A stretch of 64,000 bases of DNA, taken from the NCBI RefSeq assembly GCF_006516955.1, contig NZ_VHLG01000001.1, forward strand, positions 496,001 through 560,000. Reading direction: 5' to 3'. A program made the translations under genes and the position numbers. The notes beneath the pieces were generated by a model that had not been told where the DNA came from, did not search any database, and saw nothing but the letters and a program-made list of their open reading frames with translations. Positions within the stretch are counted from its first letter, which is position 1. Each line of letters starts with the position of its first letter. This document shows positions 1 to 64,000 of this stretch, piece after piece. Source of the DNA: Martelella alba. Its GTDB lineage: Bacteria; Pseudomonadota; Alphaproteobacteria; Rhizobiales; Rhizobiaceae.

Positions 1-314
1 ATCTGGTCTTCATCGGCCTGAGGATGCCAGTCGGCATCGGCAAGTGCCATGTCGGCGGCTGCTACGGCATAGGTAATGAAGGGATCGACCTTGCGTTGTT
101 CCTTCGGCTCCATCCAGTCATCGGCATTATAGGTGCCGTCAGATCCATCACCGACAGGAATGCGGCAGGCGATCTTGGCTGGCAGGTCCTCGACCTCAAA
201 CTCGGTTACCCGGCGAGCGCCGTTAGCGCCCTCAATCAGCCGTGACCATGTGGTTTCGACACCGCAACCAAGCGGGGTTACCATGCCAAGGCCGGTGATA
301 ACGACTCGTCTCAT
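1..314 (-). CDS. fabF: 3-oxoacyl-ACP synthase II, N-terminal part (cut by window edge)
   Basis: Beta-ketoacyl-ACP synthase II condenses malonyl-ACP with acyl-ACP in fatty acid elongation. Only about the first 104 residues are present; the gene runs off the left edge, so the Cys-His-His catalytic residues lie outside. The start is the ATG at 314-312, giving MRRVVITGLGMVTPLG, the typical FabF N-terminus, with a GAGGGTG ribosome site just upstream. It follows acpP in the same direction, but the acpP terminator (444-468) lies between, so it probably has its own promoter in 315-443. Other ketosynthases such as FabB share the fold; the position after acpP favours FabF. Confidence 0.93.
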   Translation of the reverse strand, partial: MRRVVITGLGMVTPLGCGVETTWSRLIEGANGARRVTEFEVEDLPAKIACRIPVGDGSDGTYNADDWMEPKEQRKVDPFITYAVAAADMALADADWHPQADEDQ

Positions 315-443
315 CGTCGGATCCACCCTCGTTTCTAAGGGGCATCAAACAACGGCCCTACACGCCGTCCTGGCCCCTCATGTCGTTTTGCTATTATGTC
401 TGCACATAAACGGCCAAGCCAGCCATGCCAACCCTCCGCCTAT

Positions 444-468
444 GAAAAAGGCCCGGCAAAGCGGGCCC
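444..468 (-). terminator. Intrinsic terminator of acpP
   Basis: On the minus strand the stem GGCCCG/CGGGCC (450-455 with 462-467, six-base loop) is followed by five T residues. It lies 54 bases after the acpP stop and before fabF, so fabF is likely transcribed separately or by readthrough. Confidence 0.75.
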
Positions 469-521
469 GAAGGGGTAGATTTCCACTGAATTGGAAACCT
501 ACCCAAAACATTCCTGAACGA

Positions 522-758
522 TCAGGCCTGTGCCTTCTCGATGAACTTGATGGCATCGCCAACGGTCAGGATCGAGTCAGCAGCGTCATCCGGGATTTCA
601 ACGCCGAACTCTTCTTCGAAAGCCATAACCAGCTCAACAGTGTCCAGCGAGTCAGCGCCCAGATCGTCGATGAAGCTTGCGCCTTCGACAACCTTGTCGG
701 CGTCAACGCCCAGGTGATCAACTACAATTTTCTTAACGCGTTCTGCGATATCGCTCAT
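522..758 (-). CDS. acpP: Acyl carrier protein
   Basis: Small acidic carrier of growing acyl chains in fatty acid and lipid A synthesis. The 78-residue product has the canonical DSL motif, with Ser37 (in GADSLDTVE) as the site of the 4'-phosphopantetheine arm added by AcpS, which is also encoded here (38723-39121). The open frame extends 30 codons further upstream, but the ATG at 758-756 gives the family N-terminus [10 protein letters not shown] and has a GAGGAAAC ribosome site. It lies downstream of fabD and fabG and upstream of fabF, the common order. A terminator after fabG (969-1028) implies its own promoter in the 210-base leader. Confidence 0.97.
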
Positions 759-883
759 GTCGGTTTCCTCGACCTGTCTCAATTTCTCAAGGGATGCAAA
801 CGCATCCGCCAACGTTACGCCAGCCTTTCCCTTTGGAACGGAAGACACGGCAGCCTAAAGAACCATTCTCGATTTACCTGCCC

Positions 884-895
884 GGAACATGTTCC
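884..895. promoter_or_regulatory. Perfect 12-bp palindrome upstream of acpP
   Basis: GGAACATGTTCC lies 126 bases upstream of the acpP start, within the acpP leader/promoter region. It resembles a dimeric repressor operator. The alphaproteobacterial LexA box (GTTC-N7-GTTC) is different, so I do not assign a regulator. Confidence 0.4.
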
Positions 896-968
896 AACAC
901 GGTAGAAGAAGAAAGGTTCAATCCAGTCTCGGCCCGCTTACCATGGTTTATTCACGGCGCAAAGCCTA

Positions 969-1028
969 AAAAGTGCCCCAAAGCCGCCTGCACAGGCAAA
1001 TGCCCGAATTCAGCAGGCGGCACGGGGC
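969..1028 (-). terminator. Terminator after fabG
   Basis: On the minus strand a compound hairpin pairs GCCGCCTGC with GCAGGCGGC (1013-1021 with 983-991), with an outer GCCCC/GGGGC pair (1024-1028 with 975-979), followed by a five-T run at 972-968. It sits just after the fabG stop and separates fabD-fabG from acpP. Confidence 0.65.
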
Positions 1029-1036
1029 CGCTTTGA

Positions 1037-1774
1037 TCAGATCATCGCCATTCCGCCATTGACGTGCAAAGTCTGACCGGTGACATATCCGGCCTCATTC
1101 GAGGCGAGATAGGACACAGCAGCGGCGATATCGTCGCCGCTACCCATCTTGCGCATCGGGACTGCGGAGAGAATCGCTTCCTTCTGCTTGTCATTCAGCT
1201 TATCCGTCATTGCCGTTTCGATGAAGCCCGGTGCAACACAGTTGACCGTAACATTGCGCGGCGCGACTTCCTGCGCCAGCGACTTCGAAAAGCCGATCAT
1301 GCCTGCTTTCGACGCGCAATAATTCGCCTGACCGGGATTGCCGGTAACACCGACGATCGACGTGATATTGATCACGCGGCCGAAACGGCGACGCATCATC
1401 GGATGCATGATGGTCCGGGTCAGCACAAAGGCCGCAGAAAGATTGACAGCCAGCACGCTGTCCCAGTCGGCATCGCTCATGCGGACAAAAAGGCCGTCCT
1501 TGGTGATGCCGGCATTATTGACCAGAATATCAACGCCGCCGAGATCAGCTTCCGCCTTCTCGCCAAGCGCCTTGACGGCATCGCGATCAGACAGGTCTGC
1601 CGGAAAGGCAAAGGCGCGCTCTCCAAGTTCAGCAGCCAGCGCCTCAAGCTTTTCAGCCCGCGTGCCGTGCAGGCCGACCGTTGCACCCTGACGATGCAGC
1701 ATGCGGGCGATTGCCTCACCAATGCCACCGCTGGCACCAGTTACGAGAGCCTTGCGGCCGGTAAGATCCAACAT
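1037..1774 (-). CDS. fabG: 3-oxoacyl-ACP reductase
   Basis: NADPH-dependent reduction of beta-ketoacyl-ACP, the first reductive step of fatty acid elongation, cytosolic. The 245-residue product is a classical short-chain dehydrogenase: TGASGGIG cofactor motif at residues 12-19, the NNAG motif, a catalytic Ser in NITSIVG, and the YCASK active-site Tyr/Lys. The ATG at 1774-1772 is chosen because it gives MLDLTGRKALVTG and has an AGAGAT ribosome site; the 13 extra upstream codons are not conserved in the family. It lies 51 bases after fabD on the same strand, so the two are probably co-transcribed. Confidence 0.96.
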   Translation of the reverse strand: MLDLTGRKALVTGASGGIGEAIARMLHRQGATVGLHGTRAEKLEALAAELGERAFAFPADLSDRDAVKALGEKAEADLGGVDILVNNAGITKDGLFVRMSDADWDSVLAVNLSAAFVLTRTIMHPMMRRRFGRVINITSIVGVTGNPGQANYCASKAGMIGFSKSLAQEVAPRNVTVNCVAPGFIETAMTDKLNDKQKEAILSAVPMRKMGSGDDIAAAVSYLASNEAGYVTGQTLHVNGGMAMI

Positions 1775-1825
1775 GGATATCTCTCCCGTTTGGGTGTTCC
1801 TGACGCGCTTCACGCGCGATTTCGT

Positions 1826-2770
1826 TCAGCCGAGAATGGCCGTCAGCGCCGCATCGATATCACCTGGCGCACCGATGGCAGCCGTGGCAAGCGACTTGTC
1901 AATCCGGCGGGCAAGCCCGCTCAGAACCTTGCCTGCGCCGACTTCATATAGCGTATCGACCCCGTTTCCGGCAAACCAGCTCACCGTTTCGCGCCAGCGC
2001 ACGCGCCCGGTGACCTGCTCGACCAGAAGCCGCGCAATCTCGTCGGCATCTTCGACCGGAAGAGCACGAACATTGGCAATGACCGGCACGATCGGTGCTG
2101 TTTTGGCAACAGCAGCCAGCGCTTCTTCCATCGCCTTTGCCGCCGGTGCCATCAGCGCCGAATGGAAGGGCGCGGAGACAGGCAGCAGCAATGCGCGTTT
2201 CGCACCAGCCTCGGATGCAAGTTTGGCGGCAAGCTCTACAGGCGCCTTGGCGCCGGAAATCACGATCTGGCCACCGCCATTATCATTGGCGATCTGGCAA
2301 AGCCCCGTCCGGGCCGCTTCCGCACAGACGGCTTCGACCTGTTCGAATTCCAGCCCGATAATGGCCGCCATTGCGCCCTCGCCGACCGGAACCGCTGCCT
2401 GCATGGCATTGCCACGGATCCTGAGCAGCCGTGCCGTATCGGCAAGCGAAAAGGTTCCGGCAGAGCAGAGCGCGGAATATTCGCCGAGCGAATGACCCGC
2501 CACATAGGCAACATGCGTTTTCAGGTCAACGCCCTTGGCCTCAAGCACGCGCATGGTTGCGATCGACACCGCCATCAGCGCCGGCTGGGCGTTGGCCGTC
2601 AGCTGCAATGTCTCTTCCGGGCCTTCCCAGATGGTCGCCGAGAGCTTCTCGCCAAGCGCTTCGTCGACTTCTTCGAAAACGGCGCGTGCCTCGGCAAAGC
2701 TTTCGGCCAGGGCCTTGCCCATGCCGACTGTCTGGCTTCCCTGGCCTGGAAAGGTGAATGCGATGGTCAT
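1826..2770 (-). CDS. fabD: Malonyl-CoA:ACP transacylase
   Basis: Transfers malonyl from CoA to ACP to supply elongation units. The 314-residue product begins MTIAFTFPGQGSQ. It has the nucleophile motif GHSLG with Ser94 and a downstream His in PFHSALM, both standard for FabD. The start at 2770-2768 removes 14 non-conserved upstream codons and has an AGGAAA site. It is the first gene of the leftward fab cluster, divergent from the aldo-keto reductase; the 192-base gap between them must hold both promoters. Confidence 0.96.
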   Translation of the reverse strand: MTIAFTFPGQGSQTVGMGKALAESFAEARAVFEEVDEALGEKLSATIWEGPEETLQLTANAQPALMAVSIATMRVLEAKGVDLKTHVAYVAGHSLGEYSALCSAGTFSLADTARLLRIRGNAMQAAVPVGEGAMAAIIGLEFEQVEAVCAEAARTGLCQIANDNGGGQIVISGAKAPVELAAKLASEAGAKRALLLPVSAPFHSALMAPAAKAMEEALAAVAKTAPIVPVIANVRALPVEDADEIARLLVEQVTGRVRWRETVSWFAGNGVDTLYEVGAGKVLSGLARRIDKSLATAAIGAPGDIDAALTAILG

Positions 2771-2962
2771 TTTCCTGATCCTTCCGCTGAATTTGCCTTC
2801 CAATTCACACATAACGGCTGCAAGTCAAGTATTAACGCCATGCGCCCTGCCCGCGCTCGCCTGTTGGCGCGATACATTTTTGCCGCACTGGCCGGTTGCC
2901 TTGGCGAAAAGTCCGGTTACAGTCGCGCCAAAGCTCCTTCAGACTATTTCCAGGGAATATCC

Positions 2963-4006
2963 ATGAAAACCAAAACCTTAGGCCGCACTGGCATCGAAGT
3001 TTCCGAAATTTGTCTCGGCACGATGACCTGGGGAACGCAAAATGACGAAGCCGAAGCCCACGCCCAGATGGATTATGCGGTGGATAATGGCGTCAATTTC
3101 ATCGATACAGCCGAACTTTATCCCGTGAACCCCGCGGGACCGGAAACCTATGGCCGCACCGAAGAATATATCGGTACCTGGCTGGAAAAGACCGGCAAGC
3201 GCGGTGACATCATCCTGGCGAGTAAGGTTGCCGGTCCCGGTCGCCCATGGATCCATGGCGGCAAGCCGATCACACCGCAGGTGCTGCGCGAGGCACTGGA
3301 GCAGAGTCTGACACGGCTGAAAACCGACTATCTCGATCTCTACCAGATCCACTGGCCAAATCGCGGCCATTTCCATTTCCGTCAGAACTGGGGCTACACC
3401 CCCTTCGATCAGGATCGCTACCAGGCACTGATCGACATCACAGAAACACTCGAAACCCTTGGCGACTTTGTTCGTGAGGGCAAGGTGCGCACAATCGGCC
3501 TCTCCAACGAGACTGTCTGGGGAACGCAGAAATATCTTTCCATCGCCGAAGAACGCGGTCTGCCGCGCGTCGCCACGATCCAGAACGAATATTCGCTGCT
3601 CTACCGCCATCACGACCTCGATATGGCGGAGATGACCCATTATGAAGATGTCGGCTTGCTCGCCTATTCACCGCTGGCAACGGGTCTTCTGACTGGTAAA
3701 TATCTCGGCGGAAAGATCCCGGAAGGCTCGCGCGCCTCTCTGTCACCCGATCTTGGCGGGCGCCTGACCGAAGGCCAGGAGCCGGCGGTTGAAGCCTATT
3801 GCGCCGTCGCGGAAAAATATGGGCTCGACCCGGCTCAAATGGCGATCGCCTTCATTCTGACGCGGCCGTTCCTCACATCGGCGATTACCGGTCAAACCTC
3901 GCTCGAACAGCTGAAGACCAATATCGGTGCTGCCGACATCCACCTTTCCGACGAGGTTCTGAGCGAGATCGGTACGATCCACCGACTTTATCCTGTCCCT
4001 TACTGA
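2963..4006 (+). CDS. tas: Aldo-keto reductase, Tas-like
   Basis: NADP(H)-dependent aldo-keto reductase of 347 residues, the same size as Escherichia coli Tas. The AKR tetrad is visible: Asp and Tyr in IDTAELYP, Lys in ILASKVAG, and His in YQIHWPNRG. The open frame continues 267 codons upstream through the antisense of fabD, but the family N-terminus MKTKTLGRTGIEVSEICLG starts at 2963. The physiological substrate is unknown; Tas was named for a tyrosine-auxotrophy effect in E. coli. It is transcribed alone and followed by an inverted repeat at 4045-4098. Confidence 0.9.
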   Translation: MKTKTLGRTGIEVSEICLGTMTWGTQNDEAEAHAQMDYAVDNGVNFIDTAELYPVNPAGPETYGRTEEYIGTWLEKTGKRGDIILASKVAGPGRPWIHGGKPITPQVLREALEQSLTRLKTDYLDLYQIHWPNRGHFHFRQNWGYTPFDQDRYQALIDITETLETLGDFVREGKVRTIGLSNETVWGTQKYLSIAEERGLPRVATIQNEYSLLYRHHDLDMAEMTHYEDVGLLAYSPLATGLLTGKYLGGKIPEGSRASLSPDLGGRLTEGQEPAVEAYCAVAEKYGLDPAQMAIAFILTRPFLTSAITGQTSLEQLKTNIGAADIHLSDEVLSEIGTIHRLYPVPY

Positions 4007-4044
4007 GCCACGGCCGGACGCCAGACGCTCTTTTTATATAAGAC

Positions 4045-4098
4045 CGCCCTGCCAGACATTGCGATTGCCGATCCGGCCACCATATGTCTGGCAGGGCG
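4045..4098. repeat. 15-bp perfect inverted repeat between tas and the exchanger gene
   Basis: Positions 4045-4059 (CGCCCTGCCAGACAT) pair perfectly with 4084-4098, with a 24-base loop. There is no T tract on either side, so it is a poor intrinsic terminator. It could be a tas mRNA 3' hairpin, a control element for the downstream exchanger, or a small dispersed repeat. Confidence 0.6.
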
Positions 4099-4176
4099 CA
4101 GCCTCACCCGTTCGAGGTGCCAGCCGTAAATCTGACTGACACTGATGATGCGAACGGGAAGGCAGGACATTTTCAC

Positions 4177-5097
4177 ATGGACTACATACTGATCGGCGTC
4201 GGACTGGCTGGTCTCTATTTTGGTGCCGAGTGGCTTGTGCGCGGCGCCGTCGCGACCGCTTACCGTTTCGGCATATCGCCGCTTATCGCTTCTCTCGTCA
4301 TTGTCGGCTTCGGCACGTCGCTGCCGGAGCTTCTGGTCTCGGTTCGCGCCGCCCTGTCCGGCGCGCCGGGTCTGGCACTTGGCAATGTTGTCGGCTCCAA
4401 TATCGCCAATATCCTGCTGATCGTCGGTCTGTCGGCGGTGATTTTCCCGATCGGTGGCTGGGATAAATCCGTGCGCCGCGATGCGGTTGTGCTTGTTCTG
4501 TCATCGGCCGTGCTTTTCCTGCTCGTGCAGATGGCCGTGATCAGCCGCGTCGATGGGCTGATGCTACTCGGAATGCTCGCCCTTTATCTGATCATTACCT
4601 ATTACAAAGCCCGAACCGCCAGACATGATGCAGAAGATCTGCCGCATGAGCAGCTATCACCATTCATCATGACCTTGCTGATCCTCGGTGGGCTGGCGAC
4701 CCTGTTGATCGGTGCAGAAGCACTGATCCGCGGCGCAACGACGCTTGCCAGCCATCTTGGCGTGTCGGATGCGGTCATCGGCCTCACCGTGGTTGCTATC
4801 GGCACCAGCCTGCCGGAACTGGCAACCGCAATCGTTGCCGCCATGAAGCGCCATTCCGATGTGACCATCGGCAATGTCACCGGCTCCTGCATCTTCAATA
4901 CATTCTGCATTGTCGGTGCCACTGCCGCTATCAAACCGCTGCCTGTCGATCCGGGCTTTGCCGCAATTGATGTGCCGATGATGCTGGCGGCATCGGTCTT
5001 TTTCGCCGCCATGCTGATCTTCACCCGCAAGTTCAATCGCGCAACCGGCGTGATCATGCTGGGTGTCTACGCGTTTTATATTGGTTTTCTGGTCTGA
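4177..5097 (+). CDS. Cation/Ca2+ exchanger, CaCA family (YrbG-like)
   Basis: Inner-membrane cation antiporter of about ten helices; YrbG-type members exchange Ca2+ or similar cations against Na+ or H+. The 306-residue product shows the two inverted alpha repeats of the superfamily: GFGTSLPELLVS followed by GNVVGSNIANILL in the first half, and AIGTSLPELATA followed by GNVTGSCIFNTF in the second. The ATG at 4177 gives MDYILIGVGLAGLYFG and has an AGGA site nine bases upstream. An upstream in-frame ATG at 4084 lies inside the inverted repeat and would add a hydrophilic, non-conserved leader, so I reject it. Confidence 0.88.
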   Translation: MDYILIGVGLAGLYFGAEWLVRGAVATAYRFGISPLIASLVIVGFGTSLPELLVSVRAALSGAPGLALGNVVGSNIANILLIVGLSAVIFPIGGWDKSVRRDAVVLVLSSAVLFLLVQMAVISRVDGLMLLGMLALYLIITYYKARTARHDAEDLPHEQLSPFIMTLLILGGLATLLIGAEALIRGATTLASHLGVSDAVIGLTVVAIGTSLPELATAIVAAMKRHSDVTIGNVTGSCIFNTFCIVGATAAIKPLPVDPGFAAIDVPMMLAASVFFAAMLIFTRKFNRATGVIMLGVYAFYIGFLV

Positions 5098-5144
5098 TTC
5101 CTGCCGATTACCCGCCTGAAACCACCAAATTGCGGGACAGGGAC

Positions 5145-5172
5145 TTGCCACAGGCAGGAAAACGCGTATAAG
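5145..5172 (+). promoter_or_regulatory. Probable sigma-70 promoter of rpsF-rpsR
   Basis: TTGCCA (5145-5150), a 16-base spacer and TATAAG (5167-5172) make a good housekeeping promoter. It implies a 5' leader of roughly 210 bases before rpsF, long enough for an S6:S18 autoregulatory structure, although I cannot confirm that fold by eye. Confidence 0.55.
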
Positions 5173-5392
5173 CACGCCATTCCGAACGCCCGGTCTTCTG
5201 GCTGGTGGCTGAACGGAGGGCCGTTTTCTGGCTTTTGCCGGTAACGTCTGACGCGAAAATCGTGTCGCCTCCCGTGTCGCCGCTCTCGACCGTCTCGTCA
5301 AACGCTTTTCTTGCTGGGGCTTTCCCGTCAGGAGCAGTCGTTGAGGCTTAGCCGCCGAAACCGGGTAGGAAAACGCAAGAAAGGCTTATTCA

Positions 5393-5806
5393 ATGGCACT
5401 CTACGAACACGTGTTCCTGGCCCGCCAGGACGTCACGCCGCAGCAGGTCGAAGGCATCGTCGAGCAGTACAAGGCTCTGATCGAAGGCGCCGGCGGCAAG
5501 GTTGGCCGTACCGAATTTTGGGGTCTGCGTTCGCTGACCTACCGCATCCGCAAGAACCGCAAGGCTCACTACACGCTGATGGACATCGAGGCTCCGGCCG
5601 CAACGATCCATGAAATGGAACGTCAGATGCGCATCAACGAAGACATCCTGCGCTACATGACCATCAAGGTCGAAGCGCATGAGGAAGGCCCGTCTGCGAT
5701 GATGCAGAAGCGCGACCGTGACGACCGTCCGCGTCGCAATGACCGTGGCGACCGCCCTGACCGTGGCGATCGTGGTGACCGCGGCGACCGCCGCAATCGC
5801 GATTGA
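5393..5806 (+). CDS. rpsF: 30S ribosomal protein S6
   Basis: Ribosomal protein S6 binds the central domain of 16S rRNA as a heterodimer with S18, encoded next. The 137-residue product starts [20 protein letters not shown], the alphaproteobacterial form. The core ends near residue 100 and is followed by a basic/acidic low-complexity tail rich in RDD, RGD and RND repeats, a common variable extension of S6 in this group. It is followed 26 bases later by rpsR. Confidence 0.97.
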
Positions 5807-5832
5807 TCCGGCTCTAGAAGGAGAACAAAAAA

Positions 5833-6081
5833 ATGGCAGCTATCGCATCCATCCCGACGCGCCGTCCGTTCAACCGCCGCCGCAAGACGTGCCCCTTCTC
5901 CGGCGCCAACGCACCGAAGATCGATTACAAGGACATCCGTCTGCTGCAGCGCTACATTTCCGAGCGCGGCAAGATCGTTCCGTCCCGTATCACCGCCGTC
6001 AGCCAGAAGAAGCAGCGTGAACTCGCCCGTGCTATCAAGCGCGCGCGTTTCCTCGGCCTTCTGCCTTACGTCGTTTCCTGA
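5833..6081 (+). CDS. rpsR: 30S ribosomal protein S18
   Basis: Ribosomal protein S18, 82 residues, full length. It shows [15 protein letters not shown] near the N-terminus and the conserved basic [15 protein letters not shown] end. An AGAAGGAG ribosome site precedes the ATG. It is co-transcribed with rpsF; a strong terminator (6098-6127) follows, so the ribosomal pair is largely separated from DUF2232 and rplI. Confidence 0.98.
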
Positions 6082-6097
6082 TACGAAACGCATTCCG

Positions 6098-6127
6098 GAA
6101 CAAGGCGGTTTAACCGCCTTGTTCTTT
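6098..6127 (+). terminator. Intrinsic terminator of rpsF-rpsR
   Basis: A near-perfect 13-bp stem (GAACAAGGCGGTT with AACCGCCTTGTTC, one-base centre, so a small loop must open) at 6098-6124 is followed by TTT. It lies 16 bases after the rpsR stop. Confidence 0.75.
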
Positions 6128-6230
6128 CAGGCTCCGGCGCGGTGGGCGCGCAGCAGCCTCAAGACACGAAACCCAGGTTGAGAGCGGCATTTCCGCCAGC
6201 CCTCTAACTGCTTGAAAGCAGGACAGCGAG

Positions 6231-7199
6231 ATGAAGACCTTCAACGGCAAGACATTGCTGCTCGGAGCACTGGCAGGGTTTACAGCCTTCATGCTGGTCA
6301 TGGGCGCGAGTGCGCAGCCGTTCTTCTCAACCTTCCTCTATGCCGCCTCTGCATTGCCGATCCTGATCGTCGGGCTCGGCTGGGGCAACCTTGCCGCGAT
6401 CATCGCCATCGCCGTGGCCGGCATTCTCGGCGTCTCCTTCGCCTCCCCCGATTTTGCACTGATCATGATCGTCGTCACGCTGGCACCTGCCGGCTGGCTC
6501 AGCCATCTCGGCAATCTGGCACGGCCGGCAAGCGAGATCGGCGGCCCTGAAGGACTTCTGGCCTGGTATCCGCTGTCTGACATTTTGCTGCATCTGACCA
6601 TCATCGTCACGCTGGCGCTGGTGATTGTCGGCTATCGCACCGGCTACGGCCCCGGACTGACGGATCAGATCGTCGATGCGATGATGGAAACCCTGCGCAG
6701 CCAGGACCCAGCGCTGGCCGTGACCGCCGCAGATGTCGACAAGATCAAGCAGATGATTGTGCTTCTGCTGCCACTGGTTCAGGGCGCGACCTGGGTTCTG
6801 CTGCTGTTCGTCGCCTTTCATTTCGCCACCCGCATAACGGCCGCTGCCGGCATCAGCCTGCGCCCGCGTGAGGATGTGGCGCTGGCGCTACGCATGCCGC
6901 GGCTCGGCCTGGTCTTTATCGTCGTCGCTGTTGTGGCGACATTCCTCGGCGGCACGATCGCGATGATCGGCGCTGCTGCAACCGGCGCCTTCTGCGGCGG
7001 TTTCCTGCTTGCCGGCCTTGCCCGGCTGCATACAGCTGCACGCGGCAAGAGCTGGGCCACACCGGCCATCATTCTTGCCTATCTGTCGCTCATGTTCGGC
7101 TTTCCGGCGCTGATTTTCATCGGCCTTGGCATTACCGACACGCGCCGTGCGCTCTCAATGACGCCCGCTTCGGGCAAGACTGACAATAGAGAACATTAA
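6231..7199 (+). CDS. DUF2232 membrane protein
   Basis: Predicted inner-membrane protein of 322 residues with about eight hydrophobic segments (for example 13-33, 37-60, 63-92, 123-143 and 174-200) and a short hydrophilic tail. The position between rpsR and rplI is where alphaproteobacteria commonly carry a DUF2232 protein. The function is not established; a role in membrane or cell-envelope biology is only guessed from topology. The ATG at 6231 has GCGAG immediately upstream. It lies 33 bases before rplI and may be co-transcribed with it. Confidence 0.82.
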   Translation: MKTFNGKTLLLGALAGFTAFMLVMGASAQPFFSTFLYAASALPILIVGLGWGNLAAIIAIAVAGILGVSFASPDFALIMIVVTLAPAGWLSHLGNLARPASEIGGPEGLLAWYPLSDILLHLTIIVTLALVIVGYRTGYGPGLTDQIVDAMMETLRSQDPALAVTAADVDKIKQMIVLLLPLVQGATWVLLLFVAFHFATRITAAAGISLRPREDVALALRMPRLGLVFIVVAVVATFLGGTIAMIGAAATGAFCGGFLLAGLARLHTAARGKSWATPAIILAYLSLMFGFPALIFIGLGITDTRRALSMTPASGKTDNREH

Positions 7200-7232
7200 G
7201 AACAACCGAGACATCAGATAAGGAACATCAAC

Positions 7233-7847
7233 ATGGACGTTATTCTTCTTGAACGTATCGCCAAGCTTGGCCAGATGGGCCAGGTCGTAAAGGTCCGTGA
7301 CGGCTACGCCCGTAACTACCTTCTGCCGGAAGGCAAGGCACTGCGCGCCAACGCCGCTAACAAGGCCCGTTTTGAGGCCGAACGCACGGTTCTGGAAGCC
7401 CGCAACCTTGAGCGCCGCTCCGAAGCCCAGCAGGTTGCCGACGTACTGGCCGGCAAAAGCTTCATCGCCGTTCGTGCCGCTGGCGAAACCGGCCAGCTTT
7501 ACGGTTCGGTCGCCAGCCGCGACATTCTTGAGATTCTGGCTGCCGCCGGCTTCACCGTTGCCCGCAACCAGGTGGTTCTGAACCACCCGATCAAGACCAT
7601 CGGCCTGCACCAGGTTGAAATTCACCTGCATGCCGAAGTCGAAATCGCGATCGAACTGAACGTTGCCCGTTCGGCTGAAGAAGCAGAACGTCAGGCCAAG
7701 GGTGAAGACCTCACCTCCGCTGAGGCCATCTACGGCGTTGACGAAGATGCCCTGCGTCCGGAAGACTTCTTCAACCCCGACGAAGATTTCGACGCCGACG
7801 AGGAAGAAGAGGCACCGGCCGAAGACGAGGCTGAAAAGTCCGAATAA
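7233..7847 (+). CDS. rplI: 50S ribosomal protein L9
   Basis: Ribosomal protein L9 binds 23S rRNA and spans the subunit surface. Its N-terminal signature ([30 protein letters not shown] region) is intact. The product is 204 residues, longer than the roughly 150 of E. coli because of an acidic C-terminal tail beyond residue ~150, rich in Glu and Asp ([18 protein letters not shown]). Such tails are usual in this group. A strong terminator follows at 7871. Confidence 0.97.
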
Positions 7848-7870
7848 TTCCGGATCCCATCTGGTTTTCA

Positions 7871-7900
7871 AACGCCCGGCCTTAGCGCCGGGCGTTTTTG
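7871..7900 (+). terminator. Intrinsic terminator of rplI
   Basis: Ten-bp stem AACGCCCGGC (7871-7880) with GCCGGGCGTT (7886-7895), five-base loop, then a T tract. It begins 23 bases after the rplI stop. Confidence 0.9.
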
Positions 7901-8111
7901 TTTCCCGCTCTGCCAGCCTTCGTCATAAAATAGATCCAGCGTTTGCGATTCGTCCGTTGCACCCTGTCTGATGACAGCAGCGGCTGTGAACAACGGTGGA
8001 AAATACGCAAAGCTCATCACTTGTTATTGTTTCACGGTGAGCCGGCATGTCATTGCCACGCGCGATGCGTTATCCTCTGTCTCAGACCCCAAGCCTGAAG
8101 AGATCGAACCT

Positions 8112-9608
8112 ATGAACGAAATTGCGCCGACCTTCTCTCTGGCCAGCAACCAGGCAGCCAAGCCGCGCGAAGCGCCCAACAATCTGGAGGCCGAACAGGC
8201 GCTCCTGGGCGCCATTCTCGTCAATAACAGCGCGTTTTATCGTGTTTCGGACTTTCTCAAGCCGGAACATTTTCATGAGCCGCTGCACCGCAAGATCTAT
8301 GAACTTGCCGGTGACACGATCCGTATGGATAAGGTCGCCAATACGATCACGCTCAAGACCCACCTGCCGAGCGAGCTGAAGGTCGGCGACCTGACCGTTG
8401 CGCAATATCTTGCGCGCCTTGCGGCCGAAGCCGTCACCATCATCAACGCAGAAGATTATGGTCGCACGATCTATGATCTGGCGCTGCGCCGCTCGCTGAT
8501 CAATATCGGCGAGGAAATCGTCAACACCGCCTATGATTCGCCGATCGATCTGCCGCCCGTGCGCCAGATCGAGGATACCGAGCGCAGGCTTTTCGCGCTC
8601 GCCGAAACCGGACGCTACGAGGGCGGGTTCCAGAGCTTTGGCGACGCCATGACCACCGCCATTGAAATGGCGGCCAAGGCCTTTGAAAATGACGGGCATC
8701 TTTCGGGTGTTTCCACCGGCTTGATGACGCTTGATGCCAAGATGGGCGGGCTGCAACGCTCTGACCTTATCATCCTTGCCGGACGCCCCGGCATGGGCAA
8801 GACCTCGCTCGCCACCAATATTGCCTGGAATGTCGCCTCCTCCTATGAGCCGGAAGTGCTGGCGGATGGCACGATCGAAGCCAAACAGGGCGGCGTCGTC
8901 GGCTTCTACTCGCTGGAAATGTCCGGCGAGCAGCTCGCCACCCGTATCATTTCCGAGCAGACCGAGGTCTCCTCCTCGAAGATCCGTCGCGGCGACATTA
9001 CCGAGGCCGATTTCGACAAGCTGACCGCCTGTGCCCAGACCATGCAGAAGACGCCGCTCTATATTGACCAGACCGGTGGTATCTCGATTGCCCAGATGTC
9101 GGCTCGCGCCCGCCGCCTCAAGCGGCAGCGCGGCCTTGATCTTCTGGTAGTCGACTACGTTCAGCTGATGACCGGCTCGAAGAAGGCGGGTGACAACCGC
9201 GTGCAGGAAGTGACCGAAATCACTACGGGTCTGAAGGCGCTGGCCAAGGAACTCAATGTTCCGATCATCGCCCTGTCACAGCTTTCCCGACAGGTGGAAA
9301 ACCGCGACGACAAGCGGCCGCAGCTCTCCGACCTTCGTGAATCGGGCTCGATCGAGCAGGACGCTGACGTGGTGCTGTTCGTGTTCCGTGAGGAATATTA
9401 CGTCCAGAGCCAGGAGCCACGCGACCCCGACGATCCGAAATATGACGAGTGGAAGATGAAGATGGAAAAGGTGCGCGGCACTGCCGACGTCATCATTGCC
9501 AAGCAGCGCCACGGGCCGACAGGTACTGTCAATCTTGCCTTCCAGGCCGCCTATACGCGCTTTGCCGATCTTGCGGATTCCTCCTTTACCGCATACGAAG
9601 AGCAATAG
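8112..9608 (+). CDS. dnaB: Replicative DNA helicase
   Basis: Hexameric 5'-3' helicase of the replication fork. The 498-residue product has the N-terminal DnaB domain (NNLEAEQALLGAIL near residue 20), the Walker A motif GRPGMGKTSL, the Walker B region LLVVDYVQLM and the later SQLSRQVE and ADVVLFVFRE motifs. The open frame extends 47 codons upstream, but MNEIAPTF at 8112 is the likeliest start, since the upstream part looks like untranslated promoter sequence. The 264-base gap after rplI contains the rplI terminator and must hold the dnaB promoter. Confidence 0.95.
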   Translation: MNEIAPTFSLASNQAAKPREAPNNLEAEQALLGAILVNNSAFYRVSDFLKPEHFHEPLHRKIYELAGDTIRMDKVANTITLKTHLPSELKVGDLTVAQYLARLAAEAVTIINAEDYGRTIYDLALRRSLINIGEEIVNTAYDSPIDLPPVRQIEDTERRLFALAETGRYEGGFQSFGDAMTTAIEMAAKAFENDGHLSGVSTGLMTLDAKMGGLQRSDLIILAGRPGMGKTSLATNIAWNVASSYEPEVLADGTIEAKQGGVVGFYSLEMSGEQLATRIISEQTEVSSSKIRRGDITEADFDKLTACAQTMQKTPLYIDQTGGISIAQMSARARRLKRQRGLDLLVVDYVQLMTGSKKAGDNRVQEVTEITTGLKALAKELNVPIIALSQLSRQVENRDDKRPQLSDLRESGSIEQDADVVLFVFREEYYVQSQEPRDPDDPKYDEWKMKMEKVRGTADVIIAKQRHGPTGTVNLAFQAAYTRFADLADSSFTAYEEQ

Positions 9609-9668
9609 GGTGTGATTTTGGCGGAATACGCTAAGATTGACCAATAAGGTGCAACAAACGGCGGTTCC

Positions 9669-10844
9669 ATGACTGATATTTCGAATATTGAAGAAGAATT
9701 CGAGGAAGAAATCGACGCTTTTGAAGCCGCGCCCGCGCGGCTGACCGTCGATCTCGGTGCGATTGTCGATAATTGGAAGACCATGCGGGCGCTGTCCGGC
9801 AATGCCCGCACGGCTGCTGTCCTGAAGGCTGATGCCTATGGTCTTGGCGTCGAGGATGTCGGCGCCGCGCTTTACGAGGCAGGCGCGCGCGATTTTTTCG
9901 TTGCCGTGCCGGAAGAAGGCGCGACGCTGCGCAATTACGCACCCGACGCGCGGATCTTCGTGCTGTCGGGCATGTGGCCGGGGTCTGAACATTTCTTCTT
10001 CGAGGCAGAGCTGGTGCCGGTGCTGATCAGCGCCGAGCAGATCGCCTTTTTCATGGGCGCGATTGCCGAGTTCGGTGATCTGCCCTGCGCGCTGCAGGTT
10101 GATACCGGATTCAACCGCCTCGGCCTGTCGGTCGAGGAAGCGATCGAGCTTGCTGAGGACACCTCCCGTCCCGCCAGTTTCTCACCGGTCCTGATCCTGT
10201 CGCATCTGGCCTGTGGCGATGATGCCGCCCATCCGATGAACCGCCAGCAGCTGGAGGCTTTCCGCGTCGTGACGGCGGCTTTTGAGGGGATTGAGGCAAG
10301 CCTGTCAGCCTCCGCCGGTATTTTTCTAGGGTCTGAATACCACTTCGACCTGACCCGCCCCGGTATCGCGCTTTATGGCGGCGATTCGGCGCCCGGAACG
10401 TCTGCAAAGCTCAAGAATGTTGTCACGGCAGAGGCGCGCATCCTGCAGGTCCGGGAGGCCAAAGCCGGTACGACAGTGAGCTATGGCTGCACGCTGACGC
10501 TTGACCGCGACAGCCGTTTGGCCATCGTCTCGGCCGGTTATGCCGATGGCTTTCACAGGGCGCAATCGGGTTCCGGCGTGCCGCTACGCGACGCCGGCAG
10601 GCCAGGCGGCTATGGCTTCATCGCCGGGCACAAGGTTCCCGTCGCCGGCCGCATCACCATGGATCTAACGATTTTCGACGTCACCGATGTTCCCGAAAGT
10701 GCTATCCGCGCCGGTGACTATATCGAGCTGATCGGTCCGCATGTTCCGGTGGATGTCGCGGCAGAGGCTGCCGGCACGATCGGCTATGAGTTGCTGACAA
10801 GCCTTGGCTTGCGTTATCAGCGGCGTTATATCCAGCCAACCTGA
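9669..10844 (+). CDS. alr: Alanine racemase
   Basis: PLP-dependent interconversion of L- and D-alanine for peptidoglycan. The product is 391 residues. The PLP lysine is Lys53 in AAVLKADAYGLG, and the second catalytic base Tyr lies in SAGYADGFHR. The acidic N-terminal lead (residues 5-20) is unusual but sits on the only good start, and the true core begins near ARLTVDLGAI. It lies 60 bases after dnaB and 21 before radA, so the three are probably one transcription unit. Confidence 0.95.
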   Translation: MTDISNIEEEFEEEIDAFEAAPARLTVDLGAIVDNWKTMRALSGNARTAAVLKADAYGLGVEDVGAALYEAGARDFFVAVPEEGATLRNYAPDARIFVLSGMWPGSEHFFFEAELVPVLISAEQIAFFMGAIAEFGDLPCALQVDTGFNRLGLSVEEAIELAEDTSRPASFSPVLILSHLACGDDAAHPMNRQQLEAFRVVTAAFEGIEASLSASAGIFLGSEYHFDLTRPGIALYGGDSAPGTSAKLKNVVTAEARILQVREAKAGTTVSYGCTLTLDRDSRLAIVSAGYADGFHRAQSGSGVPLRDAGRPGGYGFIAGHKVPVAGRITMDLTIFDVTDVPESAIRAGDYIELIGPHVPVDVAAEAAGTIGYELLTSLGLRYQRRYIQPT

Positions 10845-10865
10845 TTTCAAGATAAAGCGATCTTC

Positions 10866-12272
10866 TTGGCCAAAACGAAAACCCAGTTCATCTGCCAGAG
10901 TTGCGGCGCGGTCCATCCGAGATGGGCCGGACGCTGTGACGCATGCGGCGCCTGGAACACGATCATCGAGGACAATCCGACCGCCGGCATTGGCGGCGGT
11001 CCGGTACAGCGCGCACCGCGCAAGGGCAATCCGGTCGCGTTGGTTGCGCTTGATGGCGAAAGCGAAGAAGCGCCGCGCATATCAAGCCGTATTGCGGAGC
11101 TGGACCGGGTGACCGGTGGCGGCTTTGTGCGCGGCTCTGCCGTGCTTGTCGGCGGTGATCCGGGCATCGGCAAATCGACGCTTTTGATGCAGGCTGCCGC
11201 CGCGCTCGCGCGGCAGGGCAACCGTGTCATCTATGTGTCAGGCGAAGAAGCAATCGCACAGGTGCGGCTGCGTGCCAAACGCCTTGGTGCAGCCGATACC
11301 CAGGTGCTGCTGGCGGCTGAAACAAACGTCGAAGATATTCTGGCGACGCTTTCGCAAGGCCCTCGTCCCGATCTCGTCATCATCGATTCGATCCAGACAC
11401 TGTGGAGCGACCTTGCCGACAGTGCACCGGGAACGGTGACGCAGGTGCGCACCGGCGTTCAGGCAATGATCCGCTTTGCCAAGCAGACGGGTGCCGCCAT
11501 GGTGCTGGTCGGTCATGTGACCAAGGAGGGCCAGATTGCAGGGCCGCGCGTGGTCGAGCACATGGTCGATGCCGTTCTCTATTTCGAGGGCGAGCGCGGC
11601 CACCACTATCGCATTCTGCGTACCGTCAAGAACCGTTTCGGCGCAACCGACGAGATCGGTGTTTTCGAAATGGGCGATTCGGGGCTGAGGCAGGTTGCAA
11701 ACCCGTCCGAACTTTTCCTCGGTGAGCGCAACGAAAAAGCGCCCGGCGCGGCCGTTTTCGCAGGCATTGAGGGAACCCGGCCGGTGCTTGTCGAGGTTCA
11801 GGCGCTGGTCGCCCCCACAGCGCTCGGCACACCGCGCCGCGCCGTCGTCGGCTGGGATTCGGCCCGTCTTTCCATGGTGCTTGCTGTGCTGGAGGCCCAT
11901 TGCGGGGTCAGGCTTGGCAATCATGATGTCTATCTCAATATTGCAGGCGGCTACCGCATCAGCGAACCGGCGGCCGATGTCGCGGTCGCTGCCGCGCTGA
12001 TTTCGTCGCTCGCCGGGCTTGCCCTGCCGGTGGATTGCGTCTATTTCGGCGAGATCAGCCTTTCGGGCGCGGTGCGTCCGGTTGCCCATGCATTGCAGCG
12101 CCTTAAAGAAGCCGAAAAGCTCGGCTTTGGCAGAGCCTTTCTTCCTACGGGTTCAGCGGAGATTGGCAAGCGTGGCAGCGCTGGCCTGAACGAGCTGAGC
12201 GGACTGCCCGATTTGGTGGCAGCTATTGCGGGTTCCAAGCCGTCGTCGCCTGAAGGCCATGGCGCGGACTGA
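10866..12272 (+). CDS. radA: DNA repair protein RadA (Sms)
   Basis: RecA-like motor that promotes branch migration and processing of recombination intermediates. The 468-residue product has an N-terminal C4 zinc finger (CQSC and CDAC), Walker A GGDPGIGKST, the RadA-specific KNRFG motif (TVKNRFGATDEIG) and a C-terminal Lon-protease-like domain. It starts with TTG at 10866: the frame upstream has no better codon, and MAKTKTQFICQSCG matches the family start exactly. It lies 21 bases after alr. Confidence 0.96.
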   Translation: MAKTKTQFICQSCGAVHPRWAGRCDACGAWNTIIEDNPTAGIGGGPVQRAPRKGNPVALVALDGESEEAPRISSRIAELDRVTGGGFVRGSAVLVGGDPGIGKSTLLMQAAAALARQGNRVIYVSGEEAIAQVRLRAKRLGAADTQVLLAAETNVEDILATLSQGPRPDLVIIDSIQTLWSDLADSAPGTVTQVRTGVQAMIRFAKQTGAAMVLVGHVTKEGQIAGPRVVEHMVDAVLYFEGERGHHYRILRTVKNRFGATDEIGVFEMGDSGLRQVANPSELFLGERNEKAPGAAVFAGIEGTRPVLVEVQALVAPTALGTPRRAVVGWDSARLSMVLAVLEAHCGVRLGNHDVYLNIAGGYRISEPAADVAVAAALISSLAGLALPVDCVYFGEISLSGAVRPVAHALQRLKEAEKLGFGRAFLPTGSAEIGKRGSAGLNELSGLPDLVAAIAGSKPSSPEGHGAD

Positions 12273-12365
12273 AATGATCTGGCGCGTTCTGACCCCGGAC
12301 CGGCTCCCCCGGCAGGACAACAGCGCTTTGGCCCAAGCTATCTGGAGCAATGGAAACCGATTACT

Positions 12366-12935
12366 ATGTTCGACCTGATCGTCATCGGCGTTTTGCTGTT
12401 TTCCGCTCTTCTCGCCATGGTGCGCGGGTTTTCGCGTGAAATTCTTTCAATCGCCGCCTGGGCCATTTCGGCCGCCGCCGGCTATTTCCTCTATCCAATG
12501 CTGCAACCCGCCGTGTCCGGTTTCCTGAACGATCCGCGCCTTGCCATTGCCGCCGCCTTCGCCATCATCTTCCTTGTCGTGCTGATCATCGTTTCCTTTG
12601 TGACCACGCGCCTGGCTGACTACATTATCGACAGCCGTGTTGGCGCACTTGATCGTTCGCTCGGTTTTGTCTTCGGCCTTCTGCGCGGCCTTTTGATCCT
12701 GGTTGTAGCCGTCGCATTCTGGAACTGGCTCGTTGGCGACGCGCAATCGCCCGACTGGGTGCGCAATGCCAAGTCCAAACCCGTGCTGGATGCGCTGGCC
12801 TCCAAGCTTGAAGCCCTGCTTCCCGGCGGCAGCAACCCCGCCACGCAGGGCCAGGCATCGGCGAAAAATATGCTCTTCGCTGCCACTGACACCTATTTCT
12901 TTGCCGTTCCGCAAAATTTGATACGCGGAGTATGA
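12366..12935 (+). CDS. cvpA: CvpA family membrane protein
   Basis: Small inner-membrane protein of 189 residues with four hydrophobic segments in the first 125 residues (about 1-20, 25-45, 60-80 and 100-122). CvpA was first described as needed for colicin V production and is linked to envelope stress. MFDLIVIGVLLFSALLAMVRG is typical. It sits directly before purF, as in many proteobacteria, and its stop overlaps an alternative upstream purF start (ATGA at 12932). Confidence 0.9.
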   Translation: MFDLIVIGVLLFSALLAMVRGFSREILSIAAWAISAAAGYFLYPMLQPAVSGFLNDPRLAIAAAFAIIFLVVLIIVSFVTTRLADYIIDSRVGALDRSLGFVFGLLRGLLILVVAVAFWNWLVGDAQSPDWVRNAKSKPVLDALASKLEALLPGGSNPATQGQASAKNMLFAATDTYFFAVPQNLIRGV

Positions 12936-12997
12936 GGCAAAAGCGCAAAAACACGCTATATAGAGCCCTGCCCTTCCCCCTGACGCCGGATCGAGAC

Positions 12998-14488
12998 ATG
13001 AACAGCAGACCGCAGATTGAAGACGATTTCAGTATCGATGATGACACGCTTCACGAAGAGTGCGGCGTGTTTGGCATTCTGGGGCACAGTGATGCCGCGG
13101 CCCTAACCGCGCTTGGCCTGCACGCCCTGCAGCACCGTGGACAGGAAGCCGCCGGTATCGTCTCCTATGACGGGCAGCAGTTCCGCTCCGAGCGCCATAT
13201 GGGCCTGGTCGGTGATCACTATACCGACCCCGCCATGCTCGCCAATCTGCCGGGCGCCATGGCGATGGGCCATGTGCGCTACTCCACCACCGGCGGCACG
13301 ATCCTGCGCAACGTCCAGCCGCTTTTCGCCGAGCTGGAAGTCGGCGGCATTGCCATTGCCCATAACGGCAATTTCACCAATGGCCTGACCATGCGCCGCC
13401 GCCTGATCGCCGATGGCGCCATCTGCCAGTCAACCTCCGATACCGAGGTGGTGCTGCATCTGATCGCCCGCTCGCGCGCCAAAACCTCGTCCGACCGCTT
13501 CATCGACGCCATCAGCCAGATGGAAGGCGGCTACTCGATGATCGCCATGACGCGCACCAAGCTGATCGCCGCGCGTGACCCGAACGGCATTCGCCCGCTG
13601 GTGATGGGCGAGCTCGACGGCAAGCCGATCTTCTGCTCGGAAACCTGCGCACTCGACATTATCGGCGCGAAATTCGTCCGCGACGTTGAAAATGGCGAAG
13701 TGATCATCTGTGAAATCCAGCCCGATGGCTCGATCACCACCGATGCGCGCAAGCCGGAAAACCCGACGCCCGAGCGTCTCTGTCTGTTCGAATATGTCTA
13801 TTTTGCCCGTCCGGACTCGGTCGTCGGTGGCCGAAACGTCTATCAGACGCGCAAGAATATGGGCTTTAACCTCGCCAAGGAGGCGCCAGTTGATGCCGAT
13901 GTCGTGGTTCCGGTGCCCGATGGCGGCACGCCGGCGGCAATCGGCTATGCCCAGGAAAGCGGCATCCCCTTCGAGCTCGGCATTATCCGCAACCACTATG
14001 TCGGCAGAACCTTCATCGAGCCGACCCAGCAGATCCGCGCCTTCGGCGTGAAGCTGAAACATTCGGCCAACCGGGCCGTCATCGAGGGAAAGCGCGTTGT
14101 GCTGGTTGACGATTCAATCGTGCGCGGCACAACCTCCGTCAAGATCGTGCAGATGCTGCGTGATGCCGGCGCCCGCGAAGTGCATATCCGCGTTGCAAGC
14201 CCGATGATCTTCTTCCCGGATTTCTACGGCATCGATACGCCCGACCGCGATAAGCTTCTGGCCAACAACCACGCCACGCTTGACGATATGAGCCGCTATA
14301 TCGGAACCGATTCGCTGGCCTTCCTGTCGATTGACGGGCTCTACCGTGCCGTTGGCGGCAAATCGCGTGATCCGGCGGCCCCTCAGTTCACCGACCATCA
14401 GTTCACAGGTGATTATCCGACCCGCCTTCTCGACAAGGAACATGAGAACGAGTTCCGCAAGGTCGAGCTTCTGGCCGGAAACGGCTGA
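12998..14488 (+). CDS. purF: Amidophosphoribosyltransferase
   Basis: First committed step of purine synthesis: glutamine plus PRPP gives phosphoribosylamine. The class II glutaminase nucleophile is Cys22 in HEECGVFGIL, implying removal of a 21-residue propeptide. The PRPP-binding loop is VVLVDDSIVRGTTS. I place the start at the ATG at 12998 (MNSRPQIEDD). An earlier in-frame ATG at 12932 overlaps cvpA by four bases (ATGA) and would add 22 basic residues, so the start is not certain. The stop overlaps the next start by one base (TGATG). Confidence 0.95.
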   Translation: MNSRPQIEDDFSIDDDTLHEECGVFGILGHSDAAALTALGLHALQHRGQEAAGIVSYDGQQFRSERHMGLVGDHYTDPAMLANLPGAMAMGHVRYSTTGGTILRNVQPLFAELEVGGIAIAHNGNFTNGLTMRRRLIADGAICQSTSDTEVVLHLIARSRAKTSSDRFIDAISQMEGGYSMIAMTRTKLIAARDPNGIRPLVMGELDGKPIFCSETCALDIIGAKFVRDVENGEVIICEIQPDGSITTDARKPENPTPERLCLFEYVYFARPDSVVGGRNVYQTRKNMGFNLAKEAPVDADVVVPVPDGGTPAAIGYAQESGIPFELGIIRNHYVGRTFIEPTQQIRAFGVKLKHSANRAVIEGKRVVLVDDSIVRGTTSVKIVQMLRDAGAREVHIRVASPMIFFPDFYGIDTPDRDKLLANNHATLDDMSRYIGTDSLAFLSIDGLYRAVGGKSRDPAAPQFTDHQFTGDYPTRLLDKEHENEFRKVELLAGNG

Positions 14489-15243
14489 TGCAAGGCACAG
14501 ATCAACGCCCTCTTGAAGGACGGCTGGCGCTGGTGACCGGCGCCTCGCGCGGTATTGGCTATTTTACCGCTCTGGCGCTTGCCCGGGCCGGTGCCCATGT
14601 GATTGCAACGGCACGTACCGTCGGCGGACTTGAGGAGCTTGACGACGCGATCAAGGCCGAAGGGCTGGGATCTGCGACGCTGGTTCCCTTCGACCTTGCT
14701 GATATGGAAGCGATTGACCGCCTTGGCGGTTCGATTTTTGAACGCTGGGGCAAGCTGGATATTCTGATCGCCAATGCCGGCGTTCTCGGCTCAGTCTCAC
14801 CGCTCGCCCACACGGAAGCGAAAATCTTCGAACAGGTGATGGCGATTAACGTCACCGCAACCTGGCGGCTGATCCGCTCGACCGAACCGCTTTTGATCAA
14901 GTCAGACGCGCCGCGCGCCGTACTGCTCTCATCTGGTGCGGCCCATAGCTGCAATCCCTTCTGGGGCCCCTACGCCGCATCAAAAGCGGCCGTTGAAGCC
15001 ATGGCACGCTGCTGGGCCGGAGAGACCGCCCATCACGGCCTGAAGGTTACCAGCTTCAACCCCGGCCGCACACGCACCGCAATGCGGGCACAGGCAGCGC
15101 CCGGCGAAGACCCGATGACACTGCCCCATCCCTCGGAAGTCGCTGCCAGCATCATCCCCCTCGTCTTGCCGAGCTTTACCGAAAGCGGAAAACTCTATGT
15201 GTTCCGGGAAGGTCGGCTGATGGACTATCGCGAACCGCAATAA
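14488..15243 (+). CDS. Short-chain dehydrogenase/reductase
   Basis: NAD(P)-dependent oxidoreductase of 251 residues. The cofactor motif is TGASRGIG near residue 17; NAG appears as IANAGVLGS; the catalytic Ser (LLSSGAAHS) and YAASKAA motif are present. Its ATG overlaps the purF stop by one base, so it is translationally coupled to purine synthesis, and the purF-SDR pairing recurs in rhizobial genomes. The substrate is unknown. Confidence 0.88.
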   Translation: MQGTDQRPLEGRLALVTGASRGIGYFTALALARAGAHVIATARTVGGLEELDDAIKAEGLGSATLVPFDLADMEAIDRLGGSIFERWGKLDILIANAGVLGSVSPLAHTEAKIFEQVMAINVTATWRLIRSTEPLLIKSDAPRAVLLSSGAAHSCNPFWGPYAASKAAVEAMARCWAGETAHHGLKVTSFNPGRTRTAMRAQAAPGEDPMTLPHPSEVAASIIPLVLPSFTESGKLYVFREGRLMDYREPQ

Positions 15244-15252
15244 CCATCCTAC

Positions 15253-15306
15253 GGCGGCAGCAATGTTCGGCAATCGCAATGGCATTTCCGACATAATGCT
15301 GCCGCC
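15253..15306. terminator. Long hairpin between convergent SDR and porin genes
   Basis: GGCGGCAGCA (15253-15262) pairs perfectly with TGCTGCCGCC (15297-15306), and the inside extends imperfectly (TGT..CGG with CCGACA). There is no T run on either side. It probably acts as a transcription barrier or mRNA end for the plus-strand SDR, ten bases after its stop. Confidence 0.5.
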
Positions 15307-15334
15307 AAACATGCGCCATGCACCACATTCAGAG

Positions 15335-15371
15335 CAAAAAAAACCGCGCAGGCCGCAAGCGGCGCGCGCGG
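15335..15371 (-). terminator. Intrinsic terminator of the porin gene
   Basis: On the minus strand CCGCGC-CGCCGC pairs with GCGGC-GCGCGG and is followed by a run of eight T residues. It begins about 26 bases after the porin stop. Confidence 0.85.
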
Positions 15372-15396
15372 ATCAAGTTAGCCCCCATTGAGCCTC

Positions 15397-16059
15397 TTAG
15401 AATTTATAACCCAGGCCGACCATTGCCGCGCTCTGATTCATGTTCAGCTTCAAGCCATCAATCTTGAAGGTGTCGTTCGGTGATTCCGGATAATCGGTAT
15501 AGCGATATTCAACCCGGCCAAACAGATTTTGGGTAAAGGCGAAATCGACACCCGCACCAAATGTCCAGCCATTGAAGTTCTCGCTCCGACTGTCATCTCC
15601 GACCTTCAACTCGGCATTGGTGATGGCCCAGCCGCCCGTGCCGTAGAAAAGTACACGGTCCATCGCATAACCAAGGCGCCCGCGAACACCGCCGCCCCAG
15701 TCCATCTGGACCTTCAACGGAACGCCAGCGATGTTTTTCGTGTCATCTGCCCAGTTGTAATTGAGTTCGCCCTCAACGCCCAGAACCAGATTATTCGAGA
15801 ATTGATAGTCATAACCGGCGAAAATTCCACCTGCGAAGCCATCTGGATTGTATTTCGTAAATTTATCACCGCCAGATTTCGGTGTAATTTCCGTCCATGA
15901 AAAGTCACCCTGACCACCAAGATAAAATCCGGTCCAGTCAAAGGACGCAGGAAGAACTGGTGCAGGTGTTATAACGGCTGGCGTTACAACGACATCAGCT
16001 GCCATAACTCCGGCAGAACTCAAGAAATAGACTGCAAGCCCAGCTACGACTTTCTTCAT
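15397..16059 (-). CDS. Outer-membrane beta-barrel protein, Omp25/Omp31-like
   Basis: Predicted small outer-membrane porin of 220 residues. A Sec signal peptide (MKKVVAGLAVYFLSSAGVMA) is cleaved after AMA-like residues near position 20. The mature part starts with a Pro/Val-rich stretch, then SFDWTGFYLGGQGD, the hallmark of the rhizobial Omp25/31/RopB group, and ends with an aromatic residue in GLGYKF as barrel proteins do. It is less GC-rich than its neighbours and transcribed alone from an AT-rich upstream region. I infer a structural or surface role; ligand specificity cannot be told. Confidence 0.85.
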   Translation of the reverse strand: MKKVVAGLAVYFLSSAGVMAADVVVTPAVITPAPVLPASFDWTGFYLGGQGDFSWTEITPKSGGDKFTKYNPDGFAGGIFAGYDYQFSNNLVLGVEGELNYNWADDTKNIAGVPLKVQMDWGGGVRGRLGYAMDRVLFYGTGGWAITNAELKVGDDSRSENFNGWTFGAGVDFAFTQNLFGRVEYRYTDYPESPNDTFKIDGLKLNMNQSAAMVGLGYKF

Positions 16060-16361
16060 AACATTAACCCCTGTGCAGACACATAATTCAATGGAGTTTT
16101 ATCTACCAATATTAATTGAATATAACTATGATAAAAATGCAACACAATCATATTTTATTATTTTAATGCAATATTTACGTTATTTTTTACTAACATTACA
16201 GGAAATATTATTTTTCATTCAACATATACATTGGTTATTCGGATTTTTCTAAAAGTCGAACCGCCCCATCCAGCCATTCCGCTTTGACCAGGTGACCCGA
16301 GTTGTGCTCTGTGCCAAGCTGTCTATTGTCCAACTTCCCGAACCAGATGGAGAGATACATG
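16060..16361. other. AT-rich intergenic region upstream of the porin
   Basis: This 302-base gap separates the divergent porin and DUF1349 genes. Positions about 16080-16230 are far more AT-rich than anything around them, with many TATT/TTAT runs. It must contain the porin promoter, but several -10-like hexamers compete and I cannot choose one. AT-rich promoters of rhizobial surface genes are typical targets of MucR/Ros-type silencers; that is inference only. The DUF1349 side (16230-16361) has normal composition. Confidence 0.5.
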
Positions 16362-16922
16362 ATGACCTGGTTGAACGAGCCGGCCGAATGGGCTGGCGAT
16401 GCCGGAGACCTGACCTTCATCACGGAAAAAGGCTCTGATTTCTGGCGGAAGACTTTCTACGGCTTCACCAGAGATAACGGTCACGGGCTGCTCTCGCCAG
16501 TCTCGGGCGATTTCTCGGCAAGCCTCACCGTGACTGCCGACTATTCCGCGCTCTATGATCAGGCCGGCATGATGCTCAGGATTGATGAGAATTACTGGGT
16601 CAAGGCTGGCATCGAATATACTGACGGGCTGATGCATTTTTCCACCGTGGTCACCAATGGCGTTTCGGACTGGTCTATCATTCCCCTGCCCCGGGCCACA
16701 CCGGAAACACCTGTTTCCATCCGCATCACGCGTCATGACGACGCCGTGCGCATCCAGTTTCACCTTGGCGACGGACACTGGCAGATGGCCAGGCTCTCCC
16801 CGTTTCCTGCAACAGCCGCAGCCATTGGCCCGACGGCCTGCACACCAGAACGCGCGGGCCTGAAGGTTCATGTTCGCGATTTCGTGATCGGACCGCCAAT
16901 TTCACGCGCGCTGCACGACTGA
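16362..16922 (+). CDS. DUF1349 family protein
   Basis: Cytosolic protein of about 186 residues with the concanavalin-like beta-sandwich DUF1349 signature (FWRKTFYGFTRDNGH, YDQAGMMLRIDENYWVKAGIEY, DWSIIPLP). Members are annotated loosely as regulation-of-enolase proteins or YesU-like; no activity is established. The ATG at 16362 has GGAGAG seven bases upstream; 16359 or 16347 are possible alternatives. It is transcribed alone, with an MFS gene converging from the right. Confidence 0.8.
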   Translation: MTWLNEPAEWAGDAGDLTFITEKGSDFWRKTFYGFTRDNGHGLLSPVSGDFSASLTVTADYSALYDQAGMMLRIDENYWVKAGIEYTDGLMHFSTVVTNGVSDWSIIPLPRATPETPVSIRITRHDDAVRIQFHLGDGHWQMARLSPFPATAAAIGPTACTPERAGLKVHVRDFVIGPPISRALHD

Positions 16923-17021
16923 ACGCCCCATGCCTCAGCAGTTGATGCTTTCGGGCGTCAGGCCATCATCGCCGCCGCTGTCACCGGCCTTCTGTCGACA
17001 TGGCCACGCCAGGCGTAACCT

Positions 17022-18170
17022 TCAGATCTTGCGCGTCTGGAAGGCCAGCAGCGCAGCGCTCGACAGAAGCACAAAGGCCAGCGCTCCGACCGCCCCGAAG
17101 CCGAGCCCGCCATAAAGCACGCCCATCAGCAAAGGTCCGAAGAAGACCGCAACATATGTGGCGGTAATATTAAGGCCGAGCAGCGTGCCGCGCGCCGCCG
17201 GATTGAGACCGGCAAGTCGCAAGACGATGAGATTGAGACCAAAATGATTGCCGATCCCAAGCAGAAATGTCGCCAGGATCGCCGTCAGCATGCCCTGTGT
17301 TGCAACCGGCAGCGCACCATAGAGCAGCGCCGAAAAACAAAGAGCCACCGGCAGCACCCGTGCCGGGCCGATCCGGTCGACCAGACGGACGAGAATGCCT
17401 CCGAGGCCGAAGCCTGCACCATAGGAAATGACAACTGTACTGGCGAGCGTGGCATTGACTCCAAGTGCGGTTCGCACCTGATCGCCGAGCAGGGCGTAGC
17501 TGCCGTAAAATGAGGTCATGAAGCAAAGGCACGTACCGAGCAGCTTCTTGGCGCCACGATAATGCAGTGCCTCAAGGCGCGGCACAGCCGGCCTACGATC
17601 CACCGGCTTGCGATCCTTAAAGCCGGCATAGGTGAAGGCTGCGGCAATCGCCAGAACGGCCAGAAAGCCATAGGCCACCCGCCAGCTGAGAAAATCGGCC
17701 AGAAGTGCGGAGATCGGCACGCCGGCAATCATGGCGATCGACCAGCCCGACAGCACCAGCCCCATGATCCGCGATCCCTGGCCTTCCGGTGCGATTTCCA
17801 CTGCCTCGCTGTAGATCGCCGGCAGCAGCATGCCGGTCGACAGGCCTGCCAGCGCCTGAAAGGCAGACAGCATCTGCCAGCTGCGGCTCATGCCCGAGCC
17901 GATAAAGGCAACCCCCATGGCAATCGCCGCGCCCATCAGCACCATGCGTGTTCCAATCCGGTCGATCAGCGCCGAGAGAACAAGTGCCGAAATCGCCGTC
18001 GCCCCGCCAAAGGCAGAGATGGCGCGCGCAGCAGCAACCGGTGTCGTATTGAGCGCAGCAGCAACATCCGACAGGATCGGCGACAGCACAAAGGAATTCG
18101 CGCCGATCAGAAACACACCGGTGATAAGCGCCGCAAGACGCAGACGGAAAAGAGTTTGGGAGGTCAGCAC
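17022..18170 (-). CDS. MFS transporter
   Basis: Twelve-helix major facilitator of 382 residues, inner membrane. The loop motif between helices 2 and 3 reads ALIDRIGTRM, and it resembles the drug/sugar efflux (DHA1/AraJ-like) group. The substrate is unknown. The start is GTG at 18170-18168 with AGGG upstream. A possible promoter on the minus strand is TTGATC, 17 bases, TTAGTA in the gap shared with cysS. Confidence 0.85.
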   Translation of the reverse strand: MLTSQTLFRLRLAALITGVFLIGANSFVLSPILSDVAAALNTTPVAAARAISAFGGATAISALVLSALIDRIGTRMVLMGAAIAMGVAFIGSGMSRSWQMLSAFQALAGLSTGMLLPAIYSEAVEIAPEGQGSRIMGLVLSGWSIAMIAGVPISALLADFLSWRVAYGFLAVLAIAAAFTYAGFKDRKPVDRRPAVPRLEALHYRGAKKLLGTCLCFMTSFYGSYALLGDQVRTALGVNATLASTVVISYGAGFGLGGILVRLVDRIGPARVLPVALCFSALLYGALPVATQGMLTAILATFLLGIGNHFGLNLIVLRLAGLNPAARGTLLGLNITATYVAVFFGPLLMGVLYGGLGFGAVGALAFVLLSSAALLAFQTRKI

Positions 18171-18307
18171 GGCAGGGCCCTGAAAGGATTGTTTGTAACC
18201 CTTACTAATCCTGATTGCCGGGCTTGATCAATGCAAGTTTTGCAAGGCACATGCCCGGCGATGGACGAGGTGAGCCAGTGCGCAAAGCTGCAGCGACGCC
18301 TTTTGTC

Positions 18308-18336
18308 TTGACCCCCGCAAGCCCGCAAGGCATAAG
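18308..18336 (+). promoter_or_regulatory. Probable promoter of cysS
   Basis: TTGACC (18308-18313), a 17-base spacer and CATAAG (18331-18336) fit the rhizobial sigma-70 pattern. The predicted leader to cysS is about 155 bases. The remainder of the 328-base MFS-cysS gap (18171-18498) holds the opposing MFS promoter and nothing else I can identify. Confidence 0.5.
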
Positions 18337-18498
18337 GGCAAGCATGAACACGGCCCTTTGCATTTGCTGCATCATTATTCGCTAGCTTTTCAGCTGGCCG
18401 GCCGTTCTTGTCCTCAAAATCCGAGATAACGACAGACGACCCGGCCGGGACGGCTGGCATTGGAAGTTGCATACCAACCGGATTTCGGGAGACAGACC

Positions 18499-19920
18499 AT
18501 GGGCAATGCCCTGAAGCTCTACAACACACTGACGCGCGAAAAACAGGCCTTTGAGCCAATCGATCCCGAAAACGTTCGCATGTATGTCTGCGGCCCGACC
18601 GTTTACGATTTCGCCCATATCGGCAATGCCCGGCCCGTCATCGTCTTTGACGTGCTCTACAGGCTGCTGCGTCACCTCTATGGCGAAAATCACGTCACCT
18701 ATGTGCGCAACATCACCGATGTCGACGACAAGATCAATGCGCGGGCCAGGCGTGACTTCCCCGATCTGCCGCTGAACGAGGCGATCCGCCGCGTGACGGA
18801 GAAAACCGCCGACCAGTTCCACAAGGATATCGCAGCGCTTGGCGCCCTGCCGCCGGATGTCGAGCCGCGCGCAACCGAGCATATCGACGGCATGGTCGCA
18901 ATGATCCAGACGCTGATCGATGAGGGCCACGCCTATGTTGCGCAAGGAGCGGAAGGCCGCGAGGTGCTGTTCTCTGTGCCTTCGATGCCCAATTACGGCC
19001 GGCTTTCGAAGCGCAATCTCGATGATCAGCAGGCCGGCGCCCGCATCGCCGTGGAAGCGCACAAGAAGAACCCGGCCGATTTCGTGCTGTGGAAGGAAAG
19101 TGCCGCCGACGAGCCCGGCTGGCTGGCTGCATTCAGCGAACACGGCACCCCTGCCGATATTTACGGTCGACCTGGCTGGCATATCGAATGCTCGGTCATG
19201 TCGGAAAAGCACCTGGGCAAGACCTTCGACATTCACGGCGGCGGCCTGGATCTGATCTTTCCGCATCACGAGAACGAAATTGCCCAGTCCTGCTGCGCCC
19301 ACAAGAACGACATGATGGCCAATGTCTGGATGCATAACGGCTTCGTTCAGGTCGAGGGGCGGAAAATGTCCAAATCCGAGGGCAATTTCTTCACCATCCA
19401 CGAACTGCTCGAAACGGAGAATTTCGGCGGCCGCAAATGGCCAGGCGAAGTACTGCGTCTCGCCATGCTGATGACCCATTACCGCGAGCCGATCGATTTT
19501 TCGGTCAAGCGGCTGGAGGAGGCGGAACGGCTTCTTTCCAAATGGCCGACGGCAGAGGCCACGGGGCAGACAGTTGACGCAGCCATGCTGGAGGCCTTGA
19601 GCGACGATCTCAACACCGTCGCCGCTGTTCAGCGGCTGCATGCACTGGCGCAAGAAGCCAACGCCGATCCGGCCCGGCTTTATGCATTTGCCGATAGCGC
19701 CGCGCTGCTCGGTGTCTTGCCTGTGGCAAAGACGCTCGCCGCTGGCGCGACCGGTGGCATAGAAGCCAAAATCGCCGAGCGCCTTGCCTTCATCAAGGAC
19801 AAGATGTGGGCCGAGGCCGACCGTATCCGCGATGAACTATCGGAACAGGGCATCCTTCTAAAGGACGGAAAAGACAAGGAAACTGGCGAGCGCACAACCA
19901 CCTGGGAGGTGAAGCGGTGA
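18499..19920 (+). CDS. cysS: Cysteinyl-tRNA synthetase
   Basis: Charges tRNA-Cys. The 473-residue product has the class I HIGH motif as FAHIGNAR, the zinc-site Cys in [10 protein letters not shown] plus later ECS and HHENE residues, and the KMSKS loop in RKMSKSEGN. The start at 18499 ([15 protein letters not shown]) has a GGGAG site; the 13 upstream codons are not part of the family. It is followed nine bases later by the GFA gene. Confidence 0.97.
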
Positions 19921-19929
19921 GGTATATTC

Positions 19930-20400
19930 ATGACTGATACAAAGACCTTCTCCGGCGGCTGCCAGTGTGGTGCAGTGCGCTTCACCGCCTCCCGTCTCGG
20001 CCGGCCATCGATCTGTCACTGTCGCATGTGCCAGAAGGCATTCGGCAGTTTTTTCGGCCCCCTCGTTTCCGCCGATATCGCGCATCTGACATGGACGCGG
20101 GGCAAGCCGAGGCTTTTTCGCTCCTCGGCCAAGATCCTGCGCGGCTTCTGTGAGAAATGCGGCACACCGCTGACCTATCAGCATCCTGGCGGGGTGGAAC
20201 TGGCCATTGGCGCCTTTGACGAACCGGAACATTTCGCGCCGCAGGTACAGGTCAACTTTGAGCACCGCCTGCCCTGGATCGATACGCTGTTCGATCAACC
20301 GAAAGCAGCCCAAAGTGTTGATGAGGCGGAAATCGTCTCATTTCAGCACCCTGATCATGACACAGACAGCTGGCCGCCCGCGGGAGAAACGGGCGCCTGA
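19930..20400 (+). CDS. GFA family protein (glutathione-dependent formaldehyde-activating enzyme fold)
   Basis: Zinc protein of 156 residues with the GFA/CENP-V cysteine pattern: CQCGAVRF, CHCRMCQK and CEKCGTPLTY. The family includes Gfa, which binds glutathione and formaldehyde, but most members lack proven activity. It lies between cysS and cimA with short gaps on the same strand, so it may be co-transcribed with them. The C-terminal 25 residues are variable. Confidence 0.87.
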   Translation: MTDTKTFSGGCQCGAVRFTASRLGRPSICHCRMCQKAFGSFFGPLVSADIAHLTWTRGKPRLFRSSAKILRGFCEKCGTPLTYQHPGGVELAIGAFDEPEHFAPQVQVNFEHRLPWIDTLFDQPKAAQSVDEAEIVSFQHPDHDTDSWPPAGETGA

Positions 20401-20452
20401 CAATAATACCGGACAAAAAGCCCGGAAAACAAAAGGGACGGAGACCCAGACC

Positions 20453-22072
20453 ATGTCGAAACGCGAACGCATCTATCTGTTCGATACCACCTTGCGCGAC
20501 GGCCAGCAGACGCCGGGGATAGATTTTTCCGTCGAAGACAAGATCGCCATTGCCAACATGCTCGACCGCTTGGGGATCGACTATATCGAGGGCGGCTATC
20601 CCGGCGCAAACCCGACCGATACCGCCTTTTTTGCCAGGAAACGCACCGGCTCGGCCAAGCTCACCGCCTTCGGCATGACCAAGCGCGCCGGCCTTTCCGC
20701 CTCCAATGATCCGGGCCTTGCGGGCATCCTTGGATCGGCGAGTGATGCCGCCTGTTTCGTCGCCAAGAGCTGGGACTATCATGTGAAAGTGGCGCTCGGC
20801 ATCACCAATGAGGAAAACCTCACCGGTATCACAGAGACGGTCAAGGCGGCGCTTGAGGCGGGCAAGGAGCCGCTGATCGACTGCGAACATTTCTTCGATG
20901 GCTACAAGGCCAACCGCGATTTCGCACTGGCCTGCGCCCGCACGGCTTATGAGGCCGGTGCCCGCTGGGTCGTGCTGTGCGACACCAATGGCGGCACCCA
21001 GCCGGACGAGATCACCGAGATCATTGCCGATGTCATCGCCAATGCCGTCCCCGGAGACTGTCTCGGCATCCATGCCCATAACGACACGGGCCAGGCCGTC
21101 GCCAACTCGCTGGCAGCAGTCAGGGCCGGAGTGCGGCAGGTCCAGGGCACGTTGAACGGGATCGGCGAACGCTGCGGCAATGCCAATATCCTCACCGTGG
21201 CTGCAACGCTGGCGCTGAAGCAACGCTACAACACACGGTTCGCACTGGGCATCGATGCCGGAGCGTTGAGCGAACTGACGACGCTGTCGCGCAGCTTCGA
21301 TGAGCTTCTGAACCGGGCGCCGGATCCGCAATTGCCCTATGTCGGCTCATCCGCCTTTGCCACCAAGGCCGGAATTCATGCCTCCGCTCTGCTCAAGGAT
21401 CCGAGGACCTATGAGCATGTAGATCCCGACAGCGTCGGAAACACTCGCCGCGTCATGGTTTCCGACCAGGGTGGAAAATCGAACTTTATCAATGAATTGA
21501 AGAAAAGAGGTATTGCGGTTTCCAAAGACGATCCGCGCCTCGACCAGCTGATCTCCATCGTCAAGGAGCGTGAGGCCGCCGGTTACGCCTATGAAGGCGC
21601 GGATGCCAGCTTCGAACTGCTCGCGCGCCGCACGCTCGGCAGCGTGCCTGACTTCTTCCATGTTGAAAGCTTCCGCGTCATGGTCGAGCGCCGTTATGAC
21701 AGCCATGGGCGTATCAAGACAGTTTCCGAAGCCGTGGTGAAGCTGGAGATTGATGACCGCACCGTGATGTCGGTGTCAGAGGGCGATGGCCCGGTCAACG
21801 CGCTCGACAAGGCTCTGCGCAAGGATCTCGGTAAATATCATTCCGAGATCGCCGATCTGAAACTGGCAGACTACAAGGTGCGTATCCTCAATGGCGGCAC
21901 GGACGCCATCACACGGGTTCTCATCGAGAGCATCGATGATGACGATGTGCGCTGGTGGACAGTCGGTGTCTCGGAAAACATCATAGATGCCTCCTTCCAG
22001 GCGCTGATGGATTCCGTTGTCTTCAAGCTGATGAAAAACCGCAGGCTGGCAGGCCTGCTGGCAGCGGAATAA
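20453..22072 (+). CDS. cimA: (R)-citramalate synthase
   Basis: Condenses pyruvate with acetyl-CoA to citramalate, a threonine-independent route to isoleucine. The 539-residue product belongs to the 2-isopropylmalate synthase superfamily: FDTTLRDGQQTPG at the start, a metal-binding GIHAHNDTGQAVANS motif, GTLNGIGERCGNAN, and a C-terminal LeuA-type dimer regulatory domain. The length and FSVEDKIAIANMLD region match the CimA type rather than LeuA. The ATG at 20453 has GGACGGAG upstream; a longer frame from 20207 overlaps the GFA gene and is rejected. Confidence 0.88.
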   Translation: MSKRERIYLFDTTLRDGQQTPGIDFSVEDKIAIANMLDRLGIDYIEGGYPGANPTDTAFFARKRTGSAKLTAFGMTKRAGLSASNDPGLAGILGSASDAACFVAKSWDYHVKVALGITNEENLTGITETVKAALEAGKEPLIDCEHFFDGYKANRDFALACARTAYEAGARWVVLCDTNGGTQPDEITEIIADVIANAVPGDCLGIHAHNDTGQAVANSLAAVRAGVRQVQGTLNGIGERCGNANILTVAATLALKQRYNTRFALGIDAGALSELTTLSRSFDELLNRAPDPQLPYVGSSAFATKAGIHASALLKDPRTYEHVDPDSVGNTRRVMVSDQGGKSNFINELKKRGIAVSKDDPRLDQLISIVKEREAAGYAYEGADASFELLARRTLGSVPDFFHVESFRVMVERRYDSHGRIKTVSEAVVKLEIDDRTVMSVSEGDGPVNALDKALRKDLGKYHSEIADLKLADYKVRILNGGTDAITRVLIESIDDDDVRWWTVGVSENIIDASFQALMDSVVFKLMKNRRLAGLLAAE

Positions 22073-22079
22073 CCGATCA

Positions 22080-22107
22080 ATAATCGTGATTGATAAGCAA
22101 CGATTAT
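22080..22107 (+). terminator. Hairpin just after cimA
   Basis: ATAATCGT (22080-22087) pairs with ACGATTAT (22100-22107), twelve-base loop, eight bases after the cimA stop. It is AT-rich and lacks a T run, so it is a weak terminator candidate. Confidence 0.4.
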
Positions 22108-22151
22108 GAAATAGCGCAAAGACTCACATCGCGCTAAATGCAGAATAGAAG

Positions 22152-22176
22152 GGCCGGCGCGTTATGTTCGCCGGCC
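22152..22176. terminator. GC-rich hairpin between cimA and rarD
   Basis: GGCCGGCG (22152-22159) pairs with CGCCGGCC (22169-22176), nine-base loop. There is no clear T tract. It probably completes 3'-end formation for the cysS-cimA unit. Confidence 0.45.
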
Positions 22177-22313
22177 GCTTGGCCTGACCGGAAACATGAA
22201 AACGCTTGTCGGAAAATACAAATAAGATTTTGTTTTTTCACGATAATATCGCCCAAAGACAGCCTTGCTTGTGACACGACACCTAGCAAGCATTTGCGGC
22301 CCCTGGATATCGC

Positions 22314-23264
22314 ATGACCGACACCACCAATATTTCCACCGCTGGCAGCAATGCCGCACCGAAGGTCGATAACGGCGATTCCCCGCGCGGTTTTGCCTTC
22401 GCGCTGACGGCCTATCTGATGTGGGGTATCCTGCCGCTCTATCTGAAGCTGGTCGAACATCTTCCGGCACTTGAAGTGATCGCGGAGCGAATCATCTGGT
22501 CCGTTCCCTTCGCGGGCGTCATTCTCCTGATCATCGGCAAGACCGATGAGCTGAAAGCCGCCTTCCGCTCGCCTCGCACGCTCGGCATGATCGCCCTTTC
22601 CTCGGTCTTCATTTCGCTCAACTGGGGTGTCTATGTCTGGTCGATCATCAACGATCACGCCATTGATGCAGCGCTCGGCTATTTCATCAACCCGCTGTTT
22701 TCCATTGCGCTGGCGGCGATCGTGCTGAAGGAAAAGCTTGCCCGCGGGCAGATCATCGCGATCGGGCTGGCTGTGCTGGCAGTCGTCATCCTCACCGTGC
22801 AGGCCGGACGCCTGCCGATCGTCGCCCTCGCATTGCCCTTCGCCTGGGGCATTTATGCACTGTTGCGCAAGACGGTGCCAATGGAGCCGAACCAGGGCTT
22901 CACGCTCGAAGTCATTCTTCTGTCGATCCCCTGCGGCCTCTATATCCTCTTTCTCGAGGTGACGGGGCGCGGACATTTCTTCGATGGCACCTGGCGTGAT
23001 CCGCTGCTGTTCATCGGCTGCGGCGCGGTGACTGCGATCCCGCTGATTATCTATGCCAATGGTGCAAAACTGCTCAGACTTTCCACCATCGGAATCATGC
23101 AATACATTGTTCCAACTGGTGTTTTTTTGATTGCCGTGTTCATTTTTCAAGAACCCTTCGGCATGACAAAACTGTTCGCCTTCATGCTGATCTGGGCTGC
23201 ATTGGTGATCTATACGATCTCGACCCTGCGCGCCGCCCATGACCGCAAGTCGCATCGTCGGTGA
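22314..23264 (+). CDS. rarD: RarD-type EamA family transporter
   Basis: Inner-membrane permease of 316 residues with ten hydrophobic segments and two EamA (DMT) halves. The RarD/YojE signature YLMWGILPLYLKL near residue 35 and the ERIIWSVPF segment are clear. RarD was named for chloramphenicol resistance in Pseudomonas; the true substrate is unsettled. The ribosome site is weak. A 6-bp inverted repeat, CTTGCT/AGCAAG (22264-22269 and 22285-22290), lies upstream. Confidence 0.87.
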   Translation: MTDTTNISTAGSNAAPKVDNGDSPRGFAFALTAYLMWGILPLYLKLVEHLPALEVIAERIIWSVPFAGVILLIIGKTDELKAAFRSPRTLGMIALSSVFISLNWGVYVWSIINDHAIDAALGYFINPLFSIALAAIVLKEKLARGQIIAIGLAVLAVVILTVQAGRLPIVALALPFAWGIYALLRKTVPMEPNQGFTLEVILLSIPCGLYILFLEVTGRGHFFDGTWRDPLLFIGCGAVTAIPLIIYANGAKLLRLSTIGIMQYIVPTGVFLIAVFIFQEPFGMTKLFAFMLIWAALVIYTISTLRAAHDRKSHRR

Positions 23265-23298
23265 CAAAGAAGGCGCCCCCTCGGCGGCGGCCTCAGAC

Positions 23299-23490
23299 TG
23301 TCGACAAACCTCGCCCCTTTTTTATGACGTCATGCCTGTGCCTGCCACAGGCATCTATCCGACGCGCGTCCGAGCGGCGAAAGAACCCGCCTATTCACTG
23401 TCTTGTGAATGTGGATCCCCGTGACGAGCACGGGGATGACGACGGAGGGGACCCACCCCAAACAGGCAATCTGAATGCCTTTGTCAGCAA
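23299..23490. repeat. Dispersed palindromic intergenic repeat, copy A
   Basis: About 190 bases shared with copy B (43659-43858). Internal palindromes include GCCTGTG..CCACAGGC (around 23334-23352) and CCCCGTG..CACGGGG (around 23417-23435). Shared blocks include GACAAACCT, GACGCGCGTCCG, GCGGCGAAAGAACCCG, GGATCCCCGTGAC, GGGGATGACGACGGAGGG and TCAGCAA. The minus strand can encode the spurious peptide PVLVTGI, seen in many alphaproteobacterial genomes. It lies between convergent rarD and the LOG gene. Confidence 0.85.
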
Positions 23491-23541
23491 TAGGAAGGCA
23501 GCAGCCGCAGCGCCGCCTTTTTGCATCCCTCGCCATGCAGC

Positions 23542-24162
23542 CTAGAGGCGCTCAATGATTCCCTGCTCGCCCTTATGGTTCTCACGTTCGGCCCAGTGCG
23601 CGGTGATCGCAGGCAGAATTTCTGCGATTGTGTCAATCAGCATCGGCTTCACCTGATTCTCGGTGTGCACAAAACCCTGCCCGCGCATATGATCGATGAG
23701 TTGCATCATCGGATCCCAGAAACCATCAATATTGGCATAGACCATCGGCTTGTCGTGGCGGCCGAGCTGAGCCCAGGTCATGATCTCTACGATTTCCTCC
23801 AGCGTGCCGATGCCGCCCGGCAACGCAACAAAGGCATCCGCCCGCTCGAACATCTTGTGTTTGCGCACATGCATGTTTGGCGTGATGATCAGTTCATCAA
23901 GCGTTTCGAGCTGGTGACGCGTCGCCTCCATATCGACGAGGAATTCGGGGATGATGCCAACCACATGACCGTCATTCTCGAGAACCCCTTCAGCCACGGC
24001 ACCCATTATACCCTTGGTTCCGCCGCCATAAACAAGGCCAAACCCGGCCTTCGCTATGGCCGTGCCGAAAGCCCTGCCAGCAGCCATATAGTCCGGATTT
24101 GAGCCCGGACGGGACCCGCAATAGACGCAGATGCGCCGAATCGTATCACTGCTCTTATTCAT
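23542..24162 (-). CDS. LOG family cytokinin riboside 5'-monophosphate phosphoribohydrolase
   Basis: LOG-type enzymes split nucleoside 5'-monophosphates, including cytokinin ribotides, to free base and ribose phosphate. The 206-residue product has the diagnostic PGGIGTLEE motif and the VYCGSRPG and GLVYGGGTKGIMG nucleotide-binding segments. I choose the ATG at 24162-24160 (MNKSSDTIRRICVYCGS); 33 upstream codons would be unlike the family. It diverges from the LysM gene. Whether it makes cytokinin or only recycles nucleotides cannot be told from sequence. Confidence 0.9.
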   Translation of the reverse strand: MNKSSDTIRRICVYCGSRPGSNPDYMAAGRAFGTAIAKAGFGLVYGGGTKGIMGAVAEGVLENDGHVVGIIPEFLVDMEATRHQLETLDELIITPNMHVRKHKMFERADAFVALPGGIGTLEEIVEIMTWAQLGRHDKPMVYANIDGFWDPMMQLIDHMRGQGFVHTENQVKPMLIDTIAEILPAITAHWAERENHKGEQGIIERL

Positions 24163-24342
24163 TGCTTCGAAGTGCACTCTCTTGTTGTTATCCAACCACG
24201 ACAATTGCAAAACCGCAGAAGAATGGCAATTCGCATTGGTCAAAAGGCCTGCATTGCACAATCAGGTCTTGTACTCGTCGCGACGCGTCGTTAGCGTTTG
24301 TGACTTATTATCTCCCCGGTTGTGTCGCATCTGGAGTTCGCC

Positions 24343-25617
24343 ATGGAAAACAAAAGGCCACTCGTGGTCGTCGCTGTGATAGCGCTTCTGCTGATCATCG
24401 CCGCAGTCGTGTTCTTCACAATAAGGTCACAGAAGGACGACACGACGGCTGCGACCCCCGCCCCGGCACCTCAGAGCGAAACAGCTGAAACGCCTGCGCC
24501 TGCGGCTGAACCCGACAAGACCACCAGTATCCGTATCCCGACCTTTGACGTCCTGCGCGTCGAACCGGATGGAACGGCCGTGATTGCCGGTTCTGCCGAA
24601 CCCGATGGCAAGCTGGAAGTGAAGGAAGGCGACAAGGTTATCACCGCATCTGACGTCGACAAGAGCGGCGATTTTGTCGCCATCATCGACAAGCCGCTGC
24701 CGCCGGGCAATCACGAAATCTACCTCAATGTTTCCATGCCGGATGGCCGTAACGCCCGTTCGAAGCAAACCGCGACAATTGCAATCCCCGAAGGCGACGA
24801 CAAGAAAGACCTGCTGGCTGTGATTACCGAGCCGGACAAGCCGACGCAGGTTGTGGAGGCTCCCGCACCCACTGAACCGGCCAAGCTTGCTGCGGCCGCA
24901 CCTGAAACGGCCAATGGCGACACCAGGCTCAACCCCGTCAATGTCGAAGGGAAGACGGCGAAAGAGCCAGCGGCGACCAGCCCGGCCAAGCCTGCCATTG
25001 ATGCCAGCGTCAGGATCAGCGCTGTCGAGATTGAGGGCAGCACCCTCTATATCGCCGGAAATGGCACCGCAAACGCAGCTGTGCGCGGCTATGTCGACAA
25101 TAATTTCGCGGCACAGGACGAAGTCAACGCCAAGGGCAGTTTCGTCATCCAGGCAACGATCGACATTCCCGTCGGTCGCCACCAGATCCGCGTTGATATG
25201 CTCGACAAGGACGGTAATGTCATTGCCCGTGCTTCCGTTTCCTTTGATCGTCCGGAAGGCAATCAGGTTTCAGCGGTCGCAAAAGCACCCGCAAATGACA
25301 CAACCACCGATGCTTCAGGCACCCAGACCTTCGTGCAGCCGGAGCTTCAGGCCAGCGACAATGCGGTGATCATTCGCAAGGGCGACAATCTGTGGACCAT
25401 CTCGCGCCGGGTCTACGGCCGCGGCGTGCGCTACACCACAATCTATCTCGCCAATGAACCGCAGATTGCCGATCCCAACCTCATTCTGCCCGGCCAGGTC
25501 TTCTCCGTTCCCAACCAGCCGCTGCCCATCGGCGAGGCGGAGGAGTTGCACCGCCGTCTCGAAAAAGGCCTGCCTGTCGGACCGGAATACAAGCTCCCTG
25601 AAAAGACCGGGAACTGA
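24343..25617 (+). CDS. Membrane-anchored LysM-domain protein
   Basis: 424-residue envelope protein: an N-terminal anchor helix at about residues 6-29 (VVVAVIALLLIIAAVVFF), a Pro/Ala-rich linker, two beta-rich Ig-like blocks (around 60-140 and 220-300), and a C-terminal LysM domain (GDNLWTISRRVYG ... LILPGQVFSVP) that should bind peptidoglycan. The ATG at 24343 has GGAG upstream. The layout suggests a periplasmic protein tethered to the inner membrane that contacts the cell wall; no enzymatic domain is visible. Confidence 0.85.
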   Translation: MENKRPLVVVAVIALLLIIAAVVFFTIRSQKDDTTAATPAPAPQSETAETPAPAAEPDKTTSIRIPTFDVLRVEPDGTAVIAGSAEPDGKLEVKEGDKVITASDVDKSGDFVAIIDKPLPPGNHEIYLNVSMPDGRNARSKQTATIAIPEGDDKKDLLAVITEPDKPTQVVEAPAPTEPAKLAAAAPETANGDTRLNPVNVEGKTAKEPAATSPAKPAIDASVRISAVEIEGSTLYIAGNGTANAAVRGYVDNNFAAQDEVNAKGSFVIQATIDIPVGRHQIRVDMLDKDGNVIARASVSFDRPEGNQVSAVAKAPANDTTTDASGTQTFVQPELQASDNAVIIRKGDNLWTISRRVYGRGVRYTTIYLANEPQIADPNLILPGQVFSVPNQPLPIGEAEELHRRLEKGLPVGPEYKLPEKTGN

Positions 25618-25632
25618 AGCCCGAAGCCTGGG

Positions 25633-25657
25633 AAAGCCGGCAACAATCCGGCGGCTT
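25633..25657 (+). terminator. Hairpin after the LysM gene
   Basis: AAAGCCGG...CCGGCGGCTTT forms an imperfect stem 15 bases after the stop, with only a short T run. Confidence 0.45.
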
Positions 25658-25712
25658 TATGGCAACGGCCATTGCAATTCAGCAAAGTGAGCCCTATCTC
25701 ACGGGCTGAACG

Positions 25713-25735
25713 AGGCGCGCCTTCCGGCGCGCCTT
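25713..25735 (+). terminator. GC-rich hairpin before the ABC exporter gene
   Basis: AGGCGCGCC (25713-25721) can pair with GGCGCGCCT (25726-25734) around a TTCC loop. It lies between the LysM gene and the exporter; the T tract is weak. Confidence 0.5.
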
Positions 25736-25788
25736 GCCATTCTCAGCATCAATTTCAGGTCGCCTGAGCGGCCGGGGTATCATCTTAA

Positions 25789-27672
25789 ATGGCTGACCGC
25801 AAAACCGTTTCGGCGGATTCCGCCAATCCGATCCAGACGCTTGCCAACCTCTGGCCCTATATCTGGCCGTCAAGCAGGAAGGATCTGAAGCGGCGCGTTC
25901 TTTATGCGTCGTTCTTTCTCGTCCTGGCCAAGATCGTGCTTCTGCTCGTGCCTTATTTCTTCAAATGGGCCACCAATGCACTGACTGGCGAACTACATCC
26001 CAGCGCCATGGTCCCGCTGGTCTTCACTGGCGCAACCGCTCTTGTGGTTGGCTATAATGTCGCCCGCGTCGGCCAGCTTGGCTTCAACCAGCTGCGCGAT
26101 GCACTCTTCGCCAGCGTCGGCCAGTATGCCGTGCGCCAGCTTGCCCACCGTGTTTTCGTGCATATGCACAAGCTGTCGCTGCGCTTTCACCTGAGCCGCA
26201 AGACCGGCGGTCTGTCGCGCATCATCGAGCGCGGCACCAAGGGCATCGAGACCATCGTTCGATTCACCATTTTGATGACGCTGCCGACCGTGCTGGAATT
26301 CGTGCTGGTGGCAATAATCTTCTGGATCACCTACGGCTTCATCTATCTGGCGGTCACCGCCGTCACCGTTTTCGCCTATGTCTGGTTCACCATTGTCGCC
26401 AGTGACTGGCGCATCGCCATCCGCCGCGAGATGAACCAGAGCGACAATGACGCCAACACCAAGTCGGTCGATTCGCTTCTCAATTACGAGACGGTGAAAT
26501 ATTTCGGCAATGAAGACATGGAGGCGGAACGCTTTGACAGCTCCATGGCGCGCTATGAGAAGGCCGCGACCCGCATCTGGACCTCGCTTGGCTGGCTGAA
26601 TTTCGGCCAGGGCCTGATCTTCGGCATCGGCATGACAGTGATGCTGGTTCTCTCGGCCCGCTCGGTGATGAGTGGCCAGCACACGATCGGCGATTTCGTC
26701 TTCATCAACACCATGCTGATGCAGCTCGCCGTACCGCTCAACTTCATCGGCTCGGTCTATCGCGAGATCCGCCAGGGTCTGACCGATATCGAGCAGATGT
26801 TCGATATTCTCGAGGTCGACCCGGAAGTCGCCGATGCCGAGGACGCAAAACCGCTCGCCATCAGCGCCGGCGGCATTTCCTTCCGGGATGTCCATTTTGC
26901 CTATGACCCGGCCCGGCCAATCCTGAAGGGTGTTTCCTTCGATGTTCCGGCCGGCAAGACGGTTGCCATCGTCGGGCCTACAGGAGCGGGAAAATCGACC
27001 ATTTCGCGCCTGCTCTTCCGGTTTTATGACGTCACAGATGGTTCCATCAGCATTGATGGACAGGACCTGCGTGCCGTGACACAGGAAAGCCTGCGCAACA
27101 CGATCGGCATGGTTCCGCAAGATACGGTGCTGTTCAACGACACGATCGGCTACAACATTCGCTACGGCCGCACCTCGGCTACGGATGAGGAAGTAAAGGC
27201 TGCAGCCGAACTGGCGCAGATCGGTGCTTTTCTCAAGCAGCTCCCAGAGGGACTGGAAACCCAGGTCGGCGAACGCGGGCTGAAGCTTTCCGGCGGCGAA
27301 AAGCAGCGTGTGGCCATTGCGCGCACCATCCTCAAGGCACCGCCGGTTCTGGTGCTCGACGAAGCGACCTCCGCTCTCGACACGCATACGGAGCGCGAAA
27401 TTCAGGCCGCCCTTGATGTTGTGTCGCAGAACCGCACCACGCTGGTCATCGCCCACCGCCTGTCCACCGTGATTGGTGCCGACGAGATCATCGTGCTGAA
27501 GAGCGGCGAGATCGCCGAACGTGGCAATCACGCAGCACTTCTTGCGCAAAACGGGCTTTATGCCCAGATGTGGGAGCGTCAGCGCGAGGCAAACCTTGCC
27601 GAGGAACATCTGCGTCAGGTCCGCGAAAGCGACGATATGGGCATCATCATGCGCATGGATCCAGCGCGCTGA
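25789..27672 (+). CDS. ABC exporter of the ATM1/HMT type
   Basis: Half-size ABC exporter, 627 residues: six membrane helices in residues 40-330, then a nucleotide-binding domain with Walker A GPTGAGKST, signature LSGGEKQR and Walker B VLVLDEATSALD. The NYETVKYFGNE segment in the transmembrane part is characteristic of the ATM1/HMT1 group, which exports glutathione conjugates or glutathione-bound metals in alphaproteobacteria. The substrate is inferred from family only. Confidence 0.88.
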   Translation: MADRKTVSADSANPIQTLANLWPYIWPSSRKDLKRRVLYASFFLVLAKIVLLLVPYFFKWATNALTGELHPSAMVPLVFTGATALVVGYNVARVGQLGFNQLRDALFASVGQYAVRQLAHRVFVHMHKLSLRFHLSRKTGGLSRIIERGTKGIETIVRFTILMTLPTVLEFVLVAIIFWITYGFIYLAVTAVTVFAYVWFTIVASDWRIAIRREMNQSDNDANTKSVDSLLNYETVKYFGNEDMEAERFDSSMARYEKAATRIWTSLGWLNFGQGLIFGIGMTVMLVLSARSVMSGQHTIGDFVFINTMLMQLAVPLNFIGSVYREIRQGLTDIEQMFDILEVDPEVADAEDAKPLAISAGGISFRDVHFAYDPARPILKGVSFDVPAGKTVAIVGPTGAGKSTISRLLFRFYDVTDGSISIDGQDLRAVTQESLRNTIGMVPQDTVLFNDTIGYNIRYGRTSATDEEVKAAAELAQIGAFLKQLPEGLETQVGERGLKLSGGEKQRVAIARTILKAPPVLVLDEATSALDTHTEREIQAALDVVSQNRTTLVIAHRLSTVIGADEIIVLKSGEIAERGNHAALLAQNGLYAQMWERQREANLAEEHLRQVRESDDMGIIMRMDPAR

Positions 27673-27724
27673 TCAGCCGTCAGAATTGCGGCGACGCTCT
27701 CCTTCAAAACGGCGAGCCTTGCCC

Positions 27725-27748
27725 GCCCGCCTTCAGGAGCAGGCGGGC
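27725..27748 (+). terminator. Hairpin after the ABC exporter gene
   Basis: GCCCGCCT (27725-27732) pairs with AGGCGGGC (27741-27748), eight-base loop, about 50 bases after the stop. Only short T runs follow. Confidence 0.5.
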
Positions 27749-27849
27749 GATATTTGGTGGAATAGACGGCCCGCCCATTTCATTCCGCGCGATGAAACGC
27801 TAAACTTCAGCGATTATCGCAAAGGCAGAATGCCCGGAGTTTAACGCGT

Positions 27850-28548
27850 ATGAGCGTCTACGATTCGATCCGCAAGTCCCTCGTTCCCATTCACAAGGAA
27901 GGCTATCCCTTCATCGCGATCTTTCTGGTCGCGACCCTTGTTCTGGGCTGGCTGTTTGAACCGCTGTTCTGGATCGGCCTGATCGCGACATTGTGGTGCG
28001 CCTATTTCTTCCGCGATCCGGAACGGGTTACCCCTCAGGATGCAGATTTCGTCATCAGCCCCGCTGATGGCCGGATTTCGTCCGTCGGTCAGGCCGTTCC
28101 ACCCGCCGAGCTTGGCCTCGGGGATGAGCCGATGCTGCGCATCTGCGTGTTCATGAATGTCTTCAACTGCCATGTGAACCGGGCACCGATGAGCGGCAAT
28201 ATCCGCTCGATCCACTACCGCCCTGGCAAATTCATCAATGCCGAACTCGACAAGGCGAGCGAGGATAACGAGCGCAACGGCGTCGTGATCGAAACGGCGC
28301 ATGGTGCCATCGGCGTGGTTCAGATCGCCGGTCTTATCGCGCGCCGCATTGTTTGTTTCGTCTCCCCCAATGAGCCGCTGGATGCGGGCGAGCGCTTCGG
28401 CCTTATCCGCTTCGGCTCGCGCCTTGACGTCTACCTGCCGGAAGGCGCGACCCCGCATGTATCCATGGGACAGACCGCCATTGCTGGCGAAACCGTTCTC
28501 GCCGCCTTCAACGACGCCAAGCCGGCCGTATTCGGACGCCGGAGCTGA
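27850..28548 (+). CDS. psd: Phosphatidylserine decarboxylase proenzyme
   Basis: Makes phosphatidylethanolamine from phosphatidylserine at the inner membrane. The 232-residue proenzyme is the short form, with a hydrophobic anchor at residues 19-52. Self-cleavage at Gly189-Ser190 in RFGSRLDV would form the pyruvoyl prosthetic group on the small subunit. The pssA start follows one base after its stop, so the two enzymes of the pathway are coupled. Confidence 0.95.
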
Positions 28549-28549
28549 C

Positions 28550-29419
28550 ATGAGCAGTGACCCAGCGCATAGCAGTGAAATGACGGAAGATGATGGTGCG
28601 CGTGGACCGCGTCTGCGCGAAATTCCGATACGGCTGATCCTGCCCAATCTGATTACCGTGATGGCGCTCTGCGCCGGCCTTTCGGGCATTCGCCAGGCGT
28701 TCGAAGGCCGGTTCGAACAGGCCGTGCTGATGCTGCTGATTGCAGCGGTGTTGGACGGGATCGATGGCCGCGCGGCACGATTGCTCAAGGCAACGTCCAA
28801 ATTCGGCGAACAGATGGATTCGCTTGCCGACATCGTCAACTTCGGTGTTGCCCCCGCTTTGGTCAGCTACATGTACATCCTGCATGACGCCAGCACGCCG
28901 GGCTGGATTGCTGCCCTGCTCTATGCCATCGCCGCAGCGCTGCGCCTCGCGCGTTTCAATGTCATGGCCGAGCGCAAGCACAAGGCCAGCTGGCAGGGGT
29001 CTTACTTTGTCGGCGTACCGGCGCCTGCCGGTGCTATCGTCGTGTTATTGCCGGTCTATCTCGGCTTTCTCGGCCTTGTCGAAGGCCGTGCGATGGCGCT
29101 TGCCGCTTCGGTCTTTACTGTGATCATCGGCATTTTGCTGGTCAGCCGCCTGCCTGTCTGGTCGGGCAAAAGCTTCGGGATCAAGATCCGTCGCGAACTG
29201 GCGCTGCCAATGATGCTGGTCGCGGTGCTGGTGCTGGCACTTCTGGCGGGCTATCCGTGGCATATGCTGATTGCCGGCTCGCTGCTTTATCTGGCAAGCC
29301 TGCCGCTTGGCGCGCGGTCCTGGCACAGCAAATATGGCACGCTGGTCATGGAAAATGACGCGCATCACGAGGCCCAGAGCGAGCGTGACGAAAAGAACCG
29401 GCTCGATCTCGATTTCTGA
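28550..29419 (+). CDS. pssA: CDP-diacylglycerol-serine O-phosphatidyltransferase
   Basis: Makes phosphatidylserine from CDP-diacylglycerol and serine, the substrate of Psd. The 289-residue membrane protein carries the CDP-alcohol phosphotransferase motif as DGIDGRAARLL...GEQMDSLAD near residue 70. The frame is open upstream through psd, but the ATG at 28550 gives a normal length and follows the psd stop directly. Later residues form the remaining membrane helices, and the tail is acidic. Confidence 0.94.
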   Translation: MSSDPAHSSEMTEDDGARGPRLREIPIRLILPNLITVMALCAGLSGIRQAFEGRFEQAVLMLLIAAVLDGIDGRAARLLKATSKFGEQMDSLADIVNFGVAPALVSYMYILHDASTPGWIAALLYAIAAALRLARFNVMAERKHKASWQGSYFVGVPAPAGAIVVLLPVYLGFLGLVEGRAMALAASVFTVIIGILLVSRLPVWSGKSFGIKIRRELALPMMLVAVLVLALLAGYPWHMLIAGSLLYLASLPLGARSWHSKYGTLVMENDAHHEAQSERDEKNRLDLDF

Positions 29420-29429
29420 GAAAACCAAT

Positions 29430-30173
29430 TCAGAAAAGGTCGAGCTGTCCGCCTTTTTTGGCGACCGGCCGAACAATCTCGCTCGGCCCTGCCGGGGTGA
29501 TCAGGTTTTCGCCCATATTCCGCACATTGTTGACGGCTGAGGACACCGGGATCGCCTCGAAGAAATCGACTGGCGCCGGTTTCATCAGGTCAGCAACGTG
29601 ACGCGGCTCCTGCGTGCGGCAATCAAGCCAGCGCTCGAAATCTTCGGGCTTGATGATCACCGGCGACCGTTCGTGTATGGAACGCACCACACCGGAGGAC
29701 TTTGTCGTCAGGATCGTGCCGGTATCCATTTCCGTTCCATCGGCGCCCATCCAAGGTGATATCAGCCCGGCAAAGGCCATCAGACCGCCGTCACGCGGTC
29801 TGATCCAGAAGGGCTGGGATGGTCCATCCTCGCCGCGGCGCCATTCGAAAAAGCCCGACGCCGGTACGAGCGCACGAAAATGACGCAATGCGCCGCGGAA
29901 TGAAGCCTTGGTCGCTGCCGTTTCCGCCCTGGCATTGAACATCAGCGGAAAATCACTGGCGTCCTTCACCCAGGCGGGAATCAACCCCCAGCGAACCAGA
30001 AAAGCGGCCCTGCCCTCGCCGCTGAGGCCAAGCGCGTCGCTGGCATTGGCGACCATCAGCACCGGTTGCGACGGCGCGATATTATAGCGCGGCGGAAAGG
30101 GCTCGATCGCTGTCAGATCGAAATAACCCGCCACCGAAGAAGGATCAGAAATGAGACCGAAACGACCACACAT
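29430..30173 (-). CDS. SRAP domain protein (YedK/HMCES type)
   Basis: SOS response-associated peptidase-like protein that crosslinks to abasic sites in single-stranded DNA through its N-terminal cysteine. The start at 30173-30171 gives Met-Cys-Gly-Arg-Phe, so Cys2 becomes the reactive residue after Met removal; 21 upstream codons would bury it and are rejected. The active-site motifs NARAET, GFFEWRR and IHERSPVII are intact in the 247 residues. It converges on pssA with a ten-base gap and diverges from the Nudix gene. Confidence 0.93.
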   Translation of the reverse strand: MCGRFGLISDPSSVAGYFDLTAIEPFPPRYNIAPSQPVLMVANASDALGLSGEGRAAFLVRWGLIPAWVKDASDFPLMFNARAETAATKASFRGALRHFRALVPASGFFEWRRGEDGPSQPFWIRPRDGGLMAFAGLISPWMGADGTEMDTGTILTTKSSGVVRSIHERSPVIIKPEDFERWLDCRTQEPRHVADLMKPAPVDFFEAIPVSSAVNNVRNMGENLITPAGPSEIVRPVAKKGGQLDLF

Positions 30174-30275
30174 GGTCTGACAATTCCACAGATCAAGCAT
30201 CGAGGGCAAGCCCGGATGACTTGAGCGCGACGCCATGCAGGACTAAAACGGCAATGCATCCCGCAGGAGTTTTTC

Positions 30276-30704
30276 ATGACAGCTGCCTCCATCGCTGCCG
30301 CATCCGTCATCGTGCGCCGCGACGACAATTTCCTTCTTGTGCTCAGAGCCAATCCGCCCGCAAAGGCCATGTACGCCTTTCCCGGCGGCAAGGCCGAGGC
30401 GGGTGAAAGCCCGCGCGACAATGCAATTCGCGAGCTTTTGGAAGAAACCGGGCTAAAGGCCGAAACCATAGAACCTTTTACCGTCTATGATCTGATCGAC
30501 CGAGATCGCGATGGCACGATCACCAGCCGCTTTCACCTGAGCGTTTTTGTCGCAACGGCAGATGCAGAGGCCGAACCGGTGGCCGCCGATGACGCTTCTG
30601 CGCTTGGCTGGTTCTCCGCCGAACAGGTGCGCAGGCTGCCGGTTCCAGCAAGCGTGCTGGAATGCGTGGATAGACTTGACCGCGAAAGCCGCTCATCTGC
30701 GTAA
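30276..30704 (+). CDS. Nudix hydrolase
   Basis: Hydrolyses nucleoside diphosphates linked to another moiety; the substrate is unknown. The 142-residue product has a complete Nudix box, GGKAEAGE..REL.EETGL, at residues 37-59. The upstream AAPFPGG-like sequence is PAKAMYAFPGGK. It diverges from the SRAP gene by about 100 bases. ADP-ribose or NADH pyrophosphatase roles are possible, but I see nothing decisive. Confidence 0.88.
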   Translation: MTAASIAAASVIVRRDDNFLLVLRANPPAKAMYAFPGGKAEAGESPRDNAIRELLEETGLKAETIEPFTVYDLIDRDRDGTITSRFHLSVFVATADAEAEPVAADDASALGWFSAEQVRRLPVPASVLECVDRLDRESRSSA

Positions 30705-30786
30705 CCCAGATGCAACACAGTGCGACAGACAGGTGCAGCAAAGCATCACGCTAACCTCTTTTTAACTTTTTCAGCAGTCAGGAGTG

Positions 30787-30805
30787 CAGTTTTATATAAA
30801 AACTG
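30787..30805. promoter_or_regulatory. AT-rich palindrome in the promoter of a small ORF
   Basis: CAGTTTT and AAAACTG flank ATATA, overlapping a -10-like TATATA (30793-30798). TTCAGC (30770-30775) lies 17 bases upstream as a poor -35. This could be an operator over the promoter of the 85-residue gene. Confidence 0.4.
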
Positions 30806-30862
30806 TCTAGAATGGTGTTCGTAACCTAAAAAGACTGCCAACTGCCCCACAAGGACATGAGC

Positions 30863-31120
30863 ATGAAGCCCAACGCCAATGAAATCGACGATATGATCGT
30901 ACGCGAAAAAATGCAGGCGGCGCTGGAATACCAGAACGAAGCATGGGCGGACGGCATGGCAGACGGCATCGAGCCGGAGATCATTGCTGATGCAGCGCTG
31001 GCGCTTGCAATGCGTGAAACCGTGCGCATGATCGGCGAAGAAGGCGCAGAAGCCATGCTGGAATCGCTGCGCGAACGCATGCTTGCCGGTGAATTCTCGC
31101 CAAGCCGCGTCATTCAGTAG
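30863..31120 (+). CDS. Small hypothetical protein, acidic and helical
   Basis: I do not recognise this 85-residue protein. It is acidic, rich in Ala, Glu and Met, has no Cys, signal peptide or membrane helix, and looks almost entirely alpha-helical (VREKMQAALEYQNEAWADGM; LALAMRETVRMIGEEGAEAM). The ATG at 30863 is preferred because AAGGA lies seven bases upstream; an ATG at 30857 is too close to that site. Codon use matches the neighbours, and a palindromic promoter precedes it. Confidence 0.7.
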   Translation: MKPNANEIDDMIVREKMQAALEYQNEAWADGMADGIEPEIIADAALALAMRETVRMIGEEGAEAMLESLRERMLAGEFSPSRVIQ

Positions 31121-31373
31121 CGCCTTGCCGGTAACGTCTTACAAGCAACGCCTTACCAGTAACGGAATCCCTCCGCAGCCTTGCCTCCGTCCACGTCTAG
31201 AAACGCGTGGAGACCGTCATCCGTTCCTGCAAATAGCTTGGCGACAGGAACCCGACTATTGACCTTGCTGCGGCAAGGCGCTCTTTCTGGCCTTGTCAAT
31301 GCCATGCGCTCAGACGATTCTGTACTGGCATTCCCGATTTTCACATGCGAACAGTTTTCAGCGAGGACGCAGC

Positions 31374-32210
31374 ATGGCGACCTTCCATCTTGCCGAACGA
31401 AGCCGCATTGCCATTGGTGGCCCGGATGCGGAGCACTTTCTGCAGAACCTTGTCACCACCGATATTGAATCCATGAAACCGGAGGAGGCCTGGCCAGGAG
31501 CGCTTTTGACGCCACAGGGCAAGATCTGGTTTGATTTTCTCATCGCCCGTGACGGCGACGGTTTCGTTGTCGAAACCGATACTGCCGACGTCGACGCCCT
31601 CGTGAAGCGGCTGATGATCTACCGTCTGCGCGCCAAGGTAACGATAGACCTCATGGCGGGTAACGGCACGATCGTGACCGATAAGGCATCTTCTGCCGCC
31701 TGCCGCGATATGCGCTTTGAACAGGCTGGCATCGAACTCTTCCGCGCCCAGGCGCCCGCCGCCATAACGGGTGACGGCATGGATGGCTATGCGCAGCTGC
31801 GCGTTGCCGCCGGTGTCGCCGAGATGAACCGGGACTATGCCTCGCAGGACGCCTTTCCCCATGACGTGTTGATGGACAGGAATGGTGCGCTCTCCTTCAC
31901 CAAGGGCTGCTATGTCGGCCAGGAAGTGGTCTCACGCATGCAGCATCGCGGTACGGCCCGACGCCGCGTGGCGCATGTGGCGGCCGCCGGCAATCTACCC
32001 GCATCCGGGACTGTGCTGATAGCTGCGGGAAAACCGGTTGGCACACTCGGCACCATATCGGGGACTGATGGCCTTGCAATCGTACGCATTGACCGGATTG
32101 GCGAGGCCGAGGCTGCCGGCCAGCCGGTCACGGCGGACGGCCTTGCAGTTACCGTTACGCCCTTCGCGTGGAGCGGCCTCACCTTCGCGCCATCAAAAAG
32201 CGAGGACTGA
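31374..32210 (+). CDS. ygfZ: YgfZ/GcvT folate-binding protein
   Basis: Folate-binding protein that supports iron-sulfur cluster assembly or repair (IbaG/MiaB-type targets in other bacteria). The 278-residue product has the diagnostic KGCYVGQEVVSR motif near residue 180. The ATG at 31374 has GAGGA upstream; 27 upstream codons are rejected. It is followed by an HD hydrolase gene after only four bases. The 31121-31373 gap contains two near-identical 16-base direct repeats (31121-31136 and 31149-31164). Confidence 0.9.
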   Translation: MATFHLAERSRIAIGGPDAEHFLQNLVTTDIESMKPEEAWPGALLTPQGKIWFDFLIARDGDGFVVETDTADVDALVKRLMIYRLRAKVTIDLMAGNGTIVTDKASSAACRDMRFEQAGIELFRAQAPAAITGDGMDGYAQLRVAAGVAEMNRDYASQDAFPHDVLMDRNGALSFTKGCYVGQEVVSRMQHRGTARRRVAHVAAAGNLPASGTVLIAAGKPVGTLGTISGTDGLAIVRIDRIGEAEAAGQPVTADGLAVTVTPFAWSGLTFAPSKSED

Positions 32211-32214
32211 GACG

Positions 32215-32847
32215 GTGGCACGACAGGAAAATATTCGTGCCTGGCAGCGCATGCTGTCAGGGCGCAGGCTTGATCTGCTTGACCCCTCGCCGCTTGATGT
32301 CGAGATCGAGGACATTGCCCATGGCCTTGCCCGCGTTGCCCGCTGGAACGGCCAGACATTGGGCGATCATGCCTATTCGGTCGCCCAGCACAGCCTTATC
32401 GTCGAGAAAATCTTCTGCCATTGCCACAAGGCCGCCAAGCCCGGACAGCAGCAGATGGCGCTGCTGCATGATGCACCGGAATATGTGATCGGCGATATGA
32501 TTTCGCCCTTCAAATCGGTTGTCGGCGGCGGCTACAAGACGGTTGAAAAACGGCTGGAAGGCGCGATCCATATCCGTTTTGGCCTGCCTGCCCACCCAAC
32601 CGCCGCGTTGAAGGCAAAGATCAAGACCGCCGACCGGATCGCCGCCTTTTTCGAAGCAACGGTGCTCGCCGGTTTTTCCGAAACTGAAGCGCTTCGATAT
32701 TTCGGCCGCCCGAACGGTGTCACGCGCGACATGCTTGAGATCGAACCGATGGCGACAGCCAAGGCCCAAGCTGCCTTTCTCATGCGGTTCGCCGAGATCG
32801 AACAATTGCGCCGTGCGTTTCCCGAAAAGACAAAGGCCGTGCCGTGA
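32215..32847 (+). CDS. HD domain phosphohydrolase (YfbR-like)
   Basis: Metal-dependent phosphohydrolase of 210 residues. The HD signature is spread as AQHSLIVEKI, LLHDAPEYVIGDM and KTADRIAAFFE, as in YfbR-type 5'-nucleotidases. The start is GTG at 32215 with GAGGA seven bases upstream, four bases after the ygfZ stop. Its stop overlaps the next gene by four bases (GTGA). The substrate is not established; dNMP hydrolysis is the family precedent. Confidence 0.83.
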   Translation: MARQENIRAWQRMLSGRRLDLLDPSPLDVEIEDIAHGLARVARWNGQTLGDHAYSVAQHSLIVEKIFCHCHKAAKPGQQQMALLHDAPEYVIGDMISPFKSVVGGGYKTVEKRLEGAIHIRFGLPAHPTAALKAKIKTADRIAAFFEATVLAGFSETEALRYFGRPNGVTRDMLEIEPMATAKAQAAFLMRFAEIEQLRRAFPEKTKAVP

Positions 32848-33392
32848 AGGCCTCCATCGTCGTTGCACCATTGTCGCGAATTGGTGAAATGGCGACAGTC
32901 CACCGCTGCGAGCGGATGATCAGCTTGATGTCGGCCGGCCATGATTTTCATCGCCCCGGGCTGATCGCGGCTGAAAATCACCTTGTGCTTCACATGAACG
33001 ATATCGCCTTCAAGGGAACCGGCGATCTGATTGCCCCGGATGCGCATCATGTCGACAAAATCATCGCCTTTGCGCGCGCCTGGGATCGAAATACCCCGCT
33101 TCTGATCCATTGCTGGATGGGCGTTTCTCGATCGCCAGCTGCCGCCCTGATTGCCGCATTGGCGATCGATCCGGCATTGGACGACAGCACGCTGGCAATG
33201 GCGCTGCGCGCCGCATCACCATCGGCGACACCGAATCAGCGACTGATCGAAATTGCTGATCTCAGGCTCAGTCGTGGCAATCGCCTCACCGATGCGGTCC
33301 GCGCAATGGGTCGCGGTGCCGATTGCAGAGAAAATACGCCTTTTTTGCTGAACTTTGACGCTGGTGAGGCGTTAAAGTCTGACACAAAATAG
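32844..33392 (+). CDS. Dual-specificity/tyrosine phosphatase-like protein
   Basis: 182 residues with the Cys-based phosphatase loop HCX5R as HCWMGVSRS near residue 90 and a plausible Asp-containing region before it. The GTG start at 32844 overlaps the HD gene by four bases, indicating coupled translation. It resembles the predicted protein tyrosine phosphatases of rhizobia (COG5350 type). The target could be a protein or a small phosphate ester. Confidence 0.8.
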   Translation: MKASIVVAPLSRIGEMATVHRCERMISLMSAGHDFHRPGLIAAENHLVLHMNDIAFKGTGDLIAPDAHHVDKIIAFARAWDRNTPLLIHCWMGVSRSPAAALIAALAIDPALDDSTLAMALRAASPSATPNQRLIEIADLRLSRGNRLTDAVRAMGRGADCRENTPFLLNFDAGEALKSDTK

Positions 33393-33482
33393 TGCAAAAA
33401 TAGCACTGAACAATTTCAGGCGTCCGGCAGATACGCCCACTCTCGTTCGTTCGCGACCATTTGTAGAAGACAAGGAATTTCA

Positions 33483-34370
33483 ATGGAAGAACAGGCCAAA
33501 GAATTCATGAAAGCCTCGGGCGATGCGGCAAATTTCGTCTATGCCCTGATTGCGCAATATACGTTTTCCGTAATCGGCGCGATCATCCTTCTGATCGTCG
33601 GCTGGATCCTTGCCGGCATCATTCAGCGCTCGGTCAAGGCCTCCATGGCGCGGCTGAAGAATGTTGACCAGACATTGGCCGGCTTTTTCGGAGCCATGGC
33701 GCGATATGGCGTGCTCGTCATCGTCATTATCATGGTGCTTGGCCAGTTCGGCGTCCAGACTGCTTCCATCGTCGCCGCTCTCGGCGGCATGGCGCTGGCC
33801 ATTGGTCTGGCCCTGCAGGGTACGCTGCAGAATATTGCCGCTGGCATCATGCTGCTGGTCCTGCGACCCTTCCGCGTCGGAGAATTTATCGATACCGGCT
33901 CCATCAATGGTATTGTCATCGAAATCGGTCTGTTTGCCACCGAACTCAAGACCCCGGACGGCATGTATCGCCTGGCGCCGAATTCGACGCTGTGGAATGT
34001 CCCGATCACCAATTTCTCGCGCATGCCAACACGCCGTTTCGACCTTGTCATTGGCATCGCTTATGAAGACAATATCGACACGGCGATCAATATCCTGATG
34101 GATCTTGCTGAAAAGCACGGGAATGTCATGACCGATCCGGCGCCTGATTGTTTCGTGTCCAATCTCGGTGACAGCGCGGTCGAAATCACATTGCGCTACT
34201 GGGCCTCTTCTGCCGTCTGGTGGCCGACCAGCCGCGAGATGACCAAGAATGCCAAGAACGCCTTCGATGCAGCTGGCATCTCCATCCCGTTCCCGCAGAT
34301 GACGCTTTCGACGCTCAAGGCCGAAGACAGTCCTGCAGAGCTGATGTCGCCCGACGGTGTTCAGTCCTAA
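33483..34370 (+). CDS. mscS: Small-conductance mechanosensitive channel, MscS family
   Basis: Stretch-activated inner-membrane channel protecting against hypo-osmotic shock. The 295-residue product has three hydrophobic helices (about 22-48, 62-82 and 87-125), the pore helix GGMALAIGLALQGTLQNI rich in Gly/Ala, the beta domain starting LRPFRVGEFI, and a C-terminal cytoplasmic cage. The length is close to the 286 residues of E. coli MscS. An intrinsic terminator follows at 34407. Confidence 0.92.
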   Translation: MEEQAKEFMKASGDAANFVYALIAQYTFSVIGAIILLIVGWILAGIIQRSVKASMARLKNVDQTLAGFFGAMARYGVLVIVIIMVLGQFGVQTASIVAALGGMALAIGLALQGTLQNIAAGIMLLVLRPFRVGEFIDTGSINGIVIEIGLFATELKTPDGMYRLAPNSTLWNVPITNFSRMPTRRFDLVIGIAYEDNIDTAINILMDLAEKHGNVMTDPAPDCFVSNLGDSAVEITLRYWASSAVWWPTSREMTKNAKNAFDAAGISIPFPQMTLSTLKAEDSPAELMSPDGVQS

Positions 34371-34406
34371 AGGCAGCAGCGAAGCAGTTGCAACTTGCAT
34401 TGATCA

Positions 34407-34435
34407 AGCCGGGCCTGAAAGGTCCGGCTTTTTCT
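34407..34435 (+). terminator. Intrinsic terminator of mscS
   Basis: Nine-bp stem AGCCGGGCC (34407-34415) with GGTCCGGCT (34421-34429), including one G-U pair, then a T tract. Confidence 0.88.
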
Positions 34436-34514
34436 TATGGTCTATCAGCCATTCGCCTTGACAGGCAGGGGGCAGAACGCGAAACCAGACGCCTGTAAAC
34501 CTAAGGGGACCGGT

Positions 34515-35360
34515 ATGAAAATCGCAGCGCTGAACATCTATCCGATGAAGAGTGCAAGAGGCATTGGCGTCAGCCGCGCCGCCTGCGGACCGATGGGACT
34601 TGACGGTGACCGGCGCGCCCTGCTGATCGAGCCCGATGGCCGTTTCATCACCCAGCGCGAGCTCCCCGCCCTCGCCCGGCTCTCCGTCGCGCCGTTTGCC
34701 GGAGGTCTTGCCCTGTCGATGGCCGAGAAAGGTTCCCTTGTTGCCAAGCCCGGACCGGAACGCATGGATGTCACGGTCTGGAAGGATACTCTCTCCGCCG
34801 CGCTGAGCGACCATGCAACCGATGCCATCCTGTCAAAATGGTTTGAGCGCCCGGTCCGTCTTGCCTTCTTCGATGCGCATTCGACCCGTATCGCCAGCCG
34901 TGACTGGGTCAATAGCGACACGCCCGTTTCCTTCGCCGATGGCTACCAGATCCTCGTCACCTCCACCGGTTCGCTCGCCGCGCTGAATGACGATCTGGCC
35001 GCCCATGGAGAAGCAACGGTCGGTATGGAGCGCTTCCGTCCCAATATCGTTGTCGATTGCGATGAAGCCTTTGCAGAAGACGGCTGGACCGGCCTGACGA
35101 TCGGCGATGTGGTTCTCGATTTCGTCAAGCCCTGTGCCCGCTGCATCATGACCACGCAGGACCAGACAACCGGTTCGCGCGAGATCGCCTCTCCGATGCC
35201 AGCAATGGGCCGGTTGCGTATGTCGGCCGACCGCCGGGTCCCCGGTCCGCTCTTCGGCTGGAATGCCGTGCCGCGCACAAGCGGCCTGCTGTCGGTGGGA
35301 GACGAGGCCATTGTCACCGGCATGCGCGATGTGGTCTGGGAATTCAAGAAACGCAGCTAA
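34515..35360 (+). CDS. MOSC domain protein
   Basis: 281-residue protein with an N-terminal MOSC beta-barrel ([16 protein letters not shown]) and a C-terminal MOSC domain bearing the conserved Cys in [10 protein letters not shown]. It resembles YcbX/mARC-type molybdenum enzymes that reduce N-hydroxylated compounds. The ATG at 34515 has AGGGG upstream. Its stop overlaps the 3' end of recO by four bases (35357-35360). Confidence 0.87.
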
Positions 35361-36115
35361 ACTTCCGTTCCTGCGGCGGCTTCGTTTGCTGACAGGATTT
35401 TAAGCGCCGCATTGATAAAACTGTCGCGCGCCGTATCCGCCTTGATGCCGCGCGGCTCAAAGACATGGCGATTGAGGAAGAAGGATGTCAGGCGGAAGCC
35501 TTCGGCCAGACCGTCATGATCGGCGGCAACGCTGAGCGTCGGCTGTAAAAAGGCCGGCAGGGGCAGCATTCGGTCTGCATATGGCGCGCCCGCGCTGCGA
35601 CATACCGCCCGTCCCGTTTTCGGTGAGACATAGGCCAGATCTTCACGCGTGCCGCTGGCTGCGCATTTTTCCAGATCCATGCCGAAGCCAAGCTCGTTCA
35701 GGACAGCAATTTCGAAGCGGATATAGAGTTCGCCCGCCGCCTCGGCTGAAGCCAGATTGTCGAGAATGATATCCATTGCATCGCACAGATGCCGGTGCGG
35801 ATCGCGCTCCGGCAGAAGCCGCAACAGCGCCGCCATGGCCTGAACACCATAGACACCGGTGGCATGTTCCATCAAAAAGGCGGCGCGCTGGGCCAGAGGC
35901 TCAACCCGGAATTCGCCCAGATGTTCATCCAGACGCGCCCGCCAGTTGACCGATACCCGGTTTCCCGGCTGCAGCACCGGCCGAAGCGCGCGCGATCGCC
36001 CACCCCGCACCATGCCGAGATGGCGGCCATGGGCGAGCGTCATCAATTCGGCGATAACGCTGGTCTCACCATGTTTGCGGACACCGAGAACGATGCCTTC
36101 GTCATGCCACTCCAT
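35357..36115 (-). CDS. recO: DNA repair protein RecO
   Basis: Works with RecR to load RecA on SSB-coated gaps. The 252-residue product has an N-terminal OB fold ([20 protein letters not shown]), a helical middle and a Cys-containing C-terminal half ([23 protein letters not shown]), normal for RecO. It lies 35 bases after era on the same strand, the last gene of the lepB-rnc-era-recO run. Confidence 0.95.
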
Positions 36116-36150
36116 GGACCTTCAACCGGCTTTCAGCAAACCGGCCTCAC

Positions 36151-37086
36151 CTATTCCGAATAGTCGAGCCCGATCTCGCGGAAGCGTGCCGGATCATCGC
36201 CCCAGTTCTCACGAACCTTGACGAAGAGGAAGAGATGCACCGGCTGCTCCAGGATCTCGCTTATCTCCTTGCGTGCAGCCGTCGAGATCGCCTTGATCGC
36301 CTCGCCACCCTTGCCAAGGGCGATCTTCTTCTGGCTGTCGCGCTCGACATAGATCACCTGCTCGATGCGCACGGATCCGTCCTTGCGCTCTTCCCACTTC
36401 TCCGTTTCGACATGGGAAGCATAGGGCAGTTCCTGATGCAGGCGCAGAAACAGCTTTTCCCGTGTGATCTCAGCCGCCAGCTGACGCATCGGCAGATCGG
36501 AGATCTGGTCTTCGGGATAATACCACGGCCCCTTGGGCAGCGTGGTGGCAAGATAATCCATCAGATCATCACAGCCCGAGCCATTGGCAGCAGACACCAT
36601 GAAAGTGTGATCGAATGCCACGAATTCATTGGCCTCGGCAGCAAGCTTCAGGAGCTGTTCCGGCCGCACCCGATCGATCTTGTTAAGAATCAGGATCTTT
36701 GGCTGACGGTTTTCCTTCAGCCCTTCGAGAATGGCCTCGGCATCGCCGCGAATACCGCGCTCGCTGTCGATCAGCAGTGCGATTAGATCAGCGTCACGCG
36801 CACCGCCCCAGGCCGCCGTTACCATGGCCCGGTCGAGCCGGCGCCGCGGCTTGAAAATACCGGGCGTATCCATGAAAACAATCTGGGCATCGCCGTGAAT
36901 GGCAATACCGCGCAACATGGCACGCGTGGTCTGCACCTTGTGGCTGACGATCGAAACCTTGGCCCCGACCAGCCGGTTGACCAGCGTCGACTTGCCGGCA
37001 TTGGTCGGACCGATCAGCGCGACAAAACCGGAACGGCGTGCGTCTTCGGGGATGATCCCGCTCTCATTTTCAACTTCTTCAGACAT
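36151..37086 (-). CDS. era: GTPase Era
   Basis: Ribosome-associated GTPase required for 16S rRNA maturation. The 311-residue product shows G1 GPTNAGKST, G3 DTPGIF, G4 NKID and a C-terminal KH domain with the GKGGEAIKAIS motif. The ATG at 37086-37084 follows an AAGGG site; the upstream 11 codons are not conserved. It lies 99 bases after rnc in the same direction. Confidence 0.97.
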   Translation of the reverse strand: MSEEVENESGIIPEDARRSGFVALIGPTNAGKSTLVNRLVGAKVSIVSHKVQTTRAMLRGIAIHGDAQIVFMDTPGIFKPRRRLDRAMVTAAWGGARDADLIALLIDSERGIRGDAEAILEGLKENRQPKILILNKIDRVRPEQLLKLAAEANEFVAFDHTFMVSAANGSGCDDLMDYLATTLPKGPWYYPEDQISDLPMRQLAAEITREKLFLRLHQELPYASHVETEKWEERKDGSVRIEQVIYVERDSQKKIALGKGGEAIKAISTAARKEISEILEQPVHLFLFVKVRENWGDDPARFREIGLDYSE

Positions 37087-37185
37087 TTTCAAACGCCCTT
37101 GGCGGGGCTCGCCTTTCAAAAAGGACGAACCGCTTGTTCTTCTTGTTTCTGCGCCTTGCCTGCAGGCTGCGCACAGAGCTGATGC

Positions 37186-37893
37186 TTATGCCTTATCGTC
37201 GGACCAGACGCCTTCGCGTTCAAGCAACCGCGTTGCAGCCGCCTGCTCGGCCGCCCGCTTGGACCGGTCAATGCCCGTTTCCGGTTCCAGCCCCTTCACC
37301 GTCACCTTGACGGTGAAGCGCGGCTCATGATCCGGGCCCGAGCGATCCTCGACCGTATAGACCGGCGTCTCGCCGCCATGGGCATGTGCCCATTCCTGCA
37401 ACTCGGTCTTGGCGTCTCGCCTGAGGTTAACACCTTCCTCAAGCAATGGCTTCCAGTTTGTCAGTACGAATTGACGCGCAGGCTCAAGCCCGCCCTCCAG
37501 ATAGATCGCAGCGATAATACTCTCGACCACATCGGCGCGGATGCCAAGTACCCGCTTGCCGGTCAGTGTTTTCACATCCTGCCCGGTCTGGATAAAACGG
37601 TGCAGGCCAAGCCGGTCGGCGATCCTGGCACAGGATTCGGCGCTGACGAGCTGGTTCAGCCGAACGGAAAGCTCACCCTCACTGGCGTCGGGATAGCGCT
37701 GGAACAGGTGCTGGGCGATCGTCAGCCCCAGCACCCGGTCACCGAGAAATTCCAGCCTCTCGTAATTGCCCTGGGTACCACCGCCAACGCTGGAATGCGT
37801 CAGCGCGCGCGCCAGCCGGTCCCTGTTGGAGAATTCAAATCCGACAAGCTTGCTGACAGCAGCGGTATCGACAGAGCCATGAGAATGTCGCAT
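37186..37893 (-). CDS. rnc: Ribonuclease III
   Basis: Double-strand-specific endoribonuclease for rRNA processing. The 235-residue product has the catalytic motif NYERLEFLGDRVLG and a C-terminal double-stranded RNA-binding domain (LQEWAHAHGGETPVY onward). The start at 37893-37891 overlaps the lepB stop by one base (TGATG), so it is translationally coupled; 19 upstream codons inside lepB are rejected. Confidence 0.96.
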   Translation of the reverse strand: MRHSHGSVDTAAVSKLVGFEFSNRDRLARALTHSSVGGGTQGNYERLEFLGDRVLGLTIAQHLFQRYPDASEGELSVRLNQLVSAESCARIADRLGLHRFIQTGQDVKTLTGKRVLGIRADVVESIIAAIYLEGGLEPARQFVLTNWKPLLEEGVNLRRDAKTELQEWAHAHGGETPVYTVEDRSGPDHEPRFTVKVTVKGLEPETGIDRSKRAAEQAAATRLLEREGVWSDDKA

Positions 37894-38639
37894 CAGCCGC
37901 CGATCACCTTGAAAATACGGTCCCAGCGCATATTGGCCGGCCACTTCCACAGTTCCAGGAAGGATGTGTCATTGCCGAGCGAGAAGAAGACGACACTGGC
38001 GCGTCCGACGAGGTTTTCAGCCGGGACGAAACCGACATCGAAACGGCTGTCGAGCGAATTGTCGCGGTTGTCACCCATCATGAAATAATGATCGGCGGGG
38101 ACGATGAATTCACGCGTATTATCGCCGCGCGACCCGTTGATCTCATCCAGCGTGTCATAGGTCACGCCATCATCAAGCGTCTCGCGATAGACCGGAATGT
38201 CGATGCCCGGATCATTACGATAATCGGAGGTGAAGGTGCCATCAGGCGAGCGCGGAACAGCCTTGCCGTTAATATAGACAATACCGCCCTTCACCTGAAC
38301 ATGGTCGCCGGGAAGGCCGATCACCCGCTTGATATAGTCAATGCTGGGGTTCGGCGGGTAACGGAACACAACCACATCACCACGCTTCGGCTCGCTGCCG
38401 AAGATCCGGCCCGAAAACAGGTTGGGTGCAAAGGGGAACGAGTATTTCGAAAACCCGTAAGAAAACTTGTTGACGAAGATGTAATCGCCGACGAGCAGCG
38501 TCGGCATCATCGAGCCTGACGGAATGGTAAAGGGCTGGAAAAGGAATGTACGGATAATCAGGGCCAGAAGCAGCGCCTGGATGATAACCTTGACATTGCT
38601 CCACAGGGAGCCTTCCTTCTTTTCGGCTTCTTCAGACAC
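37893..38639 (-). CDS. lepB: Signal peptidase I
   Basis: Cleaves Sec and Tat signal peptides at the inner membrane. The 248-residue product has one N-terminal anchor (about 14-34), catalytic Ser43 in SGSMMPTL, catalytic Lys104 in DYIKRVIGLPGD, and the MGDNRDNSLDSR box. The start is GTG at 38639-38637. It lies 83 bases after acpS and overlaps rnc by one base. Confidence 0.96.
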   Translation of the reverse strand: MSEEAEKKEGSLWSNVKVIIQALLLALIIRTFLFQPFTIPSGSMMPTLLVGDYIFVNKFSYGFSKYSFPFAPNLFSGRIFGSEPKRGDVVVFRYPPNPSIDYIKRVIGLPGDHVQVKGGIVYINGKAVPRSPDGTFTSDYRNDPGIDIPVYRETLDDGVTYDTLDEINGSRGDNTREFIVPADHYFMMGDNRDNSLDSRFDVGFVPAENLVGRASVVFFSLGNDTSFLELWKWPANMRWDRIFKVIGG

Positions 38640-38722
38640 GCAGTGCTTTCCTTCTCGCCTCGCTCTCGGATTCGAAACGCAGCAATATCCCCTAAATCGC
38701 CATGGGGCAACGCCCTAAAGGT

Positions 38723-39121
38723 CTAGATGGGTAGAGCTTCGATGATCACAAAAGCCTGTGCCAGTGGATAATCATCGGTAATGCTTACATGGACCACTGG
38801 CCGATGCCCCGGAGGCATCAGCTCGGCAAGCCGCCTTTCCGCCTGCCCGGTCAAAACCATGGCTGGCTGTCCGCCGGGCAGATTGACAACGCCCATCTCG
38901 CGCCAGAAAACGCCGCGGGCAATGCCGGTTCCCAGCGCCTTCGCGCATGCCTCCTTGGCGGCAAAGCGCTTGGCATAGGAGGCAGCGCGGTTCTTCTGGC
39001 CTTCCGCCCTTTGCTGCTCAGCCTGGGTAAAGACACGGGTGGTGAAGCGCTCGCCATGACGCGCAATCGACTTTTCGATCCGTCTGATATCGATCAGATC
39101 GCTGCCAAGCCCGACGATCAT
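38723..39121 (-). CDS. acpS: Holo-ACP synthase
   Basis: Adds 4'-phosphopantetheine to AcpP. The 132-residue product has the signature [15 protein letters not shown] (metal-binding Asp8) and [15 protein letters not shown]. The substrate acpP is in the same window at 522-758. It leads the acpS-lepB-rnc-era-recO series. Confidence 0.95.
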
Positions 39122-39169
39122 AGGCCATCCCGGAACGCAACACGTGCAGCTGATTTGCCGAAAGCCGTT

Positions 39170-39757
39170 TCAGCCATTGCCGTTTTCCGCTTTACGCATT
39201 TCCATTGCCAGCCGCTTGCGGCGTCCGGCTAGTTTTTCACTGCGCCGCTGCTGGAACGCCGATACGGCCTGAAAGGTCAGAAAATACAGGACAAATCCGG
39301 TAATCAGCGCCGGTATGATGGCACCGACCGCCATGGGTTCGAGAAGTGGGCGCCAGAGATCGGACAATTCAAACCGCTTGACCAGCTTGACCAGATTGAT
39401 TTCCACACGGTCACCGGTGCTGCGGTTCAGCACAAACGAGCCAATCCGCCAGGTCGTCAGCCAGATGAAAGGAAAGGTCAGCGGATTGCCAAAAGCGGTC
39501 CCGAGCGCTGCTGCGACCAGATTTCCGCCAAGCACGAAGGCAATGGCAAAGGCGAGAACGAAGTGAAAACCAATAAAGGGTGTCCAGGAAACCGCAGCCC
39601 CTGCGGCAATACCAAGGGCAATGGCATGCGGTGTGGCTTTAAGACGCAGGGTGCGGTGGTAAAGGTATACCAGCGAACGCGAAAAACCCTTCTCGGGCCA
39701 GACGGCGGAGCGGAATTTTTGCCACAGACTGGCCGGTGATCGTCTTCGAAACAGCAT
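39170..39757 (-). CDS. DUF2062 membrane protein
   Basis: 195-residue inner-membrane protein with three hydrophobic stretches (about 45-65, 66-95 and 140-165). The DUF2062 signature ATPHAIALGIAAGAAVSWTPFIGFH is present, and the C-terminus is basic and soluble. No activity is known. It sits 48 bases upstream of acpS on the same strand and may be co-transcribed with it. A 238-base gap separates it from rsh. Confidence 0.83.
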   Translation of the reverse strand: MLFRRRSPASLWQKFRSAVWPEKGFSRSLVYLYHRTLRLKATPHAIALGIAAGAAVSWTPFIGFHFVLAFAIAFVLGGNLVAAALGTAFGNPLTFPFIWLTTWRIGSFVLNRSTGDRVEINLVKLVKRFELSDLWRPLLEPMAVGAIIPALITGFVLYFLTFQAVSAFQQRRSEKLAGRRKRLAMEMRKAENGNG

Positions 39758-39996
39758 GCCCTATCATGGCCTTCCGGCAGACTGATTTGCAAGAGCGGAA
39801 GTCACTCTAAACGGAAATTGATGAACTGTGTCCAGGCTTGTGCAACCACGATCATTCCGGTGCACAACGACAAGAAAAAACGAGCCGCTCCAGCTATTTT
39901 TCGCCAAACCATCGCCGTCAATCCGCCAATTCGGTGGATGGCGCCTGATCTCCGGCCTGCATCACTCAAAACCGGCCAGTTCACGGGGCTTGCGCC

Positions 39997-42222
39997 CTAT
40001 TCGAAAACGCGGTTAACCGTGGCGACACAGCCGAGTGCGCCCAGCTGGTTGATCGTCTGGGTCAGCTGACGCAGGTCCCAGACTTCCAGATCCAGCGTCG
40101 CCTGCGCGAAATCATCCGCCACGACGGCCATCTGAACGGCGCGGATATTCACATCGAGCATCGCGATTGCCCCGGTAATTTCCGACAGCGTCCCCGGCTC
40201 GTTGAGAATATTGACGTTGAGCCGCGCGCGGAAACGCTTCTCATTGGCCGAATCAATATCCCAGCGCACATCCACCCAGCGATTGGGTTCGTCATCGAAA
40301 TGCTGCAGCACCGGTGACTGGATCGGGTAGATGGTGATGCTTTCATCTTCGCCGACAATGCCGACAATCCTGTCACCTGGTACCGCGCCGAAGGGTGCAA
40401 AGCGCACAGCCGCACCACGCGAAAGACCGCGCAGCGGCAGCAGAGCCGGCCCCTTGCCAGCATGCTCGCCCTCCTGATCGGGAGCCGAACTCTCCGGCAC
40501 ACGGAAGGCAAGCTCCTGTGCGCTTGGCAGGCTGACCCAGCCCTCTTCCGTATTCGGCTTCACCGTAACCCGCTCATCCTTGTGATCGGGATAGACGGCC
40601 TTCAAAACATCGCTGGAAGACATTTCATTGCGGCCGACGGCAGCGATCACGTCCTCGACGTCATTCTGCCCGAGGCGATGCAGCGCCGACTTCAGCACAT
40701 CGCGGGAAAATGTCTTGCCCGCACGGGTGAAGGTGCGCTCGAGAATACGATAGCCAAGCCCGCTATACTGTTTGCGGATCGCAAGCCGCGTCGCGCGGCG
40801 AATGGCTGCACGCGCCTTGCCGGTGACAACAATCTCTTCCCAGGCCGGCGGCGGAACCTGCACACCAGAGCGGATAATCTCGACCTCGTCACCATTATTC
40901 AGCCGCGTCACGAGCGGCATCATACGGCCGTTGATCTTGGCACCAACGCAGGTATCGCCGATATTGGTGTGAACCGCATAGGCGAAATCGATCGGCGTTG
41001 CATCCTTGGGCAAGGCGATCAGCTTGCCCTTCGGCGTGAAACAGAAGACCTGATCCTGGAACAGTTCCAGCTTGGTATGTTCAAGGAATTCCTCAGGACT
41101 GTCGCCTTCGGCAAGGGCAGCAATGGTCTTGCGGAACCAGCCGAAAATCGTGGTCTCGTCGTCGCTGACCTCGCCGGACTTGACCCGGCCATCCTTGTAG
41201 AGCGTATGTGCGGCGATCCCGTTTTCGGCAACCTCATGCATGCGCTGGGTTCGAATCTGCAGCTCGATGCGCTGGCGCGACGGCCCGATGATGGTCGTGT
41301 GCAGCGACTGATAACCGTTCTGCTTCGGGTTCGAGATATAGTCCTTGAAACGGTCGGGAACGGTCCGCCAATTGGTGTGCACAATGCCCAGGACCCGGTA
41401 ACAGGTGGCCAGTTCGTCTACAATGACGCGGAAGCCGTAAAGATCGGACAGCTGTTCGAAGGACAGCGATTTCGACTGCATCTTGTTGAAGATCGAATAG
41501 GGCTTCTTCTGCCGCCCCTTGACGCGGGCATCGCGGACGCCATTGGCAACCAGAAGATCGCGCAACTCGTTCTCGATGCTTTCGACCAGCGGTTCATTAT
41601 GCCCGGAAAGATCGCTCAGCTTGCCACGGATGGTCTGATAGGCCTCCGGGTTTATATACTGAAAAGCCAGCTCTTCCAGCTCATCGCGCATATCCTGCAT
41701 ACCCATGCGACCAGCCAGAGGCGCATAGATTTCCATCGTTTCTTCCGAGATCCGACGGCGCTTGTCAGGGCGCATATAATAGAGCGTGCGCATATTGTGC
41801 AGCCGGTCAGCGAGCTTGACCAAAAGAACGCGCATGTCGTCAGCTACGGCAATTAACAGCTTGCGCAGGTTTTCTGCCTGCTGGGCCTTGCGGGTAACCA
41901 GATCAAGCTTCTTGATCTTGGTGAGCCCTTCGACAAGGCGCCCGATCTCTTCGCCGAAATAGGCGTCGATTTCGGCCCGCGTCGCTGTTGTGTCCTCAAT
42001 CGTGTCATGCAGAAGCGCAACCGCGATGGTCGATTCATCCATATGCAGATCGGTGAGGATCGCAGCGACCTCAAGCGGATGCGAGATATAGGGGTCGCCG
42101 CTGGCGCGCTTCTGCCGTCCATGCTTCTGCATCGCATAGACATAGGCTTTGTTGAGGAGTGCGACGTCAGCGTCGGGCTTGTATTTTTGTACTCGTTCAA
42201 CGAGCTCGTATTGCCGCATCAT
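39997..42222 (-). CDS. rsh: Bifunctional (p)ppGpp synthetase/hydrolase
   Basis: Stringent-response enzyme of 741 residues with four domains: HD hydrolase (HDTIEDT, LADRLHNMRT), RelA/SpoT synthetase (YGFRVIV, RFKDYISNPKQNGYQSLHT), TGS (residues ~390-450) and C-terminal ACT (residues ~665-741). The RFKD motif (RXKD type) marks the bifunctional class. Most Hyphomicrobiales carry a single Rsh like this. It lies after rpoZ in the same direction, but a strong terminator (42284-42317) intervenes. Confidence 0.95.
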   Translation of the reverse strand: MMRQYELVERVQKYKPDADVALLNKAYVYAMQKHGRQKRASGDPYISHPLEVAAILTDLHMDESTIAVALLHDTIEDTTATRAEIDAYFGEEIGRLVEGLTKIKKLDLVTRKAQQAENLRKLLIAVADDMRVLLVKLADRLHNMRTLYYMRPDKRRRISEETMEIYAPLAGRMGMQDMRDELEELAFQYINPEAYQTIRGKLSDLSGHNEPLVESIENELRDLLVANGVRDARVKGRQKKPYSIFNKMQSKSLSFEQLSDLYGFRVIVDELATCYRVLGIVHTNWRTVPDRFKDYISNPKQNGYQSLHTTIIGPSRQRIELQIRTQRMHEVAENGIAAHTLYKDGRVKSGEVSDDETTIFGWFRKTIAALAEGDSPEEFLEHTKLELFQDQVFCFTPKGKLIALPKDATPIDFAYAVHTNIGDTCVGAKINGRMMPLVTRLNNGDEVEIIRSGVQVPPPAWEEIVVTGKARAAIRRATRLAIRKQYSGLGYRILERTFTRAGKTFSRDVLKSALHRLGQNDVEDVIAAVGRNEMSSSDVLKAVYPDHKDERVTVKPNTEEGWVSLPSAQELAFRVPESSAPDQEGEHAGKGPALLPLRGLSRGAAVRFAPFGAVPGDRIVGIVGEDESITIYPIQSPVLQHFDDEPNRWVDVRWDIDSANEKRFRARLNVNILNEPGTLSEITGAIAMLDVNIRAVQMAVVADDFAQATLDLEVWDLRQLTQTINQLGALGCVATVNRVFE

Positions 42223-42283
42223 TGCTCAGAAACCAAGCTCGCGGCGTCGCCGTCGGCCGGCGCGCCCATTCATTTCAGACAAG

Positions 42284-42317
42284 GAAAAATCCATCCGGCT
42301 GTTACCGCCGGATGGAT
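42284..42317 (-). terminator. Intrinsic terminator of rpoZ
   Basis: On the minus strand an 11-bp stem (ATCCATCCGGC with GCCGGATGGAT, 42307-42317 with 42289-42299, seven-base loop) is followed by a T run at 42288-42284. It begins ten bases after the rpoZ stop and separates it from rsh. Confidence 0.9.
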
Positions 42318-42326
42318 GGATCGGGA

Positions 42327-42731
42327 TCAGTAGTCGTCGCCTTTTTCCGGCGGAACCAGGCTCTCAATACCTGCGCGAAGCTCTTCTTCCGACATTTGGT
42401 CGAAAGGAATGGCCTCCGGCATATCGTCGGCCTCCTGCTCGTCAGCAGCAAGCTCGTCCATCTGACCAGAAGCGTTCGAACCTTCCGATTCCGGTTCGTC
42501 AACTTCAACATGACGCTGAAGCGAATGAATAAGATCTTCCTTCAGGTCGTCCGGCGAGAGCGTTTCATCGGCAATCTCGCGCAGGGCTACGACGGGATTC
42601 TTGTCGTTGTCGCGATCAATCGTGATAGCGGCACCCTGAGAAATGAGACGTGCACGATGTCCAGCAAGCAGAACGAGGTCGAAACGGTTGTCAACTTTGT
42701 CGATGCAGTCTTCAACTGTCACACGTGCCAT
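42327..42731 (-). CDS. rpoZ: RNA polymerase omega subunit
   Basis: Omega assists assembly of the beta' subunit and in other bacteria forms part of the ppGpp site. The 134-residue product begins [20 protein letters not shown] and has the [11 protein letters not shown] motif. It is longer than E. coli omega (91 residues) because of an acidic C-terminal tail from about residue 75, usual in this group. A good promoter lies 38-70 bases upstream. Confidence 0.95.
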
Positions 42732-42769
42732 TGCGTGTCCTTCTTAGACGTGTTTTATTTGGGTTGATT

Positions 42770-42798
42770 TTCATAGAGACTTCGTCGTGATAATTCAA
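42770..42798 (-). promoter_or_regulatory. Probable promoter of rpoZ
   Basis: Read on the minus strand: TTGAAT (42798-42793), a 17-base spacer and TATGAA (42775-42770). It ends 38 bases before the rpoZ ATG. Confidence 0.65.
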
Positions 42799-42894
42799 GG
42801 GTTCTTTCTGAATTGCATTTTAGGAGAGGGCGACCACTCAACAAAAAATCGACCATGCGTTGAATTCCACATAATCTGTGACTAAATCGCCTAG

Positions 42895-42945
42895 CAATTA
42901 ACGTATCTATATAGATATGTATATGAATAGACCTATATATGTCTT
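42895..42945. promoter_or_regulatory. AT-rich palindromic stretch upstream of the NYN gene
   Basis: This part of the 290-base rpoZ/NYN gap has repeated TATATA-like steps, including the perfect palindrome TATCTATATAGATA at about 42904-42917 and a second CTATATATG block at about 42933-42941. It probably holds the NYN gene promoter and possibly an operator, but several -10 candidates overlap. Confidence 0.4.
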
Positions 42946-43021
42946 AAGGGCGTTTTTTCGTGCCAGCTGACAGAACCGGCGCCGTCAGCGACACTGTTTT
43001 GGATATTTGAAAGGGCTTTTG

Positions 43022-43600
43022 ATGTTTGATCCGCGCGAAAAAATAGCGCTTTTCATAGATGGTGCCAATCTTTACGCGGCCTCTAAGAGCTTGGGCTTCG
43101 ATATAGACTATCGTAAGCTGTTGTCAGCCTTTCAGAAAAAGGCTTACCTGCTGCGGGCCTACTACTATACCGCCCTGATCGAGGACCAGGAATATTCGTC
43201 GATTCGCCCTTTGATCGACTGGCTGGACTATAATGGCTACAAGGTCGTCACCAAGCCGGCCAAGGAATTCACCGATTCGATGGGGCGTCGCAAGATCAAG
43301 GGCAATATGGATATCGAGCTTGCGATCGATGCCATGGAGCAGTCCACGACCGTTGACCACCTGGTCATCTTCTCGGGTGACGGCGACTTCACCACACTGG
43401 TTGAGGCTCTGCAGCGCAAGGGACGCAAGGTATCGGTCGTCTCGACCATGGCAACCCAGCCGCCAATGATCGCCGACGACCTGCGCCGCCAGGCCGATCA
43501 TTTCATTGATTTGATGTCGCTGCGCGGCGAAGTTGGCCGCGACCCGTCAGAGCGCCCCAACCGCCCGCCTGAAGTCGTTGCGTCGGATTTCGACGACTGA
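43022..43600 (+). CDS. NYN domain protein (LabA/DUF88 type, PIN-like nuclease fold)
   Basis: 192-residue protein with a NYN/PIN-like fold. Acidic residues expected to bind a metal appear in LFIDGANLYA, KGNMDIELAIDAM and FSGDGDFTTLV. Relatives include LabA and Limkain-type RNA-degrading proteins, so RNA binding or cleavage is inferred. The ATG at 43022 follows AAGGG. The C-terminal 30 residues are Pro/Arg-rich and disordered. It converges on smpB with a repeat between them. Confidence 0.85.
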   Translation: MFDPREKIALFIDGANLYAASKSLGFDIDYRKLLSAFQKKAYLLRAYYYTALIEDQEYSSIRPLIDWLDYNGYKVVTKPAKEFTDSMGRRKIKGNMDIELAIDAMEQSTTVDHLVIFSGDGDFTTLVEALQRKGRKVSVVSTMATQPPMIADDLRRQADHFIDLMSLRGEVGRDPSERPNRPPEVVASDFDD

Positions 43601-43624
43601 GGTCGCGATCACTCCTCAGACATG

Positions 43625-43651
43625 AAAAAAAGGCCAGTCTTTGCACTGGCC
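43625..43651 (-). terminator. Terminator left of repeat B, minus-strand polarity
   Basis: GGCCAGT/ACTGGCC (43632-43638 with 43645-43651, six-base loop). On the minus strand it is followed by seven T residues, so it probably ends the smpB transcript after it has crossed the repeat. Confidence 0.75.
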
Positions 43652-43658
43652 TTCGGGC

Positions 43659-43858
43659 TGTTGACAAACCTTGCTTCTTTTTCTGAGGGCATGCCTGTGC
43701 TTGGTCCACAGGCATCGAGCCGACGCGCGTCCGCGCGGCGAAAGAACCCGTCTATTCAATATGTTATGAATCTGGATCCCCGTGACAAGCACGGGGATGA
43801 CGACGGAGGGAGGGGCTATTTCACCCCAAACGGACAATCCGAACGACTTTATCAGCAA
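43659..43858. repeat. Dispersed palindromic intergenic repeat, copy B
   Basis: Second copy of the element at 23299-23490, in the same orientation, running from GACAAACC to ATCAGCAA. Palindromes GCCTGTG..CCACAGGC and CCCCGTG..CACGGGG are conserved, while spacer bases differ. It lies in the 313-base gap between the convergent NYN and smpB genes, flanked by hairpins on both sides. Confidence 0.85.
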
Positions 43859-43863
43859 GCTGG

Positions 43864-43895
43864 GGCCGGTCTTCGCACCGGCCTTTGATATTTTC
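43864..43895 (+). terminator. Terminator right of repeat B, plus-strand polarity
   Basis: GGCCGGT/ACCGGCC (43864-43870 with 43877-43883, six-base loop), then TTTGATATTTTC. It probably ends the NYN gene transcript just before smpB. Confidence 0.65.
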
Positions 43896-43913
43896 AGATA
43901 TAAGCACCCTATA

Positions 43914-44393
43914 TCAGCCAAACTGCTTCAGGAGCCGGCCCTTCTGCCTGTTCCAGTCGCGCGCCTTCTCGGTCTCGCGCTTGTCGTGCAGTTTCTTGCC
44001 CCTGCCGAGCGCCAGTTCGAGTTTTGCCCTGCCGCGATCGTTGAAATAGACCTTGAGCGGTACGATCGTCATGCCTTCGCGATTGATCGCAGCGCGCAGC
44101 CGGTTGATTTCGCGTTTCGAAAGCAAAAGCTTGCGGCGACGGCGCGGCTCATGATTGAAGCGGTTGGCCTGAAGATATTCCGGCAGATAGGAATTGATCA
44201 GCCACATTTCACCGTCTTCATCCGAAGCGTAGGATTCAGCGATATTGGCCTTGCCGCCGCGCAGTGATTTCACCTCGGTGCCCGTCAGAACCAGACCGGC
44301 CTCGAATGTATCGATGATCTCGTAGTTGAACCGCGCCTTGCGGTTTTCGGCGACAACTTTACGCGCTTCGCCCTGTTTTCCCTTGGGAGCCAT
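43914..44393 (-). CDS. smpB: SsrA-binding protein
   Basis: Partner of tmRNA in rescue of stalled ribosomes. The 159-residue product has [17 protein letters not shown], the [12 protein letters not shown] motif and a basic C-terminal tail ([17 protein letters not shown]). It lies 68 bases after dapA on the same strand, a common pairing. Confidence 0.97.
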
Positions 44394-44461
44394 TTCGGTC
44401 GTCCATTATTCTTGTTATCCGACCCGGGCAGCGCCCCTTATAGAACAGGAGCGACCGCGGA

Positions 44462-45343
44462 TCAGTCCATCAGCCCGGCATGTTTAAGCGCCGCATCGAT
44501 TGCCTTTTCGGTTTCCGCACTGACCGGGGTCAGCGGCAGCCGCACGGTATCAGACATCAGGCCAAGCTTCTTCAACGCATATTTGGTGCCGCAAACGCCA
44601 GGTTCAAGGAAGATCGCCTTGTGCAGCGGCATCAGCCTGTCCTGATAATCAAGCGCCTTGGCAAAATCACCGGCCGCCATTGCTGCCTGAAATTCCGCCG
44701 AAAGCTTCGGCGCGACATTCGCGGTCACCGAAATGCAGCCGACGCCACCATGCGCGTTGAAGCCAAGAGCGGTCGCGTCTTCGCCGGAAATCTGGATGAA
44801 ATCCTTGCCGCAGGCCATACGCTGTTCAGACACCCGTTCAATCTTGCCGGTGGCATCCTTCACCCCGACAATATTGCCATGCGCCTTGACCAGAGCACCC
44901 ATCGTATCTGGCGTCATATCAATCACCGAACGGCCCGGGATGTTGTAGATCAGAATCGGCAGCCTGACAGCATCAGCAATGGCTGAAAAATGCGCAAACA
45001 GCCCCTTCTGGGTCGGCTTGTTGTAATAGGGCGTGACGACCAGCAAAGCGTCGGCCCCCGCCTTTTCAGCGTGCTGGGCAAGCTCGATCGCCTCACGCGT
45101 ATTGTTGGATCCCGCACCTGCGATTACCGGTACGCGCTTCTGCGCCGCCTCGATGCAAAGGTCGACAACCCGACGATGTTCATCATGGCTGAGTGTCGGA
45201 CTTTCACCCGTAGTGCCGACGGGAACGAGGCCAAGGCTACCCGCAGCGATCACCCGCTCGACATGGGCTGTGAAGGCCGCTTCGTCTACGGCGCCATCTT
45301 CGGTGAAAGGCGTCACCAGCGCGGGAATCGATCCCTTGATCAT
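44462..45343 (-). CDS. dapA: 4-hydroxy-tetrahydrodipicolinate synthase
   Basis: First step of the diaminopimelate/lysine branch: pyruvate plus aspartate semialdehyde. The 293-residue product has Schiff-base Lys162 in GVKDATG, Tyr133 in IYNIPGR and the GTTGE motif at 43-47. The ATG at 45343-45341 has an AGGAGT site; 29 upstream codons are rejected. It supplies peptidoglycan, and its divergent neighbour is a lytic transglycosylase. Confidence 0.95.
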
Positions 45344-45499
45344 TGTAAACTCCTGCGCAGCGTCCACCGAGACGCCGCAATCATCCCTTAAAAGTGGGCG
45401 CAACATAATGCCGAGCTGGAAAGGCCGCAAGCACGCAGTTCAGCAATCGACAACCCGTTGGGACCGAAAAGGGAAACTGAAGCAAAGGTTAAGGCGATA

Positions 45500-45528
45500 T
45501 TAACTCCGGCATCTGAAAATGGTACAAT
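45500..45528 (+). promoter_or_regulatory. Probable promoter of the lytic transglycosylase gene
   Basis: TTAACT (45500-45505), a 17-base spacer and TACAAT (45523-45528), giving a leader of about 25 bases before the ATG at 45560. Confidence 0.6.
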
Positions 45529-45559
45529 CTGACGTGCATTTCGACCTCGGAAAGATCGA

Positions 45560-47629
45560 ATGACCAAAATTTTGAAAGTGCTTTCGGTTACTGCAACGAT
45601 TGCAAGCATGACCGCACCAGTGTTCGCGGCGCAGGATTTTCCAGCCGTAGCACCGATTCCCTACCAGAAGCCGGGGCGTCACACCTCGGCAGCTGCGCTT
45701 TCCTACGAGGTAACGGGAGCCATCTCTCCTGGCCTGACCACGCCTGCTTCGACCTCGCTTCTGAAACAGGGCATGGATGCGCTGAGCGATGGCGACGGGG
45801 CCAAGGCGATCCAGATCCGCAACCGGATCTCACCCGCCTCACTCGACCACCAGATCCTGAGCTGGGCCATCGCCACATCCGGCGATAATGATGTCCCCTC
45901 CTCCGAAATTGCCGCTGCGCAGCAGGAGCTGAAGGGCTGGCCTGGCCTGTCGTCGCTGCGCGCCTATTCCGAACATGCGCTCTATCGCGAAAATCCCGAT
46001 CCGCGTGCCGTAATCGCCGCTTTCGGCAATTCACTGCCGGAAACCTCTGACGGGACGATCCTGCTGACCCGCGCCTATCTGGCGACCGGAGACACGAAGA
46101 GAGCCCATTCAACGCTTGCCCGTATCTGGACAAGCTGGGCGCTCGACACCAGCACGGAAAACCGGATCCTTGGCGAATTTGGCTCACTCCTGACGCGTGA
46201 GGACAACAAGGAGCGCATGGTCTATCTGCTCTATCGTGACCGCGCGACCCAGGCAGAACGCTTCTCCCAGCTTGGCAATGCCCAATCGTTCTACAAGGCC
46301 TGGGCTGCCGTGATCCGCGGCAGCAGCAATGCCGGAGCACTGATCAAGGCGGTTGACCGCTCCTGGTATTCTGACCCTGGCTTCCTCTATATCCAGATCC
46401 GTTATGCCCGTACCCAGAACCAGATGGATACGGCGGCGAAGCTGCTGAAGAAGATGCCGAAAAATCAAGCGGCGCTGGTCAATCCCGACCAATGGTGGGA
46501 CGAGCAGCGGATCGTCAGCCGCGATTTCTATGAAGACGGCAAACCCAAGCAGGCCTATGCGATTGTCGCCGATGCCATGCCGGAAGACCGCCTGGACCGG
46601 CTCGACGCCGATTTTCATGCCGGCTGGTATGCGCTGCGCGGCCTGAATAACGGCAAGCTGGCCATGCCCTATTTCCAGCAGATCGCCGCCGGCTCCGATT
46701 CGCCGATCTCGCAGGCCCGCGCCTATTACTGGATGGGACGGGCCGCTGAGGCCGGCGGACCGGGAAGCGCGAAATCCTACTACCAGAAGTCAGCATCTTA
46801 CGCGACGACCTTCTATGGCCAGCTTTCTCTTCAAAAGCTCGGCCAGAAGCAGTTGCAGGTGGTCTATCCCTCACCAACCCAGGCCGATCGCGCCAACTTT
46901 GAGAAGATACCGGCTGTTCAGGCAATCAAGCGGCTCGAAAGCATCGGCTATAGCGCCAAGGCAGACAGCCTCTATCTTTCGCTCGCCTATCAGCTCAACA
47001 CGCCGGGCGAAGTCGCCATTCTGTGCTACCGCGCGGAAACCGACCGCAGCTACCAGCTGTCGCTGCAGATCGGCAAGATCGCCTATGCCCGCGGCATGGA
47101 TGTCGCGGCGCTGGCTTTCCCGACCGGCGTCATCCCCGATACGGCGAATATCTCCGGCTCGGGCAAGGCGCTCGCCTATGCGATTGCACGCCAGGAAAGC
47201 GCCTTCAATCCGCAGGCCGTTTCAGCAGCCGATGCACGCGGCCTGCTGCAGCTTCTGCCATCGACGGCCAAGAAGGTCGCGGCAACCAATGGGATCGCCT
47301 ATTCCAAGGCGAAGCTCACCAGTGATGCTGGCTATAATGCCACGCTTGGCGCTCATTATCTCGGCGAGCAGATTGACCGTTTCGGCGGCTCCTATGTGCT
47401 GACCTTCGTCGCCTATAATGCCGGCCCGGCCCGCGTTCCCCAATGGATTGACCGTTTTGGCGACCCGCGCGGGCAGTCTCTGGATGATGTCGTCGACTGG
47501 ATCGAGAGCATCCCCTATCCCGAAACGCGCAATTATGTTCAGCGTGTGATGGAAAATTACGAAGTCTACAAGGCCCGCCTCGGCGAACCCTCCAACATCG
47601 CCTACGATCTCGTCAACGGCCGGCAGTAA
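45560..47629 (+). CDS. slt: Soluble lytic murein transglycosylase (Slt70-like)
   Basis: Periplasmic enzyme cleaving peptidoglycan glycan strands to 1,6-anhydro ends. The 689-residue product has a Sec signal (MTKILKVLSVTATIASMTAPVFA), a long alpha-helical superhelix (residues ~60-500) and a C-terminal SLT domain with catalytic Glu in YAIARQESAFNP, then GLLQLLPSTAKKVA and VAYNAGPARVPQW. It is single copy here and divergent from dapA; a strong terminator follows. Confidence 0.93.
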   Translation: MTKILKVLSVTATIASMTAPVFAAQDFPAVAPIPYQKPGRHTSAAALSYEVTGAISPGLTTPASTSLLKQGMDALSDGDGAKAIQIRNRISPASLDHQILSWAIATSGDNDVPSSEIAAAQQELKGWPGLSSLRAYSEHALYRENPDPRAVIAAFGNSLPETSDGTILLTRAYLATGDTKRAHSTLARIWTSWALDTSTENRILGEFGSLLTREDNKERMVYLLYRDRATQAERFSQLGNAQSFYKAWAAVIRGSSNAGALIKAVDRSWYSDPGFLYIQIRYARTQNQMDTAAKLLKKMPKNQAALVNPDQWWDEQRIVSRDFYEDGKPKQAYAIVADAMPEDRLDRLDADFHAGWYALRGLNNGKLAMPYFQQIAAGSDSPISQARAYYWMGRAAEAGGPGSAKSYYQKSASYATTFYGQLSLQKLGQKQLQVVYPSPTQADRANFEKIPAVQAIKRLESIGYSAKADSLYLSLAYQLNTPGEVAILCYRAETDRSYQLSLQIGKIAYARGMDVAALAFPTGVIPDTANISGSGKALAYAIARQESAFNPQAVSAADARGLLQLLPSTAKKVAATNGIAYSKAKLTSDAGYNATLGAHYLGEQIDRFGGSYVLTFVAYNAGPARVPQWIDRFGDPRGQSLDDVVDWIESIPYPETRNYVQRVMENYEVYKARLGEPSNIAYDLVNGRQ

Positions 47630-47654
47630 CAGCCGAAGCTACGCTCAAACAACG

Positions 47655-47691
47655 AAGGCCCGTGCACCATGTGGTGACCGGGCCTTTTTTT
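47655..47691 (+). terminator. Intrinsic terminator of slt
   Basis: AAGGCCCG...CGGGCCTT forms a long stem, extended by CACC/GGTG, with an ATGT loop, followed by a T7 run. It may also serve pflA from the other strand, 47 bases after the pflA stop. Confidence 0.88.
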
Positions 47692-47737
47692 GACTTGCCG
47701 ACGGGCCGGAAGCGTTTCCGGGCAAAACAGGGATGGC

Positions 47738-48520
47738 TCAGGCAGCAACCAGACCGCGGGCGCGGAACACATCGCGTGCGGCCTCGGCTTCCTCATTGGT
47801 CGGGGTGCGGGTATCACGCAGCGTATATTCCATGCCGAGTGCATCCCATTTGGAAACACCCATCTGATGGAACGGCAGAACCTCGACGCGCTCGACAATC
47901 GCACCGAGAGAAGCGACATAATCGGCCATCTTGGCAACGTCTTCGGGATCATCGGTCAGGTCCGGAACGAAGACATAACGGATCCATGTCTTTTTGCCGA
48001 GACGCTTCAGCCTCTGGGCAAAATCGAGGGTTGGCTGCAGCGGCTGTGCCGTCAGTGCGTGATATTTTTCAGGATCTATATGCTTGATGTCGAGCATGAC
48101 GAGATCGACATTGTCGAACCATTCATCATCGACCGCTTCGTGGAGATAGCCTTGCGTATCAAGCGCGATATGCAGCCCCATCTCCTTCTTGATGTGGCTC
48201 ATGACATTGCCGACAAAGGGGGCCTGCATCATGGGCTCACCGCCGGAAAAGGTCACGCCTCCGGCAAATTTCAGGAAGCCCGCATAGGGGCGGACTTCCT
48301 TGAGCATATCTTCAACATCGACCTTTCGGCCATTGTGAAGCTTCCAGGTATCCGGGTTGTGGCAGTAAAGACAGCGGAACTGGCAACCGGCCATGAAAAA
48401 CACAAAACGCATCCCCGGTCCGTCAACCGCCCCACCTGTCTCGACGGAATGGAGGAAACCATGGTCGAGGTCCATATGGACGCCAGCGGGCTTTTTCGAA
48501 ACGGGAACGCGTTCATGCAT
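47738..48520 (-). CDS. pflA: Pyruvate formate-lyase activating enzyme
   Basis: Radical SAM enzyme that installs the glycyl radical on PflB under anaerobiosis. The 260-residue product has the cluster motif CQFRCLYC near residue 45 and the GGVTFSGGEPMMQ sequence. It follows pflB by 14 bases on the same strand, forming a pflBA operon. Confidence 0.95.
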   Translation of the reverse strand: MHERVPVSKKPAGVHMDLDHGFLHSVETGGAVDGPGMRFVFFMAGCQFRCLYCHNPDTWKLHNGRKVDVEDMLKEVRPYAGFLKFAGGVTFSGGEPMMQAPFVGNVMSHIKKEMGLHIALDTQGYLHEAVDDEWFDNVDLVMLDIKHIDPEKYHALTAQPLQPTLDFAQRLKRLGKKTWIRYVFVPDLTDDPEDVAKMADYVASLGAIVERVEVLPFHQMGVSKWDALGMEYTLRDTRTPTNEEAEAARDVFRARGLVAA

Positions 48521-48534
48521 TTTTCAGGTCTTCC

Positions 48535-50805
48535 TTACATCGAGGTGTGGAAGGTACGGTTGATCACGTCGAGCTGCTGTTCCTTCGTGAGCTTGATGAA
48601 GTTCACAGCGTAACCCGAAACGCGGATGGTCAGCTGAGGATATTTCTCAGGATGATCCATGGCGTCAAGCAGGGTTTCGCGGTTCAACAGGTTAACGTTG
48701 ACGTGGAAGCCACCGGCAGCCGTGTAACCGTCAAGGCAATTCGACAGGTTGGCAACACGTTCCTCTTCGGTGTGGCCAAGGCTGCCCGGCGTTGCCGAAG
48801 CAGTCCAGCTGATACCGTCAAGGGCAGCGTCATAGGGCAGCTTGGCAAGCGAAGCGCCTGCGGCCACAAAGCCCTTCTTGTCGCGACCGTTCATCGGATT
48901 TGCGCCCGGTGCGAAAGGTTCGCCACCACGACGGCCATCCGGTGTGTTGCCGGTCTTCTTGCCATAGACCACGTTCGAGGTGATCGTCAGGATCGACTGG
49001 GTCGGCATTGCATCGCGATAGAAATACGGCTGAGCCTTGACCTTGTTCATGAAGGTTTCAACCAGCCATGCTGCGATCGAGTCAACACGGTCGTCATTGT
49101 TGCCGAAGGCCGGGAAATCGCCGGTGATCTTGTAGTCAACGGCAAGACCGGTTTCGTCACGAATGACTTCAACCTTGGCATATTTGATGGCCGACAGCGA
49201 GTCAGCTGCAATCGACAGGCCAGCGATACCGCAAGCCATGGTGCGCAGAATGTCACGATCATGCAGCGCCATTTCGATGCGTTCATACGAATACTTGTCG
49301 TGCATGTAGTGGATGGCATTCAGAGCCTTGACATAGGTCTTTGCCAGCCAGTCCATGGCCTTGTCGAACTTTTCGACAACTTCGTCATATTCGAGAACAT
49401 CACCGGTGATCGGCTCCAGGCCTTCAGCGATCTTCTTGCCCTTCATCTTCTTTTCGTCAACGCCACCGTTGATCGCATAGAGCAGGGCCTTTGCGAGGTT
49501 GGCGCGGGCGCCGAAGAACTGCATCTGCTTGCCGATACGCATCGACGATACGCAGCAGGCGATACCATAGTCATCACCCCATTTCGGACGCATCAGTTCG
49601 TCATTCTCATACTGAATGGCGCAGGTGTCGGCCGAAACCTTGGCGCAGAAGTGCTTGAAGCCCTGGGGCAGAGCCGGGCTCCACAGAACCGTCAGGTTCG
49701 GTTCCGGTGCGGGGCCGAGGTTATAAAGGGTGTTGAGGAAACGGAAGCTGCTCTTCGATACCAGCGTACGGCCGTCTTCGCCCATGCCGCCAATCGATTC
49801 GGTGACCCATACGGGATCGCCCGAGAACAGTTCGTCATATTCCGGCGTACGCAGGAAGCGGACGATGCGGAGCTTGATGATCATGTCATCAACCATCTCC
49901 TGAGCGTCTTCTTCCGTGATGAAGCCGGCATCAATGTCACGCTGCATGTAGATGTCGAGGAAGGTCGAGATACGGCCGATCGACATAGCAGCGCCGTTCT
50001 GTTCCTTCACAGCGGCGAGATAGCCGAAATAAACGCCCTGGATGGCTTCGCGAGCGTTGCGGGCTGGCTTCGAAATGTCGACGCCATACTTGGCAGCCAT
50101 TTCGCGCAGTTCGTCGAGAGCGCGCCACTGTTCGGTGACTTCCTCGCGCAGCTGCATGGTCTTGTCGGTAAAGACGGCATCGTCGAGTTCGTGGAATTCT
50201 TCCTGCTTCTGGGCGCGCAGGAAATCCGTGCCGTAAAGAGCAACACGGCGATAGTCGCCGATGATGCGGCCACGGCCATAGGCATCCGGAAGACCGGTGA
50301 TCACGCCCGACTTGCGGCAGGCCAGAATGTCAGGGCTGTAAACGTCGAAGACACCCTGGTTGTGGCTCTTGCGATACTTGGTCCAGGTGTCATGAACAGC
50401 TTCAGGAACCTTGAAGCCATAGGTTTCGAGGCTACCCTCGACCATGCGCAGGCCGCCATTCGGCATGATGGCGCGCTTCAGAGGAGCGTCCGTCTGCAGA
50501 CCTACGATGATTTCGAGGTCCTTGTTGATGTAGCCGGCATCATGTGCCGTGATCGACGAAGGGATCGTCGAGGCGACATCAAGAACACCGCCCTTTTCAC
50601 GTTCCTTCTTCAGGAGGACGCTGAGTTCGTCCCACAATGCCTTGGTGCGCTCGGTCGCAGGAGCCAGGAAAGAAGAATCACCTTCATAAGGTGTATAGTT
50701 TTCCTGGATGAAATTGCGCACATCGATTTTCTTGCGCCATGCCCCATCGCTGAAGCCTTCCCAGGCGTCGGCGTGGACATTCGTGTGTTTGGCATACATA
50801 TCCAT
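48535..50805 (-). CDS. pflB: Formate C-acetyltransferase (pyruvate formate-lyase)
   Basis: Anaerobic cleavage of pyruvate with CoA to acetyl-CoA and formate. The 756-residue product has the active-site Cys pair in GIACCVSSM (about residues 410-420) and the radical Gly731 in [11 protein letters not shown] near the C-terminus. The ATG at 50805-50803 has AGGG upstream; a GTG at 50820 would add five residues. The size matches E. coli PflB (760). Transcription starts far upstream behind an FNR-type box, leaving a leader of about 410 bases. Confidence 0.96.
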
Positions 50806-51221
50806 GATTAAGGCCCTCACAGGTAAAAGAGGTACGGGTGTGAAATTGGCGTCTGTGTTGCACTCAGAGGAGGATGACTGGGGCGCAACACTTCAACCGG
50901 GAAAGGGGAGCACTCGCGCGAGACGCTGCGAACCTTGAAGGTTCAAAAATTGGCGACTTTGAAGCGGGCATTCCCGGAACTTTGAACATTTCACCAACAC
51001 CGGCGATGGCATTCCATCGCAATTGCGAGCTAACTTTTGGCGCCTGGCGCAAGCTCTGAGGCAAAGCCCTTTAAGATCGCGTCGATGGTTGACGCCGTGG
51101 TCAACGCTCTTCGATTTAACGGTTCGTATATGGTACCAAAGGTGTATAAAGTCCAGCGAAATTTGACATTTTTACTATTTTTCTGAAGCAAAAGCCCTCT
51201 AGAATTGCCAAAAATCAAATA
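50806..51221 (-). other. Long pfl leader region
   Basis: About 410 bases between the predicted start site (~51215) and pflB. It contains AACCTTGAAGGTT (50931-50943, perfect around a central G) and GTTCAAA/TTTGAAC (50940-50946 with 50982-50988), which could form leader hairpins. I see no small ORF with a good ribosome site. Confidence 0.45.
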
Positions 51222-51227
51222 ATCATA
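51222..51227 (-). promoter_or_regulatory. -10 hexamer of the pfl promoter
   Basis: TATGAT on the minus strand, predicted start about 51215. The centre of the FNR-type box then falls at about -41, the class II activation position. Confidence 0.55.
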
Positions 51228-51248
51228 CAGAATAAAAAATCTATACTT

Positions 51249-51262
51249 TTGACACAAATCAA
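51249..51262 (-). promoter_or_regulatory. FNR/FixK-type box controlling pflBA
   Basis: TTGATTTGTGTCAA on the minus strand differs by one base from the FNR/FixK consensus TTGAT-N4-ATCAA. It lies 21 bases before the TATGAT -10. No other good match was seen in the leader. The activator gene is not in this window. Confidence 0.75.
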
Positions 51263-51540
51263 GGCCGGCCGGAAATTAACCGGGCGCCGGTCAATCCCAG
51301 CGGATTAACAACTGAAATGACGTCAACTGCGTTAGCCAACTCCGACAATAAGCACCGGTTCTGATTCCACTCACCCGTTCCCGAGCGAAGCTATTGCCAT
51401 TGTCCACTGCCGGCTGAAAAACGCACCCGGCCTCCGGCTTCAGACCTTCAAAAAGGTCATATTCTGCTATGAAACGCCAGAACACGGATAACATGCAAGA
51501 GTGGTGTGACAGATTTTTGGCAAAAAGCTCCGAGCATGGC
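51263..51540. other. Unassigned region between the pfl promoter and tRNA-Ser
   Basis: About 280 bases with no gene I can support and no strong hairpin with a T run. It may contain pfl upstream regulatory sequence. Confidence 0.4.
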
Positions 51541-51569
51541 TTGATCAGCAGAACAAAACCGCTTATCAG
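51541..51569 (+). promoter_or_regulatory. Probable promoter of tRNA-Ser
   Basis: TTGATC (51541-51546), a 17-base spacer and TATCAG (51564-51569), ending ten bases before the mature tRNA. Confidence 0.6.
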
Positions 51570-51578
51570 GGCCGAACC

Positions 51579-51668
51579 GGAGAGGTGGCCGAGTGGTCGA
51601 AGGCGCTCCCCTGCTAAGGGAGTATACCAGAGATGGTATCGAGGGTTCGAATCCCTTCCTCTCCGCCA
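51579..51668 (+). tRNA. tRNA-Ser (anticodon GCU)
   Basis: Ninety bases including an encoded CCA. The acceptor stem is GGAGAGG with CCTCTCC, the anticodon loop CTGCTAA carries GCT at 51613-51615, and a long variable arm of the serine type (TATACC..GGTATC) and a T arm with GGTTCGAATCC are present. A terminator follows at 51699. Confidence 0.97.
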
Positions 51669-51698
51669 TCATATTGAAAACAATAAGTTTTCCGAGAT

Positions 51699-51724
51699 AG
51701 CCGCCTTTTGGGCGGCTTTTTTTG
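51699..51724 (+). terminator. Intrinsic terminator of tRNA-Ser
   Basis: Stem AGCCGCC (51699-51705) with GGCGGCT (51711-51717), five-base loop, then a run of T residues. Confidence 0.9.
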
Positions 51725-52010
51725 TTTTGCGGGTTCTCGTTTATTTTGCCGAGCGGTGCGAACCGAAGCAGAACAGGCGGGGAAAAAAGGGGCACTGATT
51801 TTCAGGCCGGGCCGACTCACAGAGATCCCCCGCCGCATCAAGCCCCTCGCCAAGCGCTGCAAAGGCACCAGATCCGTCAGACTATGCCTGTCTTGTGTAT
51901 TCCCTGCTTCATTGCGAGATGGAGGAGCGCGCTGGCGGCGGTGCCAAGCCCTCGAGGCAAGCCCGCTCCGGAAGGCAGCAGAGCCGATCGCGACCGAAAA
52001 CCCCGCCCCC
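51725..52010. other. Unassigned region after tRNA-Ser
   Basis: Nothing I can support. A CCGGAAGG-like block near 51970 recalls SRP RNA but lacks its flanking structure. The region holds the 3' side of the leftward nitroreductase gene. Confidence 0.4.
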
Positions 52011-53015
52011 TCACTCCGAGGAATGCAACGGGGCATCGAGCGTGAGTGCATAGTCGACAGGTTTGCGCTGTGACACCGGCACTCTCAACTGATCCGGCAA
52101 CACACCGAACCCGACCATCGTTATCACCAGCTCACTCTCCGGCAATCCGGTCAGGTGACGTAGCCTGTCATCCTGATCATGGGTGACAGACCAGTTCAGC
52201 ATAACCGCCCCAAGGCCTTCAGCATGAAGGCCGTACGCGAAACTCATGGCAAACATCCCGCCGTCAACCCAGGCCTGATAGCGTTCATGGGCGTGCTCCC
52301 AATGCGCCAGATCAGAGGTGATGATGGCGATACCGCCAAGTTGGTCACCAAAGCCGCGATTGCCGTTTTGCAAGGCGGCAATTTTCGCAATATCAGCCGG
52401 ATCGGTCCATACCCGTGCACGACATGTCTGCCGGTTGCAGGACGAGGGCGATTGCTGGGCGCAGCGTACTGCCCTCTCTATCGCCCCCTTGGGAACGGGT
52501 TCTTGCTTGTAAGTCCGTATGGAATGCCGGGCCTCGGCGAATTTCAGAAAGTCCATCATTCCATCATGGCGAATCTGATCCGCCGTTACCGTTTCCACAC
52601 CGCCCGACAGGCCACCGGTGACTTTCCCGATATGACGGGTGACCACGGTGCTGATCTCCCCCAGATCCAGATCGGCTGCCGCGTTGAAGGCAAGGTAATT
52701 CTGCAAGGTTCGCAAAGCGATTTCGACGGTGGCATCACAAGCGAAATTGTCGACATAAGTGTCGATATCGGCAGCCAGCTGCAAGGCCTTTTCCAACCCG
52801 TGACCAGGTCTGGCACCTTCAAGAGCAAGGCCGTATTCCAGGAAATGCAGTCCGATCGCGATTCTTGCCCGCAGGTTCTCACGGCTCTTTGCAGCCCCGG
52901 TAAAGGAAGCACGCCAAAACCGGCGTGCATCGCGCAACGTATTGGACATGAGTTTGTCAAAAAGCGCGCGGCGCTCTGTCATTGAAGGGCGAGGCTCGGG
53001 AAAGGCGGCAGACAT
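52011..53015 (-). CDS. Nitroreductase family protein with an N-terminal extension
   Basis: 334 residues in two parts. The C-terminal ~185 residues form a flavin (FMN) nitroreductase fold: RHSIRTYKQEPVPKG, QQSPSSCNRQTCR, and YGLHAEGLGAVMLNW. The first ~150 residues are helical (HFLEYGLALEGARPGHGLEKAL) and resemble the N-terminal part of nitroreductases found in exopolysaccharide clusters. The ATG at 53015-53013 has GGAG upstream; an upstream TTG at 53108 is possible. It diverges from the racemase operon. The substrate is unknown. Confidence 0.82.
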   Translation of the reverse strand: MSAAFPEPRPSMTERRALFDKLMSNTLRDARRFWRASFTGAAKSRENLRARIAIGLHFLEYGLALEGARPGHGLEKALQLAADIDTYVDNFACDATVEIALRTLQNYLAFNAAADLDLGEISTVVTRHIGKVTGGLSGGVETVTADQIRHDGMMDFLKFAEARHSIRTYKQEPVPKGAIERAVRCAQQSPSSCNRQTCRARVWTDPADIAKIAALQNGNRGFGDQLGGIAIITSDLAHWEHAHERYQAWVDGGMFAMSFAYGLHAEGLGAVMLNWSVTHDQDDRLRHLTGLPESELVITMVGFGVLPDQLRVPVSQRKPVDYALTLDAPLHSSE

Positions 53016-53320
53016 GAACACGTGCTCCAGGATCAGTTTTCCGGAAGAATGTTGCCATTTCCCCGTCCAGGCAAGAGGCACCTCGGCAACCTCGGATAGG
53101 TTTCGCAAGAGAAATCCAAAATTTATATATATATTTATATAATTGTTATTATTATATTTTTTTAATTTTACCCATCCATATGGATAGTATTTTCAATACA
53201 TTCCGTCGAAATTAATGACCCAAATTAGCGTAAATCCTATCCGTGAAAGACCTTCTCACACTTCACACATGGACCCACACTGAACAGATAGAAAAATGAC
53301 AAAACGCAGGGATCGCAGTT
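53016..53320. promoter_or_regulatory. Divergent control region of nitroreductase and hydantoin operon
   Basis: A 305-base gap with a strongly AT-rich core (about 53118-53172, long TATATA runs) and a perfect 12-bp palindrome ATCCATATGGAT at 53174-53185, a good operator candidate. It must hold promoters for both directions. The regulator could be the MalT-like protein at the far end or one outside the window. Confidence 0.5.
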
Positions 53321-54085
53321 GTGGCTCATTCAGTTCATGTCCGGATTATTTCGCCGATCACGACGCTCGGCTTTCGCTCGGACGCCGCCGTAAAATCGTT
53401 GGAAACAGCAGGTCTGACGGTCTCGGCAAGCCAGATCGCCAAAGGCCCTGCATCGATTGAGAGCGAATATGAAGGCGCGATGGCTGCGCCGGAAACGGTA
53501 CGCAGGATCATTGAGGCCGAACGCGAAGGCGTCGATGCCTGTGTGATTGACTGCATGGGAGATCCCGGCCTCAAGGCAGCGCGTGAAGCCGTTTCCATTC
53601 CCGTCCTCGGCCCCTGCAATACCGGCATGCATATTGCTGCCATGCTCGGTCACAAATTCTCGGTGATCACCATCGTGAAACGATTGATCCCGCAGTTTGA
53701 GAATGCCGCCGCGCTGGCCGGCCTTTCTTCCCGCATGGCATCAGCCCGCTCGGTCGAAATTCCCGTACTAGACCTCGAAGCAGACATGGACAGAACCCGC
53801 AGGATCCTGATTGACGAGGCAGAAAAGGCGGTCGAGCTTGATGGCGCCCACGCCATCATCTTCGGCTGCACCGGCCTCTTCGGCTGCGCTGCGGCCGTGC
53901 GTGACGGCCTGCTGCAACGCGGCATCGATGTTCCCGTCATCGATCCCATCCCCACTGCTGTCAATATCGCCGCTGCGCTGGTCCGAAGCAATCTCAGCCA
54001 ATCCGCACGCACCTACCCGCTGCCACCGGACAAGGCCATGCCTGGCTATGACATGCCCGACCTGCAGCTCAAGGCGGCGGAGTGA
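53321..54085 (+). CDS. Hydantoin/aspartate-glutamate racemase family protein
   Basis: 254-residue racemase of the cofactor-independent two-cysteine family. The catalytic Cys residues are in VIDCMGDPGLKAARE and IIFGCTGLFGC, a hydantoin-racemase-like pattern (HyuE). The start is GTG at 53321. It is the first gene of the operon and lies four bases before the first permease. Hydantoin racemase is favoured over glutamate racemase because of the HyuA and DUF917 partners; the substrate is not proven. Confidence 0.82.
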   Translation: MAHSVHVRIISPITTLGFRSDAAVKSLETAGLTVSASQIAKGPASIESEYEGAMAAPETVRRIIEAEREGVDACVIDCMGDPGLKAAREAVSIPVLGPCNTGMHIAAMLGHKFSVITIVKRLIPQFENAAALAGLSSRMASARSVEIPVLDLEADMDRTRRILIDEAEKAVELDGAHAIIFGCTGLFGCAAAVRDGLLQRGIDVPVIDPIPTAVNIAAALVRSNLSQSARTYPLPPDKAMPGYDMPDLQLKAAE

Positions 54086-54089
54086 ATTC

Positions 54090-54989
54090 ATGACGGATGT
54101 GACGGTCTCACAGACGGCTTCGAAACGACCAGCCTGGCTCAAGCCCAATCTATGGTGGCTTGTTCTGCCAGCGGTGCTGTTCATAATCCTGTTTTTTCTT
54201 ATTCCGGTTCTGTCGCTGTTTCTGTCGAGTTTCGACAAGGCGATGCCCGGGCAGATCACCTTTCAGGGGCATCTTTCGCTCGACAACTACGAGCGGATAT
54301 TCACCCGGTCCCTGTACTACATGGCAATCTGGCGTTCGGTCTGGATCGGCGCCGTGGTTGCTGCGGTCTGCCTTGTTATCGGCTATCCGCTTTCCTTCAT
54401 CATCGCGCGCACCCTGAAACCGGGCATAGCGACGCTGCTGACCATTCTCGTCTTGAGTTCGATGCAGCTTGACATGGTGATCCGGCTTTACGGTCTGATG
54501 GTGCTGATGGGCGACAAGGGGTTGATCAATTCCGGCCTGATGGCACTCGGCATCATCTCCGAGCCGCTGCCGCTGATGTATAACGCATTCGGTGTTGTGG
54601 TCGGCCTGGTACAGGTCACCCTGCCCTTCATGATCCTGTCGCTCATCGGTGCGATCCGTTCCATCAATCCTTCGCTTGAAGAAGCCGCCCGCAGCCTCGG
54701 CTCCTCACGGTGGCATGTTATGCGCACCATTACCTGGCCACTGTCACTTCCCGGTGTTTACGCAGGAACGCTGCTGGTATTTGCTCTGGCGATTTCGTCT
54801 TATGTGGTGCCGGCATTGATGGGCGGCTGGAAGGTCATCACCCTGCCGATCCACATCTATCAGCAGATAGCCGAGGTCGGGCGCTGGCAATTCGGCGCCG
54901 CCGTCGCTGCCATCCTGTTCATCACATCACTGTTTGCCATGGGTCTCTATATCCTGGCCCTGCGTCGCAATGCCGGAGGTCGCGTCTGA
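54090..54989 (+). CDS. ABC transporter permease (PotB-like)
   Basis: 299-residue inner-membrane permease with six helices and the EAA loop EEAARSLGSSRWHVMRTITWPLSLPG. It resembles the polyamine/opine permease group. Its stop overlaps the next start by one base (TGATG), so the two permeases are coupled. It works with the binding protein and ATPase downstream. Confidence 0.9.
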   Translation: MTDVTVSQTASKRPAWLKPNLWWLVLPAVLFIILFFLIPVLSLFLSSFDKAMPGQITFQGHLSLDNYERIFTRSLYYMAIWRSVWIGAVVAAVCLVIGYPLSFIIARTLKPGIATLLTILVLSSMQLDMVIRLYGLMVLMGDKGLINSGLMALGIISEPLPLMYNAFGVVVGLVQVTLPFMILSLIGAIRSINPSLEEAARSLGSSRWHVMRTITWPLSLPGVYAGTLLVFALAISSYVVPALMGGWKVITLPIHIYQQIAEVGRWQFGAAVAAILFITSLFAMGLYILALRRNAGGRV

Positions 54990-55795
54990 TGGAAGATGTC
55001 AATCCCATCCCCTTCACCTTCCGGGTCATCGCCGCGATTGCGCTTCTCGTGCTGCTGGTCCCTGTCGCCATCGTGGTGCTGGCCGGGCTGAATTCCGGAG
55101 ACTATCTGACATTTCCCCCGCAGGGCTTCTCGCTGCGCTGGATCAGGAACTTCTTCGTTTCGCCCACCTTCCTGCCCGCTTTCAAGCTTTCCTTTGCGCT
55201 TGCGCTTGCGACCATGGTCATCTCGACATTTCTCGGCACCCTGGCTTCAATTTTCCTGACGCGCAGCACCTCGAAGTCGCGTGAATTTCTCAGGGCAATC
55301 TTCTTTCTTCCGGTCGTCCTGCCCGGTGTGGTCCTGGGAATTGCGCTCTATGTCTTTTTCATCTGGACGAATGTCGGCCTGGCCCGAAGCCTCACCGGCC
55401 TCATCATCGGCCATGTCCTGGTCACCATGCCCTTTGTGATCGCCACAGTGACCGCGTCGCTGGTTGATCTCGATCTGTCGGTTGAAGAAGCCGCGCGCTC
55501 GCTTGGCGCAACACCGGTTCAGGCGTTCATGAAAGTCACACTGCCGTTGATCACGCCCGGAATATCCGCCGGATCGATCTTCGCCTTCATCGTTTCCTTC
55601 GGCCAGTTCGAACTCACCCTCTTCCTGTCGACGCCAAATCTCCAGACACTGCCTTTGGCGATCTACTCGTCGCTTCGCTACGCCTTTGAGCCCACGGCCG
55701 CGGCAGCCGGCATCTTCGCCATCTGCCTGGTGACGGTCTCAACACTTATCTCGACGCGCCTTTCCAACCTCAAAAAACTGCTGAGCCGGCGATAA
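54989..55795 (+). CDS. ABC transporter permease (PotC-like)
   Basis: 268-residue permease, six helices, EAA loop EEAARSLGATPVQAFMKVTLPLITPG. It is the second half of the heterodimer with the gene upstream, to which it is translationally coupled. Confidence 0.9.
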   Translation: MEDVNPIPFTFRVIAAIALLVLLVPVAIVVLAGLNSGDYLTFPPQGFSLRWIRNFFVSPTFLPAFKLSFALALATMVISTFLGTLASIFLTRSTSKSREFLRAIFFLPVVLPGVVLGIALYVFFIWTNVGLARSLTGLIIGHVLVTMPFVIATVTASLVDLDLSVEEAARSLGATPVQAFMKVTLPLITPGISAGSIFAFIVSFGQFELTLFLSTPNLQTLPLAIYSSLRYAFEPTAAAAGIFAICLVTVSTLISTRLSNLKKLLSRR

Positions 55796-55822
55796 CCGGC
55801 CTTACTCCAGAAAGGGACAAGC

Positions 55823-56923
55823 ATGACCATTACCAAGAACGGCCTCACCAGACGCACCCTGCTCAAGGCAGGTGCGGCAACAGCAGGTGTCAGCCTGTTC
55901 AACATCAACCACGCATTCTCGCAGGACGTGACCTATGACGGTGGCGTTTTCGATGCCGGCGGCGCGGTTTTCAACATTGCGGGCTGGGGCGGTTACTGGG
56001 AAGAAACCCAGAACAAGCTGGTGCTTGATCAGTTCCAGAAGGATTTCAACTGCCAGGTCCGCTATGACAGCACCTTCCCCTGGTTCCCGAAATATGTTGC
56101 TGCCGGTCCCGAAAACCCGCCCTTTGCGATGAACAACTGGAACATGCCGGAAATGTTCAAGACGGCTGGCGCGGGCGACTATTTCATGCCGGTTGACGAA
56201 ATCAGGGCCAATGTTCCCAACACCTCCGAGCTCTGGGACTTCTCGATGAAGACCGGCATCGGCATCACCTGGGCCTTTTCGCGCTATTGCTATGTCTACC
56301 GCACCGATGCCGGCATTACGCCGGCGAGCTTCAAGGATTTCTGGTTGCCGGACTATGCCGGAAAGCGCGGCACCTACATCACCTCCAACACCCTGCAGAT
56401 GATGTTCTTCATGGCATCCTGCGCCCAGTTCGGCAGCGGAGAAACGGATTTTGATGCGGGATATGAGGCCATGAAAAAGGCCATGCCGATGAAGATTTCC
56501 GACTTCACCGGAAACATGGCTGCCCTTGTCGAACGTGGCGAAGTCAACATTGCCGTTCAGTCCGATGCAGAAGCGCTGCTGCAGAAGGAAAAAGGCGTTC
56601 CAGTCGAACTCTATTATTGGGATGAATATAAGGGCATTCTTACCCAGACCCAGACGATCAGCAAATATGCAGATCCGACCAGTAAGAAGCTCGCCTTCGC
56701 GCTGTTGAACCGGATGCTCTCGCCCGAGTTCCAGTCTGGCTTTGCCGATGAATTCTGGATGCGCCCAACCAACAAGAATGCCGTCATCCCCGAAAAGATG
56801 ACGAAGCTCGGCGTCACCAATACCGCGGACGCAACCGACGGGCTGCATATCCCCGACTGGTCTGCCTATCTTGCCGATGAAATCGACATTGTCGAAACCG
56901 TCAACGAGATCTTTGGCTCCTGA
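55823..56923 (+). CDS. ABC transporter substrate-binding protein, Tat-type signal
   Basis: 366-residue periplasmic binding protein of the spermidine/putrescine or family-8 type. It begins with a twin-arginine signal (LTRRTLLKAG then a hydrophobic stretch ending HAFSQ), so it is probably exported folded. Ligand residues cannot be read from sequence. It sits between the permeases and the ATPase. Confidence 0.88.
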   Translation: MTITKNGLTRRTLLKAGAATAGVSLFNINHAFSQDVTYDGGVFDAGGAVFNIAGWGGYWEETQNKLVLDQFQKDFNCQVRYDSTFPWFPKYVAAGPENPPFAMNNWNMPEMFKTAGAGDYFMPVDEIRANVPNTSELWDFSMKTGIGITWAFSRYCYVYRTDAGITPASFKDFWLPDYAGKRGTYITSNTLQMMFFMASCAQFGSGETDFDAGYEAMKKAMPMKISDFTGNMAALVERGEVNIAVQSDAEALLQKEKGVPVELYYWDEYKGILTQTQTISKYADPTSKKLAFALLNRMLSPEFQSGFADEFWMRPTNKNAVIPEKMTKLGVTNTADATDGLHIPDWSAYLADEIDIVETVNEIFGS

Positions 56924-57000
56924 GCCAGACACAGGCTGGGCCGCCATTCATCGGCGGCCCACATACCCGCATTTTCATCTGACAAACGAGGCTAATCTCC

Positions 57001-58095
57001 GTGTCCGACATCCGGCTCGAACAACTCACCAAGCGCTATGGCGAATCGACTGCCGTCGATTCCCTGTCGCTGCATATCCAGGAAGGCGAGTTCTACGCGC
57101 TGCTCGGCCCGTCGGGTTGCGGCAAGTCGACCACGCTCAGAATGGTGGCGGGTTTTGTGAAACCGACAACCGGCCGCATTCTGGTCGGCGGGCAGAACCT
57201 GACACCGCTGCCGCCAGAAAAGCGTGACATCGGCATTGTCTTTCAAAACTATGCGATTTTTCCGCACATGTCGGTGGCCGACAATATCGCCTTCGGCCTG
57301 AAGCTCAGAAAGAAGTCGCGCGATGAAATCGAAACATCCGTCAAGGCTGCACTCGACCAGGTTGGCCTGAGTGGCTATGGCGATCGCTTTCAGCGCAACC
57401 TCTCCGGCGGCCAGCAGCAGCGCGTCGCGCTTGCACGCGTCCTGGTCACCGAACCACGCATCCTGCTTCTGGACGAGCCACTTTCAGCACTCGACAAGAC
57501 CCTGCGTGAGGAAATGAAGTTCTGGATCAAGGAACTTCAGCAAAATCTTGGAATTACAACGATTTATGTCACGCATGATCAGGATGAAGCGCTGACCATG
57601 TCCGACAGGATCGGTGTGATGCGCGCCGGACAGATCGAACATTCGGGAACACCGCAGCAAATCTACGAGGAACCGGCGACGCTTTTCGTCACCACCTTCA
57701 TCGGTCAATCCAACGTGCTTTCGGTCACGGCACGCAACGTCCAGGATGGGATCGCGACCTTCAGTCTTCGCGACAAGGTGCTGAAGGCAAGCACGCGTCA
57801 TCTCATTGCCAAGGACAAACCCGCAAAGCTGATCATCCGGCCCGAAAATGTGCTGATGGGACCGGAAGCTGAAGCCCAGGGCGTTTCGCTCATTTCCGCC
57901 ACTGTGAAAGACGAAACCTATCAGGGATCGATGCTTCGCTATCGGCTGGATGTCGAAGGCCAGGAGATTGTTGCCGAACGGCAAAACCAGCTGCATCTGA
58001 AACGCTGGACACGGGGCGAAGAGGTCACGATCGGCTGGACGGAACAAAGGGCGCGACTGCTGCCTGACGACCCGACGGTCACCACCGTCGGCTAG
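57001..58095 (+). CDS. ABC transporter ATP-binding protein (PotA-like)
   Basis: 364-residue ATPase: Walker A GPSGCGKST, Q-loop VFQNYAIFP, signature LSGGQQQR, Walker B ILLLDEPLSALD, and a C-terminal TOBE regulatory domain (residues ~240-364). The start is GTG at 57001. It completes the PotABCD-type importer, and an inverted repeat follows. Confidence 0.92.
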   Translation: MSDIRLEQLTKRYGESTAVDSLSLHIQEGEFYALLGPSGCGKSTTLRMVAGFVKPTTGRILVGGQNLTPLPPEKRDIGIVFQNYAIFPHMSVADNIAFGLKLRKKSRDEIETSVKAALDQVGLSGYGDRFQRNLSGGQQQRVALARVLVTEPRILLLDEPLSALDKTLREEMKFWIKELQQNLGITTIYVTHDQDEALTMSDRIGVMRAGQIEHSGTPQQIYEEPATLFVTTFIGQSNVLSVTARNVQDGIATFSLRDKVLKASTRHLIAKDKPAKLIIRPENVLMGPEAEAQGVSLISATVKDETYQGSMLRYRLDVEGQEIVAERQNQLHLKRWTRGEEVTIGWTEQRARLLPDDPTVTTVG

Positions 58096-58142
58096 AGCCT
58101 GCCCCGACCGGAGCAAAGCGAGGATCGGCAAGCGCTCTAGCC
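58090..58142. repeat. Inverted repeat after the ABC ATPase gene
   Basis: GGCTAGAGC (58090-58098) pairs perfectly with GCTCTAGCC (58134-58142) around a 35-base loop; the arm overlaps the stop of the ATPase. No T run follows. It may attenuate between the importer and the enzyme genes, or be a small dispersed repeat. Confidence 0.55.
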
Positions 58143-58247
58143 CGCAGGGTCAACGTCGACATTTAAAAACAGGAACGAGAGCATCTGGCGCGACATAGCT
58201 GCGCGCCGGAACAGGAAAACGATTGTCTTCGATTGAAAGGTTTCACA

Positions 58248-59801
58248 ATGCGCGTAGGCATTGATGTAGGCGGCACGAATACGGATGCCGTCATCTTGGA
58301 TGGCAACACCGTTGTTGCAGGGTGCAAATCACCGACCACGGAGGATGTGAGTTCCGGCATTGCGTCGGCATTGTCCATCGTCATGGGAGAAAGCGGCGTC
58401 AAGCCCGAAGCCATCGAAGCCGTGATGATTGGCACCACCCACTTCACCAATGCCGTTGTCGAACGCCGCCGCCTGCTTGAGGTCGCAGCGATCCGCATTG
58501 GCCTGCCTGCCACCCGTGGCGTGCCGCCGATGACCGACTGGCCGGCAGATCTTGCTGATACGCTTGGCCGCCATACCTTCATGCTGCGCGGCGGTCACGA
58601 ATTCGACGGTCGCGAGATTGCCCCGCTCGATGAAGCAGGGCTTCTCGACGTTGCCCGGCAGATCAAGGCCCGCGGCATTCAATCGGCGGCCATCACCTCG
58701 GTTTTTTCGCCGGTAACAGCGGTCATGGAACTGCGGGCGGCCGAAATCCTGCAACAGGAATGCCCCGGCGTTGCACTTTCACTCAGCCATGAGATCGGCC
58801 GGGTCGGTTTTCTGGAGCGCGAAAACGCCGCCATCATGAATGCCTGCCTCGCGGAACTCTCCACCAAGGTGGTCAATTCCTTCCGCACGGCCTTGCGCGA
58901 CAAGGGCATCACCGCGCCCTTCTTCATCAGCCAGAATGATGGAACTCTCATGACGCCGGAGCATGTGGAACGCTATCCGGTCCTGACCTTCGCATCTGGC
59001 CCGACCAATTCCATGCGTGGCGCCGCCCGCCTCGCCGGACTTGGCGAGGCCATGGTGGTTGATATTGGCGGAACGACATCCGATGTCGGCATGCTGATGC
59101 AGGGTTTCCCGCGCGAAAGCGCCGTCGCCGTCGATATTGGTGGCGTTCGCACCAATTTCCGCATGCCCGATGTGCTGGCGATCGGCCTTGGCGGAGGATC
59201 GCTGGTGCGTGATGACGGCGCCCGGATCGGCCCGGATTCCGTCGGTTATGAAATCACCTCCAAGGCACTGGTCTTCGGTGGCGACATACTGACGACCACC
59301 GACATCATCGTTGCCGCCGGACTGGCAGATATTGGCGATGCCTCCCGCGTTGCCCATCTGCCAAAATCAACGATCGAAACCGCAATCGACACCATGCACC
59401 GCATGGTCGATGAAGCTGTCGACCGCATGAAAACCTCGGCGGATAAACTACCGGTCATTCTTGTCGGCGGTGGCTCTGTGCTGATCTCTCGCGATCTCCC
59501 TTCAGCCAGCGAAGTCATTCGCCCGGAAAATGCCGGCGTTGCCAATGCCATTGGTGCAGCGATCGCTCAGGTCGGCGGGGAAGTCGATCGGATCTACGCC
59601 ATGGAAGGCCGCCAGCGTGACGATGTATTGAATGAAGCCAAGGCAGAAGCCTCTGCCAATGCCGTTGCCGCTGGCGCGAAGGCAGAAACGGTCAAGATCA
59701 TGGACATTGAGGAAGTGCCGCTTGCCTATCTTCCCGGTTCCGCGACCCGGATCAGGGTCAAGGCCGTGGGTGATCTCGCGCTTCAGGAGGCCTCAAAATG
59801 A
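58248..59801 (+). CDS. HyuA-like hydantoinase/oxoprolinase family ATPase
   Basis: 517-residue protein of the hydantoinase A/oxoprolinase fold. The phosphate-binding start is MRVGIDVGGTNTDAV, with a later VVDIGGTTSDVG and an ILVGGGSVL segment. Full HyuA is near 690 residues; this shorter form commonly accompanies DUF917. The ATG at 58248 has an AAAGG site. Its stop overlaps DUF917 by four bases (ATGA). No HyuB partner is present, so ATP-dependent ring opening is not shown. Confidence 0.85.
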   Translation: MRVGIDVGGTNTDAVILDGNTVVAGCKSPTTEDVSSGIASALSIVMGESGVKPEAIEAVMIGTTHFTNAVVERRRLLEVAAIRIGLPATRGVPPMTDWPADLADTLGRHTFMLRGGHEFDGREIAPLDEAGLLDVARQIKARGIQSAAITSVFSPVTAVMELRAAEILQQECPGVALSLSHEIGRVGFLERENAAIMNACLAELSTKVVNSFRTALRDKGITAPFFISQNDGTLMTPEHVERYPVLTFASGPTNSMRGAARLAGLGEAMVVDIGGTTSDVGMLMQGFPRESAVAVDIGGVRTNFRMPDVLAIGLGGGSLVRDDGARIGPDSVGYEITSKALVFGGDILTTTDIIVAAGLADIGDASRVAHLPKSTIETAIDTMHRMVDEAVDRMKTSADKLPVILVGGGSVLISRDLPSASEVIRPENAGVANAIGAAIAQVGGEVDRIYAMEGRQRDDVLNEAKAEASANAVAAGAKAETVKIMDIEEVPLAYLPGSATRIRVKAVGDLALQEASK

Positions 59802-60889
59802 AGCTCGGAACACAGGATCTGAAGGATCTGGCTGTCGGCGCTGCCTTTCTTGGCACCGGCGGTGGCGGCGACCCCTATATCGGCCGCCAGATGGTGCAGC
59901 AATGCCTTGATGAGGGGCTGTCCGTCGATCTGATCGACCCCGACACGCTGGACGATGATGCCCTGGTCATACCGACAGCCATGATGGGCGCCCCGACCGT
60001 GCTGGTCGAGAAACTGCCGTCCGGTGAAGAGGCGATCCTGTCGCTCAGGCGCCTTGAAAAGCGCCTCGGAAAGACAGCCACCCACACGATGCCGATTGAA
60101 GTGGGTGGCATCAATTCCACCATCCCGCTTCTGGTCGGTGCGCGCCTTGGACTGCCGATCGTCGATGGCGATGGCATGGGACGGGCCTTTCCGGAACTGC
60201 AGATGGAGACCTTCGGCGTTTATGGCATATCAGGCTGCCCGATGGCGGTTTCCAACGAATGGGGTGACTGCACGCTGATCGAGGCCCGCTCCAATGAGAT
60301 GATGGAATGGCTGTCGCGTGGCGTGGCCATCCGCATGGGGGGGGCAGCCTATATCGCCGAATACGCCATGTCCGGCGCTGAGGTGAAACGCACCGCCGTA
60401 CCGCGCACGCTGTCGCTGGCCATTCAGGTCGGCAAGGTGCTGCGCGAGGCCAAGGCCAGTCATCAAAGCCCGTTCGAGGCGCTCCTCGCCTTCATGCCGA
60501 AGACGCTCTACAGCTATGCCACGATCATCTATTCTGGAAAGATCGCCGATATTCAGCGGGAAACCCGGAATGGCTTTTCCGTAGGCCGGGCGCGCATCGA
60601 GGGCTTTGCGCCCTATTCCAGCGTCATGGAAATCGAAATCCAGAATGAAAATCTGATCGCCCGGGTTGATGGCAAGGTTCGCGCCATCGTGCCGGATCTG
60701 ATCTGCATCATGGATAGCGAAACGGCCGAACCGATCACTACGGAAGGCCTGCGATACGGTCAGCGGATCACGGTCATTTCCGTTTCCGTGCCGGAAATCA
60801 TGCGCACGCCTGAGGCATTGGCGGTTTTCGGACCGAAATGCTTCGGCCTTGACGAACCCTACACCAAGATCGAGGAACTTTCGGCATGA
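59798..60889 (+). CDS. DUF917 protein, first copy (S-methyl thiohydantoin desulfurase family)
   Basis: 363-residue DUF917 protein with the conserved GTGGGGDPYIG loop near residue 20, IVDGDGMGRAFPELQMETF in the middle and RYGQRITVISVSVPEIMRTP near the end. It is coupled to the HyuA-like gene by ATGA and to the second copy by ATGA at 60886. The family is linked by name to thiohydantoin desulfurization; the activity here is inferred. Confidence 0.85.
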   Translation: MKLGTQDLKDLAVGAAFLGTGGGGDPYIGRQMVQQCLDEGLSVDLIDPDTLDDDALVIPTAMMGAPTVLVEKLPSGEEAILSLRRLEKRLGKTATHTMPIEVGGINSTIPLLVGARLGLPIVDGDGMGRAFPELQMETFGVYGISGCPMAVSNEWGDCTLIEARSNEMMEWLSRGVAIRMGGAAYIAEYAMSGAEVKRTAVPRTLSLAIQVGKVLREAKASHQSPFEALLAFMPKTLYSYATIIYSGKIADIQRETRNGFSVGRARIEGFAPYSSVMEIEIQNENLIARVDGKVRAIVPDLICIMDSETAEPITTEGLRYGQRITVISVSVPEIMRTPEALAVFGPKCFGLDEPYTKIEELSA

Positions 60890-61971
60890 GAGAGATCCGT
60901 TCTGGAGACCTGGAAGACATAGCAGTCGGTGCAGCTGTTCTTGGCACTGGCGGCGGTGGCGACCCCTATATCGGCAAGCTTCTCGCCCGTGGCGCCATTG
61001 AACAGCATGGCCCGGTCAAGCTGATTTCTCTTGAAGAACTGCCGGATGATGCGCAGATCGTCACCTGCGGCGCCATGGGTGCACCGACAATCCTGCTGGA
61101 AAAGGTCCCCTCCGGCGATGAAATGCTGATGGCCCTGCGCCATTTCGAGGACGTGACGGGAAAAAAGGTCGAGGCGCTGATGCCATTTGAGGCCGGCGGG
61201 CTGAATTCCTGCCTGCCGATCGTACTCGCCGCCCAGACCGGATTGCCGCTGGTCGATGCCGATGGCATGGGACGCGCATTCCCCCAGCTCGAAATGGAAA
61301 CATTTCATGTTTATGGGGTGAAAGCGGCACCGGTTGCCATGGCAGATGAACGTGGCAATCTCGCAATGGTTGAAACGGAAGATGCAGCCAAGGCCGAATT
61401 TCTGGCCCGTGGCGTATGTATCCGCATGGGTGGTCAGGTCAGCCTGGTCAATTATCCGATGGATGGCAGAACGGCCAAACGTGTGTCAGTCCCCGCGACC
61501 ATGTCGCTGGCGCAGGATATCGGCCGCGTCATTCGCCAGGCCAAGCAGGCAAAGCAGTTGCCTGTGGCATCGCTGATCGACTTCCTCAAGACGACCCATT
61601 ACGGCCACGCCGAACTGCTTGGTTCCGGCAAGGTCGTCGACATCGAACGCAAGGTGGAAAATGGCTGGTCCGTCGGCATTGTCACGATTGCGCCATTCGA
61701 TGAAGGGCAGCCCTATGCCATTCGCATTCAAAACGAGAACCTTCTGCTGGAACGCGACGGCAAAGTCCTGGCCGTTGTTCCGGACCTGATCTGTGTGCTG
61801 GACATAGACACGGCCGAGGCCATCCCGACAGAACGCCTGCGCTATGGCCAACGCGTCAACATCCTCGGTATCCGGGTCCCGGAGATCATGCGAACGCCAG
61901 AAGCGCTGGCCGTTTTCGGTCCTTCGGCCTTTCACATTGATGCAGCCTATGAACCGCTTGGCGGCTCCTGA
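60886..61971 (+). CDS. DUF917 protein, second copy
   Basis: 361-residue paralogue of the preceding protein: the same GTGGGGDPYIG loop, LVDADGMGRAFPQLEMETF, and RYGQRVNILGIRVPEIMRTP. The two probably form a heterodimer or have split substrates. Its 3' end overlaps the convergent LuxR regulator by 25 bases (61947-61971). Confidence 0.85.
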   Translation: MREIRSGDLEDIAVGAAVLGTGGGGDPYIGKLLARGAIEQHGPVKLISLEELPDDAQIVTCGAMGAPTILLEKVPSGDEMLMALRHFEDVTGKKVEALMPFEAGGLNSCLPIVLAAQTGLPLVDADGMGRAFPQLEMETFHVYGVKAAPVAMADERGNLAMVETEDAAKAEFLARGVCIRMGGQVSLVNYPMDGRTAKRVSVPATMSLAQDIGRVIRQAKQAKQLPVASLIDFLKTTHYGHAELLGSGKVVDIERKVENGWSVGIVTIAPFDEGQPYAIRIQNENLLLERDGKVLAVVPDLICVLDIDTAEAIPTERLRYGQRVNILGIRVPEIMRTPEALAVFGPSAFHIDAAYEPLGGS

Positions 61972-64000
61972 GATATAAGGCCGCTCTGGCGCGCCACCGA
62001 CACGGCCAATGCGCGCCGGGAAACGCCCAGTTTGGAAAACAGGTTTTTCAGATGGAATTTGACCGTCGGCTCACCAACATTGAGCCGGCGGGCAATGGCC
62101 TTGTTCGGCAGCCCCTCGGCCAGAAGCGACAGGACCTCGACTTCCCGGTGACTGAGCAGTCCTCCGCGCGGCACGCGACGGACTTCGGGGATCACGACAG
62201 CCGCCAGATATTGCGCCGTCCTGTGCCCCATCCGGCTCAATCCGACACGGCGAACCATTTTGCGGATGGTCTCGGCAAGCGGCCGCCCCTCGTCACGATA
62301 TTGCTGTACCAGACCGGCCGGAAACGCCAGTGCCGCCACCTCTCCCAATGCGGTGATCGCCGCATCGTCATCGCCGGTCCGGGCGTAAAGCTCCGTCAGA
62401 AGCAGTTGCGCGCGCATCAGATGTTCGGCCCTTCGCGCAGCGCGCATGTCCGACACCAGCCCTTCCAGCAATATCTGCGCCTCCTCCAGCCGGTCCTGAC
62501 GCAGCCGCAGCCGCCCGATAGCAAGGCGTGCGTCCCACCACTCCCGATGGGTCGGCCAGGCAGAGCCGTCCGATATTGCCGGCCAATGCTGGGCCGTGGC
62601 CTCCGCAGCATCCAGCATGCCTGCGCGGGTCTGCAACTCACATCTCAAAACGAAAAGCGACTGCCTCAGGCGCGGCAGATCGCGTGCCTGTGCAAGAGCA
62701 AGACCGCTGTCAATCACCTCATGGGCAGCAGCTTCGGCCCCTTCGGTGAAACGTGATCTTGCCAGAACCCCATAGGCCTCCACATAGAAATCAACCCAGC
62801 CTTCGCCGCGCTCCATGATCGCGAGATCGCGTTGCATCAACTTGCCTGCTTCACTCACATTGCCCTGGCGATAGCGGATTGCGGCCAAAGGCACATCGGC
62901 AATCGCCAGCAGATTGGCGTCATTCCAGTACTGCCCGTGGATGATTGCGAAGGCTTTATCGAGATATTCAAGCGCTTTGAGACAATTGTTATCCAGCATG
63001 CTGATAAAGCCCAGATGGATAAACATGAAGGCCTGAGGATAGGTCGACCCCTCCTCCTGATAGAGGGCCAGCCCGCGCTCTGCTGTCTCCCTGGCGGATG
63101 GCAGATCCCCCATACGCGTGTAGCAGGTGGCAAGATGGTTATAGATCCAGCCAAGCCGCCAGGTATTTTCCTTGCGTTCCCCCTTGGCTTCTTCACGCAA
63201 TCGGGCAATACCGGCCATATCCATGGCGCGATCTTCATAGACCTCATTGAGGCTGTCGATGTGGCGTAGCATCCCCACCCAGTTTTCACTGGCAGGAATC
63301 CGTCCTTGCCGCGTGTCATCCAGAAGGGCATTCAGGACATCGCGCGCTTCGGTAATTTTTCCGGTCTTGCCCAGCATCACGGCGCGGCATAGCCGCAATG
63401 AAGGGGTCTTGAGAACGACCTGATGGGGAACCGCACGAATAATACCGCGCAGCACGGTATAGCCGGCTCTCAGGAAAAGCTCGACGCCCCCTGCATGCTC
63501 GATCGTTCTGACCGCCAGTTCATATTCACCGGCAATGGAAGAATGCAGTACAGACTTGGCCAGATTGCCATTTTCCGCGAATAGCCGGGCGGCGTGAATA
63601 TGACGCGCCTTGCGTTTCTCCGCCGTTTCGCCGCCATGTTGAATTTCCAGAGCACGCGCAACAACCGTTGACAGCCGAAACCAGCCGGCATTCTGCTCCT
63701 CCGTCTCAATCAGCGGTGCCAGTTTTTCGATCTTTCGCAAAGTCGCGTAATCATAGGGCAGTTCAGCCAGGGCAGACGCGATCTTCAGGGTAAAATTCTC
63801 GATCCCTTCAACGGCGCTGAGAACCCGGCTCTCCACCTCATCGAGAGAGGGAAACACCTCCTCATGCAGAAATTCACGATAGACGCGAGATTCCCCCTCA
63901 ATCAAAGCAGAGCGCTCAAGCCCACGCACGCCACGCTCCAATTCGCTGAGGGCCAGACGGTTCAGCGCCGGCCAGCCCCCCAGTGTCTCGCCGATCCTGT
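61947..64000 (-). CDS. MalT-like LuxR family regulator, C-terminal part (cut by window edge)
   Basis: Large ATP-dependent transcription regulator, truncated by the right edge. The visible 683 residues are open to 64000 and begin in the AAA/STAND ATPase region (GETLGGWPALNRLA), then a long helical TPR-like superhelix, and end with a LuxR helix-turn-helix (LSHREVEVLSLLAEGLPNKAIARRL near the C-terminus, given here only as motif). Walker motifs lie outside the window. It converges on the DUF917 operon and may control it; the ligand is unknown. Confidence 0.85.
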   Translation of the reverse strand, partial: RIGETLGGWPALNRLALSELERGVRGLERSALIEGESRVYREFLHEEVFPSLDEVESRVLSAVEGIENFTLKIASALAELPYDYATLRKIEKLAPLIETEEQNAGWFRLSTVVARALEIQHGGETAEKRKARHIHAARLFAENGNLAKSVLHSSIAGEYELAVRTIEHAGGVELFLRAGYTVLRGIIRAVPHQVVLKTPSLRLCRAVMLGKTGKITEARDVLNALLDDTRQGRIPASENWVGMLRHIDSLNEVYEDRAMDMAGIARLREEAKGERKENTWRLGWIYNHLATCYTRMGDLPSARETAERGLALYQEEGSTYPQAFMFIHLGFISMLDNNCLKALEYLDKAFAIIHGQYWNDANLLAIADVPLAAIRYRQGNVSEAGKLMQRDLAIMERGEGWVDFYVEAYGVLARSRFTEGAEAAAHEVIDSGLALAQARDLPRLRQSLFVLRCELQTRAGMLDAAEATAQHWPAISDGSAWPTHREWWDARLAIGRLRLRQDRLEEAQILLEGLVSDMRAARRAEHLMRAQLLLTELYARTGDDDAAITALGEVAALAFPAGLVQQYRDEGRPLAETIRKMVRRVGLSRMGHRTAQYLAAVVIPEVRRVPRGGLLSHREVEVLSLLAEGLPNKAIARRLNVGEPTVKFHLKNLFSKLGVSRRALAVSVARQSGLISQEPPSGS

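Follow-up and report, generated by a model that had tools for sequence, protein, structure and literature searches.

A short HyuA-type ATPase paired with DUF917 proteins, without HyuB, in an uptake operon of Martelella alba

Introduction

The closest described systems to the locus analysed here are HyuAB, the CapAB caprolactamase and N-methylhydantoinase, which share with it an ATPase of the HyuA fold, the phosphate motifs of that fold and a predicted activation of cyclic amides. Residues of the nucleotide and phosphoryl sites of CapA are described in the part of PMC8453981 consulted. The present locus departs from these systems in that its HyuA is about 170 residues shorter and lacks the GxxPGP motif, and in that DUF917 proteins, which have no Foldseek match to HyuB and no conserved His, replace HyuB. 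DUF917 also occurs in the thiohydantoin and S-methyl thiohydantoin desulfurases (NF058529, NF058532). Our literature search, which left most subscription journals outside its reach, found no biochemistry in papers naming DUF917, as far as their text was accessible, and no match for the phrase ‘S-methyl thiohydantoin desulfurase’.

Gene lists from Lactobacillus rhamnosus (PMC7513527) and from Clostridioides difficile (PMC12915319) contain a hydantoinase, a DUF917 protein and a permease together, without a function in the excerpts consulted. These excerpts name a cytosine permease and a ‘probable permease’, respectively, in contrast to the Pot-type ABC importer and racemase found here, a comparison of gene content. 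Cyclodipeptide-oxidase neighbourhoods share DUF917 and a hydantoin racemase with our locus, but HyuA goes unmentioned in the cluster section of PMC11055893, as excerpted, and our genome lacks CDOB (PF19585). An excerpt from 2013 termed the enzymes that degrade diketopiperazines little known (PMC3852281).

Results and discussion

Gene content of the operon

The window, a stretch of 64 000 nucleotides from Martelella alba, contains eight genes on the plus strand at 53321-61971 (table 1). The first-pass annotation had called them an uptake and processing operon, and profile searches of all eight bore out both this description and the families that it named. It had also described the genes as tightly packed with overlaps of 1–4 bases. 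The intergenic spacings are, in order, 4, −1, 27, 77, 152, −4 and −4 nt, so that such overlaps exist at three of the seven junctions, but a gap of 152 nt lies 5′ of the HyuA gene. The same gene order recurs in Roseibium (L041), Rhizobium johnstonii, Aminobacter and Aureimonas, which argues that the arrangement is not due to chance. No fusion of HyuA with DUF917 was seen among the open reading frames of the compared loci.

Table 1. Genes of the Martelella alba operon and its two neighbours, with the profile and structure matches for each.
Feature	Position	Strand	Evidence
Nitroreductase-family protein, 365 aa, divergent neighbour	52011..53108	-	PF00881 56.4 bits
Asp/Glu/hydantoin racemase, GTG start	53321..54085	+	PF01177 133.8 bits; PDB matches are hydantoin and allantoin racemase
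ABC permease, PotB-like	54090..54989	+	PF00528; top NCBIfam match PotB, under cut-off
ABC permease, PotC-like	54989..55795	+	PF00528; top NCBIfam match PotC, under cut-off
Periplasmic binding protein, PotD-like	55823..56923	+	SBP_bac_6 23.1 bits (Pfam cut-off 24.6); weak PotD and 4edp matches
ABC ATPase, PotA-like, GTG start	57001..58095	+	ABC_tran, TOBE_2; TIGR01187 376.7 bits (cut-off 355.6)
Short HyuA, 517 aa	58248..59801	+	PF05378 and positions 1-173 of 291 of PF01968
DUF917 copy a	59798..60889	+	PF06032 and PF20906; HyuA-linked residue set
DUF917 copy b	60886..61971	+	PF06032 and PF20906; HyuA-linked residue set
MalT-type LuxR regulator, convergent, extends beyond window	61947..64000	-	PF17874 and PF00196; 871 aa in L006

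The racemase retains both Cys78 and Cys183, which we take to be its catalytic-type cysteines; they are kept in 16 and 17, respectively, of 18 aligned racemases from the loci. The importer does not reach the equivalog level of PotABCD, with the PotB, PotC and PotD models far under their cut-offs and only the PotA subfamily model TIGR01187 passing, and comparisons with NCBIfam and the PDB gave no informative match for the ligand of the binding protein. Importer type differs between clades of operons with short HyuA and DUF917, and the substrate is thus not readable from the transporter family. Among 84 operon runs, defined by crude gene calls that make the counts lower bounds, Dpp-type peptide ABC genes were present in at least 19 and NCS1 (cytosine/purine/allantoin) permeases in at least 20.

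Short HyuA is a separate subfamily

The HyuA of the window is 517 aa long, compared with about 690 for long HyuA, and it is the C-terminal region that is absent. Both phosphate motifs (1 and 2) are retained in all 84 short HyuA aligned, including the window copy, and D6, G8-G9, T10, D13, K27, P252, D272, G274-T276 and D279 are identical in all 84. These invariant residues align with the nucleotide and phosphoryl-site residues of CapA, as given in the consulted part of PMC8453981. The D279 position is Lys in seven of 10 long HyuA and is therefore not constant across the wider HyuA family. All 10 long HyuA compared carry the adenosine motif GxxPGP, but none of the 84 short ones has it at that position, which leaves ATP use by short HyuA less than certain.

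In a structural comparison using Foldseek, short HyuA aligned with CapA and with chains related to it (TMq 0.61-0.76). The nearest folds were CapA, N-methylhydantoinase and the acetone/acetophenone carboxylase subunits, with E values of 6e-23 or better, followed by other ASKHA proteins from 7e-07 on; in the profile searches, GlmL/MutL and BadF-type ATPases gave matches below threshold. Short HyuA of other phyla are 52-63% identical to that of the window in 48 of the 49 other alignment rows, and 75% identical in the remaining one. A set of genes whose sole annotation is ‘hydantoinase/oxoprolinase family protein’ thereby forms a distinct subfamily, the partner of which also differs from that of long HyuA.

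DUF917 is the partner of short HyuA

We analysed the surroundings of short HyuA in 85 loci; the 80 named ones had the highest scores among 579 relatives and so do not form a random sample. A same-strand DUF917 gene lay within 250 nt of short HyuA, measured between the edges of tblastn matches, in 80 of these loci. In the other five, DUF917 was found at 261 nt, 1.1 kb and 6.5 kb, and twice on the opposite strand about 2.8 kb away. Genome samples gave the same picture. The 121 genomes of the order yielded 14 strong DUF917 and 10 short HyuA, all in the same eight genomes and side by side or in tandem, while 16 of 17 strong DUF917 in 398 genomes of the phylum adjoin short HyuA; the exception (G840) has an open frame of only 236 aa. 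‘Strong’ here denotes more than 170 bits, a line set afterwards within the gap in scores (176 to 64 in the order, 176 to 103 in the phylum). Up to 12 candidates per genome were scored in the order sample and up to three in the phylum sample, and the two samples overlap in genomes such as Martelella alba and G134. By gene pairing, DUF917 is the partner of short HyuA.

The first-pass annotation had seen no HyuB, cyclic amidohydrolase or carbamoylase in the operon. Neither of the latter two is among its genes, and a genome-wide search for HyuB (PF02538) found none anywhere on C11, the contig that carries the operon, placing all six HyuB of the genome on other contigs (C54, C33 twice, C22, C53 and C6). 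The prospect that hyuB lies hidden just past position 64000 is ruled out, as what follows there is the remainder of the MalT-type LuxR regulator and the contig has no HyuB. Each of the six long HyuA of the genome adjoins a HyuB and none is near DUF917. Across the eight genomes with short HyuA, none of 35 HyuB lies within 60 kb of it, and HyuB stands directly beside short HyuA in only two of the 85 loci (L095 and L101; named loci again the best 80 of 579). The absence of HyuB is a near-constant mark of the short-HyuA subfamily rather than a peculiarity of the window operon.

Two classes of DUF917

Both DUF917 copies of the window match PF06032 and PF20906 above cut-off, with at least 199 bits for each domain, and copy b groups with copy b of Roseibium. 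A Foldseek search with the model of copy a (pLDDT 96.9) returned 2o3i as the sole PDB match under E 0.001, and no HyuB. No His or Cys is conserved at 90% or more of the DUF917 alignment, and DUF917 hence lacks a His/Asp metal site like that of CapB.

The desulfurases have the same two Pfam domains and share a core with the window proteins (GGGG, G64, P66, D123, R129, R174, N283 and E284). However, five positions are switched: E71, E101, N106, D125 and E170 are all present in 125 of 126 HyuA-linked DUF917, while none of the five occurs in any of seven desulfurases, the former class having been picked by linkage and the latter by model or by neighbour. A rule equating the acidic residues with HyuA coupling was rejected, because L165 and L166 retain E101, D125 and E170 yet have no HyuA within about 7 kb.

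With the NF058529 and NF058532 models, the window DUF917 reach 76-109 bits, far under the cut-offs of 440 and 450; the values are 77.1 to 108.9 bits in the NCBIfam comparison and 76.2 and 104.1 bits when the whole genome was searched. The NF058529 cut-off is passed by five genes in 385 genomes of the class, with scores of 574-608, and a true thiohydantoin desulfurase (608.7 bits) is encoded elsewhere in this genome, on C53, adjoining a thiourocanate hydratase. The window operon has no neighbour resembling that hydratase. In the stretches examined, the desulfurase DUF917s adjoin urocanase-like genes and have no HyuA neighbour. The name ‘S-methyl thiohydantoin’ is thus likely to be a misannotation trap, not transferable to HyuA-linked DUF917.

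Proposed function and alternatives

On balance, we favour with moderate confidence a reading in which the operon imports a small chiral compound, either a cyclic amide or a ureide, and opens it with an ATP-dependent short HyuA/DUF917 hydrolase, assisted by the racemase. The Pot-type ABC transporter would import the compound and the racemase would interconvert its isomers at an acidic ring carbon. Short HyuA, as an ASKHA-fold ATPase, would activate the ring carbonyl as an iminol phosphate or equivalent, and DUF917, in HyuB's stead, would direct attack of water on the activated carbon and open the ring. We infer the phosphorylation, the placing of the hydrolysis site in DUF917, and the substrate and product; the pairing itself is observed. 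Several results weigh against this reading: the loss of GxxPGP from short HyuA, the lack in DUF917 of a conserved His or Cys and of a HyuB match, the acidic residues kept in L165 and L166, the two loci in which HyuB adjoins short HyuA, and the absence of any dipeptidase or carbamoylase gene from the operon. A cyclic amide or ureide was already suggested by the first-pass annotation, and this part stays plausible given a racemase with both cysteines and the HyuA-type fold of the ATPase; its thiohydantoin part is not supported (see below).

Desulfurase DUF917s presumably act on a comparable carbon, in substrates that already bear sulfur there, an assumption drawn from family names; their doing without an ATPase partner would follow. 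It is quite conceivable, though we rate it just short of an even chance, that short HyuA and DUF917 form an unrecognised and widespread class of ATP-dependent cyclic-amide hydrolases, with DUF917 hydrolysing activated ring carbons in general. On its own it would act on carbons already activated by sulfur, as in thiohydantoins, and with HyuA on lactam or ureide carbonyls activated by the ATPase. If so, clade-specific importers (Pot, Dpp, NCS1 and TonB) would fit one chemistry to different substrates. An enzyme working as proposed would be a second solution to ATP-driven opening of amide rings, of use in amino-acid biocatalysis and in understanding how microbes recycle cyclic amides, and the proposal gives DUF917, a widespread family, a testable role.

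Among the alternatives, it is unlikely, if still a serious contender, that DUF917 alone is the ring hydrolase and short HyuA an accessory ATPase for reactivation, maturation or assembly, like other ASKHA helpers. The truncation of short HyuA, its loss of GxxPGP, its sub-threshold similarity to GlmL/MutL and BadF-type ATPases and the lack of HyuA beside the desulfurase genes examined are consistent with this. Against it, all 84 short HyuA share the same phosphate and phosphoryl-site residues, and the nearest folds are substrate-activating subunits, with other ASKHA proteins far behind in E value.

That the family opens cyclic dipeptides (diketopiperazines), or cyclised peptides akin to them, into linear dipeptides seems improbable. 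It would account for the Dpp-type transporters in at least 19 of 84 runs, for an M19 dipeptidase near the module on contig C3 of our own genome and beside it in L082, and for a cyclodipeptide oxidase subunit adjoining DUF917 in L142 and L144; the accessible portion of PMC11055893 also reports DUF917, hydantoin racemase and AroM as enriched in cyclodipeptide-oxidase clusters. However, the window operon combines a Pot-type importer with no peptidase among its genes, and the NCS1 permeases of other runs suggest other substrates. CDOB occurs in nine of 47 genomes searched (this one, where it is absent, and the genomes of 46 among the 80 named loci) and is near the module in only two, and the cyclodipeptide-oxidase link was set aside as a main reading.

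We regard as very improbable the idea that these genes serve to break down a thiohydantoin or S-alkyl-thiohydantoin, DUF917 first taking off the sulfur and HyuA then opening the hydantoin so formed. The family name invites it and two DUF917 copies could serve two steps, but it is contradicted by the model scores, by the switched residues, which place both copies in the HyuA-linked class, and by the desulfurase and thiourocanate hydratase on C53, and no sulfur-handling gene was recognised in the operon; it was rejected as the main reading. Finally, a degenerate HyuA still working with one of the six HyuB encoded elsewhere, with an unrelated role for DUF917, is scarcely credible when every HyuB adjoins its own long HyuA and the short HyuA of other phyla keep their identity to that of the window and a fixed linkage to DUF917.

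Flanking genes and non-coding signals

The mRNA of the 152-nt spacer is predicted to form hairpins that are not notable (z -1.66), an Rfam search matched only an upstream tRNA, and promoter and terminator matches were no better than in shuffled sequences. Homologues of the divergent nitroreductase are found near the operon in five loci (L041, L042, L043, L044 and L053), and R. johnstonii has a gene annotated as nitroreductase at the corresponding place; none is listed at the Aminobacter and Aureimonas operons, for which the plasmid gene tables are incomplete. The nitroreductase-family neighbour is thus an optional partner of the operon. A gene related to the regulator occupies the corresponding operon end in L041, L042 and L043, and LuxR-type genes are present at the Rhizobium, Aminobacter and Aureimonas operons. 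The MalT-type LuxR gene is likely to be the regulator of the operon.

The operon and its flanks

In the 4.99 Mb genome of Martelella alba, the operon lies on contig C11 (window at 496001-560000), and its eight genes are separated by 4, -1, 27, 77, 152, -4 and -4 nt. The strongly AT-rich interval upstream is a probable regulatory region. The protein encoded by the nitroreductase-family gene has an additional N-terminal region and a weak similarity to albonoursin synthase (E 0.0065); the gene is retained near the operon in several relatives.

Features of the operon, its flanks and two further loci of the same genome
Feature	Position	Strand or orientation	Family or remark
Operon, eight genes	53321-61971	+	
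Racemase		+	PF01177
Two permeases		+	BPD_transp_1
Binding protein		+	SBP_bac_6/PotD similarity, weak only
ATPase		+	PotA-like
HyuA-like protein		+	PF05378 + PF01968 positions 1-173 of 291
DUF917 proteins, a and b	59798-60889, 60886-61971	+	PF06032 + PF20906
Nitroreductase-family gene	52011-53108	divergent, upstream of operon	
AT-rich interval	53109-53297		GC 0.286; between divergent nitroreductase and racemase genes
tRNA gene	51579-51665		RF00005; ~1.7 kb 5' of operon
MalT-type LuxR regulator, 871 aa		convergent, downstream	25-base overlap with last operon gene; extends beyond window
L005 (C3:109001-129000)	4685-15128		second short HyuA with one DUF917
L007 (C53:194501-214400)	7373-9082, 9048-10154, 10200-14171, 14137-15717		thiourocanate hydratase (NF058530), thiohydantoin desulfurase (NF058529), ABC transporter genes, aromatic amino acid lyase

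A short HyuA is paired with DUF917 in place of HyuB

The notable fact about this operon is that the partnership of short HyuA with DUF917 is fixed and widespread, and takes the place of HyuB. A whole-genome search of Martelella alba found six HyuB and eight HyuA N-terminal domains. For six of the HyuA the open frame spans 699-719 aa, and every one adjoins a HyuB; the remaining two, encoded in the window (open frame of 544 aa, protein of 517 aa) and on contig C3 (519 and 514 aa, respectively), each adjoin DUF917 and neither adjoins HyuB. The first-pass annotation was right about the content of the operon and its missing HyuB, and partly right in its interpretation. On the flanks of the C3 module (L005) are a pair of AroM genes, of which one carries a fused LuxR DNA-binding domain, and genes for two peptide-type ABC binding proteins, for an M19 dipeptidase and for an enolase-superfamily enzyme; the locus looks like one for cyclic or modified peptide utilisation.

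Across 58 class genomes, scores fall from 558-662 bits for full-length matches to the short HyuA, besides itself, to 124 bits for the following one, a gap that indicates a separate subfamily. A survey of named genomes yielded 595 candidate stretches, of which 579 proved to be relatives; the best 80 of these 579 span Alpha- and Gammaproteobacteria, Chloroflexota, Actinomycetota, Bacillota, Myxococcota and Thermaceae, with one Prosthecobacter MAG and one archaeal MAG. Together with the window, the C3 locus and three class genomes they form a set of 85 loci, in 80 of which tblastn placed a same-strand DUF917 within 250 nt of the short HyuA. It lies farther off in L070 (261 nt), L101 (1.1 kb) and L066 (6.5 kb), and on the opposite strand, approximately 2.8 kb away, in L119 and L120. 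In 40 loci the contiguous run contains a single DUF917, in 30 it contains a pair, in 11 at least three and in four none, counts that are lower bounds as certain contigs end nearby. HyuB is present in six of the 85 loci: in four it is on the opposite strand, 3.6-9 kb off and beside a long HyuA, while in L095 and L101 it immediately adjoins the short HyuA on the same strand. These two are possible mixed systems; L095 has a clear long-HyuA sequence upstream and L101 an 81-aa long-HyuA piece at the contig start. The module is probably mobile, since in three loci (Rhizobium johnstonii, Aminobacter and Mesorhizobium; L126-L128) it is found on plasmids typed as conjugative.

The pairing also holds reciprocally. 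Among 121 genomes of the order, 14 strong DUF917 (>170 bits) and 10 short HyuA fall in exactly the same eight genomes, all side by side or in tandem by position, and none of four weak DUF917 (21-64 bits) lies by a short HyuA. In these eight genomes, no short HyuA has any of the 35 HyuB within 60 kb. Of 17 strong DUF917 in 398 phylum genomes, 16 adjoin a short HyuA. G840 alone does not: its open frame measures 236 aa, and the 15 kb around it contain no HyuA match. In the same 398 genomes, ten weaker DUF917 above the family cut-off (58-103 bits) have no short HyuA next to them.

The window DUF917 proteins are not of the desulfurase type

The first-pass annotation had proposed a thiohydantoin-like or unusual cyclic ureide substrate, and the thiohydantoin part was not borne out by DUF917 scores and residue classes. 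Against NF058529 (cut-off 440) the two window copies reach 77.1 and 104.7 bits, or 76.2 and 104.1 in the genome search; against NF058532 (cut-off 450) they reach 101.5 and 108.9 bits. A separate DUF917-family gene on contig C53 reaches 608.7 bits against NF058529; it adjoins a thiourocanate hydratase (1026.6 bits, cut-off 930), with an aromatic amino acid lyase nearby, and this locus (L007) is a probable ergothioneine-type degradation locus. In 385 class genomes, NF058529 matched five genes at 574-608 bits (C53 included), one at 261 bits and the rest at no more than 112.5 bits.

Among near-full-length copies, 125 of 126 HyuA-linked DUF917, the window pair included, have E71, E101, N106, D125 and E170 (the exception is L087_d3). 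Seven desulfurase-type proteins, all encoded next to a urocanase-like gene, have Q101, S106, V125 and S170, with P, Q, K or A at position 71, a pattern also seen in four phylum-sample desulfurase-type proteins (L168, L169, L172 and L173). A strict rule linking the class residues to HyuA is contradicted by other DUF917: E101, D125 and E170 are kept in L165 and L166, which lack N106; L167 and L170 have yet other residue sets; and neither HyuA nor urocanase was found within approximately 7 kb of these four. They make up at least one further class.

Both window copies retain all class residues, so neither looks inactive. The tree unites them in a common group (support 0.951), within which they occupy different branches, and each branch also carries the Roseibium counterpart of that copy (support 0.937 and 1.0).

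Conserved residues and predicted structures

D6, T10, D13, K27, P252, D272, T276 and D279 are invariant in 84 short HyuA and align onto residues of the nucleotide and phosphoryl-transfer region of the caprolactamase subunit CapA, to which PMC8453981 assigns its phosphate motifs, Lys32, Asp11, Pro272, Asp295 and Asp302. GxxPGP is present in all ten long HyuA compared (two truncated at the start) and at its position in none of the 84 short forms. N230-D231 and N254 are invariant in the short forms and replaced by other residues in the long ones, seven of ten of which have Lys at the position of D279. The AlphaFold2 model of short HyuA (pLDDT 93.2) matches 9h03, 5svc, 5svb, 5m45, 5l9w and 6yra (E <=1e-22).

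The same paper proposes for caprolactamase that CapA activates the substrate and that hydrolysis takes place in CapB, at a metal site formed by His and Asp. A CapB-like site of this kind is unlikely in DUF917, where neither His nor Cys reaches 90% conservation at any position. The DUF917 model (pLDDT 96.9) has a single match at E <0.001, 2o3i (CV_3147), whose title gives no function.

Operon context and candidate substrates

Operon runs were compared in 84 loci (L066 was left out, its HyuA frame not being called); crude gene calls split certain runs, the window's included, and the counts are lower bounds. Transport genes are Pot-type in 9 runs, Dpp-type in 19, an NCS1 permease in 20 and a TonB receptor in 5, with none of these four types in 31. 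A racemase is found in 11 runs, six of them Pot-type. Along the leaves of the short-HyuA tree, loci with Pot-type genes are neighbours, the exceptions being L045 and the second L044 copy. The varied importers and this placement suggest one shared chemistry acting on different substrates. The best-fitting candidate substrate of the window operon is a small chiral cyclic amide or ureide, which may be either hydantoin-like or cyclic-dipeptide-like.

Excerpts of PMC11055893 describe DUF917, which they call experimentally uncharacterised, as enriched near cyclodipeptide oxidases along with hydantoin racemase and AroM. Hydantoinase and DUF917 genes are listed together with a permease in portions of PMC7513527 and PMC12915319, and a DUF917 gene appears in a table of PMC9503626; diketopiperazine degradation is covered in part of PMC3852281. 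Excerpts of PMC4617892, PMC4222082 and PMC13405746 contributed nothing specific. In L142, a cyclodipeptide oxidase subunit (PF19585) sits between the DUF917 genes and the short HyuA; in L144 such a subunit adjoins two DUF917 genes, with the short HyuA approximately 8 kb beyond.
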